A DNA stretch of 38,205 nucleotides, taken from assembly GCF_000346505.1 (NCBI RefSeq), contig NZ_ANOH01000088.1, forward strand, positions 1-38,205, read 5' to 3'. The position numbers and the translations under genes are program-made. The stretch is from Aporhodopirellula sallentina SM41. GTDB lineage: Bacteria > Planctomycetota > Planctomycetia > Pirellulales > Pirellulaceae. The notes under the pieces are model-generated. The model saw only the letters and a program-made list of their open reading frames with translations, made no database searches and was not told the DNA's origin. This document shows positions 1 through 38,205 of this stretch, piece after piece (positions within the stretch are counted from its first letter, which is position 1; each line of letters starts with the position of its first letter).

Positions 1-34
1 CGCTGCGCTTGTCCGGCCTACGATTGGTCTTCGG

Positions 35-90
35 GTAGTGGATCTTGTTAAAGATCCTGCTGCATGAGGATCTTTGACAAGATCCACTAC
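35..90. repeat. Palindromic interspersed repeat, type A, copy 1
   Basis: Two 23-base arms (35-57 and 68-90) are complementary with one mismatch that would be a G-U pair in RNA, around the loop at 58-67. The core reads GTGGATCTTGT on the left arm. A near-identical copy, including the loop sequence, lies at 4757-4812. It sits just past the 3' end of acnB, whose stop is at 123-125, so it could act as a transcription end or mRNA-stabilising hairpin. No T-run follows, so a simple intrinsic terminator is not supported. Confidence 0.8.
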
Positions 91-122
91 GGCATACCCG
101 GGAATTTGGCTGCGTCGAAATA

Positions 123-2921
123 CTAGAGCGTCACTAGGTTCGCTGGTCCGCGAGCGTTCATGCCGTCGGTGGGCGGAGCAAACTTGGTGAGTTTGATTCC
201 GGTCACTGCGGCCTTGTACTCATCGATGGTTGGCGTTCGTCCGAGGATCGCAGAAAGCACGACGACTGGCGTTGAGGCCAACAGCGATTCACCTTTTTTG
301 CGTTCCGAGTCGGCAACGACGCGACCTTGGAACAATCGGGTGGATGTCGCCAGGACGGTATCGCCTTTGGCGGCCTTCTCTTGGTTTCCCATGCAGAGGT
401 TACATCCCGGTCGCTCCAGGTACATCATGTTTTCGTACTCGGTGCGGGCCGTTTTCTTCGGCAGCAAATCGTTGAACTCGAAACCGGAGTACTTTTGCAG
501 CACGTCCCAGTCGCCTTCTTCTTTCAGTTCATCGATGATGTTGTAGGTCGGTGCGGCAACCACGAGCGGTGCTTTGAACTCAACCGTTCCGCGTTCTTCC
601 TCGAGGTTCTTCAACATCTGCGAAACGATCTTCAGGTCACCTTTGTGAACCATGCAGGATCCGACGAAGCCGAGATCGACGTGCTTTTGCCCATCGTAGA
701 ACGTGAGGTCGCGGATCGTGTCGTGCGTGTAACGTTTCGACACGTCTTCGTTGTTCACGTCGGGGTCGGCAATCATGGGCTCGTCGATCACGCTAAGATC
801 GACTTCCATCTCCGCAAAATACTTTGCGTTCTCATCGGGAGCGAGTGCAGGCTTCTCGCCCGATTTGATCTCGGCGATTCGCTCGTCTGCTTTGTCGATC
901 AGACCTTGCAGGACCTGTTTATCGTTGTCCATGCCTTTGTCGATCATGATCTGGATTCGGCTCTTGGCGATCTCCAGTGACTCGATCAACGTGTCGTCTT
1001 GCGAGATGCAGATAGAGGCCTTGGCCTTCATTTCTGCGGTCCAGTCGGTGAACGTGAACGCTTGGTCGGCAGCGAGCGTTCCGATGTGAACCTCGATCAC
1101 TCGACCTTGGAAGACATTATCGCCGCCGAACTTGCGCAGCATCTGTGCCTGCGTCGAGTGAACGACATCGCGGAAGTCGATGTGATCTTGCATCTCGCCG
1201 GTGAAGGTGACCTTGACCGATTCCGGGATCGGCATTGTGGCTTCGCCCGTCGCGAGGGCCAACGCCACGGTTCCCGAGTCCGCACCGAATGCGACGCCCT
1301 TGGACATCCGCGTGTGCGAGTCACCACCGATGATGATCGCCCAATCGTCCACCGTGATGTCGTTGAGCACCTTGTGGATGACGTCGGTCATCGCATGGTA
1401 AACGCCTTTGGGATCACGAGCGGTGATCAAACCAAAGTCGTTCATGAACTGCATCAACTTGGGAATGTTTTCCTGGGCCTTTTTGTCCCAAACCGACGCG
1501 GTATGGCATCCGGACTGATAGGCGCCGTCGACGATCGGCGAAATCGTCGTCGCCGCCATCATCTCGAGTTCCTGCGATGTCATCAGACCCGTGGTGTCCT
1601 GCGAACCGACGATGTTGACTTCAACACGAGCGTCTGATCCGGCGTGAAGCACTTTGCCGGGAGTGTTGCCCACGGCGTTCTTGTTGAAAATCTTTTCAAC
1701 GGCGGTGAGTCCTTGGCCTTCGTGAGAAACCTCTTTCGATGCCGCAAACACGGGAGGGATATCAATTCCGAGCGTATTGGCCGCGAAGGTTTGCAGTTTC
1801 TTGCCGAACACGATGGCGTACGATCCGCCTGCCTTCATGAACTCAACCTTTTGAGGTGTCAACGCACTCGAAATGTCGATCAGTTCTTTGTCGCCGTTGT
1901 AGAGTTTCTTCTCTTTGGTGTTGATCGTCAGAACCGTTCCGGTGTCGACCGAATAGGCTTGCTCGAGCACGGGTTCGCCTTCGTCATCAACGACCACGTT
2001 GCCTTCGGCGTCGGTCTTCTTTACCCAGTTCTTCAGGTCGATGCCGATGCCGCCGGTGACGCCGACGGTGGTCAAGAAGATTGGCGAGATGCCGTTGGTA
2101 CCGGCAACCACGGGAGCGATGTTGATGAACGGCACATAGGGACTCGCTTGCTTGCCGATCCAGAGCGCGACATTGTTGACGCCCGACATCCGCGACGACC
2201 CGACGCCCATCGTGCCTTTCTCGGCGATCAGCATCACGCGTTTGTCTGGGTGTTCCTTTTGCAACGCGACCAGTTCGTCTTGCGCCTTCGCATCGATCAG
2301 GCACTTCCCGTGCAGTTCGCGGTCGGAGCGTGAGTGAGCCTCACTGCCTGGTGAAAGCAAGTCGGTCGAGATGTCACCCACTCCCGCGATGTAAGTCACC
2401 ACGTCGATTTTTTCGGGAACGTCAGGAAGCTTCGTGAAGAACTCTGCCTTGGCGTAGCTTTCGAGAAGATCACGTGCGATCTCGCTGCCTTCTTTGAACG
2501 CCTTTTCCAAACGTGACGTGTCGGCCTCGTAAAGGAAGACCTGCGTCTTGAGAACCTCGGCGGCCTGTTTGGCGATCGACTCGTTTTCGCCGAGCGCCAA
2601 GTCGAGCAGCACCTTGATCGAAGGGCCGCCCTTCATGTGTGACAACTGTTCCAACGCGAACTCAGGCGTGATCTCCGCAACCGTCGCTTCGCCGAGAACG
2701 ATCTCTTTGAGGAACTCGGCCTTCACGCCCGCCGCACTCGTTGTTCCAGGCAACGTGTTGTAAATGAAAAACTTCAGCGAGTCCTCACGGTGAGGGTGAT
2801 CGGGGGTTCTGATCTGCTCGATGATTTCGCTCGTCAACTCCGCGCTATCGATCGGCTTCGGGTGAAGACCTTCCTTCTTGCGTTCTTCGATTTCGTCAAG
2901 GTAGGCGGCGTAAGCACTCAT
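123..2921 (-). CDS. acnB: Aconitate hydratase B (aconitase / 2-methylisocitrate dehydratase)
   Basis: This cytoplasmic enzyme interconverts citrate and isocitrate in the TCA cycle; AcnB-type enzymes often also hydrate 2-methylaconitate. The 932-residue length and domain order fit AcnB: an N-terminal HEAT-like helical region (about 1-160), a swivel domain, then the catalytic aconitase domains. The three cysteines that bind the [4Fe-4S] cluster are visible at 756 (GSCM) and at 840 and 843 (PGCNLCMGN), matching the spacing in E. coli AcnB. The GGDSHTR and GCHTAS motifs are also present. The ATG at 2921 gives a standard N-terminus (MSAYAAYLDEIEERKKEGL) but has no strong Shine-Dalgarno sequence. 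The gene stands alone on the minus strand, with type A repeat 1 just beyond its 3' end. Nothing looks damaged. The many other open frames in this region lie antisense or out of frame and look spurious. Confidence 0.97.
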   Translation of the reverse strand: MSAYAAYLDEIEERKKEGLHPKPIDSAELTSEIIEQIRTPDHPHREDSLKFFIYNTLPGTTSAAGVKAEFLKEIVLGEATVAEITPEFALEQLSHMKGGPSIKVLLDLALGENESIAKQAAEVLKTQVFLYEADTSRLEKAFKEGSEIARDLLESYAKAEFFTKLPDVPEKIDVVTYIAGVGDISTDLLSPGSEAHSRSDRELHGKCLIDAKAQDELVALQKEHPDKRVMLIAEKGTMGVGSSRMSGVNNVALWIGKQASPYVPFINIAPVVAGTNGISPIFLTTVGVTGGIGIDLKNWVKKTDAEGNVVVDDEGEPVLEQAYSVDTGTVLTINTKEKKLYNGDKELIDISSALTPQKVEFMKAGGSYAIVFGKKLQTFAANTLGIDIPPVFAASKEVSHEGQGLTAVEKIFNKNAVGNTPGKVLHAGSDARVEVNIVGSQDTTGLMTSQELEMMAATTISPIVDGAYQSGCHTASVWDKKAQENIPKLMQFMNDFGLITARDPKGVYHAMTDVIHKVLNDITVDDWAIIIGGDSHTRMSKGVAFGADSGTVALALATGEATMPIPESVKVTFTGEMQDHIDFRDVVHSTQAQMLRKFGGDNVFQGRVIEVHIGTLAADQAFTFTDWTAEMKAKASICISQDDTLIESLEIAKSRIQIMIDKGMDNDKQVLQGLIDKADERIAEIKSGEKPALAPDENAKYFAEMEVDLSVIDEPMIADPDVNNEDVSKRYTHDTIRDLTFYDGQKHVDLGFVGSCMVHKGDLKIVSQMLKNLEEERGTVEFKAPLVVAAPTYNIIDELKEEGDWDVLQKYSGFEFNDLLPKKTARTEYENMMYLERPGCNLCMGNQEKAAKGDTVLATSTRLFQGRVVADSERKKGESLLASTPVVVLSAILGRTPTIDEYKAAVTGIKLTKFAPPTDGMNARGPANLVTL

Positions 2922-3977
2922 ATCAGCAGCATCTCAAAAAAGGTGTCAGAATTGTGTCAGTATTATCAACTAGCGTGATCACAGATTGGCACGACAAAGC
3001 AAGCCGGAATCACCGCTGGAGTATTGGTCAAAAGAGGTGTCGTGAAGCAGAAGGAAGTCGCCATCGACGCGGTCAAACAGAACCCAACTCTTCGGCACCC
3101 GGCCCCGCCGCGCGTGGCGTTCTCGAACCGCCAACGACTCAGTCGCGTCAATCGGTGTGTCCTGCGAGAGTGACCTTTCTCGCCGGCGTGGAAGGTGGCG
3201 TCCGATTTGACCCGCTGGGATCCCTTTGTGCTGCGACCGGCGAGTATCGACAAAAAGGCCGGCGACAAAGGGAAGATGACTTGGTTCGGCAGCGATCACT
3301 CGCTTGGCTGTCGGGAGGTCCCGTTCGGGTGTCCGAGACAAGCGTCTCGCGGCGACCGCCGGCGGTATTCTCTCCGGCAGGGGCATTTCCCCATACGGAC
3401 AGCGTGCTAAGTCATTTTCCAGCATTGCTTTGGTCTTTTATCGGCACGAATGGCGTACTCCGCGTCAGACTTTCTGAAGATTCAGGGGCCGATCGTATTG
3501 TCAATAGTTTTACCAAACAAGGGTAGCCCCGATGGGCCGGCTCGAACGTGATGCCGACCTTTGGGCCGGATAACGGAAGATAACACCCCAAACGCGCACA
3601 AAACGGCGGGCGGACACCACCCCAGTTGAAGTGTCCTCGACGACAGGCTGCCGTGCAAAGTTCATTGACACGAAAACGAACGAACAACAGTCATGGCCCG
3701 GATCAGCGACGGGCGCCACTCGATCCGAGGTCCGGTTTGGATCGGAATGTGCTCCGGGATGTGTTCATCAAGGGTTGTGCATTCGGTGAAGTCAAGGCTC
3801 GCTCTTTTGTCAAAAGGTTGATCCGGGGCAATAGTGGTCCGAACGAGGTGCTCCGCCGCAGTCCGCTAGCAGCCCAGCGACTCCGGTGTCGTTGAAAGCC
3901 GCCCTGAGACGGCTCCTGGAATCGAAGTCTCACACCAAATCATTCAAATTCACAGCAACATACGAAGGAAGTAGACA
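2922..3977. other. Long stretch without a recognisable gene
   Basis: About 1 kb between the divergent acnB and SDR genes. Several overlapping open frames of 60-190 codons exist on both strands, but their translations are rich in Arg, Ser and Pro and show no family motif I recognise. They also conflict with one another. The part next to acnB (2943-2959) contains a direct repeat, GTGTCAG-AATT-GTGTCAG, upstream of the acnB start. It may hold promoters for acnB and the SDR gene, but I cannot place them with confidence. Confidence 0.5.
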
Positions 3978-4724
3978 ATGGGATTCGACTTAAAAGAGAA
4001 AGTGGTTCTGGTCACAGGTGCCAACCGAGGCATCGGGAAGGTGATCCTCGAGGAAGCTTTCGCTCGCGGCGCTAGCAAGGTTTATGCGGCGGTTCGGCGA
4101 GTGGAGTCGGCTGATGATCTTGTTGCCAAACATGGTGACAAGGTCGTGGCGGTTCACTTGGATTTGGATGACCCGCAGTCGATCGTTGATGCGGCGAAGA
4201 CGGCCACGGACGTCGACGTGGTGGTGAACAACGCGGGTGTTTTGCGTTTGCAAAAGGCATTGGATCCCGAGGCGGTTGAAACGCTGCAGTTCGAAATGAA
4301 CGCGAACGTTTACGGTTTGATGCGAGTCGCACAGGCCTTCGCTCCGGTTTTGAAAGCTAACGGTGGCGGAGCATTGGTGCAACTCAACAGCGTCGCTTCG
4401 GTGAAAGCCTTCCCCGACTTCTCGACCTACTGCGCATCGAAAGCGGCCAGTTACTCGATCACGCAGAGTCTTCGTGAATCGTTGAAGGAACAAAACACGC
4501 AGGTCGTCAGCGTGCACCCAGGACCAATCGATACCGACATGGGGTCGGACGCCGGTTTTGACGAAGCCGCTTCGCCCGAGGTGGTTGCCATCGCGATCTT
4601 CGATGCGATCGCCAACGGTCAATTTCATGTCTGGCCGGACCCGATGGCGGTCCAAGTCAATTCGGCTTACCAAAGCTTTGCCGAGCAAGTGGTCGAAACG
4701 TCGATGGAAGAGTCACCGGCCTAG
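3978..4724 (+). CDS. Short-chain dehydrogenase/reductase (SDR), classical type
   Basis: A 248-residue NAD(P)-dependent oxidoreductase with a Rossmann fold; the substrate cannot be told from sequence. The cofactor loop TGANRGIG is at 13-20, NNAG at 84-87, the catalytic Ser in LNSVAS at 138, and the YCASK catalytic motif has Tyr151 and Lys155. The PGPIDTDM segment after the active site is typical of classical SDRs. The ATG follows a reasonable ribosome binding site (AGGAAGT at 3964-3970). The gene stands alone; the HAD-family gene downstream is separated by a palindromic repeat, so co-transcription is uncertain. Length and motifs are complete. The Arg pair after the second strand (VRR, residues 39-41) suggests NADPH preference, which is inference. 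Confidence 0.93.
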   Translation: MGFDLKEKVVLVTGANRGIGKVILEEAFARGASKVYAAVRRVESADDLVAKHGDKVVAVHLDLDDPQSIVDAAKTATDVDVVVNNAGVLRLQKALDPEAVETLQFEMNANVYGLMRVAQAFAPVLKANGGGALVQLNSVASVKAFPDFSTYCASKAASYSITQSLRESLKEQNTQVVSVHPGPIDTDMGSDAGFDEAASPEVVAIAIFDAIANGQFHVWPDPMAVQVNSAYQSFAEQVVETSMEESPA

Positions 4725-4756
4725 CGTTCCGACGCAGTTTGGTTTTCGGGTAGGTG

Positions 4757-4812
4757 GTAGAGGATCTTGTTAAAGATCCCGCTGCATGAGGATCTTTCAC
4801 AAGATCCACTAC
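4757..4812. repeat. Palindromic interspersed repeat, type A, copy 2
   Basis: Arms 4757-4779 and 4790-4812 form a hairpin and match copy 1 (35-90) almost base for base, including the GCTGCATGA loop. It lies 33 bases past the SDR stop codon, again at a gene 3' end, and just before the HAD gene. An open reading frame for the HAD gene extends back into it by a TTG codon, but that extension is repeat sequence and unlikely to be translated. Confidence 0.8.
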
Positions 4813-4829
4813 GCGGAAACGGAGCTGAC

Positions 4830-5693
4830 ATGAATTACCCGTTTGAGACCGAGTCTAAACCCGCACACTTGTTGGAGTTCGCTGTGGCGAAGTCACTGCT
4901 CATGATCGTATTCGTTGTCGGTGTGTTTGGTTGCGCATCGATTGCGACCGCGGAAACACCCACCGCGACCTCCAATCAACTCCCCACTTCTGAGAACGCA
5001 ATGGAAACGCCGAAACTGTTGATCTTCGATGTCAACGAAACGTTGTTGGATCTTGCTCCGTTGAAAACCTCGGTGGGCGAGGCATTGGGCGGCCGCGAAG
5101 ATCTGTTGCCGTTTTGGTTCTCGACGATGCTTCATTACTCGTTGGTGGAAACGCTGAGTGATCAGTATCACGACTTTGGTGAGATCGGGACCGCCGCGTT
5201 GTTGATGGTGGCCGAGTCGCAGGGCGTTGAGCTGACCGAAGAGGAAGCCAAGCAGGCGATCGTGCCAACGATTCGTTCGTTGCCTCCTCACCCCGATGTA
5301 ATCGAAGGGATCCATCGTTTGAAGCAAGCTGGCTACCGAGTTGTCAGCTTGACCAATTCGTCATCGGCCGGCGTGGAGGCACAGTTTCGAAACGCGGGGC
5401 TGACCGAATTGTTCGAGCGACGCTACAGCGTCGACGCTGTTGGCAAGTTCAAACCGCACCCGGCCACGTACGCTCATGTGCTCCGCGACCTCGACGTGAA
5501 GCCGGGCGACGCAATGATGGTGGCGGCCCACGCATGGGATCTCGCCGGTGCGAAGAACGCTGGCTTGCAAACTGCGTTCATCAAACGACCGGGCAAGACA
5601 CTGTACCCTAACGCCAGCAAGCCCGACATGATCGTTGCCGACCTGAATGAGTTGGCGGACCAACTGGCACAAAACCACGATAACCCCACGTAG
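4830..5693 (+). CDS. Haloacid dehalogenase type II-like hydrolase, exported or lipid-anchored
   Basis: HAD-superfamily hydrolase of the L-2-haloacid dehalogenase type. The nucleophile motif is DVNETLLDL (Asp67 from the ATG at 4830). Motif II is SLTNSS, the conserved Lys lies in KFKPHPATY, and the last motif is AAHAWDLAGAKNAG. Substrate may be a 2-haloacid or a phosphate ester; the sequence does not decide. A hydrophobic segment ending in VFGC (Cys35) then SIATAE looks like a signal peptide, possibly with a lipobox, so the enzyme is probably exported, which is unusual for this family. Two starts are possible: ATG 4830 with GGAG at 4821-4824, or GTG 4884 with GGAG at 4874-4877. The second gives a more compact signal peptide (MAKSLLMIVFVVGVFGC). 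The last codon and the stop lie inside a palindromic repeat. Confidence 0.88.
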   Translation: MNYPFETESKPAHLLEFAVAKSLLMIVFVVGVFGCASIATAETPTATSNQLPTSENAMETPKLLIFDVNETLLDLAPLKTSVGEALGGREDLLPFWFSTMLHYSLVETLSDQYHDFGEIGTAALLMVAESQGVELTEEEAKQAIVPTIRSLPPHPDVIEGIHRLKQAGYRVVSLTNSSSAGVEAQFRNAGLTELFERRYSVDAVGKFKPHPATYAHVLRDLDVKPGDAMMVAAHAWDLAGAKNAGLQTAFIKRPGKTLYPNASKPDMIVADLNELADQLAQNHDNPT

Positions 5694-5714
5694 CGGAGTC
5701 TCTCCGAGACTCGG
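5687..5714. repeat. Type B repeat, single arm
   Basis: CACGTAGCGGAGTCTCTCCGAGACTC matches one arm of the full palindrome at 10497-10578 with few differences. It contains a short palindrome of its own (GAGTCTC-TCC-GAGACTC). The final Thr codon and the TAG stop of the HAD gene (5688-5693) are supplied by this repeat, so its insertion may have reset the 3' end of that gene. Confidence 0.7.
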
Positions 5715-5839
5715 AGCGATCCATCCAAATAGCTGCCAATCTTCTTTCGCGGGCGATCTTCTCTTCCTTCGCTCCCGCTGAGTTGTGCCCACGCCGGTCA
5801 CCGCTGAAAACGCTGCGCTGAACGCGTTGTTGAGCTACT

Positions 5840-5889
5840 AGCCCGACGCGGAAGCGAGGGACCACAAACAACCCCTCGCTTGCCGGGCT
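5840..5889. repeat. Palindromic repeat, type E
   Basis: The arm at 5840-5860 (AGCCCGACGCGGAAGCGAGGG) pairs with 5873-5889 (CCCTCGCTTGCCGGGCT) with a small bulge. It lies between the HAD gene and the sigma factor gene. I see no other copy in the window. Confidence 0.65.
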
Positions 5890-6030
5890 GTTGATTTATT
5901 CTTTTAACGGGCAGCCGTAGGCGACCTACTTGCCACTGCACGTCACCTACGGCTACCGGTTAAACGAAAACAGGTTGACTCTTGAATAGGTCAACAGCCC
6001 GTTGCACGTCGGGCTGGTAAATCAACAGCC
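5886..6030. repeat. Nested inverted repeats between HAD and sigma genes
   Basis: Outer arms GGCTGTTGATTTA (5886-5898) and TAAATCAACAGCC (6018-6030) are perfect 13-base inverted repeats. Inside them, 5902-5925 pairs with 5942-5965 over about 24 bases with a few mismatches (core GCCGTAGG). A third small hairpin (AACAGCCCG/CGGGCT) lies at about 5993-6015. The nesting suggests one repeat inserted into another. No gene is visible between 5694 and 6113. Confidence 0.6.
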
Positions 6031-6113
6031 TGCGAACGCGTGCTTGCAAACGAATTTGCACGAAATTTCAAATTCATTGTCACCTTCGCTCGGCCGCGAC
6101 TATTTCAGGGTGT

Positions 6114-6665
6114 ATGGCAGGCTCTCAAGCAACAATCGAAGACGACGAGATGGTGGCGTTGATCGCGAAACACCAGCCGATGCTGCGCGCGGTCATCCGA
6201 AGCATGGTGCCGGGCTACGTCTCCGGGCACAGCGACGGCGACGATGTTTTGCAAGAAACCAACATGGTTCTGTGGCAAAAACGAGCGACGTTCGAACCCG
6301 GGTCCAGCTTCCCGGCCTGGGCGGCCACGGTCGCCCGATTGCAAGTCATGGCGTGGCGGAAACGTAGTGTTGCCCATCGAGCGATGACATTGGACGACGA
6401 CGCATTGATCGAAAAAATCGCGTCCCGAGCCGCGGAATTGGCGGACGACATGGACCAGCGTCGTGAGGCGTTGCGGCACTGCTTGGCGGGTTTAACGGCT
6501 GAGCAGCGCGAGTTGGTCCAGCAGCGTTACTTCAGCAAAGAATCGCTGGTGGACTACGCCGCCCAGCGAGGCCTGACTTATCCGACGCTCAAGAAAAACC
6601 TCGAGCGGGTACGAACACGGTTGCGAAAGTGTGTTCGCCTGCGTCTGGCTGCGGAGGCTTCCTGA
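6114..6665 (+). CDS. ECF sigma factor, Rhodopirellula/Verrucomicrobium type
   Basis: RNA polymerase sigma-70-like factor of 183 residues that should direct transcription of a dedicated regulon, probably including its own operon. Region 2 spans about residues 15-85, with the DDVLQETNMVLWQKR segment typical of region 2 in planctomycete ECF factors. Region 4 spans about 120-175 and includes a helix-turn-helix-like LVDYAAQRGLTYPTLKKNLERVR. Its TGA stop overlaps the ATG of the FecR-like gene by one base (TGATG), so the two are translationally coupled. Coupling of an ECF factor to a FecR-like membrane protein suggests the partner controls it. The ATG at 6114 has only a weak upstream purine run (AGGG). 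An ATG at 6150 is an alternative, but would cut into region 2. Confidence 0.93.
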   Translation: MAGSQATIEDDEMVALIAKHQPMLRAVIRSMVPGYVSGHSDGDDVLQETNMVLWQKRATFEPGSSFPAWAATVARLQVMAWRKRSVAHRAMTLDDDALIEKIASRAAELADDMDQRREALRHCLAGLTAEQRELVQQRYFSKESLVDYAAQRGLTYPTLKKNLERVRTRLRKCVRLRLAAEAS

Positions 6666-8107
6666 TGAAAACGCCCCGGTGGGAATCACTGCTCAGCCGT
6701 GCTCAAGACGGCGAATTGTCGGCTGAGGAGAAACGCGAACTCGAACGACTGCTCCGCGAAGACGAAGCTTCGCTGGATCAGTATCTCGACGCGATGGCGC
6801 TCGATGCGTTGTCGCAAGAACATCATGATGAGGAGTCCATCGCGAAACCGTTAGCGCATGTTGCCAACCAAGCGACCGAGACAAGAGCCTGGCGGACGGC
6901 GGTGTTGGCAATCGCCGCTTCATTGGTCTTTGTCGCAGGTTGGTGGTCTTTGCAAACCAGCGACTCCCCTTCATCGAGTCGGGCGGAGCGCGTTGTGACG
7001 GGGCCGCGGGTTGTGTTGGCGAAGGGACAAAACGCCGAGTTCGAAATGCCCAGCGGTGTGCAGGTTCGGCTGCGTGGACCGGCCGCGTATCAAACGCTCG
7101 GGGACAACCAACTTTCGTTGACATCCGGATTGTTAACCGCGAACGTTCCGCCACAAGCGACGGGGTTTCGAGTCGTCACGCCCAACGGCGACGTGGTCGA
7201 TCATGGAACCGAGATCGGTGTGATGGTGGACGAGTTGCAAACGGAACTGCACGTGTTCGAGGGCCAGGCGGAAGTCGTGCTGCCGCTCGATGGTGTTTCC
7301 TCCATGGTCGGCGCCAGCAAAGCGGTTCGTGTGAACCATCCCAATAACGCCGGCTATGAACCGATTTCGATCCAGCCATCTTTGTTTGGCAAACCGGCCA
7401 AGGCTGCTTCCTCGAGAATTCGATTTGATTTCGATTCGAATGACGAAGCATGGACGCAAACGCAAACCGGTGTTTTCGCGGACCGTGGCGACCAACCGAC
7501 GAGCAACCTCACGGCGGGACAAAGCCGGTACGAGACGCTGGTTGGTTTCGTGAAATTGCCTGCCGCCGAAGACAAGGTCGAATCGTTCCACGACAACCCG
7601 TTGCAGTTTGCTCCGCAATCGGGTGAAGGGCGAGTGTTGCCGCTGCCGTTTCACTTTCGCGATTCGATGTCGAGCCTGCGTTTGACATCGCCTCCGTTTC
7701 GGCTGAACTCAAACGACGGACCGATCACCGCGTTCATCACCGGTGGTCGTGGGCACGCCGAGACGCCTCCCGACTTTGTGCATGAATTGCCCGATCAAGC
7801 CGACGGGGAAGGCTTCCTCGGTTTGGCACTGCGCCGCGTTCGTGATGGCCGGTACCTGTGTAGCGTTCGCCGACGACCGGGCAATTTTTATGAGTGGGCC
7901 CCGGTCGAGATTTCACAATCGACGCTGGCGGCAGCAACGCGGAATGATCCCGCCGATGAAGTCTACGTGTTGGACTTGATCGACACTTATCAAGACCCAC
8001 GATGGAGTTGGATCGGTTTGGACACGGTGTCCATTCCCGGCCGTTTGGTGCCCGGCCGTTTGGTGCCCGGCCGTTTGGTGCCCGACCGCTTGGTCGAAGA
8101 ACAGTAA
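6665..8107 (+). CDS. FecR-like inner-membrane regulator (putative anti-sigma factor)
   Basis: A 480-residue protein encoded directly after the ECF sigma gene. Residues 1-75 form an acidic, helical cytoplasmic region (LSAEEKRELERLLREDEASLDQY) likely to contact the sigma factor. A single transmembrane helix follows at about 78-96 (VLAIAASLVFVAGWWSL). A FecR-type domain lies in the periplasm at about 110-205, including VVTPNGDVVDHGTEIGV and LHVFEGQAEVVLP. The rest (about 230-460) is an uncharacterised periplasmic region. The last 20 residues are a run of PGRLV units encoded by a 15-bp tandem repeat. The start was set at ATG 6665 because it overlaps the sigma stop; the open frame extends further upstream only inside the sigma gene. 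No zinc-anti-sigma (HxxxCxxC) motif is seen. Confidence 0.85.
   Translation: MKTPRWESLLSRAQDGELSAEEKRELERLLREDEASLDQYLDAMALDALSQEHHDEESIAKPLAHVANQATETRAWRTAVLAIAASLVFVAGWWSLQTSDSPSSSRAERVVTGPRVVLAKGQNAEFEMPSGVQVRLRGPAAYQTLGDNQLSLTSGLLTANVPPQATGFRVVTPNGDVVDHGTEIGVMVDELQTELHVFEGQAEVVLPLDGVSSMVGASKAVRVNHPNNAGYEPISIQPSLFGKPAKAASSRIRFDFDSNDEAWTQTQTGVFADRGDQPTSNLTAGQSRYETLVGFVKLPAAEDKVESFHDNPLQFAPQSGEGRVLPLPFHFRDSMSSLRLTSPPFRLNSNDGPITAFITGGRGHAETPPDFVHELPDQADGEGFLGLALRRVRDGRYLCSVRRRPGNFYEWAPVEISQSTLAAATRNDPADEVYVLDLIDTYQDPRWSWIGLDTVSIPGRLVPGRLVPGRLVPDRLVEEQ
8036..8095 (+). repeat. 15-bp tandem repeat, four copies, in FecR-like gene
   Basis: Three identical copies of CCCGGCCGTTTGGTG (8036-8080) are followed by a fourth with three changes (8081-8095). 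The unit is a multiple of three, so slippage adds or removes PGRLV pentapeptides at the C-terminus without breaking the frame. Confidence 0.9.
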
Positions 8108-8125
8108 CTCGACGCTCGAGCAACG

Positions 8126-10477
8126 ATGCGAATTCAGGACTTAAGAACGATACCGATGTGCCATTCCCGTGCGACCGGGCGGCTCGCATGCGCACTTGCG
8201 ATGATTGTCTGTTGGCACGGGGCAGCCACCGCGGTCGCGCAGTCGCAAATTGACTTTGGTGCCGACGTTTTGCCGATCTTGTCGGACGCGTGTTTTCATT
8301 GTCACGGACCTGATGAGAATACTCGCGAGGCGGGTCTTCGTTTGGACACGCAGGACGACTTGCTGTCGATGGTGTCGGCCGGTGATCCGGACGATAGCTA
8401 CTTGATCCAGCGGATCGTTGCGGAGGATCCCGATGAGCAGATGCCTCCCGCAGAAAGCCATCGCCAACTCAAGCCGGCCGAGAAACAAGTGCTGGTTGAT
8501 TGGGTGAAACAGGGGGCGAGTTGGTCAGGCCATTGGGCGTTTGAACCGATCGAAAAACCGGAACTTCCCTGCATCGATAGCGATTGGGGCAGGAACGCGA
8601 TCGACTCGTTCGTCCAATCCAAACTGAACGAGAGGTCGTTGACGCCGTCGCCCGAAGCGGATCCCCGAGTTTTGCTTCGCCGGGTTGCTTTGGATGTGAC
8701 CGGATTACCGCCGCGCGCCGACGTCGCGGAAGAGTTTTTGACAGCCGCCGAAGATGACCTCGACGCGGCTTACGAAACGTTGGTGGATACGCTGCTCGCG
8801 TCGCCCGACTACGGCGAACGGATGGCTTCGGTGTGGATGGAGGTGGCTCGGTTCTCTGAAAGTGATGGGTATCAGCTCGACCAAGTCCGCACACAATACC
8901 CGTGGCGCGACTGGGTAATTCGGGCGTTCAACGACAACATGCCCTACGACCAATTTGTGTTAGAACAAACCGCCGGCGATCTGCTGCCCAACGCAACCGA
9001 GCAGCAAAAAATCGCGACAGGGTTCAACCGCAATCACGTGCTCAACGGTGAAGGTGGTGTGGATCCGAATGAGACTCGGATCGAAGTCGTTGCCGACCGA
9101 ACCGAAACAACCGCGACGGCATTCTTGGGACTGACGATCGGTTGTTGCCGCTGTCACGATCACAAGTTTGATCCGCTGAGCCAAGAAGATTACTTCCGTT
9201 TTTTTGCGTACTTCAACAACGTCGATGAATCAGGCAGAGCCGGCCACGATGCCAAACCGTTCTTGGAACTCGAGGTGTCTCCGGAGGATCGCCAACAAGC
9301 CGAGCGATACCAAGCCAACACAAAGCACCACCTCATTCGATTTCCCAAAGGCAACAAAATCCGAGTCGCGGTCCTGAAGGATCGCTTAGGCGAGCCACGC
9401 AAGACATTCATCTTGAATCGCGGTGTTTGGGACCAACCGACGCGTGAGGTCACGCCCGCGCCGCCGGCGTCGCTGCCCTCACCGGAAGGCCTGCCGCCCA
9501 ATCGTTTGGGGCTGGCCGAGTGGATGATTGACGACAGTAATCCGTTGACCGCTCGCGTGGCAGTGAACCGTTACTGGGAACTGTTCTTCGGTCGCGGCAT
9601 CGTCACGACGCAAGAAGACTTTGGTGTGCAGAGTGCCCGGCCGAGCCATCCGCGATTGTTGGATTGGTTGGCTGCCGACTTTCGTGAACATGAATGGAAC
9701 GTCAAACGCCTGATCAAACAAATCGTCACGTCATCAACCTATCGTCAGTCTTCCGCGTGTGATGAGGAAGCTCGCAAGACAGATCCTGACAACGTTTGGC
9801 TGGCCCGCGGTGCTCGTTTTCGTCAGCCTTCATGGATGCTGCGGGATCAAGCCCTGGCAGTCTCGGGTTTGCTGAATCCCGAGATGTTTGGGCCTTCGGT
9901 GCGTCCCTATCAACCCGAGAACATTTGGTTCACTCCAACGGCTGGCAAGATCCGCTACGAGGCTGATGCCGGTGACAAACTGTATCGAAAGAGCCTGTAC
10001 ACGTTTTGGCGACGCACGACGGGGCCCGCGAACATGTTTGACGCCAGTCCACGACGGGTTTGCGAAGTCAAAGTGAGGCGAACCAATACACCGCTGCACG
10101 CGTTGGTGACGCTCAACGACGTTACCTTTGTGGAAGCCGCGCGGGTGTTGGCCGGGAAGATGTTGGCCGGTGAATTGCCGGGTTCGCAGGAGTGGATTGG
10201 CGGAGACGAATCAGGTGATTCGGAGAGGATTGCCGAAGCGTTGAACGCGGTGTCACAGCGTGTGTTGTTGCGAGACCTGAAAAAATCCGAACACAAAATG
10301 CTCAGTACTTTCGTCACCGAAACGATCGAGCACTATAAGACACATCCCGAGCAAGCCGAGCAGTTGCTTCGCTTCGGAGAGACTCCTGCGGGCGACCACA
10401 ACGCGGCTCTTCACGCTGCTCTGACCAACGCCGTGTTGCTGGTCATGAACACCGATGAATCGCTCAGTCACTTTTGA
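8126..10477 (+). CDS. Planctomycete cytochrome C / PSD1 domain protein (DUF1549-DUF1553)
   Basis: A 783-residue secreted protein with the domain chain typical of planctomycetes. A signal peptide ends near ATAVAQ (about residue 39). It is followed by a PSCyt1 heme-binding domain with CFHCHGP and a distal MPPAES methionine. Next is PSCyt2 (DUF1549, about 150-365), with SESDGYQLDQVR and a CCRCHDHKFDP motif that may also bind heme. PSD1 (DUF1553) starts at about 450 with RLGLAEWMIDD and NRYWELFFGRG. The function of this family is not established. It almost always sits beside a DUF1501 gene, as it does here. The gene starts 18 bases after the FecR-like stop, so it probably belongs to the sigma/FecR operon. 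An ATG at 8156 is an alternative start with a more compact signal peptide. The spacer between DUF1549 and DUF1553 looks short. Confidence 0.95.
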   Translation: MRIQDLRTIPMCHSRATGRLACALAMIVCWHGAATAVAQSQIDFGADVLPILSDACFHCHGPDENTREAGLRLDTQDDLLSMVSAGDPDDSYLIQRIVAEDPDEQMPPAESHRQLKPAEKQVLVDWVKQGASWSGHWAFEPIEKPELPCIDSDWGRNAIDSFVQSKLNERSLTPSPEADPRVLLRRVALDVTGLPPRADVAEEFLTAAEDDLDAAYETLVDTLLASPDYGERMASVWMEVARFSESDGYQLDQVRTQYPWRDWVIRAFNDNMPYDQFVLEQTAGDLLPNATEQQKIATGFNRNHVLNGEGGVDPNETRIEVVADRTETTATAFLGLTIGCCRCHDHKFDPLSQEDYFRFFAYFNNVDESGRAGHDAKPFLELEVSPEDRQQAERYQANTKHHLIRFPKGNKIRVAVLKDRLGEPRKTFILNRGVWDQPTREVTPAPPASLPSPEGLPPNRLGLAEWMIDDSNPLTARVAVNRYWELFFGRGIVTTQEDFGVQSARPSHPRLLDWLAADFREHEWNVKRLIKQIVTSSTYRQSSACDEEARKTDPDNVWLARGARFRQPSWMLRDQALAVSGLLNPEMFGPSVRPYQPENIWFTPTAGKIRYEADAGDKLYRKSLYTFWRRTTGPANMFDASPRRVCEVKVRRTNTPLHALVTLNDVTFVEAARVLAGKMLAGELPGSQEWIGGDESGDSERIAEALNAVSQRVLLRDLKKSEHKMLSTFVTETIEHYKTHPEQAEQLLRFGETPAGDHNAALHAALTNAVLLVMNTDESLSHF

Positions 10478-10496
10478 CGATATTTTTGCGTAACAT

Positions 10497-10578
10497 CACG
10501 TAGCCGAGGCTCTCCGAGACTCAGGCCTATCGATTTGAACGAATTGTTGTCTGAGTCTCGGAGAGACTCGGCTACGTG
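10497..10578. repeat. Palindromic interspersed repeat, type B, full copy
   Basis: Arms 10497-10524 and 10551-10578 are 28 bases each and complementary with one mismatch, around a 26-base loop. The sequence core is GTAGCCGAG-CTCTCCGAGACTC. It lies between the PSD1 gene (stop at 10475-10477) and the DUF1501 gene (ATG 10612), two genes that normally work as a pair. It could attenuate or stabilise the downstream transcript. A single arm of the same repeat is at 5687-5714. Confidence 0.85.
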
Positions 10579-10611
10579 CTTTGACAACTCAATCGCACTT
10601 TCGAATAAACC

Positions 10612-12045
10612 ATGTCAAACAAACCAACGGCTCACCCATTGCATCTCTCGCGGCGGCACTTTCTTGGCGCGACACAGCTCGGTATCGGTGCGGCGGCGTT
10701 GGCACGGTTGGGGATGAGCGGATCTGCGTTCGCGGATGGCTTGTCTGGTGGCAGCCATTTTCCCGCCAAGGCGAAACGCATTATTCACCTGACGATGTCC
10801 GGCGCACCGTCGCAGATCGAAACGTTTGACTACAAACCGCAACTCGAACGTTTCAACGGAACTGAGCTTCCCGACTCGATCCGCATGGGTCAACGCGTCA
10901 CCGGGATGACCGCGAATCAAAAGCAGATCGTCCATGGCAGTCTGCACAAGTTTAAACCGTACGGTCAGTCCGGCGTGATGCTGAGCGAGCATTTGCCGCA
11001 CACGGGATCGATCATCGATGATCTTTGTTTGGTCAAGTCAATGTCGACCGATCAAATCAATCATGCCCCGGCGATGACGTTCATGTTGACCGGTCACCAA
11101 ATCCCAGGGCGTCCTAGCATGGGAGCTTGGTTGACGTATGGGCTCGGCAGCATGAACGAGGATCTGCCCGGTTTTGTTGTGTTGGCGTCGAAGGTCGATA
11201 ATGCAGATGGGCAACCGCTCTATGATTACTACTGGGGGCCTGGCTTTTTGCCGAGCAAGCATCAAGGCGTGATGCTGCGGTCCGAGAAAGACGCGGTGTT
11301 GTACTTGAACAATCCTCCCGGGATCCCGCGTGACGTGCGGCGGGGCATGTTGGATCGGCTGAAGGAGATGAACGCGATCCAGTACGACGCGTTTGGTGAT
11401 CCGGAGATCCAGACGCGAATCGCTCAATACGAATTGGCGTATCGCATGCAGCAGTCGGTTCCCGAACTCACCGATCTGTCAGAGGAAGCCGAAGAGACGT
11501 TTGATCTGTACGGTCCGGATTCGAAAAAGCCGGGAAGTTTCGCGGCCAACTGTTTGCTCGCCCGTCGCCTCGCTGAACGTGGTGTGCGACACATTCAATT
11601 GTTCCATCCCGGTTGGGATCACCATAGTTCGATCGATTCCAAACTGAAGGAATACTGCCGAGCAACCGATCAGGCCAGCGCGGCTCTGGTCAAGGATCTC
11701 AAACGCCGGGGCATGTTGGATGATACGTTGGTGATTTGGGGTGGTGAGTTCGGGCGAAGTCCCGTGATTCAAGGCGAGATTGGCAAACCGAACGCAGGCC
11801 GCGACCATCATCCTCGATGTTTCAGCATGTGGATGGCGGGCGGTGGAGTGAAGCCGGGAGTGTACGGCGAGACAGACGACTTCTCATTCAACGTCACCTC
11901 CGATCGCATCCACATTCATGACTTGCAGGCCACGGTGCTGCACCTGATGGGCATCGACCACGAGCGTCTGACTTTCCGTCATCAAGGTCGCGCGTTTCGG
12001 CTGACAGATGTCCACGGCGAAGTGGCTCACAAGATTCTTGCATAG
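10612..12045 (+). CDS. DUF1501 protein, Tat-exported
   Basis: A 477-residue member of DUF1501, a family with an alkaline-phosphatase/sulfatase-like fold whose activity is not established. A twin-arginine signal (SRRHFLGATQLGIG, residues 14-27) followed by a hydrophobic stretch and SAFA predicts export in folded form. Conserved features include HLTMSGAPSQIETFDYKP near the N-terminus, the GRPSMGAWLTYGLG segment, LFHPGWDHH, and near the C-terminus WGGEFGRSP and GRDHHPRCFSMWMAGGG, which carry likely metal ligands. It is paired with the upstream PSD1 gene, as is usual in planctomycetes, but a 28-bp-arm palindrome separates the two. This suggests possible independent expression. Confidence 0.93.
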   Translation: MSNKPTAHPLHLSRRHFLGATQLGIGAAALARLGMSGSAFADGLSGGSHFPAKAKRIIHLTMSGAPSQIETFDYKPQLERFNGTELPDSIRMGQRVTGMTANQKQIVHGSLHKFKPYGQSGVMLSEHLPHTGSIIDDLCLVKSMSTDQINHAPAMTFMLTGHQIPGRPSMGAWLTYGLGSMNEDLPGFVVLASKVDNADGQPLYDYYWGPGFLPSKHQGVMLRSEKDAVLYLNNPPGIPRDVRRGMLDRLKEMNAIQYDAFGDPEIQTRIAQYELAYRMQQSVPELTDLSEEAEETFDLYGPDSKKPGSFAANCLLARRLAERGVRHIQLFHPGWDHHSSIDSKLKEYCRATDQASAALVKDLKRRGMLDDTLVIWGGEFGRSPVIQGEIGKPNAGRDHHPRCFSMWMAGGGVKPGVYGETDDFSFNVTSDRIHIHDLQATVLHLMGIDHERLTFRHQGRAFRLTDVHGEVAHKILA

Positions 12046-12320
12046 AACCGATCTAGACAATCTGGCAAATCAGTCGACGGGGATTAGCTCTGGTATTCTC
12101 GTGTTCACCGCGGCCAGCGGCAATCGGCTGATAAGGTTCCGATAGGTACTTCCCTTCGCAGCCTCGCATCGCTTCAGTGTGTAAACAAAGCGCGAAAGCG
12201 GTTCGCTATACTGCCGGGTTTGGAAAGCGATCGGGCGCTCACGAGGCCGGTTTGAGAACACTTAGTTCCAGCAACCTCGTTGGCATTCGTCCCCATCGTC
12301 CAACCGACAAGGATGACGAA

Positions 12321-13258
12321 ATGCCTGAAGGTTCTTTCGTGAAGCGTAGCCGCATCGCTGTTGTTGGATCCGCGAATGTGGATTTGACGTTTCGCACTCC
12401 CCGATTGCCTGTGCCGGGTGAAACCTTGGCAGGTCGTTCGCTGCATCAGGGCATGGGAGGAAAAGGTGCCAACCAAGCTGTTGTGGCGGCGCGTCTCGGC
12501 GCGGAGGTTGCGTTCATTGCCAAGGTGGGCGACGACGGGTCTGGCCAGCAGGCATTGGACGCCTACACCGCCGACGGAATCGACGTGTCGCATGTTGAAC
12601 GAGAATTCGATTGCCCGACGGGAACGGCCGCGATCATGGTCGACGACGACGCGGATAACTGCATCATTGTCGTCGCCGGTGCCAACGCGAAATTGACGGC
12701 GGGCGACGTTCAGTCGGCACGGTCCGTGATCGAACGAGCGGATGCGGTGTTGTGCCAATTGGAAACACCCGTCGAGGCGGCAATCGAAGCGTTCCGCATT
12801 GCTCGCGCCGCTGGAGTGCGAACCGTTTTGACACCGGCGCCCGCCGAGTTGGTGACGGACGAACTGCTATCGTTGTGCGATGTTTGTGTTCCCAACAGAC
12901 CGAGATCGCAGAGATGGTCGGTCGACCGGTGGAGGCCGACGAGGACGCTGTGTCGGCGGCGGAGTTGCTTCGCGAACGCGGAGTCAAGCAAGTCGCGTTG
13001 ACATTGGGCGGTGACGGTGTGTTGGTGATCGATGACTCAGGGTTGCAACCGATTGCTCCGCAGAAGGTCGACGCCGTGGACACCACCGGTGCTGGCGATT
13101 CGTTCACGGGAGCGTTGGCGGTTTCGCTGAGTGAAGGTTTGAGCTTAGTCGAAGCAGCCAACAACGCTTCGATCGTGGCCGCGATCTCAGTCACTCGGAT
13201 GGGAACGCAAACCTCGTTTCCCACTCAACAGGAAGTCCGACAATGGTTGGCAAAATAA
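12321..13258 (+). pseudogene. rbsK: Ribokinase-like (PfkB family) gene broken by a one-base frameshift
   Basis: An ATP-dependent sugar kinase that would phosphorylate ribose. The first part reads GSANVDLTFR, then GMGGKGANQAVVAARLG (residues about 50-66), and continues to CDVCVPN. The reading frame then changes at about 12896: the last good codon is AAC (12894-12896), and the next frame gives QTEIAEMVGRPVE, sharing base 12896. One base is missing. The second part contains the ATP/anion-hole motif DTTGAGDSFTGAL and runs to the stop at 13258. The break falls within the conserved NxxE motif. The joined protein (about 312 residues) has the usual ribokinase length. The ATG at 12321 follows AAGGA; open frame upstream of it lacks family similarity. 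A sequencing error, a recent pseudogene or, less likely, frameshifting would each explain it. Confidence 0.85.
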
Positions 13259-13476
13259 AGCAGATCAGGAGTTTCGCCTTCCCAATGATTCTTTGTGGTT
13301 CGCTTAACATTGCCTCAATCGCAACGGACGCGCCATCAATCGTGCCCGCGTTGGATCCGGTCGATGGCATCCAACATCCAATCGGAAACGGGTACACTCA
13401 TCTCGAAGACCACCAAACGCTTTGGTCACTGGTTGAACGCATCTTGAACTGCACTGAGAAAGTAAGCTCATCATGA
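13243..13476 (+). CDS. Possible small ORF bridging ribokinase and DUF1593 genes
   Basis: A 77-codon open frame. Its start overlaps the ribokinase 3' end by 16 bases and its TGA stop overlaps the ATG of the next gene (ATGA). The overlaps suggest a coupled operon gene, but the product matches no family I recognise. It has a weakly hydrophobic stretch ([17 protein letters not shown]) near the start. It could equally be a chance frame across an intergenic region of about 210 bases. Confidence 0.3.
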
Positions 13477-14900
13477 ACCGAATGACTCGTTTGTTTCTGC
13501 TCCTAGTGATCGGCTGGGCGATTTGCCTGCAAGCATCGGCCGAGAAACCGCGGCTGTTTGTGCTCACCGACATCGGAAACGAACCCGACGATGCCATGTC
13601 GATGGTCCGTTTGTTGGTGTACGCGAATCAGATCGACATCGAGGGGTTGGCGGCGACGACTTCGGTTCACCAACAACACCGCGTGGGGCCGGATCAAATT
13701 CGCCAGATCGTGAAGGCGTACGGTGAAGTTCGTGATAATTTGGAAAAGCATGAAGCCGGGTTTCCGACCGCAGAGGTCTTGCTGGATCGTGTGAGCGAGG
13801 GCTTGCCAAAATATGGGATGCAAGGTGTCGGCGAAGGCAACGACTCACCCGCATCGGACGCACTGATCGATGCCGTCGACAGTGACGATCCGCGTCCGAT
13901 TTGGGTCACCGCGTGGGGTGGGCCCAGTGTTCTCGCTCAGTCGCTTTGGAAAGTTCGCGAATCGCGTTCGAAGGAAGAACTCGACAAGTTTGTTTCCAAG
14001 CTTCGCGTCTACGCGATTTCGGACCAAGACGATTCGGGACCGTGGATGCGAGCCAATTTTCCGGATCTGTTCTACGTCGTCAGTCCTGGTTTCCATTCCG
14101 GCGGGGCTTATCACCATGCAACCTGGAGCGGTATCAGCGGTGATTACTTTCACGCGAGATGCGACGGGGCCGACTTCTCATTGGTGACCAATGAATGGTT
14201 GGATAGAAACGTTCGCCGCAAAGGGCCGCTGGGCAAACTGTACCCTCGCTGGGAATACCTGATGGAAGGTGACACACCATCGTATTTGAACCTCATTCGC
14301 AACGGTCTGAGTGATCCGGAACATCCCGATTGGGGAGGATGGGGCGGTCGCTATGAACTCTACCAACCGCGGTATCGCAGGTGGTTCTTGCAGGAAGAGA
14401 CGCGACCGGTTTGGACAGATGCGGAAGACGAAGTCGTGGGTGTCGACGGACGTTGGCATGACTCCAATCACGCGACCATTTGGCGATGGCGGGAAGCCTA
14501 TCAGAACGATTTTGCCGCACGAATGGACTGGACGATGCGTTCGGTCGAGGACGCCAACCATCCGCCGGTTGTGAAGCTGAATCACGCCGATCGCATCACC
14601 GCGAAAATGGGTGATCTGATCGAATTGGATGCATCACCGTCCACCGATCCCGACGGTGACGCGTTGTCGTTTAAATGGTTCTACTACGCGGAAGCCGGAA
14701 CGTTTTTGTGTGCCCGCAGCACCACCGGTCAACCCGTATCCATTGATGCGTTCGATCAAGCAAAAGCAAGCTTCCGTGTGCCGATTCACGGCGTAATGCC
14801 GCCCGGCACTGGAACCATGCATGTGATTGTCGCGGTGACCGACCACGGATCACCAAGACTCACGCGCTATCACCGAGTCATTGTGAATGTGGTGAAGTAA
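13473..14900 (+). CDS. Secreted DUF1593 protein, nucleoside-hydrolase-like
   Basis: A 475-residue protein with a signal peptide (residues 1-23, cleavage after QASA). The mature N-terminus has [20 protein letters not shown], where Asp33, Asp39 and Asp40 resemble the calcium-binding aspartates of inosine/uridine-type nucleoside hydrolases. The DUF1593 core spans about 25-330. The C-terminal part (about 360-475) is an Ig/PKD-like beta domain ([20 protein letters not shown]), which in this family often follows the catalytic domain. The gene lies directly downstream of the ribokinase gene. Release of a pentose outside the cytoplasm followed by its phosphorylation inside would form a sensible route, but this is inference. 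The substrate is unknown; family members have been linked to polysaccharide binding. Confidence 0.88.
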
Positions 14901-14935
14901 TGCGTTTTGTCGTGGAAACCGGTTTTAAACGTCGC

Positions 14936-15316
14936 TCACATCCTGGTGAGAATCGTCCAAAGAGCGGCAACAACAAACCCGGCAGCAAGCCACAGCGTTG
15001 TCACTCCTTGTTTCCATCGACCGCCAAGAAACTCTTTCGCCGCATTCATACATACCAATGCGAAACCGATAAGAGCCCCAGGCAAGACCGATGCCCAAAC
15101 GAGGTACTGGGCATCGTAGCCGATTCGTGCGTCTCTGATGACGTTCGGTACGACCAATGACGCGTACGCGAACGTCACAAATGCGGCGAAAGCAAGTAAC
15201 GTTGCGGGGATCAATCCGAACCGGAAACTGGTCGGTGAGGCATCGACGATCGGGCATCGTTTCGCCGCACGAACGTAGGATGGCGTGTAGGGATTGATCT
15301 TGTATCGGTCGGACAC
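14936..15316 (-). CDS. Small membrane protein of unknown function
   Basis: A 126-residue protein with three likely transmembrane helices (FGLIPATLLAFAAFVTFAYAS; LVWASVLPGALIGFALVCM; VTTLWLAAGFVVAALWTIL) and a hydrophilic N-terminus (VSDRYKINPYTP). No family is recognised. The GTG start at 15316 was chosen because it is preceded by AGGAG seven bases upstream (complement of 15324-15328). A TATAAT-like promoter element also lies just upstream, inside the longer open frame that begins with TTG at 15358. The gene is convergent with the DUF1593 gene, 35 bases from its stop. Confidence 0.75.
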   Translation of the reverse strand: MSDRYKINPYTPSYVRAAKRCPIVDASPTSFRFGLIPATLLAFAAFVTFAYASLVVPNVIRDARIGYDAQYLVWASVLPGALIGFALVCMNAAKEFLGGRWKQGVTTLWLAAGFVVAALWTILTRM

Positions 15317-15346
15317 GTCGCTTCTCCTAGGTTCTTGGCTCACGTG

Positions 15347-15352
15347 ATTATA
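15347..15352 (-). promoter_or_regulatory. Possible -10 element (TATAAT) for the minus-strand membrane gene
   Basis: The minus strand reads TATAAT at 15352-15347, 31 bases upstream of the GTG start at 15316. That places transcription start near 15340. No good -35 hexamer is found at 16-18 bases further upstream, so the call rests on the perfect -10 and its position. Confidence 0.35.
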
Positions 15353-15406
15353 TGCCAAATTGATCCCGCTGGCTTTCGTTTGCCATCCGCGTCAGTGGAA
15401 GCAATG

Positions 15407-16612
15407 ATGGGGCTCGCTAGATTGAAGTTTCCTCTCCGTGTGTGCCGAATGCTTTTCGCTTTCAAACATATCCGCTTGCTTTTCCTCTCAGCCGTTTGCT
15501 GCGGTGGTGCATTTGTCTCCGCTCAGGAGCCTACGACCATCGCAGATCAGGAGGCAGTTCAGAAGCCAACGTCGCCTAGCGTGGGATTGCCTCTTTCTTC
15601 GAAAGATCCCACTGACCTCCGTGAAAAGGACATCGCCGAATTCATTGGTCCGACGGTCAAGGGACGCATCACGCAACGATTTGAAATGTACTGCCCGCGT
15701 TCGGACGAGGATTTGCGTCGGTTGAAAGAGATGGGATTCACACAGGTGATCCTCGACCGCGTCAAACTCCACTCTGCGGCAACCGAGATTGGGTTGAAGG
15801 TCGTGCTGGGCAATTGGTGGTCGGAGGATACGGATCCTGAAGAGATCGATCGAGGGCTACGATGGGCACGCGCCGTGGAACCTGTTTCGTTGATCGGTTT
15901 CAGCATCCAGGACGAACCCGAACGCAACGCTCCAACGACGCACTTTCAGTTTTATATCGATATGTATGAGCGTCTGTTGCCGCTCTTTCGGCACGAGCAT
16001 CCCCACACCCGAATCGAGATTTCGCATTGGGGGCCAATGGCGTCGCTGACCGACGAGCAACTTCGCTACTACTCACTGCTCTATCGTGCCGCGGATGTCA
16101 TGCGAATCATGCCGTATCCTGACATCCACGAAGCACCACTCGACGACGTTTACTTCATCATGCAGCGGAGTCGAAAAGTGATGCGTATCGCCGGTCGCGA
16201 GCTTCCGCTCGTTGTCATTTTACAAACGTGGGTTCATCCGCCCAAAAACAAGCTGCCCGAAATCGGTGAATTGCGAGTCATGGCCTACCAAGCCATGTTG
16301 AGCGGCGCTGAAACGCTGTCGTTCTACAACTACGATACGGACGTCTGGGACCGGTCTGCGGGTTTCCATGAGCAGTTCGGTGAACTCATGAAAGAGTTGA
16401 CGGGTTTGAGTGAGCGATACCGAGAACATGAGATCGCGACCTCTATCAACGCTCAGGGCATCTTAACCTCGACGCTGCGTTCACCAGACGGAGAGATCTC
16501 CAAAATTGAAATCAACGCTCGGCGTCAAAGTGTGAAAGGCTTTTCGCCGCTGGAAGTTCGACATGAGGAGCTGCGTTCGCATGCCCGACTTCATTCGACA
16601 CCGTCTCGCTGA
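15407..16612 (+). CDS. Secreted protein with glycoside-hydrolase-like barrel features, unknown function
   Basis: About 401 residues with a signal peptide (hydrophobic core RLLFLSAVCCGGAFVSA, then QEP). The mature protein alternates strands and helices as in TIM-barrel glycoside hydrolases: FTQVILDRVK, KVVLGNWWSEDTDPEEIDRGLRW, then SLIGFSIQDEPERN, HTRIEISHWGP, DVMRIMPYPD, PLVVILQTWV and ETLSFYNYD. The acidic QDEP and the ISHWGP and FYNYD strand ends resemble substrate-site positions, but I cannot assign a family. The start is uncertain: ATG 15407 has GGAAG five bases upstream, while ATG 15449 gives a more compact signal peptide. The 3' end overlaps the convergent kinase gene by 22 bases. Confidence 0.75.
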   Translation: MGLARLKFPLRVCRMLFAFKHIRLLFLSAVCCGGAFVSAQEPTTIADQEAVQKPTSPSVGLPLSSKDPTDLREKDIAEFIGPTVKGRITQRFEMYCPRSDEDLRRLKEMGFTQVILDRVKLHSAATEIGLKVVLGNWWSEDTDPEEIDRGLRWARAVEPVSLIGFSIQDEPERNAPTTHFQFYIDMYERLLPLFRHEHPHTRIEISHWGPMASLTDEQLRYYSLLYRAADVMRIMPYPDIHEAPLDDVYFIMQRSRKVMRIAGRELPLVVILQTWVHPPKNKLPEIGELRVMAYQAMLSGAETLSFYNYDTDVWDRSAGFHEQFGELMKELTGLSERYREHEIATSINAQGILTSTLRSPDGEISKIEINARRQSVKGFSPLEVRHEELRSHARLHSTPSR

Positions 16613-17607
16613 CGGACGATCAAGAGCAGCTCGTCCAGGTCCGTGATCATCTCACGCATCGATTGATACCGACTCGCTGTTTGCTTCGCGATTGCTTTAA
16701 AGACAATCCGGTCCGCTTCCTCGGGGATGTTCCGCTGGGGAGAACGTTCGCTCGGGGGCGTGGGCTGGCGCATGCAAATGTTGTCGAACGTTTCATTGCG
16801 ATCTCTGCCGCGGAATGGCTCGGCGACGGCCATCGCCTCATACAAACAAACCCCAGCCGAAAACACATCGCTGCGTTCGTCGATATTGCGGTCGGAGATC
16901 TGTTCGGGTGACATGTAGGTCGGCGTGCCGATCAACAGGTTCGCAGGCGTCAGCGGCGGGAGGTCGTAGTTCGTCTCTTCGTGTTCCACCTGCTGCGATT
17001 TATCATCGGGTGTCGTTCGTCGCACGCGTCCGGCTCGAGGTTGTTCGCTTTCGATCGTCGACTCGCCCCACACCTTGGCCGATCCCCAATCGAGTAGGGT
17101 GACTTCGCCGAAGTTGCCGACCCAAATGTTTTCCGGTTTTACGTCGCGGTGAATAACCCCAGAAGCGTGGGCAAATAGCAACGTTTGGCAGGTGTCGCGG
17201 ATAATCTCGATGCGGCGATGCAGAGGAAATGCGGCGGCCACGTTCTCGTCGCCTCGGGCGAGTTGCCTCAGGACGGAGAAAAAGTTCTCCCCCGAGATAC
17301 GCTTCATCACGTAGTAAATCCCATATTCCTCGTCCTCGCCGATTTCGTGCACCGGCACCGTTCCTGGGTGCTCGAGCTGCGCCGTCACGCGTGCTTCGCG
17401 AAGCAACCGGCGACGCGCCGCCCGGTCGAGGCGCTGTTCGGGCAGCAACATCTTGATCACCACGGTGCGGCCAACGATTCGATCGTGAGCGGAATACAGA
17501 ACCCCGTTGCCACCCCGAGCCATTTCGGTCAGGTCACGGAACTTCGCGAGCCCCACGGGTTGTGGCGAGGGCAACTGGACGTCGGTGTTCGAAAGAGAGA
17601 GCATCAT
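16591..17607 (-). CDS. Ser/Thr protein kinase (Hanks/PknB type), soluble
   Basis: A 338-residue eukaryotic-like protein kinase. The glycine loop is ARGGNGVLYSA (30-40), the beta-3 Lys is Lys52 (VVIKML), and the helix-C Glu is probably Glu71. The catalytic loop HRDVKPEN (153-160) has Asp155 and Asn160. The metal-binding motif is DWG (173-175) rather than DFG, a common variant in bacterial kinases. The activation segment ends in GTPTYMSPEQ, and DERSDVFSAGVCLYEA follows. An insertion of about 45 charged residues (SEQPRAGRVRRTTPDDKSQQ and beyond) lies in the activation region. No transmembrane helix or sensor domain is present, unlike most planctomycete kinases, so the protein ends soon after the kinase fold. 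Its partner is unknown. It converges on, and overlaps, the barrel-like gene. Confidence 0.93.
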   Translation of the reverse strand: MMLSLSNTDVQLPSPQPVGLAKFRDLTEMARGGNGVLYSAHDRIVGRTVVIKMLLPEQRLDRAARRRLLREARVTAQLEHPGTVPVHEIGEDEEYGIYYVMKRISGENFFSVLRQLARGDENVAAAFPLHRRIEIIRDTCQTLLFAHASGVIHRDVKPENIWVGNFGEVTLLDWGSAKVWGESTIESEQPRAGRVRRTTPDDKSQQVEHEETNYDLPPLTPANLLIGTPTYMSPEQISDRNIDERSDVFSAGVCLYEAMAVAEPFRGRDRNETFDNICMRQPTPPSERSPQRNIPEEADRIVFKAIAKQTASRYQSMREMITDLDELLLIVRQRDGVE

Positions 17608-17738
17608 GTCGACAAACAGTCACGTGTGGAAGAAAACAGCATCGGTATTCAAAGGCTCGGTTGCGATGACGACGAATGTCTCGTGCACCACCACGCGACT
17701 CCATCGGCCGAAGCGTGTGCTACCGTGCTTGGTTTCGC

Positions 17739-18086
17739 TCAGGGTGCATAGGGATTGTTGGGATCGATATGGCGTTCGAATGTGCCGCCGCTGACCTCGA
17801 GAGAAGAATGCGGATGATTCGCTGGTAAAAGGTAGGCGATCAAGAACGTGAAGCCGGCGCCCAACGCAGCCCCAAGGATTGCGAAAACATAAACGCCAAT
17901 CCCCATCGGCGCATTTTCTCCGTAACGAATCACATGCACGATGGCAGCTACTATTCCTCCAGCAAACTCACCGACGATCCACGACACAACCAGCAGAACT
18001 TGCATCCAAAACGGCTTGCGTCCCTTGCCGCGGAGCAGTTTACCAATCGTTTTGCACAAGCCGATGACAAGAAAGATTTCAAGCAT
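17739..18086 (-). CDS. Small three-helix membrane protein, unknown
   Basis: A 115-residue protein with three predicted membrane helices (MLEIFLVIGLC; MQVLLVVSWIVGEFAGGIVAAIVHVI; IGVYVFAILGAALGAGFTFLIAYLL) and a polar tail (HPHSSLEVSGGTFERHIDP). No family is recognised. The ATG at 18086 was chosen because GGAG lies eight bases upstream on the minus strand; the open frame extends upstream to 18155 without a better site. It lies 131 bases upstream of the kinase gene on the same strand and may share a transcript with it. Confidence 0.65.
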   Translation of the reverse strand: MLEIFLVIGLCKTIGKLLRGKGRKPFWMQVLLVVSWIVGEFAGGIVAAIVHVIRYGENAPMGIGVYVFAILGAALGAGFTFLIAYLLPANHPHSSLEVSGGTFERHIDPNNPYAP

Positions 18087-18478
18087 GAGACGGACTCCGG
18101 AATACGCGACGTTGAGAATGGGAACAACGTTGAGACTGGGAACAGTTGTCACCATATCAGAACCCCACGCTCAATGCGGGCAAAGAACCGCAGGAGGCCT
18201 ACAGTTGGTGAACGCGTGAGAACAGAATGACAGGTGAATCACGGATGGGGCGACGGAATCCCGTTCGACGCTGATTCTCGGAGGAAGCTACCCAACCGCT
18301 TGCGGACGGCCTCAACCGGGGTTCAAAGCTCGGCGGCACGGACGATGCATCTAGGCATTCTCACGCATGAATGCGGACCAGGGCCGTTGTCGATTGCTGC
18401 TAAAGCGGTCTTTCCTTGGAAATCGAGCGAGACTAGGATGCTACATGACTTTGTGATTTCTTCGCTGCGACTTTGTCC
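18087..18478. other. Intergenic stretch, nothing recognised
   Basis: About 390 bases between the divergent small membrane protein and the His-rich protein. Short open frames are present but show no family features. Promoters for both divergent genes are expected here, but none could be placed. Confidence 0.5.
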
Positions 18479-19003
18479 ATGATCCGTCTCGTTTCACTAC
18501 TGCTGATTCCTCTGTTCGTGCTGGGGCATGCCTTGCCTCATTCGCACGCAGGAACTGGCGTGGTTGAACCAGATGGACATTCGATTCGTGCCCACATTCA
18601 CTTGGCCGGTGGGCATCACCACGGTCATGATCACGCCAACGACGATCACGATCACGCGGACAGCATTCACGCGGACAATGATCACGCGGACAATGATCAT
18701 GATCACAGCGTTCATGATCACTGCAACGGTGAATCGTCCGACAGTTCCGAATCCAAAACGCAGGCACCTGCTTCGGTTTCCGTCCCGATGGACCACGATT
18801 CCGATGCGATCTACTTGGCGGATGTCGATGGAGCTGTGAGTCGAACGGTTGCGACACCGAGATTTGATTCGGTGGCTCAGTCCTGGGAACCACTTGTTTG
18901 GTGGATTTCGCTAGATAAATGTGTTCGCGGTCGGTATGCCGATCCGCCCGACCGCTACGCCGGGCTAACGATCTATCTTCTCACCGCCTCGCTACGGCTA
19001 TAG
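18479..19003 (+). CDS. His/Asp-rich secreted protein, probable metal binder
   Basis: A protein of about 174 residues. A signal peptide (MIRLVSLLLIPLFVLGHALPHSHA) is followed by a region dense in His and Asp (about residues 45-85: GGHHHGHDHAND, then DHDHADSIHADNDHADND). This composition suits binding of Zn, Co, Ni or Cu outside the cytoplasm. The middle region contains degenerate GATCACGCGGACAAT repeats in the DNA. The gene immediately precedes the metal-efflux genes, so a periplasmic metal-buffering role is inferred. A TTG codon at 18473 is an alternative start. The stop codon lies within a 12-bp palindrome (CGGCTATAGCCG). Confidence 0.7.
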   Translation: MIRLVSLLLIPLFVLGHALPHSHAGTGVVEPDGHSIRAHIHLAGGHHHGHDHANDDHDHADSIHADNDHADNDHDHSVHDHCNGESSDSSESKTQAPASVSVPMDHDSDAIYLADVDGAVSRTVATPRFDSVAQSWEPLVWWISLDKCVRGRYADPPDRYAGLTIYLLTASLRL

Positions 19004-19162
19004 CCGAGGCTGCTCACCGCATGTGCATGGCGTTGAGCCGTGCCGTTCTTTGGTGAATTCTTTCGATCCCCGTGATACACGCTAAGTCCTTTCGTGGACT
19101 GATGCGCTCGTATTCATCGTCTGTCGTGAGCAACGGCTCTACGTGAAAAGAATGAGTTTGAA

Positions 19163-20591
19163 ATGAAACGCACTCTACCAATCCTGAAATCGCTCATCGG
19201 TCCAGCGATCGTGATCGGCGTTGTCGTCGCGTTGTGGCTCTTTCGCGATCGCTTGGTCAGCTCGAGCGAATTGAGCGTGGCAGAGGCAACTGCGAGCGAG
19301 ACCGGCAAATCAACCGAGAAGCAAACCGTCTTGGAGATCAGCCCTCAAGCGCGAAAGAACTTGGGGCTCGTTTCCAAGCCCGCGAAGCCGCAAGAGTATT
19401 GGCGATCCGTTTTGATTCCTGGAGAGATTGCGGATCGACCGGGCATTTCTGATCGGGGCGTGACGTCTCCGGCTGTGGGAGTGGTGACGGCAATTCATGC
19501 CTATCCGGGCGACACGATTCGACCGGGCGAGCGGCTCTTCACGCTACGGTTGTTCAGCGAATACCTGCAAGCCACCCAGACGCAGTTGTTCAAGGCACGA
19601 CAGGGAAACGGGGATCATACAGGCGAGGATTGACAGGTTGTCTGGTTTGGCGGCGTCGGGGGCCGTTTCCCGAAGCGAGCTGATTGATTTGAAGAGCGAA
19701 ATCAAACGGCAAAACACGCTCATTCAATCCGCTCGGCAGGAGTTGCTCACCCGCGGTTTGCTTCCGGACCAAGTCGCACAGATCGAGGAAGGCACTTTCA
19801 TTTCAACGGTCGATATCGTCGCCCCGCCTGCGATCGCGACACCGATCGCGACGGGCATCACAAAGTCGAATTCGGTGCAACAAGCGAGCTTGCTCACCGA
19901 GGTCCAATCGACCGATGGATTTACATACGAAGTGCAGGAGCTTTCCGTCGAAATGGGCCAGCAAGTTCAAGCGGGGCAACTGCTTGCCAAACTATCCAAC
20001 CATCAATCGCTTTACGTCATCGGCCATGCATTTAAACGCGAGGCATCGTTTTTGGAGCAAGCTGCTCAGGAGCGGCGACTGATCCGCATCGAGTTTGCTG
20101 AAGACGACGATGGCCGTTGGCCTGAGTTGCAGCAGCGTTTCGAGATTCGACATCTATCGAACTCGATCGACAGGGAAAGTCGCACGTTCGATTTCTTCCT
20201 ACCACTGACCAATCAATCCCGGGTCTACGAAAAACAAGGCAAGTCGTTTCTTGTGTGGCGGTTTCGTCCGGGCCAACGAGCGCGGCTGCATGTGCCAGTT
20301 GAAAAATACGAGAACGTGTTTGTGGTTCCTGCGGCGGCGGTCGTGCGCGAGGGACCGGAAGCGTATGTGTTCCGCCAGAACGGCGATTTGTTCAAACAGT
20401 TCCCCGTCCACGTTTTGCATGAGGATCGCCAATCGATCGTGATTGCCAACGACGGCAGCATTCGAGCCGGCAGTTATCTCGCCCAAAGCGCAGCCGCTTC
20501 GCTGAACCGCGTGCTCAAGGCACAGACTGCAAGCGGCGAGCAGCCCGGTCTACACGTCCACCCCGACGGAACCGTGCATGCTGCGCATTGA
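19163..20591 (+). pseudogene. Heavy-metal efflux membrane fusion protein (CzcB/CusB type), frameshifted
   Basis: Periplasmic adaptor that would link the RND pump to an outer-membrane channel. The first frame begins MKRTLPILKSLIGPAIVIGVVVALWLF (membrane anchor) and continues through VLEISPQARKNLGL and a lipoyl-like segment (VGVVTAIHAYPGDTIRPGERLFTL) to LQATQTQLFKA. The frame is lost between about 19592 and 19607, and the remainder continues one base later from RETGIIQARIDRLSG. That part includes a second half-lipoyl region (VQELSVEMGQQVQAGQLLAKL), the beta-barrel, and VFVVPAAAVVREGPEAYVF. The joined protein would have about 475 residues with all regions present. One extra base (or two missing) explains the break, so a sequencing error is possible. 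The TGA stop at 20589-20591 falls at the edge of an inverted repeat. Confidence 0.87.
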
Positions 20592-20648
20592 TTGAAGAAT
20601 GTCGATTGTCGATTGAAGATTTGGTAGAGCGAGAGCAGGGAACGAGAG

Positions 20649-20999
20649 ATGAATGATTTGGAATTGAAGACTCGGACGAAGCAGTTTGCTTTACGAGTGA
20701 TGAAGCTTGTTGGAGCTTTGCCGCAGAATGCTGTCGGACGCCCGATTGGTAGTCAGTTGATTCGCAGTGCGACGTCCGTCGGTGCAAATTATCGAGCAGC
20801 CTGTCGTGGCCGATCAAAAGCTGAGTTTGTCTCAAAGCTAAGCATCGTGATCGAAGAAGCAGACGAGAGTTGCTATTGGCTCGAACTGATCATCGAAGGC
20901 AGCCTTCTGCCAAAAGAAAAAGTCGAGGCCTTACTCGATGAAGCAAACCAAATCACAGCAATCATGGTCGCATCCAGGAAAACAGCCAAGAGGGAATGA
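20649..20999 (+). CDS. Four-helix-bundle protein (S23 / 23S rRNA IVS-type)
   Basis: A 116-residue protein matching the four-helix-bundle (S23) family, first known from ORFs inside intervening sequences of 23S rRNA and related to the avd accessory protein of diversity-generating retroelements. Typical features are LKTRTKQFALRVMKLVGALPQ, GRPIGSQLIRSATSVGANYRAACRGRSKAEFVSKLSIVIEEADE (read in two parts, about 32-75), and CYWLELIIEG. The positive N-terminal helices could bind nucleic acid. It is complete, with ATG at 20649 preceded by purine-rich sequence. No biochemical role is firmly established for the family. Its position between two metal-efflux genes and inside inverted repeats marks it as an insertion rather than part of the pump. 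Confidence 0.88.
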   Translation: MNDLELKTRTKQFALRVMKLVGALPQNAVGRPIGSQLIRSATSVGANYRAACRGRSKAEFVSKLSIVIEEADESCYWLELIIEGSLLPKEKVEALLDEANQITAIMVASRKTAKRE

Positions 21000-21039
21000 A
21001 GATTTACGATTGCCGATTGAAGATTGCCTGAACAAACCT

Positions 21040-21179
21040 CCAACCTCCAACCTCCAACCTCCAACCTCCAACCTCCAACCTCCAATCTCCAATCTCCAAC
21101 CTCCAATCTCCAATCTCCAATCTCCAATCTCCAATCTCCAATCTCCAATCTCCAATCTCCAATCTCCAATCTCCAATCT
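21040..21179. repeat. 7-bp tandem repeat, 20 copies
   Basis: Twenty uninterrupted units of CCAACCT or CCAATCT cover 140 bases. Seven of the first nine units (in all, the first six and the ninth) are CCAACCT; the rest are CCAATCT. Because 7 is not a multiple of 3, loss or gain of one unit shifts the frame. The run contains no stop codon in any frame, so open frames pass straight through it (period SNLQPPT / ISNLQSP). The array lies just upstream of the RND pump start at 21211. Confidence 0.93.
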
Positions 21180-21210
21180 CCAATCGACATTCTTCAATCG
21201 ACAATCTTCA

Positions 21211-24200
21211 ATGTTAGATTCAATCATTCGCCTTTCCCTTCGTTACCGGATGCTGGTTGTTTTCGCCAGCCTCGCGGTGCTTGTGTACGGTTCGTACCTC
21301 GCTACCGAGATGTCGATTGACGTTTTTCCTGATCTCGATCGGCCCCGCGTTGTCATCATCACTGAAGCTCCGGGATTGGCGACCGAGGAAGTGGAGACGT
21401 TGGTAACACAGCCCATCGAAATTGCATTGATGGGGGCCAACGGAGTCCAAGCCGTTCGCAGCCAATCGACCGCCGGCTTGAACGTCATCTACATCGAATT
21501 CGATTGGACGACGGAGATTCGTGCTGCACGGCAAACGGTGCAGGAACGACTGACCACTTTGGAAGGCATCTTGCCGGACGGCATTCGGCCTCAGATGACG
21601 CCGCCATCGTCGATCATGGGGCAGATCGTCGTCGCCGGAATCTATCGCCAGGACGGACCACGTGGTGGAAGACTCGCGCAAGTCGGCACCACCACGATGA
21701 TGGCCGAACTGGTTGTCGGAGATGACGGACGTGTTGATGTTCAGGTTTGGCGGCCTGGTGACCGGCATGATTTTTCGACTTGGCAACGTATTGAAACTCA
21801 GCGAGTTGAGTGGCGTTTGAGTGAGCCGACGGCGCTAGCCGCGGGTTCCGTCGCGAAGATGCCCGAGGCTAGCGCCTACGGCTCACGAAGTCAGAAGATG
21901 CCCGAGGCTAGCGCCTACGGCTCACGAAGTCAGGAAACGCCCGAGGCTAGCGCCAACGGCTCACAAAATCAGTTGACCGGAACGGCGACCATTCGCGTCG
22001 GCGACCAAGAGTACGCGGCAAATTTTTATAGTGACCAGAAACGGCAACTGGAACTTCGCACGATCGCCGACTGGGTGATTCGACCTCGTTTGTTGAAGAC
22101 GACCGGTGTCGCCGAGGTCTTCATGCAGGGCGGCGACCGCAAGCAGTATCAAATTCTGATCGACCCGACCGCTCTGTTGGAATACGACGTCACGGTTCAG
22201 GATGTCGAACGGGCATTGCGGGCGAGCAACATCAATACGAGCGGTGGCTTCGCGGTCACTGGTGAAACCGAACGACCGATTCGCGTTCTTGGACGATTGG
22301 GGCCGCAGTCTCGAGTTGTGATCGAAGACCTGAAAAAGATTCCGGTCGGCTATCACCCGAAACGGGCCGTGCTGCTTGAACAGGTCGCCCGAGTAACCGA
22401 AGGTCCGCAACTGAAACGGGGTGACGGCAGTGTCGATGGCCATCCCGGAATTGTGTTCACCACAGTCAAACAGCCGCACATCGACACACGAAAGCTAACC
22501 GACGATGTGGCCGAAGCTTTCGCGGAAGTCGAAGCGTCGTTGCCGGCCGATATTATCATCAACTCCGAACTCTTCCGGCTGAAGAACTTCATTGATCGAG
22601 GGATTTTCAACGTCGCCGAAGCGTTGGTGATCGGTGCGGTACTCGTCATCATCGTGCTGTTTCTGTTCTTGCTGAACTTTCGCACGACGTTCATCACGCT
22701 GACCGCGATTCCGCTTTCGCTAGTCCTGACCACGCTCGTCTTCCGAGTGATCGGGATGCTCAGCGGTAGCGAACTTTCGATCAATGTCATGACGCTCGGA
22801 GGAATCGCGGTCGCGATGGGCGAACTGGTCGATGATGCGATCGTGGACGTCGAAAACATTTACAGAAGATTGAAGATTGCCAATTGTCGATTGAAGATTG
22901 ATCAAGAAGATTCAGCAATCGTCAATCGACAATCATCAATCTCCATTGTCTTCCACGCAAGCAAGGAGATTCGCAGCTCGATCGTGTTCGGCACCGCCGT
23001 CGTGATTCTCTCCTTCTTGCCGCTGTTCGCCTTGTCGGGCGTCGAAGGTCGTTTGTTCACGCCGTTGGGCGTTGCCTACATCGTTTCGATTTTGGCCTCG
23101 TTTGTCGTTTCGATGACCGTCACACCGGTGCTTTCGTATTACTTGTTACCGCAATCCCGTGCAACTCACCGTGAAGGCGACGGTTTTCTCTTGCACGGGC
23201 TGAAGAACTTGGCAACGCCGCTGATTCGTTTAAGCATGGCCCTGCCGCGCACGCTGTTGATATTGACTTGGATTGCCGTTGGCATGGCTGCGTTGCAAAT
23301 GTCACAGCTCGGACGAAACTTCTTGCCGCCCTTCGACGAAGGCAGTATCCAAGTCAACGTAACGCTTCCGCCCGGGTCGTCGCTCGACGCGTCCAATCAA
23401 GTTTCTGGATCGATCGACGCGGTGTTTCAGTCCATGCAGAAGACGGACGAGAATCCTGACGGTGAGATACTTCACTTTGTGCGCCGGACGGGACGGGCAG
23501 AGATGGATGAACACGCTTCGCCCGTCAACTTCGGTGAATACATCCTCAGCATGAACCCGGAATCGGAAACGCCGCGTGATGAGATCCTTGCGGACGTACG
23601 TGAACGGATCAGCGACGAAGTTCCCGGCGTTGACATTGAAGTCGAACAGCCACTTGCTCACTTGATCAGCCACATGGTCTCCGGGGTTTACGCTCAGATC
23701 GCGATCAAGATTCACGGCGATGATCTCGACACATTGCAGCGAGTTGCCGAGCAAATCAAAACGACGATTCAAGATGTCCCCGGCATCACGCCGCCGATCG
23801 TCGAACCGATCCGGGAAACGTCCGAGTTGCACATCAAATTGCGAGCCGATGACCTGGCGTTCTTCGGATTGACTCGACAGTACGTTGCCGACGTTCTGCA
23901 GACCGCACTGCAAGGTGAGGTTGTCTCGCAAGTCCTCGAAGGCCAGCGGCGTTTCGATTTGATGGTGCGATTGGAAGAGGAATACCGAACCGATTACGCA
24001 AACCTCGGACGGCTTCGCATCGACTTGCCGCATCACGAAGGCGAATCGGAACGAGGCCAGATCGAACTTCGCGAGGTCGCGGACGTTGGCGAAGGCACCG
24101 GCCCGAACTCGGTCAATCGCGAGAACGCTCGGCGACGAATCGTGATCCGTTGCAATACCGAAGGCCGCGATTTGGCTGGAGCAGTCGGTGAAATCAAACA

Positions 24201-24819
24201 GCTTATCGGCGATCAGGTGCAGATGCCGCTTGGTTACTTCATCGAATACGGCGGCCAATTTGAGAGTCAACAACGGGCCACGCAGCTCATTATTGTTTTG
24301 GCGGGCGTTTCGGTTATCGGAATGTTCGTCGTGCTGCTGCTTTTGTTTCCGTCGGTGCGAGTCGTTCTGCAAATCCTGAACGCATTGCCCACCGCGTTCA
24401 TCGGCGGTGTGCTGGCATTGGTCATTACCCAACAAACGTTGACCGTCGCGAGCTTGGTTGGATTCATCTCGCTCGGCGGAATCGCGGTTCGCAACGGTAT
24501 TCTTCTCGTCACACACTACTTTCACTTGATGAAAGAAGAAGGCGAGGAGTTTTCGCAAGAGATGATCATGCGTGGCAGTCTCGAGCGACTCGCACCGGTG
24601 CTTATGACAGCACTGACCGCCGGCATCGGCCTGATTCCATTGGTGTTAGGCGGCCAAGAACCCGGTCGCGAAATTCTCTATCCCGTCGCCACGGTCATCC
24701 TTGGCGGACTGACCACATCGACGTTTTGCGAGTTTCTGATTCACCCGGGATTGTTTTGGAAGTTCAGCGGCAAAGCTTTGTCGATCGAGGATTTGCGATC
24801 GAAGAATGAAGATTTCTGA
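21211..24819 (+). CDS. Heavy-metal efflux RND transporter (CzcA/CusA family)
   Basis: A 1202-residue proton-driven inner-membrane pump that would export metal cations with the fusion protein. The N-terminus (MLDSIIRLSLRYRMLVVFASLAVLVYGSYLATEMSIDVFPDLDRPRV, in two parts) is the standard first helix and porter region. ADWVIRPRLL, a TM4 motif with Glu538, Asp541, Asp542 and Glu548 (GELVDDAIVDVEN), FALSGVEGRLFTPLGVAYIVS and GGIAVRNGILLVTHY are family hallmarks. The open frame extends upstream to 20938, but only through repeats and the S23 gene, so ATG 21211 is chosen. It has no Shine-Dalgarno sequence because the preceding bases are repeat. Two in-frame insertions (about residues 204-254 and 553-578) and the C-terminal tail are made of interspersed repeats. 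The length exceeds the usual 1040-1100. No outer-membrane channel gene is present nearby. Confidence 0.93.
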   Translation: MLDSIIRLSLRYRMLVVFASLAVLVYGSYLATEMSIDVFPDLDRPRVVIITEAPGLATEEVETLVTQPIEIALMGANGVQAVRSQSTAGLNVIYIEFDWTTEIRAARQTVQERLTTLEGILPDGIRPQMTPPSSIMGQIVVAGIYRQDGPRGGRLAQVGTTTMMAELVVGDDGRVDVQVWRPGDRHDFSTWQRIETQRVEWRLSEPTALAAGSVAKMPEASAYGSRSQKMPEASAYGSRSQETPEASANGSQNQLTGTATIRVGDQEYAANFYSDQKRQLELRTIADWVIRPRLLKTTGVAEVFMQGGDRKQYQILIDPTALLEYDVTVQDVERALRASNINTSGGFAVTGETERPIRVLGRLGPQSRVVIEDLKKIPVGYHPKRAVLLEQVARVTEGPQLKRGDGSVDGHPGIVFTTVKQPHIDTRKLTDDVAEAFAEVEASLPADIIINSELFRLKNFIDRGIFNVAEALVIGAVLVIIVLFLFLLNFRTTFITLTAIPLSLVLTTLVFRVIGMLSGSELSINVMTLGGIAVAMGELVDDAIVDVENIYRRLKIANCRLKIDQEDSAIVNRQSSISIVFHASKEIRSSIVFGTAVVILSFLPLFALSGVEGRLFTPLGVAYIVSILASFVVSMTVTPVLSYYLLPQSRATHREGDGFLLHGLKNLATPLIRLSMALPRTLLILTWIAVGMAALQMSQLGRNFLPPFDEGSIQVNVTLPPGSSLDASNQVSGSIDAVFQSMQKTDENPDGEILHFVRRTGRAEMDEHASPVNFGEYILSMNPESETPRDEILADVRERISDEVPGVDIEVEQPLAHLISHMVSGVYAQIAIKIHGDDLDTLQRVAEQIKTTIQDVPGITPPIVEPIRETSELHIKLRADDLAFFGLTRQYVADVLQTALQGEVVSQVLEGQRRFDLMVRLEEEYRTDYANLGRLRIDLPHHEGESERGQIELREVADVGEGTGPNSVNRENARRRIVIRCNTEGRDLAGAVGEIKQLIGDQVQMPLGYFIEYGGQFESQQRATQLIIVLAGVSVIGMFVVLLLLFPSVRVVLQILNALPTAFIGGVLALVITQQTLTVASLVGFISLGGIAVRNGILLVTHYFHLMKEEGEEFSQEMIMRGSLERLAPVLMTALTAGIGLIPLVLGGQEPGREILYPVATVILGGLTTSTFCEFLIHPGLFWKFSGKALSIEDLRSKNEDF
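21821..21972. repeat. In-frame palindromic/tandem repeat, type C, within RND gene
   Basis: Two identical-in-core 39-base units starting CCCGAGGCTAGCGCCTACGG (21862-21900 and 21901-21939) and a third diverged, truncated unit (21940-21972) encode PEASAYGSRSQKM repeats. The arm at 21821-21845 (GTGAGCCGACGGCGCTAGCC and on) is an inverted copy of the unit start. The 39-base period keeps the frame. The insert lies in the periplasmic porter region of the pump, before QLTGTATIRVGDQEYAANFY. Confidence 0.85.
22864..22945. repeat. In-frame palindromic repeat, type D, within RND gene
   Basis: Left arm 22868-22899 (GATTGAAGATTGCCAATTGTCG and on) and right arm about 22917-22944 (AATCGTCAATCGACAATC and on) form an imperfect hairpin. 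They encode LKIANCRLKIDQEDS and AIVNRQSSI. The insert follows VENIYRR in the cytoplasmic loop after TM4 and precedes IVFHASKEIRSSIVFGTA, the normal next element of the family. The sequence is the same family as the arms that flank the S23 cassette. Confidence 0.85.
24780..24816. repeat. Type D repeat forming the RND C-terminus
   Basis: GATCGAGGATTTGCGATC followed by GAAGAATGAAGATTTC is a diverged half copy of the type D arm. It encodes the last residues (SIEDLRSKNEDF) and reaches the stop codon, so the natural end of the pump appears to have been replaced or extended by repeat sequence. Confidence 0.6.
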
Positions 24820-24919
24820 CACGAACAATTTGATTGGATTTACAGTTTCCGCGATTCTTGAGTTTGGTTTTCCAGTCGCCAAACACTTATCAAGAACCGC
24901 TATTTCAAAAGGTATCACG

Positions 24920-25426
24920 ATGAACGTAATGAAGTACGCACTGCTGTCGATGAGTCTGATGATTCATGTTGGCTGTAGTCAGAAAACGCCCGTCAACGAG
25001 CGGCCAGCCCAAATCGACAATCTTCAATCGTCAGTCGACAATTCACACGACCACAGCGTCGCAGGTCACGCACACGGTGCCGGACCGCACGACGGCACGA
25101 TCGTCGACTGGGGCGGTGGCAAGTATCACGTGGAGTTCACCGTGGATCACGACAAGCAGGAAGGCACTGCCTATATCCTTGGCCCTGATGAAAAGACACC
25201 AACGCCGATCACCGCCGAAGAGATACAATTGGCGATCACCGACCCGGCGATGGAAGTCACTTTGAAAGCGGCTCCGCAAGAAGGTGACCCTGAAGGTTCG
25301 GCGTCGCGCTACATCGGCAATCACGAGAAACTCGGAGTCGTCCAAGAGTACGCCGGCACGATCACCGGCCTCATCGACGACACACCCTACTCAGGCGACT
25401 TCGCCGAAGTCGCCCACGACCACTAG
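24920..25426 (+). CDS. Putative lipoprotein with His-rich segment, metal-efflux accessory
   Basis: A 168-residue protein. The N-terminus (MNVMKYALLSMSLMIHVGC) is a lipoprotein signal with the lipidated Cys at 19. After a Ser/Asn-rich linker comes a His cluster (HDHSVAGHAHGAGPHDGTIVDWG), then a compact beta domain (KYHVEFTVDHDKQEGTAYILG; ITAEEIQLAIT). The gene follows the RND pump by 100 bases. Location and His content suggest a periplasmic metal-binding accessory of the pump, which is inference. The ATG at 24920 was preferred over the upstream in-frame start at 24806 because only it yields a signal peptide at the N-terminus and has AAAGG upstream. Residues about 31-42 derive from a type D repeat. 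Confidence 0.75.
   Translation: MNVMKYALLSMSLMIHVGCSQKTPVNERPAQIDNLQSSVDNSHDHSVAGHAHGAGPHDGTIVDWGGGKYHVEFTVDHDKQEGTAYILGPDEKTPTPITAEEIQLAITDPAMEVTLKAAPQEGDPEGSASRYIGNHEKLGVVQEYAGTITGLIDDTPYSGDFAEVAHDH
25012..25044. repeat. Type D half repeat inside the lipoprotein gene
   Basis: AATCGACAATCTTCAATCG followed by TCAGTCGACAATTC matches the right arm of type D repeats. It is in frame and encodes IDNLQSSVDNS in the linker between the lipid anchor and the His cluster. Confidence 0.7.
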
Positions 25427-25432
25427 GAGAAG

Positions 25433-25502
25433 GTCGATTGGAGATTGCCGATTGAAGATTAATTTCTTTGACTCTTCATTCTTCAATCGACAATCTTCAA
25501 TG
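25433..25502. repeat. Type D palindromic repeat, full solo copy
   Basis: Left arm GATTGGAGATTGCCGATTG (25436 on) and right arm ending CGACAATCTTCAATG (25502) form an imperfect hairpin, six bases past the lipoprotein stop. The right end (TCAATCGACAATCTTCAATG) is identical to the one that supplies the ATG of the RND gene at 21211. Confidence 0.8.
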
Positions 25503-25811
25503 CCATTGTCAACGCTGCTGAGGTATCGGGCCGCGCGCCACGTGTGGTTGCTTTCCTGCTGACACTGCCTCTCATCCGCATTCTCGCGTTCATCGTGGCG
25601 TGGCGAAAAGCAAAAGTTGGGAGCAATTCCTGCAGTGCATTCTTGTTCCACACCGTGCCCACCCAGGACGCGCCGGGATGTAAATGAACACGGTATCTCA
25701 AAGATTCCGCATTCTATCTTAAGATCCGTCCTTAAATTCGGTTTGCGATTCGGTTGCGTCCAAAATCTTGTTCGCAGATTTCAAAGTATATCTCGCACAG
25801 ACTATTGATCA
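25503..25811. other. Stretch without a recognisable gene
   Basis: About 300 bases between the last type D repeat and the Cys-rich gene. Only short conflicting frames are present; the minus-strand frame through the repeat is made of repeat sequence. This is the last place leftwards-type interspersed repeats are seen before the defence region. Confidence 0.45.
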
Positions 25812-26144
25812 TTAGCGAATGTTTCCGGTCCCGCGGCACGCGGGACATGAAACTTTTCCAAGTTTACAACGTGTACAGTCTTTCTTGAATGTTTTGGGGC
25901 CAGTGATCGGGCTGCCATTGACCGAGTAACCAAGGACGACAACTTGGCGAACGCTGATTTTTCCGTTGATGCAATTTGGGCATGTAACGTATGTTCTGCC
26001 TCCACACCACAGACAACAATCATCAGCGAGCAACGCATACTTTGCTACCGATCGGTCGCCATCTGATGATCCGCCTCGGGAAGATTCTGTTGGAGGGGCA
26101 GGTCGGGCCGTGGCGTAGCAATGCACCATCAAACTGCTTCGCAT
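25812..26144 (-). CDS. Small Cys-rich protein with four CxxC motifs (DnaJ-like zinc finger)
   Basis: About 110 residues ending in a compact zinc-binding domain with four pairs: CLWCGG, CPNCINGK, CTRCKLGK and CPACRGTG. This spacing and the CxxCxGxG-like repeats resemble the central zinc-finger domain of DnaJ, without a J domain. Such stand-alone domains may assist folding or bind partners; no specific role can be assigned. The start is uncertain: ATG 26144 and ATG 26129 are both in frame and neither has a good ribosome binding site, and the frame is open to a TTG at 26201. The four-CxxC domain is convincing; the N-terminal region is low-complexity. Confidence 0.65.
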   Translation of the reverse strand: MRSSLMVHCYATARPAPPTESSRGGSSDGDRSVAKYALLADDCCLWCGGRTYVTCPNCINGKISVRQVVVLGYSVNGSPITGPKTFKKDCTRCKLGKVSCPACRGTGNIR

Positions 26145-26329
26145 TTGCGGTGGTTCGGTTCGTTCATTATGAAGGACGGGTGAAACACGCAAGGGAGGCA
26201 AGAGGGGCGATGGCGAGAAATGTTGTGACGCCGTTTAGGTCGGCAAAGAACGCTGGTTAGGCGAAATTGACGGGCTAGTGTCGACGGCAGCGGGGATGTG
26301 ATACAACTCTTGGGCTTCAAAATTCACCC

Positions 26330-26334
26330 GGAGG
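26330..26334 (+). promoter_or_regulatory. Strong ribosome binding site of the three-gene operon
   Basis: GGAGG lies seven bases before ATG 26342 and fixes the start of the first gene. TTGACG at 26267-26272 could be a -35 element, but no -10 hexamer sits at the right distance. Confidence 0.7.
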
Positions 26335-26341
26335 ATTTCCA

Positions 26342-27208
26342 ATGTCCGAGTCTTTGGTGGTAGCAACAGACGCGTCTGAAAGCGTTGACGCTTTGAACGA
26401 TGTGATCATTCGTACGCTGGCGACGTTCGATGAGCCGGCAACGCTAGTAACGCTTCGCAAAAAACTGCCCGTCCCCTATCAGTGCGAAGAAGAGATCCTG
26501 CGACAAACGTTGGAGGAGTTAACGCGGCGAAATTTGGTCCATCGGTTTTCTCCCTATCGCGGCAAAGCCGATCGCTATTGGGGACGCTCCCCAAAAGAAT
26601 ATGCGGAGTGGCTGTTAACGACCCAAACGGTTGGACGATTCGCAACGAAGAATGAGCTGGTCAAGCAGTTCAAGGCTCGTCTGAAGGAACTGAGCAACAA
26701 GGAGATTGGCGATCTCGTGCAACAACTCGCTCGTTCTGGCAAGCTGCATTCGGGACGGTTTCTGGGAAGTCGTTCGATGCGATACTCCGCAACTCCCGTC
26801 GATGCCCAGGCGTTGTTGGACAACGCGATTGATCAGATCGCTCGGCGGTTTTCCACTTCGCCCGCTGATGTGCGATCGCTGCTCGTTGAAGACGATCAGC
26901 CGCAACTCGAAGAAACATCAGCGTCACCTGAATCGGCGTCACATGAATCACTGATCATGGACGCGATCTCAGAGATGCGACCAGGCGGTGGAGGCGGAAC
27001 GATCGTTCCGATTGCGGAGCTGCGTCGGTATCTGAATTTCAAAATCGATCGAGACATGTTTGACGAAACATTGCGTACCCTGGAACGCTCCGGACGCATC
27101 GATTTCACGGTACATCCCGATCCGATGTCGCTCGGTGATGACGATCGACAGGATCGCTTACTTGGCGAAGGCGGAACAGTTTATGACATGTTAGTCGTTC
27201 GGAGGTGA
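26342..27208 (+). CDS. Winged-helix-like protein, first gene of nuclease-translocase operon
   Basis: A 288-residue soluble protein with no membrane segment. Its helix-strand patterns suggest two or three winged-helix units: about 20-80 (VIIRTLATFDEPATLVTLRKKL, EEILRQTLEELTRRNLVHRF, RYWGRSP), 85-150 (KNELVKQFKARLKELSNKEIGDLVQQLARSGKLHSGRFLG, read in two parts) and 205-285 (IVPIAELRRYLNFKIDRDMFDETLRTLERSGRIDF, in two parts). Each ends in a beta wing after a recognition-type helix. It may bind DNA or act as a kleisin-like or adaptor subunit. Its TGA is four to six bases before the next gene start, and the three genes are tightly packed, so a joint complex is likely. No named family is recognised. 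The Gly-rich run GGGGG (about 218) separates the last unit. Confidence 0.85.
   Translation: MSESLVVATDASESVDALNDVIIRTLATFDEPATLVTLRKKLPVPYQCEEEILRQTLEELTRRNLVHRFSPYRGKADRYWGRSPKEYAEWLLTTQTVGRFATKNELVKQFKARLKELSNKEIGDLVQQLARSGKLHSGRFLGSRSMRYSATPVDAQALLDNAIDQIARRFSTSPADVRSLLVEDDQPQLEETSASPESASHESLIMDAISEMRPGGGGGTIVPIAELRRYLNFKIDRDMFDETLRTLERSGRIDFTVHPDPMSLGDDDRQDRLLGEGGTVYDMLVVRR
27201..27205 (+). promoter_or_regulatory. Ribosome binding site that decides the ATPase start
   Basis: GGAGG at 27201-27205 lies eight bases before ATG 27214. An in-frame GTG at 27205 overlaps the stop of the previous gene but would start inside this site, so ATG 27214 is preferred. Confidence 0.75.
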
Positions 27209-27213
27209 CTGAG

Positions 27214-29229
27214 ATGACGACAAGTGCGAGTACAGCGGTGGATCCTTCGTTGCCTAACCCGTTTTTGGGCGGCATCGTTCCCGACGCGTGGCGAGGTGCG
27301 ACTGCGGACGTGCCGGAGATTCACGGTGACGTGTACGCGAAATGTTTCGCAGCGGTCCAAACCGTGCGGACGCGGCAGCAGAGTTCCTCGGTGTTGATTC
27401 ACGGTGAACAGGGGAGCGGCAAAACGCACCTGTTGGCGCGGTTGCAACGGCAGCTGACCGATACCGAAAACTACCCCGATCTGGATGACGATTGGCAGAT
27501 TTTCGTGTATCTGCGGATGCGAACGTCCTCAGGTCGGATCTGGCGTAAGATCCGAACGGAACTGGTGACGGATCTGATGAGGCCGATGCCCGATGGTCTC
27601 ACGCAGCTCGATCATGTGCTCGCGAAACGACTGGCTGCTCACTTCGATGGTCATGCGGATTTGGCACTGTGGTGGGACCATCACCGCAACGAACGCATGG
27701 AAGAACTGATCGATGCGTGGCACGAGATCGCCATGCAGTTGAGCTTGCGGGATGATTTCACACAGGTGCTCGAGTGCTTCATTCGCGGCAATCATCGTCG
27801 CCACGTCCGCGCGTACTTGAGCGGTGGATTGGTCAGCGAAGCAGGGTTCCGGCATTTGTTTGGCAACGTTGATGCGAGCCACTACGCACCCGATAACGAG
27901 GACGATGCGTTTAGCGCGGTAAAAACACTGTGCCATGTCGCCGGGCCACAGATTCCGATCGTGTTTTGTTTTGACCAGATCGAAGCGATCGAGGTCGAAG
28001 ATTCGAATCGCAAACCGGTCTGGTATCTTGCTCGCGCGGTCGCGGACCTGACCGACGAGGCAGCCGTGGCTGCGATTTCATGTGTGTTGGCGAACTTTGC
28101 CGACGATGAGATTCGATCGCAGGATCGGGCACGGCTCGTTTCGGGAGGTCAAACGGCGCTGCAGCGACTCGACCGGAATCAAATGCAGCAAGTGATCCGA
28201 TCACGTGTCACCGCCATGCAGGCCACGGCGGATGCGGCGGGCGAGAACATGCATTGGCCGTTTGCGGAGGACGAACGCATGTTCGCCTCCCGTTCGACGC
28301 CTCGCGAGTTGCTGCATGCCGCCGCAACGCGCTTTGACGAGCTGCAAGGAACCGTTGCGGCGCCGCCGACGACTGAGAAGACGCCGGCACTAACAAAACT
28401 TTTTGAAGACCGCGTCGACGAAGCGATTCGATCGCAGAAGCCAGAAGACACCGATGACCTCATCGCATCAACGTTGCCCAACCTGTTGTCCATTCTCGAG
28501 CCAGGCTGGACGACCGATTACCCCACGGGCCCGCACAATAACAAACGTGACATCGAGTTGGTCTTGGTCGGACCTGATGAAGAGGCTCGGGTCGGAGTGG
28601 CGTTGTGCAATCAGCCCAGCATGACCAGCTTGGCAGCACAGCTCAAGCGTTTGATCGAAAACCGCGAAGCATTCAAACTGCACAAGTTAGTTCTGATCCG
28701 GGACGGTCGCTTGCCGATTTCACCCGGGGCAGCTGCAACTCGCAAGCGGATCGATCAGTTGACCAAAGATGAAGGCGTGTTAGTACGACCGACTCGCGAG
28801 GTGATGGCCGTGCTCGATGCGGTCCGTTCACTGATTGCCGATGCGACCTGCGGTGACCTGACGCTCGACGGCCAGGCAGTCGGCATCTCGACGGTGCGTC
28901 AATGGTTGGCCAATCATTTGGATGCGGTGACTCGCGAATGGGTCGATCAGTTTTGTCGTCCGTCGCGTCCCGGGTGGCACGACGAGGCAACGGCCGACGA
29001 TTCCGATATCGACGCGGTGCTCGAGTATCTCGCGGACTGTCCTGTCGTGTCGATGGACGCGATGTCCCAAGCCACGGGTATCGCGGAATCACGCATCGTC
29101 GAACTCGGCAGAGTCGCCAGTGATCGATTGGGGATCGTCAGCGGCGAGCCCACGGTAATCTTTCGAGTCGCGAGTTCGAGTTCATCCGAAGAGGAAGTCC
29201 AATTGATGCAAGGGAGTGGAACACGATGA
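27214..29229 (+). CDS. P-loop ATPase, second gene of nuclease-translocase operon
   Basis: A 671-residue AAA-type ATPase. Walker A is GEQGSGKT (64-71, Lys70) and Walker B is VFCFDQIEAI, with Asp254 followed by Gln instead of Glu. A Gln at this position is unusual and could slow hydrolysis, suggesting a switch-like or DNA-sensing role. Arg-rich segments after it (RSRVTAMQATAD; STPRELLHAAATRFDELQ) look like sensor and lid regions. The middle part (about 415-540: DIELVLVGPDEEARVGVALCNQ, LVLIRDGRLPISPGAAATRKRI) resembles a small alpha/beta domain. The C-terminus looks like a winged helix (DIDAVLEYLADCPVVSMDAMSQATGIAES). The architecture recalls the ATPases of BREX-like and Dpt-like defence systems, but I cannot match it to one. 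The stop overlaps the next ATG (ATGA). Confidence 0.88.
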   Translation: MTTSASTAVDPSLPNPFLGGIVPDAWRGATADVPEIHGDVYAKCFAAVQTVRTRQQSSSVLIHGEQGSGKTHLLARLQRQLTDTENYPDLDDDWQIFVYLRMRTSSGRIWRKIRTELVTDLMRPMPDGLTQLDHVLAKRLAAHFDGHADLALWWDHHRNERMEELIDAWHEIAMQLSLRDDFTQVLECFIRGNHRRHVRAYLSGGLVSEAGFRHLFGNVDASHYAPDNEDDAFSAVKTLCHVAGPQIPIVFCFDQIEAIEVEDSNRKPVWYLARAVADLTDEAAVAAISCVLANFADDEIRSQDRARLVSGGQTALQRLDRNQMQQVIRSRVTAMQATADAAGENMHWPFAEDERMFASRSTPRELLHAAATRFDELQGTVAAPPTTEKTPALTKLFEDRVDEAIRSQKPEDTDDLIASTLPNLLSILEPGWTTDYPTGPHNNKRDIELVLVGPDEEARVGVALCNQPSMTSLAAQLKRLIENREAFKLHKLVLIRDGRLPISPGAAATRKRIDQLTKDEGVLVRPTREVMAVLDAVRSLIADATCGDLTLDGQAVGISTVRQWLANHLDAVTREWVDQFCRPSRPGWHDEATADDSDIDAVLEYLADCPVVSMDAMSQATGIAESRIVELGRVASDRLGIVSGEPTVIFRVASSSSSEEEVQLMQGSGTR

Positions 29230-31109
29230 ACAATTCCAATACGCCTGCTGTCGAAATCTCCGTCAGTGACGTCCGGCAGCAGATCTATTGCGCGAGTCCG
29301 AACAACGGTCCCGGCAAGGCTTCACAAACCGATCTGGGCACGACGTTCCATCGTTTGATCGCTTCGTTGTTGCATAGCAGCGAGCGAGAGTTATCGGCAA
29401 TCTTCAGCGGGGCATCGATCGACGACTGGGTTGCCGAGATGCAGGATTTGGCATTTCGCAAAGAGCTTGGCCCTTTCTTAGAAGGGCACGCCGCAGCGTT
29501 GCACGGCCGTGGTGCCGCCGTCTTGAATCTATGGACCGCGGTGGGCGAGGCCACGCGATGGCTGGCCGAACTGTTTTGGGAGCATCGTCAATGGCAACTG
29601 CGTGAGGGGCGTCACTTCAACCCACGAGAGTTCGCCGATTGGTTTCAAAACGAGGTGCCGCTGCGTCTTGAATTGACCGACACGAACTGGACCTGTCCTG
29701 TTGTGCTGACCGGGATCGCGGATTCGCTGCTCACCCTGCCTCAGGGACGTCGCTGCGTGATCGAGTACAAGCTGGGCAAGACGTCCCCCGAGGCAGATCT
29801 TTGCCAAGCCGCGCTGTACCACAGGATGCTCGGTGAAGGTGAAACGAACTCGTTGGCTGTCGTTAGCTTCCTACCGGAAAAATCGGAACAGTTAGTTGAT
29901 GGAGCGAAACTTGGCGAGGCGCAGTCCGAACTGAAGGCGCTGATTGGAAAACTGGCGGGCGTGATCAAGACGCCAGCCTCCCGTCCGGCGGAACCACAAA
30001 AGGCTGCCGCCCAGAAGCCCGCCACACCGCCGGTCTCGAAGGAGATTGGCGAACTCGGCAGGCTCTTGAAGTCAGCGTTATTCGAAGCGGGATGTGATGC
30101 CACGTTCAGCGTGACCCCCATTTTGGGACCAACATTTGTCCGTTTTACGGTTACGCCGTCGCGAGGAATTGCTCCCAAAAAATTCCTGCGTTGTGCCGAT
30201 CTGCTGCAGGTGCGATTGCAGTTGGAGCGACCGCCCGTGATTCAGATCGGCTCTGCGATCACGATCGATTTGCAACGGCCCGATCGTCAAATTGTCCCAT
30301 GGAGTTCGGTCGAGCTTCCGAAGTCCGATCCGCTGCATGGCTGTGCCAAAGTCCTCGTGGGCGTAGGCATCGACGGCAAACTGCGAACGGCCGATCTGGC
30401 GGACACGGCCAGCTATCATTTGTTGGTCGCCGGGACGTCCGGCAGTGGCAAGAGCGAATGGCTGCGTACCGCGGTTGCCGGTTTGATTGCCTCGAACACG
30501 ACTGAGCAGTTGCAGGTCGTCGCTATCGATCCGAAGCGTGTTGCATTTCATGACTTGCGTGATTCTCCCTATCTGCGTCGTCCGGTGGTCTTCCCCGGTG
30601 ACGAGGACGCTGACATTCTTGAAGTGTTTGATGAGTTGATCGACGAGATGGAACGTCGCTACGTGATGCTTCAGGGGTGTTCGTCGCTGTCGGAATTGAT
30701 TGACCGACGTGGCGAACCGATTCCACGCATCGTGTGTGTGTGCGACGAGTACGCGGATTTGATGCTAGGGTCGGCAAGCCAGCGTTCCGCGATTGAAACA
30801 CAGATCACGCGATTGGGAGCCAAGGCGCGAGCCAGCGGCATTCACCTGATCTTGGCGACGCAGCAACCGAGCCGAAAAACGATTACCGGCGCGATCCAAA
30901 CAAACCTTCCGGGCCGGGTCGGTTTAACGATGACCTCGGCAACCGAGAGCCGGATGTTGTTCGGCGAGCCCGGCGCGGAGAACCTGCTAATGAAAGGCGA
31001 CCTGCTCTACAAAGACATTGGCGATCCCAAGCGATATCAAGCCGTTTATCTATCCGACCAAGAACGCCGCGCGATCTACGCCGGTTCAGTCGTTGCCGAA
31101 ACGGTGTGA
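29226..31109 (+). CDS. RecB/Cas4-like nuclease fused to FtsK/SpoIIIE-type DNA translocase
   Basis: A 627-residue two-domain protein. The N-terminal half (about 1-240) is a PD-(D/E)XK nuclease: Asp166 (GIADSLL), Glu180-x-Lys182 (CVIEYKLGK) and the QxxxY motif Gln194/Tyr198, as in RecB and Cas4. The C-terminal half is an FtsK-type motor: Walker A AGTSGSGKSEW (Lys409), DPKRVAFHDL, Walker B IVCVCDEYADLM (Asp507, Glu508), ATQQPSRKTITGAIQTNLPGR (read in two parts) and MLFGEPGAENLLMKGD, all FtsK hallmarks. An Ala/Pro linker (about 255-275) joins the two. No membrane helices or gamma domain are present, unlike chromosomal FtsK. The protein is expected to move along DNA and cut it. ATG 29226 overlaps the ATPase stop by four bases, indicating coupled synthesis. 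Confidence 0.92.
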   Translation: MNNSNTPAVEISVSDVRQQIYCASPNNGPGKASQTDLGTTFHRLIASLLHSSERELSAIFSGASIDDWVAEMQDLAFRKELGPFLEGHAAALHGRGAAVLNLWTAVGEATRWLAELFWEHRQWQLREGRHFNPREFADWFQNEVPLRLELTDTNWTCPVVLTGIADSLLTLPQGRRCVIEYKLGKTSPEADLCQAALYHRMLGEGETNSLAVVSFLPEKSEQLVDGAKLGEAQSELKALIGKLAGVIKTPASRPAEPQKAAAQKPATPPVSKEIGELGRLLKSALFEAGCDATFSVTPILGPTFVRFTVTPSRGIAPKKFLRCADLLQVRLQLERPPVIQIGSAITIDLQRPDRQIVPWSSVELPKSDPLHGCAKVLVGVGIDGKLRTADLADTASYHLLVAGTSGSGKSEWLRTAVAGLIASNTTEQLQVVAIDPKRVAFHDLRDSPYLRRPVVFPGDEDADILEVFDELIDEMERRYVMLQGCSSLSELIDRRGEPIPRIVCVCDEYADLMLGSASQRSAIETQITRLGAKARASGIHLILATQQPSRKTITGAIQTNLPGRVGLTMTSATESRMLFGEPGAENLLMKGDLLYKDIGDPKRYQAVYLSDQERRAIYAGSVVAETV

Positions 31110-31747
31110 ACACGTTCGAGCCCGAGGCGTCATACCGATCCGCGGCTTCGCGGCCCTAACTCTTCGAACGCCATCAAGACCGGCGTCCGACTTCCAGCAG
31201 CATGTTCATTGCAGGAAACGACAGCATCGAGTGAGCCGAAGTGCGTAAACACTCGGTTTGTTAAGCTGGTTCGGCCCCGATCATCAACCGGCGATTCCAC
31301 CCGAGGCCATTCGGCTCACGATGCTCGGGCTTTCCAAAGCAGAGGGTAATCACCTTCCGTCGGCCGAAAACAAAGTGGCCGATACCGTTGTGTTTGGTAT
31401 CGGACACATTTTCCTCACGCACACTTTCCTCATTATCCCGCGAGAGCCTCATCCATCATCAGGGCATCCTTGTTGCAACCGAAAACCTGACCTGACCCCG
31501 GCGAGAGCCTGATCCTCGTTTGCAGGAAGTTGCCGCGACCAGGGTTCACTCGATCGTCATCGAGACCGGCGTCCATTTGACCAGCAACGTGAGCTAACTC
31601 GCCTCTGATCACAAGTTCGATATCGTCCTCCTCGATTCACACGGGCATCCTACTTCTCGTGTCTGGCAAACCAGAATGGCAATATCTTGGTGGCTGCCAC
31701 CATCTGGTCTTCATTCCTTTGGGGGTCGAGCTCGTTAGAATTTTGTC
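31110..31747. other. Stretch without a recognisable gene between operon and helicase gene
   Basis: About 640 bases. A plus-strand frame at 31258-31512 and short minus-strand frames are open, but no family features are visible. Two similar GACCGGCGTCC words (about 31180 and 31565) suggest decayed duplicated sequence. It may be the remains of older insertions. Confidence 0.45.
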
Positions 31748-33739
31748 ATGAAACGTGCCTACTATTCTGATTCCATCGCAAACTTCCTCACTGAGAATCA
31801 CAACACGATTCTGGGGCATCTGGTTAGCAGCAGCGAGTTCTCGGTCGAGAGCACTCAACGCGATGCTTGGATGTGTCAAATCAAGCTTTTGAAAAAGTTA
31901 CTCATTGGAGTAGGTGGCACGATCTACTTTGAGTATTCGATTCCACGAATGGGAAAGCGAGTTGATGTATTGCTATTAATCGGCAATGCCATCTTCGTCG
32001 TCGAGTTCAAGGTTGGCGATACTCAGCACTGGTCTGGTGCACTGAACCAAGTCACCGACTACGCACTCGACTTGAAGAACTTCCACGATGCCAGCCACGA
32101 TCGTTTTGTCGTACCAATTCTGATCGCAACCGAAGCCGAAGCGTCGCCAGTACGAATTGAATCAACGCCACGTCGAGACGGTTTGTTAGCAACCATTCGG
32201 TCCAATGGAAACAACCTCGGAACGATCATTTGCGAAGTTCAAGACTTCGTTGAAGCAGCGGCGGCGGGTGATCGCTCTCAGATTGAGTCGTCGAGTTGGG
32301 AAAGCGGAAAATACCTTCCAACGCCAACGATCATTGAAGCCGCAATGGCTTTGTACAACGGGCATTCGGTCGCTGAGATTTCACGAAGCGATGCGAGCGG
32401 CGCCGAATTGCATCGCACCACGGACACGATTTCGACTGTCATTGAGAACGCCAGAGCGGGACGGCACAAGGCAATTTGCTTTGTGACAGGGGTACCAGGT
32501 GCAGGTAAAACACTCATCGGGTTGAACATCGCGACGCGTCATTTGGATGACCAAAGCAACACCTACAGTGTTTTCCTGTCAGGCAATGGCCCGCTCGTCC
32601 AGATTCTTCAGGAAGCACTTGCTCGCGATAAGGTGGCGAGGGAGAAGGCTGCGGGGCGGCGAGTCACCAAATCAGCGGCACGCAGTGAAGTGAAGACATT
32701 CATTCAAAATGTCCATCACTATCGTGATGAGTATTTGAAGGACAGCCGGGCACCGGCGGATCACGTTGCTTTGTTCGATGAAGCCCAGCGAGCTTGGGAT
32801 TTGCAGCAGACATCCAAGTTCATGCGGCAGAAGAAGAACCAGCCAAATTTCAATCAATCGGAACCTGAATTCTTGATTTCGTGTATCGACCGTCACGAAG
32901 ACTGGGGAGTCATCGTCTGTCTTGTAGGTGGCGGGCAGGAAATCAACACCGGGGAGGCGGGGATCGCAGAATGGGTCGAAGCACTGAATCGCTCATTCCC
33001 GGACTGGCACATCCACATTTCCGACCGTTTAACCGACAGCGAATACGGTGCGGGCGAGGTGCTGTCGAGCATCGAATCTCGAGAGAACGTGCACTACGAT
33101 TCAGGCCTGCACCTGTCCGTGTCCATGCGATCATTTCGTGCCGAGAACGTGTCGAGGCTGGTCAAAGAGATTCTGGATTTGGACGCGGAGAGCGCCTCAC
33201 TGACTCTGCGGTCAATTCGCGAGAACTACCCAATCGTTTTGACGCGGGACCTTGCCAAAGCGAAGGCCTGGATGCGTCAGCAAGCTCGCGGAAGCGAACG
33301 CTACGGAATTGTGGTGTCATCACAAGCGAACCGTCTCAAGCCGTTGGCGATCGACGTTCGATTACAGCCCAACCCGATTCATTGGTTTCTCGCGGGACGC
33401 GAGGATGTCCGATCTTCCTATTACCTGGAGGACGTCGCCACGGAATTTGACATCCAAGGCCTCGAACTCGACTGGGCCTGCGTCACTTGGGATGCGGACT
33501 TTCGCCATGCTGACGATGGTTGGGTCTACCGCTCATTCCGAGGCAATAAGTGGCAGAAGATAAACAAGGCTGAACGCCAAGCCTACCTCAAGAACGCCTA
33601 CCGCGTCCTCTTGACGCGAGCGCGCCAGGGAATGGTCGTTGTTGTTCCGACAGGTGATGCCCAAGACCCGACCCGGGATCCTGCGTTTTACGACTCCACC
33701 TACGTCTACCTGAAGTCGATTGGAATTTGCGAGATTTGA
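31748..33739 (+). CDS. PD-(D/E)XK nuclease-DUF2075 helicase-like protein
   Basis: A 663-residue protein. The N-terminal part (about 1-150) carries a nuclease signature: Asp73 in [10 protein letters not shown] and Glu86-x-Lys88 in FVVEFKVGD. The rest is a DUF2075 superfamily-1-like motor: Walker [11 protein letters not shown] (Lys254), Walker B FDEAQRAW (Asp344, Glu345), motif III-like [43 protein letters not shown] and the C-terminal [20 protein letters not shown]2075 proteins are common in mobile and defence regions; this one is predicted to unwind and cut nucleic acid. It sits alone, 638 bases after the operon. The ATG has only a weak purine run upstream. All key residues appear intact, so the gene is probably functional. 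Confidence 0.9.
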
Positions 33740-34097
33740 TTACATTGCGATCGTTAGCGGCTAATTCAGCGCCGAACAGGTCGGTCGTCTACCGATCGCT
33801 GTAGACCGGCGGAAGAAGTGAGCAAACTACCAGCAACCGCCCAAGATCCGTGATGTCCTATTTGCGAAGCGTAACTTTGCCATCGCGTTTCGGACAGTTC
33901 TGAATTTCAAATGCAACGTGACTTGCATTCGTTCAGGACGGGGCACCATGGGCTCACGTGAAGTAAATGAAGAATTCAACGATTTGCGTCTCTTGCGTGC
34001 AGGGGAGTACGGAGTTTGTCGCAGTGGGTGCGATGGCCAGATCCTTTCCTGTACCATTACAGGCATTGCATAAAACACGCCCGGGGCCGAGAGTGGA
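33740..34097. other. Intergenic stretch, nothing recognised
   Basis: About 360 bases between the helicase and NACHT genes. One minus-strand open frame (33827-34078) has no family features. The promoter of the NACHT gene is expected here, but not located. Confidence 0.5.
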
Positions 34098-36512
34098 ATG
34101 GAAAAAGAAATCCAAGAATTTTTAGATTATTGTGCCGGAATGAAAGAGGTTGCATTTCAAAAGGAAATCGTCTGGCCGTTTCTCGATGCGTTAGGTGCGA
34201 CATCAATACAGCATACGCACGGGAACAATGAACGTGGCAAGGACTTTCTTTATATATACCCTTCCGGTTATAGCACCGAGGAATTGCATGCTTGCGTCGT
34301 CAAGAACGGAGGATTCAACTCCAGGGCTGGAGACTCGAACTCAGTTCAGACGGCATTGCTCCAGATTGAGACTGCCCGCAGAACTACGGCACTAAATCCC
34401 GTTACCATGGAGAACGAGGTCCCTCGACGGGTCCTATTCATCGGAACCCATGCATTTCCTGATAAGCATTCAGGCAATCTTGCGGAGCAAATTCGAGAAG
34501 TCGAGCGATACTGTCGTTTTTGGTGGTCCGAGGATTTTGCGATTGCGTTCCGAGAAAAGTGCGAATCACTTTTTCACAATGTCGTTCGACCAGGCCATAT
34601 GATCTCGGATTCACTTTGCAAAGACGTGACACTGCATCGCGAAGCACATGTCCTGAAGTTGCCACTAGGCCCCTCGTTTCGGGTCTACGTCAACATGTGC
34701 ATGTCGTCAAACCTTGAGACACTCCGCACTTTTGTTGAAAGAAAGAAAAAGCCGCGTGCAGTGTATGCAGAGCACGTTAGCAAGAGGCTAGTCAATTACA
34801 CCGCTGCATTACGAGAAGCACTTCAGCCAAAAATTGAATTGCCCGACGTATTTGAGGTTGGAGAGCAACCGAATGAACGAGTCAAAGAAAGTGCAATCGA
34901 ACTCGGAAAAGTCTCGGTTCAACATGTCGCGTTGGACGAATTATATGATTTTGTTGTCGATGTGCAAACTGGAGATGCAGCAAATGCGAGTATCGACCAA
35001 GTGTTTGCGGCTCAGACCATTCTTGGCCAGATTCTTGAGCAACTCGGTGACCATCAGCACTCCACAGAGGCCGGGTCACGCCACTTGGGTTTGATAGGTG
35101 ATCGAGTAGACGCAGTAGACGCGATCGTGTCCGCACACGATGATCTTCTTCTTTTAGGCGATCCCGGCGGTGGCAAGACTTTCACCGCTAAGGAAGTTTT
35201 CATCCGTTCCGTCGAGGCGAATATCTCATGTGTGTATTTTCCGTGTTCCCGCATTCGATCAGAGAATGACGATCTTCTTGAATCAATCGTGAACTACGTA
35301 TCTTCTATTACAGGCGCCTCCCAAGAAGAGGCGTCCGACTACGTTTCAGAATGCGAGCTGTTAATCGTTGACGGAATAGACGAAGCTAGGAGTTTGGAGA
35401 ACGGTCTCCTAGACCAAATTGAACAACTGTCGCATTCGCATCCTGCGAGTCTTGCAGTCGATCCGGATAAGATCAAAGAACTCGATTTGGCTCCCGATTC
35501 AACCCGGGCAAAGATTGAGTTGCGGCATGCCGGCAAGATTCCCGTTATTTCTCTCTCTGACAAATTGTTTTGGGACGAAGCATCGGTTGTCTCGCAGCTT
35601 CTATTTGATGACGAATCGAGCCGCGATAATGCATTTCACGAGCTCCAGAAATCTAGACGCGTGATTGCGACTTGCAGGGCGACCGTTCCCATTGATTTGG
35701 GGCCTGCGTTTCGCTCACTGAACCTACTCCCGTTCACTGAGAATGAGCTTCGAGAGTTTGTTGAACGCCATTGCGAGGCGAAGAACCATGACGCGAATTC
35801 GTTGCTTGAGTTCTTTCGAAAGAATGACTACATACACCAGGTTTGCCGGAGTCCGATGACCGCGTCAATCATGGTTGGAATCTACTTGAGAGGAGAAGAA
35901 CTGCCTTCTTCAAGATCGGAGCTATATGAGACGAGAGTCCAGCTTTTGCTGAGTGAGTGGGACCTCGCCCGTGAGGTCGAACGGCCAGTTGACGGTCGAA
36001 AGAGTTCAAAGCTCTCTTTACTTGGCTACCTCGCTTACGTCATGCAACACGAAGGAATGGTTGAGGTAGATAAATACACGGCGATACGTACTTGTGAGCA
36101 AAAGCTTGGCTCAAAGATCCAAGGCGTTTCGATTTCAACTCTGATTGACGAACTCGTTGTGCATCATTGCCTGCTGGTTCGTCATGCAGGTAACTTGTTG
36201 AGCTTTGGTCACTTATCGCACCAAGAGTTTTTCTGCGCTCGTTACATGGTGTTTTCGCAGAAACTAAACGAGCTTGTTGCAAAATTCGGTAATCGCTGGT
36301 GGCGGAACGTTTGTTTCTTCTTCGTTGGCATTAGCGAATCCGCAGATGTTTTGCTCGAAGCAGTTCATCGAGAGAGTGGTTTCATTGGGCAGGAACAGTT
36401 TGTTCACGAATTGGGAGAAGAAGGGAAGTTCGCAAGTGACTTTATGAGGTTTGCGGATGAAGCTTCATTGATTGACGATGATATTGATGATGACCTAGAT
36501 GAGTACTCATAA
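34098..36512 (+). CDS. NACHT NTPase, probable anti-phage (bNACHT-type) protein
   Basis: An 804-residue STAND NTPase. The NACHT core has Walker A LLLLGDPGGGKTF (Lys360), Walker B LLIVDGIDEA (Asp425, Asp428, Glu429), the sensor-like VIATCRA, and a winged-helix region ending in LSFGHLSHQEFFCARYM, close to the HLTFQEYF motif of the family. The N-terminal region (about 1-150: EVAFQKEIVWPFLDALG, NNERGKDFLYIY, HACVVKNGGF) resembles a restriction-endonuclease-like fold, with Asp49 and Lys69. The acidic residue expected two positions before the Lys is missing, so activity is doubtful. The acidic tail DDDIDDDLDEYS closes the protein. Bacterial NACHT proteins are known anti-phage factors that sense infection and trigger an effector. 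Codons appear more A/T-rich than in neighbours, which suggests horizontal transfer. Confidence 0.9.
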   Translation: MEKEIQEFLDYCAGMKEVAFQKEIVWPFLDALGATSIQHTHGNNERGKDFLYIYPSGYSTEELHACVVKNGGFNSRAGDSNSVQTALLQIETARRTTALNPVTMENEVPRRVLFIGTHAFPDKHSGNLAEQIREVERYCRFWWSEDFAIAFREKCESLFHNVVRPGHMISDSLCKDVTLHREAHVLKLPLGPSFRVYVNMCMSSNLETLRTFVERKKKPRAVYAEHVSKRLVNYTAALREALQPKIELPDVFEVGEQPNERVKESAIELGKVSVQHVALDELYDFVVDVQTGDAANASIDQVFAAQTILGQILEQLGDHQHSTEAGSRHLGLIGDRVDAVDAIVSAHDDLLLLGDPGGGKTFTAKEVFIRSVEANISCVYFPCSRIRSENDDLLESIVNYVSSITGASQEEASDYVSECELLIVDGIDEARSLENGLLDQIEQLSHSHPASLAVDPDKIKELDLAPDSTRAKIELRHAGKIPVISLSDKLFWDEASVVSQLLFDDESSRDNAFHELQKSRRVIATCRATVPIDLGPAFRSLNLLPFTENELREFVERHCEAKNHDANSLLEFFRKNDYIHQVCRSPMTASIMVGIYLRGEELPSSRSELYETRVQLLLSEWDLAREVERPVDGRKSSKLSLLGYLAYVMQHEGMVEVDKYTAIRTCEQKLGSKIQGVSISTLIDELVVHHCLLVRHAGNLLSFGHLSHQEFFCARYMVFSQKLNELVAKFGNRWWRNVCFFFVGISESADVLLEAVHRESGFIGQEQFVHELGEEGKFASDFMRFADEASLIDDDIDDDLDEYS

Positions 36513-36617
36513 AGCAGCGGTCTTATCGCAGCCGGACTTCTGGGAAACCGGATGGTGCCACCCACCAATCGCCCGCTTCGCGGGGGGAGCGAAAAACGCC
36601 AGTTCTTCGTCTCGGTT

Positions 36618-37125
36618 GAGTCAATCGGACTTTGTATGCGGCACTGCCCGTGTGATGACTGGCGGACGATCCTGGTGTTGACTCGATTCGGCGGACTTTG
36701 TTGTTCGTCGGAATTAGTGTCCCTGCGATGAAGCGACGTCGACTTGGAAGCTGGCAAAATGACGGGCAACGCCTCCAAGACCGAGCACCATGCGATCGGC
36801 GGAGTTCGGGGTGCCAGTCTTTCCGGGCGCTACGGTCCTCTCTCCAGGCCGCGTGGCATCGTATGCCGGACGGTCCCAAGTCGCCGTTGGTCATCACCGC
36901 TATCGGCGACCGGAACAAAACCTGCGGCAAACATTGCTGAAAATTTTGAAAGCTGCGGGTGTGGCACCCTGGCCGCGACTCTTTCAAAACATGCGGAGGT
37001 CCCATGAGACGGAACCGATGGCTCGCTATCCGGCCAAGGGCGTGTCGCGGCGGCTGGGCAACAGTGTGCCGGGTTTCAATGCGGCACTCCGCGATGGCAA
37101 TCAATTTTTCGTTTGTGGCGGCGGC
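36618..37125 (+). pseudogene. Decayed tyrosine recombinase (integrase), C-terminal half
   Basis: Reading across frames recovers a planctomycete-type integrase catalytic domain. Frame 1 gives DDWRTILVLTRFGGLCCSSE, then LVSLR, an in-frame TGA where Trp is expected (36729-36731), then SDVDLEAGKMTGNASKTEHH. After a frameshift near 36810 come VPVFPGA and, in a further frame, MPDGPKSPLVITA. The last segment is YRRPEQNLRQTLLKILKAAG, then VAPWPRLFQNMRRSHETEPMA and RRLGNSVPGF. The first catalytic Arg (GGLR) is Cys, and the C-terminal Tyr segment is not found. The gene is dead. Its remnants end about 190 bases from tRNA-Val, the likely attachment site of the island on its left. Confidence 0.75.
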
Positions 37126-37246
37126 GGATCCATGGGATCGACGGTGACCCGCAAGCTCGTCTGGCCCCAGACAACCGTCTGGCGGTTCCACTGGTGGTTC
37201 CATTTTGGGTGTATCTGGTGCTATTGAAGCTGAGGACCAAAACGCA

Positions 37247-37281
37247 GAAAGCCCTGTTTTCGCTTGGAAAACGGGGCTTTC
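37247..37281 (-). terminator. Hairpin downstream of tRNA-Val, probable terminator
   Basis: Arms 37247-37260 and 37268-37281 (GAAAGCCCTGTTTT and its complement with one G-U) enclose a 7-base loop. On the minus strand the hairpin lies 36 bases past the tRNA 3' end and is followed by a short TTTT run five bases later. The fit to an intrinsic terminator is fair rather than perfect. Confidence 0.65.
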
Positions 37282-37315
37282 GATAGTTCAAGATAGTGTG
37301 GGGAACTACTATCTG

Positions 37316-37390
<75 letters not shown>

Positions 37391-37454
37391 TGGGGAAGAG
37401 CTCTCAGCGGTTAGCTGATAGCTCTTAGCTTTGGGTGTTCCTGCGATCGTGAAT

Positions 37455-37470
37455 GCTGGAAGCTTCCAGC
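37455..37470. repeat. Perfect 16-bp palindrome between rpsU and tRNA-Val
   Basis: GCTGGAAGCTTCCAGC is self-complementary over all 16 bases and lies 24 bases past the rpsU stop. Without a loop or T-run it is a poor terminator; it may bind a dimeric protein or be a repeat remnant. The adjacent stretch 37397-37432 has several AGCT-containing words. Confidence 0.55.
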
Positions 37471-37493
37471 TAATCGCTCAAGGCTGTATTGGT

Positions 37494-37688
37494 CTAACGG
37501 GCCAGCAATTGGGTGCGTTTGTTGCGGCGTTCGGCTCGCAAGCGGGCGCGACGGTTGGTTTCACTCGGCTTCTCGTAGAACTCGCGGCGACGCATTTCTT
37601 TCTTGATACCGCTTCGTTCCACTAGTTTTCGGAATCGTCGTACTGCCTCTTGAATCGTTTCCCGATCTCGCACCAATAACTTTACCAT
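37494..37688 (-). CDS. rpsU: 30S ribosomal protein bS21
   Basis: A 64-residue, very basic protein that binds the platform of the small ribosomal subunit near the anti-Shine-Dalgarno region and aids initiation. [19 protein letters not shown] and [20 protein letters not shown] match bS21 over its full length, followed by the Arg/Lys-rich tail ([13 protein letters not shown]). The ATG at 37688 is the conserved start. Its own ribosome binding site is weak. A strong GGAGGAG lies 46 bases upstream and serves a 14-codon ORF that overlaps the rpsU start, so rpsU translation is probably coupled. A longer in-frame extension upstream (to 37985) lacks family similarity and is rejected. Confidence 0.95.
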
Positions 37689-37726
37689 ATCCGCTTCGTA
37701 AACCCTTCGTTTTGAATTCGTTGCAT
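37682..37726 (-). CDS. Possible 14-codon leader ORF overlapping rpsU
   Basis: ATG at 37726 lies eight bases after GGAGGAG and reads [14 protein letters not shown], then TAA at 37684-37682. The stop overlaps the first codons of rpsU (ATGGTAA contains both). Such overlap is typical of translational coupling: ribosomes finishing the leader would restart at rpsU. The peptide itself may have no function. It could be a chance frame, but the placement of the only strong Shine-Dalgarno site argues for use. Confidence 0.55.
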
Positions 37727-37734
37727 TTGAAAAT

Positions 37735-37741
37735 CTCCTCC
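37735..37741 (-). promoter_or_regulatory. Strong ribosome binding site upstream of rpsU leader
   Basis: The minus strand reads GGAGGAG, eight bases before the leader ATG (37726) but 46 bases before rpsU. This spacing is too long to serve rpsU directly and points to the leader ORF. Confidence 0.65.
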
Positions 37742-37742
37742 G

Positions 37743-38089
37743 TTTGAGGACTGATGATCGGGGGTGACTGCGTTTCGGGCGTGTTGTTAACGCACCTCGG
37801 GCCAGAACCCCCTCGTGGGATGAGGGATGATAGCGTTCGAAGTGGAATGTCGACAACCGAGGAATCGTTCGAAAATCGGATAATTTTCGATTCTGGTCTT
37901 GAATTCTCGGCGCTGCGGGGCCATCGGCCGTGTTCACAGTCGATGCGAACGCGGGGAAGTGGTGTGCAGACGCCTGGTCGGACACGCGGGCGTCGGTGCA
38001 TCGGGCAGTCTATCCGGCGGTGCATCGTATCCGGCAATCTATCCGTCAGTGCATCAATGTATTGATCGGTGCTTCGATCGTTTTATCGC
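37743..38089. other. Upstream region of rpsU, no gene seen
   Basis: About 350 bases without a convincing gene. It contains an 8-base inverted repeat TCGAAAAT / ATTTTCGA (37869-37876 and 37883-37890) in an A/T-rich patch that could be part of the rpsU promoter or an operator. The stretch 37975-38080 has repeated ATCGG/ATCCGG words. The rpsU transcript may have a long 5' leader. Confidence 0.45.
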
Positions 38090-38205
38090 CTAGCGGAGTT
38101 GGTCCCAGCGGATGGTTTCGCGGCGGACACCGTCGCTGCCGTAGAAGACGGTGCTGCGGGATTTCAGGTCGGCGATCGCGGTCAGTTTGACGCTCCGTGG
38201 GCCGT
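38090..38205 (-). CDS. C-terminal end of an unidentified gene, cut by window edge
   Basis: The minus-strand frame entering from the right edge reads GPRSVKLTAIADLKSRSTVF, then YGSDGVRRETIRWDQLR, and stops at TAG (38092-38090). The frame is open throughout and codon choice (third-position C or G) fits the neighbours better than the other frames, one of which has an early stop. The family is not recognised from 37 residues. Confidence 0.55.
   Translation of the reverse strand, partial: GPRSVKLTAIADLKSRSTVFYGSDGVRRETIRWDQLR

Follow-up and report, generated by a model that had tools for sequence, protein, structure and literature searches.

Within the window, i.e., the whole stretch of 38,205 nucleotides of Aporhodopirellula sallentina SM41 DNA that was analysed, three genes on the plus strand (26342–31109; 4.8 kb) encode proteins designated here as P1, P2 and P3. 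The trio and its neighbours comprise the following features:

26342–27208, plus strand: P1, 288 amino acids, repeated winged-helix-like units (open reading frame)
27201–27205, plus strand: GGAGG ribosome-binding sequence before the ATG at 27214 (sequence)
27214–29229, plus strand: P2, 671 amino acids, AAA_16/AAA_22-type AAA+ ATPase of the Orc/Cdc6-STAND sort (open reading frame, Pfam, alignment)
29226–31109, plus strand: P3, 627 amino acids, PD-(D/E)XK nuclease, FtsK-alpha-like region and FtsK motor (open reading frame, Pfam, family profile)
31748–33739, plus strand: PDC-S41 candidate defence protein (SLFN-g3 helicase), outside the trio (Pfam, PADLOC)
34098–36512, plus strand: NACHT/AAA-like protein, outside the trio (Pfam matches all below cut-off)
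36513–37316, plus strand: degraded tyrosine-recombinase (integrase) remnant within this stretch (reading by eye, same-genus alignment)
37317–37390, minus strand: tRNA-Val, edge of the variable region (tRNA search, Rfam)

The open reading frames of the trio, as listed, span 26342–27208, 27205–29229 and 29226–31109. The P2 frame opens at a GTG (27205); the better start is the ATG at 27214 behind the GGAGG sequence, which yields a protein of the same length as a 96 % identical homologue (P0001) and leaves a gap of five bases (27209–27213) after P1. P2 and P3 overlap by four bases. An earlier note on this DNA had remarked on the tight packing, with its five-base gap and four-base overlap, and the coordinates confirm it; the domain types that it assigned to the three proteins also hold in Pfam and family-profile comparisons.

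P1 contains units at about residues 8–80 and 82–155 and a likely third one at 200–288. Profile comparison relates the first unit to the second with a probability of 98 %, the first to the third with 71 % and the second to the third with 9 %, and the homologue at locus L065 carries an additional N-terminal unit. No family in the libraries tried (Pfam, PADLOC and a further profile library) exceeds its cut-off on P1; weak matches to PDB profiles (best E 0.003) tentatively suggest a winged-helix fold. P1 shows the lowest mean pairwise identity of the three proteins (24 % vs 32 % and 41 % for the other two), and we propose that this fastest evolving member of the trio is the DNA-reading or targeting subunit.

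Both AAA_16 (E 9.4e-9) and AAA_22 (E 1.2e-8) are over cut-off on P2, but the Orc1/Cdc6 model TIGR02928 reaches only E 0.04, so that the Orc/CDC6 assignment holds for the wider group only. In addition to AAA_16, P2 gives weak matches to NACHT and nSTAND1. The Walker A motif reads GEQGSGKTH and the Walker B motif CFDQ, and the D and Q of the latter do not vary among the 89 P2 proteins aligned. The unusual DQ ending pointed out in the earlier note is thus a family trait rather than a sign of decay. As read from the alignment, residues ~425–560 form a conserved block of alpha/beta appearance that has no D/E-x-K motif, and the C-terminus resembles a winged helix; neither has profile support. An inactive REase was looked for in P2 and not detected, with 0.4 % in a profile comparison with the P3 nuclease and nothing over cut-off in Pfam searches of C-terminal slices.

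P3 matches PDDEXK_1 (E 3.6e-7) and FtsK_SpoIIIE (E 4.5e-32). Its nuclease residues D166, E180-x-K182 and Q194 are unchanged in 19 of 19 loci, a conservation by which the RecB/Cas4-like nuclease is predicted to be active. Among 28 P3 homologues, FtsK_SpoIIIE is found in all, PDDEXK_1 in 19 and FtsK_alpha in nine, the last not being significant in the window P3 at E 0.001. From residue 276 onwards the family profile aligns with FtsK of solved structure (E 5.7e-79), and P3 stops directly after the motor, so that it has no FtsK gamma domain, the normal DNA reader of FtsK. In a motor tree of 31 given loci (L076, L077 and L079 were skipped for short coverage), the trio motors of 15 loci form one clade (support 0.98) apart from both SspH and the host phylum's FtsK proteins. 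At L016 the Walker B Asp of P3 is replaced by Glu. Another FtsK-like gene of the host (G000:C319) is a better match to the motor model.

That the three genes form one unit, as the earlier note had supposed, is borne out by a survey of gene neighbourhoods: the complete trio is present in order at 18 of the 22 loci that clearly encode a P2 homologue, P3 being cut by the contig end in several of them. The 18 include a Minicystis locus (L013) at which P2 and P3 are fused. The exceptions are L012, without P3; L019, where P2 is split into two frames at the contig start and P1 is out of reach; L021, which lacks P1 and whose FtsK groups with host-phylum FtsK in the motor tree; and L024, without P1 and with a P2 running to the contig end. 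L026–L051, which are P2-like at E 1e-10 or worse and have no P3, were left out of the 22, and the partial P2 matches L058–L060 were excluded as trios. Across 19 loci the distances of P1, P2 and P3 are correlated (r 0.87–0.92; 0 of 1000 permutations as high), a measure of co-inheritance and not of physical contact.

The cassette is mobile, rare and very patchily distributed across the genomes surveyed. P2 is accessory, being found in four of 60 relatives (own genome included) and in two of 13 genomes of the genus. The counts from the further surveys of its distribution are lower bounds, three to four candidates having been scored in nearly all genomes shown. The cassette occurs in records titled planctomycetes, Verrucomicrobia, a myxobacterium, Acidobacteria and Desulfobacterales/Syntrophaceae. 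A cyanobacterial plasmid, typed as conjugative, carries a diverged trio (P2 E 7e-49; P3 E 5e-128; P1 matching in its last unit only, E 5.5e-12); this is the one P2 match among 72,556 plasmids, and none was obtained in the phage records searched. When the 16 non-trio proteins of the window were compared with eight other P2 loci, a single weak match was found, in L065.

In the window, a tRNA-Val marks a junction, and the trio sits on its variable side. Rfam reports the tRNA alone in the window, where the earlier note had placed one, and in eight of 11 same-genus stretches the alignment begins at 37311–37316, i.e., at the tRNA 3' end. The comparison covers 11 of the 12 other genomes of the genus; G003, in which no more than 691 bases precede the match at the start of the contig, was left out. 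An attachment-site repeat was considered and rejected, no second exact copy (at least 14 bases) of the tRNA 3' end having been found within the window. Beside the tRNA, a stop-broken frame has, by eye, the look of a tyrosine recombinase. The dead integrase of the earlier note is thus supported by eye and by alignment to a same-genus genome (L109; 75 % nucleotide identity), in which an open frame scores marginally above the cut-off of Phage_integrase (27.2 vs 27.1 bits, E 3.8e-6), but none of the libraries tried names the window copy.

The gene at 31748–33739, described earlier as a DUF2075 nuclease-helicase, is present and matches PDC-S41 in PADLOC (E 3.8e-289); its Pfam name is SLFN-g3 helicase (PF09848, E 4.6e-83). 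It has no further copy in the eight other-locus stretches or among 104 proteins flanking the trio elsewhere. The next protein, previously called a NACHT protein, is NACHT/AAA-like, but all its Pfam matches stay below cut-off; its residues 541–628 are weakly similar to EruA. Pfam, PADLOC and the further profile library revealed no modification gene next to the trio in the window, and a genome-wide search for DndC found none in the host. In Minicystis (L013), a D12 adenine methyltransferase lies directly upstream of the trio.

The 104 flanking proteins come from 25 loci (113 open reading frames minus eight judged spurious and the gene at window:20938-24816; L053 and L062 very probably repeat L004, for which reason L062 stood in for L004). 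At E 1e-10 they match 48 PADLOC families. Each of the 25 of these 48 listed matches one protein, and several look generic (methyltransferases, Pycsar cyclase); the 25 of 126 Pfam families listed are mostly ordinary and often housekeeping-like. Defence-island enrichment of the flanks was therefore not retained: these counts, taken without a background control, give no clear enrichment, which is not a measured absence. The neighbourhood survey that the earlier note had suggested thus upholds the conserved unit, and the defence-island setting applies to this window, with its PDC-S41 and NACHT-like genes, tRNA and integrase remnant, but is not clearly seen in the flanks of the other loci. A defence role consequently rests on the anatomy of the cassette, its mobility and a published class.

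This class, the ‘HerA/FtsK capture systems’, was described by Rakesh, Aravind and Krishnan in 2024 (PMC10853773, NAR). According to the available text, its Orc/CDC6-coupled members combine an Orc/CDC6-type AAA+ ATPase, an active REase from one of two families and a HerA/FtsK motor, which in one subset carries FtsK-alpha. The ATPase contains an inactive REase between its AAA+ core and C-terminal winged helix, and a subset has a separate, fast-evolving protein with 2–4 winged helices related to DndG/SspB/FokI. The authors propose much the same mechanism as the earlier note, a motor that tracks along invading DNA and cuts it (PMC10853773). As far as this text goes, the trio has the same parts list and layout: an ATPase of the wider Orc/CDC6 group, a REase predicted to be active from its retained catalytic residues, an FtsK motor with FtsK-alpha in some homologues, and a separate P1 with repeated units and the lowest identity. 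The inactive REase of the published ATPase was not detected in P2 by profile comparison, and the available text of PMC10853773 does not explicitly give the arrangement that places the RecB/Cas4-like nuclease together with FtsK-alpha and the motor on a single polypeptide. Since the trio fits a defence class predicted in print in 2024, it is probably of a known predicted kind, and the earlier description of it as an undescribed system is not supported.

Apart from this class, none of the named systems compared fits the trio. The earlier note had seen no match to BREX, DISARM, Zorya, Wadjet or Druantia, and indeed no PADLOC model of these is matched at E up to 1. BREX-related capture (BRC) shares, in the accessible description, a motor, an Orc/Cdc6-type ATPase and a multi-winged-helix protein (PMC12839542), but PglZ, DUF6079 and DUF4007 are absent from the trio and four neighbouring proteins (Pfam, E up to 1). 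DndFGH, as outlined in PMC10853773, likewise joins a REase and HerA/FtsK in one subunit and has a triple winged-helix DndG and a P-loop partner, DndF; DndH, however, has about 1700 amino acids and eight domains, against the nuclease and FtsK parts only of the 627-residue P3, and the DndF model gives E 0.075 on P2. SspFGH, in the part of PMC8092258 available, resembles the trio in having three genes, a Walker A ATPase and an FtsK-like C-terminus in one protein, and requires phosphorothioation. The PADLOC SspH match on P3 (E 4.3e-45) was rejected as a generic FtsK motor match: this model has hits in 132 of 246 genomes at an E of 1e-60 or lower, almost always through its C-terminal part, and G063 is the only full-length place listed. 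Of the authentic proteins at L083, SspF has only a P-loop in common with P2, SspG gives no match to P1, and SspH shares no more than the motor with P3; the motor tree also places SspH outside the clade of the trio.

We consider it probable that the three genes make up a mobile, self-contained cassette for DNA interception of the HerA/FtsK capture kind, Orc/CDC6-coupled. For its anti-invader role we infer the following division of labour. P3 subunits, each bearing a RecB/Cas4-like nuclease, would form an FtsK-type ring that encircles double-stranded DNA and pumps it. P2, an Orc/Cdc6-STAND-type ATPase, would bring the motor onto target DNA or license it there and, with the fast-evolving, multi-winged-helix P1, may take over the DNA-reading role of the missing gamma domain. 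Once loaded, P3 would translocate on the invading DNA and cut it. Counted against this explanation are the flanks without clear defence enrichment, the lack of a recognised modification gene beside the trio and of DndC, the inactive REase not detected in P2 by profile comparison, the non-significant FtsK_alpha in the window P3, the E 0.04 of Orc1/Cdc6 and the fact that the literature searched yielded no phage or plasmid assay of the cassette.

The same genes could instead encode a STAND-like suicide device (abortive infection), in which P2 detects a signal of infection, whereupon P3 degrades DNA indiscriminately, host chromosome included, a reading that overlaps the published class in membership and differs in mechanism. 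It agrees with the weak NACHT/nSTAND1 matches in P2, with the PDC-S41 and NACHT-like neighbours and with the failure to recognise a self-marking gene beside the trio or DndC in the genome, but P2, at 671 amino acids, has no long sensor-repeat region and a nuclease-fused motor with a separate DNA reader would suggest action on a chosen molecule; we regard it as rather unlikely. Modification-dependent restriction in the manner of DndFGH/SspFGH, with the modification enzyme encoded elsewhere, also overlaps the class. By analogy with the published descriptions, as far as they are available, the logic would be the same (ATPase, winged helices, FtsK motor with nuclease), and the Minicystis methyltransferase lends it some colour. 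This enzyme is, however, the only one traced at the 25 loci among the families listed, the host lacks DndC (the genome-wide search covered DndC alone), and SspF and SspG show little or no relation to P2 and P1, which makes this reading improbable.

We are equally doubtful of a maintenance, transfer or competition function for a mobile element, with no defence role: the plasmid typed conjugative and the tRNA junction with its integrase remnant speak for it, but no transfer gene is found among the 25 of 126 flank Pfam families listed for the 25 loci, and P2 is all but missing from plasmid and absent from phage records. An accessory role in chromosomal DNA repair or segregation, to which the FtsK-related motor and the often housekeeping-like flank families could point, is very improbable given the patchy distribution and a host FtsK-like gene that better matches the motor model.

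A further reading can be formulated, to which we assign a low probability: a modification-independent, stand-alone restriction machine with up to six nucleases on an FtsK-type ring. Instead of a chemical mark, the state of the DNA (free ends, replication or transfer intermediates) would tell self from non-self, and an exchangeable adaptor with several winged helices, replacing the FtsK gamma domain, would read that state.

A practical consequence concerns annotation, as ordinary FtsK proteins are picked up by the PADLOC model for SspH. The HerA/FtsK capture class itself is a computational prediction, and no experiment on it was found in the literature searched. Being compact, recurrent and endowed with conserved nuclease residues and Walker motifs, the three-gene cassette is a convenient object for experiments, and may serve as a test case for whether FtsK-type pumps intercept foreign DNA and how the cell's own chromosome is then spared.

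The open reading frames of the window bear out the three packed genes described in the earlier note:

26342-27208, + strand: P1, 288 aa, repeated winged-helix-like units
27214-29229, + strand: P2, 671 aa, AAA_16/AAA_22-type ATPase with a CFDQ Walker B
29226-31109, + strand: P3, 627 aa, PD-(D/E)XK nuclease joined to an FtsK motor

The likeliest start codon of P2 is ATG 27214, which is preceded by GGAGG, so that the claimed 5-base gap to P1 agrees with this start; the claimed 4-base overlap is present between P2 and P3. The assembly comprises 8.19 Mb in 491 contigs. Among the matches listed from a protein search, the closest P2 relative (96% identity) is labelled Rhodopirellula sp. JB044.

Protein searches yielded at least 242 relatives of P2 (best 120 of 242 listed), at least 60 of P3 (its first 370 residues as query) and 16 of P1, the window's own counted. 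In GTDB contigs, 48 loci were picked up. The gene-neighbourhood survey proposed earlier finds the trio conserved as a unit: P1, P2 and P3 lie in this order on one strand in 18 of the 22 loci with a clear P2 homologue (L004-L025), a contig end truncating P3 in L006, L011, L015, L020, L022 and L023; the pattern is broken in L012, L019, L021 and L024. In L013 (Minicystis rosea), a single protein comprises P2 and P3. Trios also occur in three more genomes (L054, L055, L057), and at L069 a P1-like gene adjoins a 988-aa P2-like protein. At locus L066 (6111-11734) a protein kinase gene is followed by a P1 homologue and then by a fusion of P2 with FtsK, where a search for a nuclease domain found none. 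On a conjugative-typed plasmid from Pseudanabaena PCC 7367 the genes keep the P1-P2-P3 order, with a P2 identity of about 20%; profiles recover its P2 (E 7e-49) as well as the nuclease and motor of its P3 (E 5e-128), and of its P1 just the last unit (E 5.5e-12). Across 19 loci, the distances of P1, P2 and P3 are correlated.

P2 is present in 4/60 relatives (own genome counted), in 2/13 genomes of the genus and in at least 6/392 genomes of the phylum sample, four of those six being partial matches. The corresponding figures are at least 1/282 for the phylum of Minicystis and at least 2/297 for that of L016, another clear-P2 locus, each counting the query genome.

The tRNA-Val site (37314-37390) is a variable junction in the genus, as seen in L106-L116. 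The tRNA is conserved, with a small gene beyond it that looks S21-like by eye, in 11 same-genus stretches. In eight of them the alignment starts at the tRNA 3' end (37311-37316); it runs further left in L106 (to 37083), L107 (to 37192) and L109 (to 36576), and in L109 this extension holds an integrase frame. Apart from one weak protein match in L111, no other window content was found on that side of the 11, where L107 and L116 extend only about 1 kb. This places the trio on the variable side, about 6 kb from the junction; the comparisons with these stretches and with other P2 loci revealed no far end of the variable region.

The defence-like neighbours noted earlier are present at 31748-36512, namely a PDC-S41 candidate and a NACHT-like protein with weak similarity to EruA. 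The suggested enrichment in defence islands is not clearly seen: 104 flanking proteins from 25 loci (up to three genes per side) show no shared partner. Among the families listed, those of PADLOC (25 of 48) each matched a single protein, and those of Pfam (25 of 126, mostly metabolic, transport or signalling) two at most. The defence- or modification-type neighbours that could be traced are PDC-S41 in the window and, in Minicystis, a D12 adenine methyltransferase, which lies immediately upstream of the fused P2-P3 (L013, 7996-8958). When the 16 non-trio window proteins were compared with the surroundings of eight other P2 loci, a single weak match was obtained (28% over 290 aa, L065).

Elsewhere in the window, heptamer-based repeats of the CTCCAAT, CGACAAT and GATTGAAG types extend over 20590-25501, especially at 21038-21212 and 22864-22945. 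An ORF of 1293 aa, RND efflux-like by eye (20938-24819), carries a 25-copy 7-base tandem array near its start, a hairpin-like heptamer-repeat pair and three copies of a 39-base tandem repeat (21855-21972); further heptamer copies lie in neighbouring ORFs.

P1 has no Pfam family over the cut-off. By profile comparison its unit 1 matches unit 2 (98% probability) and, more weakly, unit 3 (71%), with no match between units 2 and 3 (9%). Its weak matches to PDB profiles (best E 0.003) are to chains that we take to be winged-helix proteins. P2 matches AAA_16 and AAA_22 in Pfam, and the Walker B ending in DQ, rightly singled out before, has its D and Q invariant in 89 sequences, as is the Walker A K. 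DQ is found too in nSTAND-type NTPases. In the alignment, residues 425-560 form an alpha/beta-looking domain without a D/E-x-K motif, and no profile supports an inactive REase within P2; the tail is winged-helix-like by eye.

P3 combines PDDEXK_1 and FtsK_SpoIIIE (Pfam). Its D166, E180-x-K182, Q194 and Y198 are kept in 19/19 loci and are invariant across 28 homologues. FtsK_alpha was detected in 9/28 homologues and, at E 0.001, not in the P3 encoded by the window itself. From position 276 onwards, the motor included, the family profile aligns with FtsK structures; P3 terminates directly after the motor, so that the FtsK gamma domain, which has a DNA-reading role, is absent. Like Fe-S Cas4-type nucleases, the P3 of cyanobacterial trio locus L082 (8944-11010) has an N-terminal Cys and, after the nuclease, a CxxCx5C cluster; the window's P3 lacks the cluster.

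An identification of P3 as SspH was rejected. With a threshold of E 1e-60, the PADLOC model PDLC02806 hits FtsK-like proteins in 132/246 host-phylum genomes, with one full-length place (L070/L083) among the matches listed, and also fires in 4/14 named control genomes, e.g., Bacillus subtilis. The P3 match thus reflects a generic FtsK motor, and the model probably leads to SspH being called wrongly. Beside authentic SspH, SspF resembles P2 only in its P-loop and SspG does not match P1, both named by position. A motor tree built from 28 loci unites 15 trio motors, the cyanobacterial one included, in a clade (support 0.98) separate from SspH and from ten host-phylum FtsK proteins (support 1.0) that are presumed to be cellular; the L066 motor joins it with a support of only 0.42.

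The trio had been proposed as undescribed, but it fits a predicted class already set out in PMC10853773. In the neighbourhoods described there, an active REase, a HerA/FtsK motor and a winged helix accompany an Orc/CDC6 ATPase, in which an inactive REase separates the AAA+ core from the C-terminal winged helix; subsets have FtsK-alpha with the motor or a rapidly evolving protein of 2-4 winged helices. The paper proposes that the ATPase localises the apparatus and the motor intercepts a selfish element. PMC12839542 presents BRC systems as an extension of this scheme. Most of the class features that were compared are seen in the trio; an inactive REase in P2 is at most a candidate, and P1 may be kin to DndG/SspB/FokI.

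Both a STAND-like abortive infection and a modification-dependent restriction like that of DndFGH or SspFGH (the latter described in PMC8092258) could apply to a class member, with overlapping odds. A search for DndC in the host genome found none. Among the open-licence PMC papers listed in searches, none is an experimental study of such a trio. Its function is putative under every reading; the trio itself is a real, conserved and mobile cassette.
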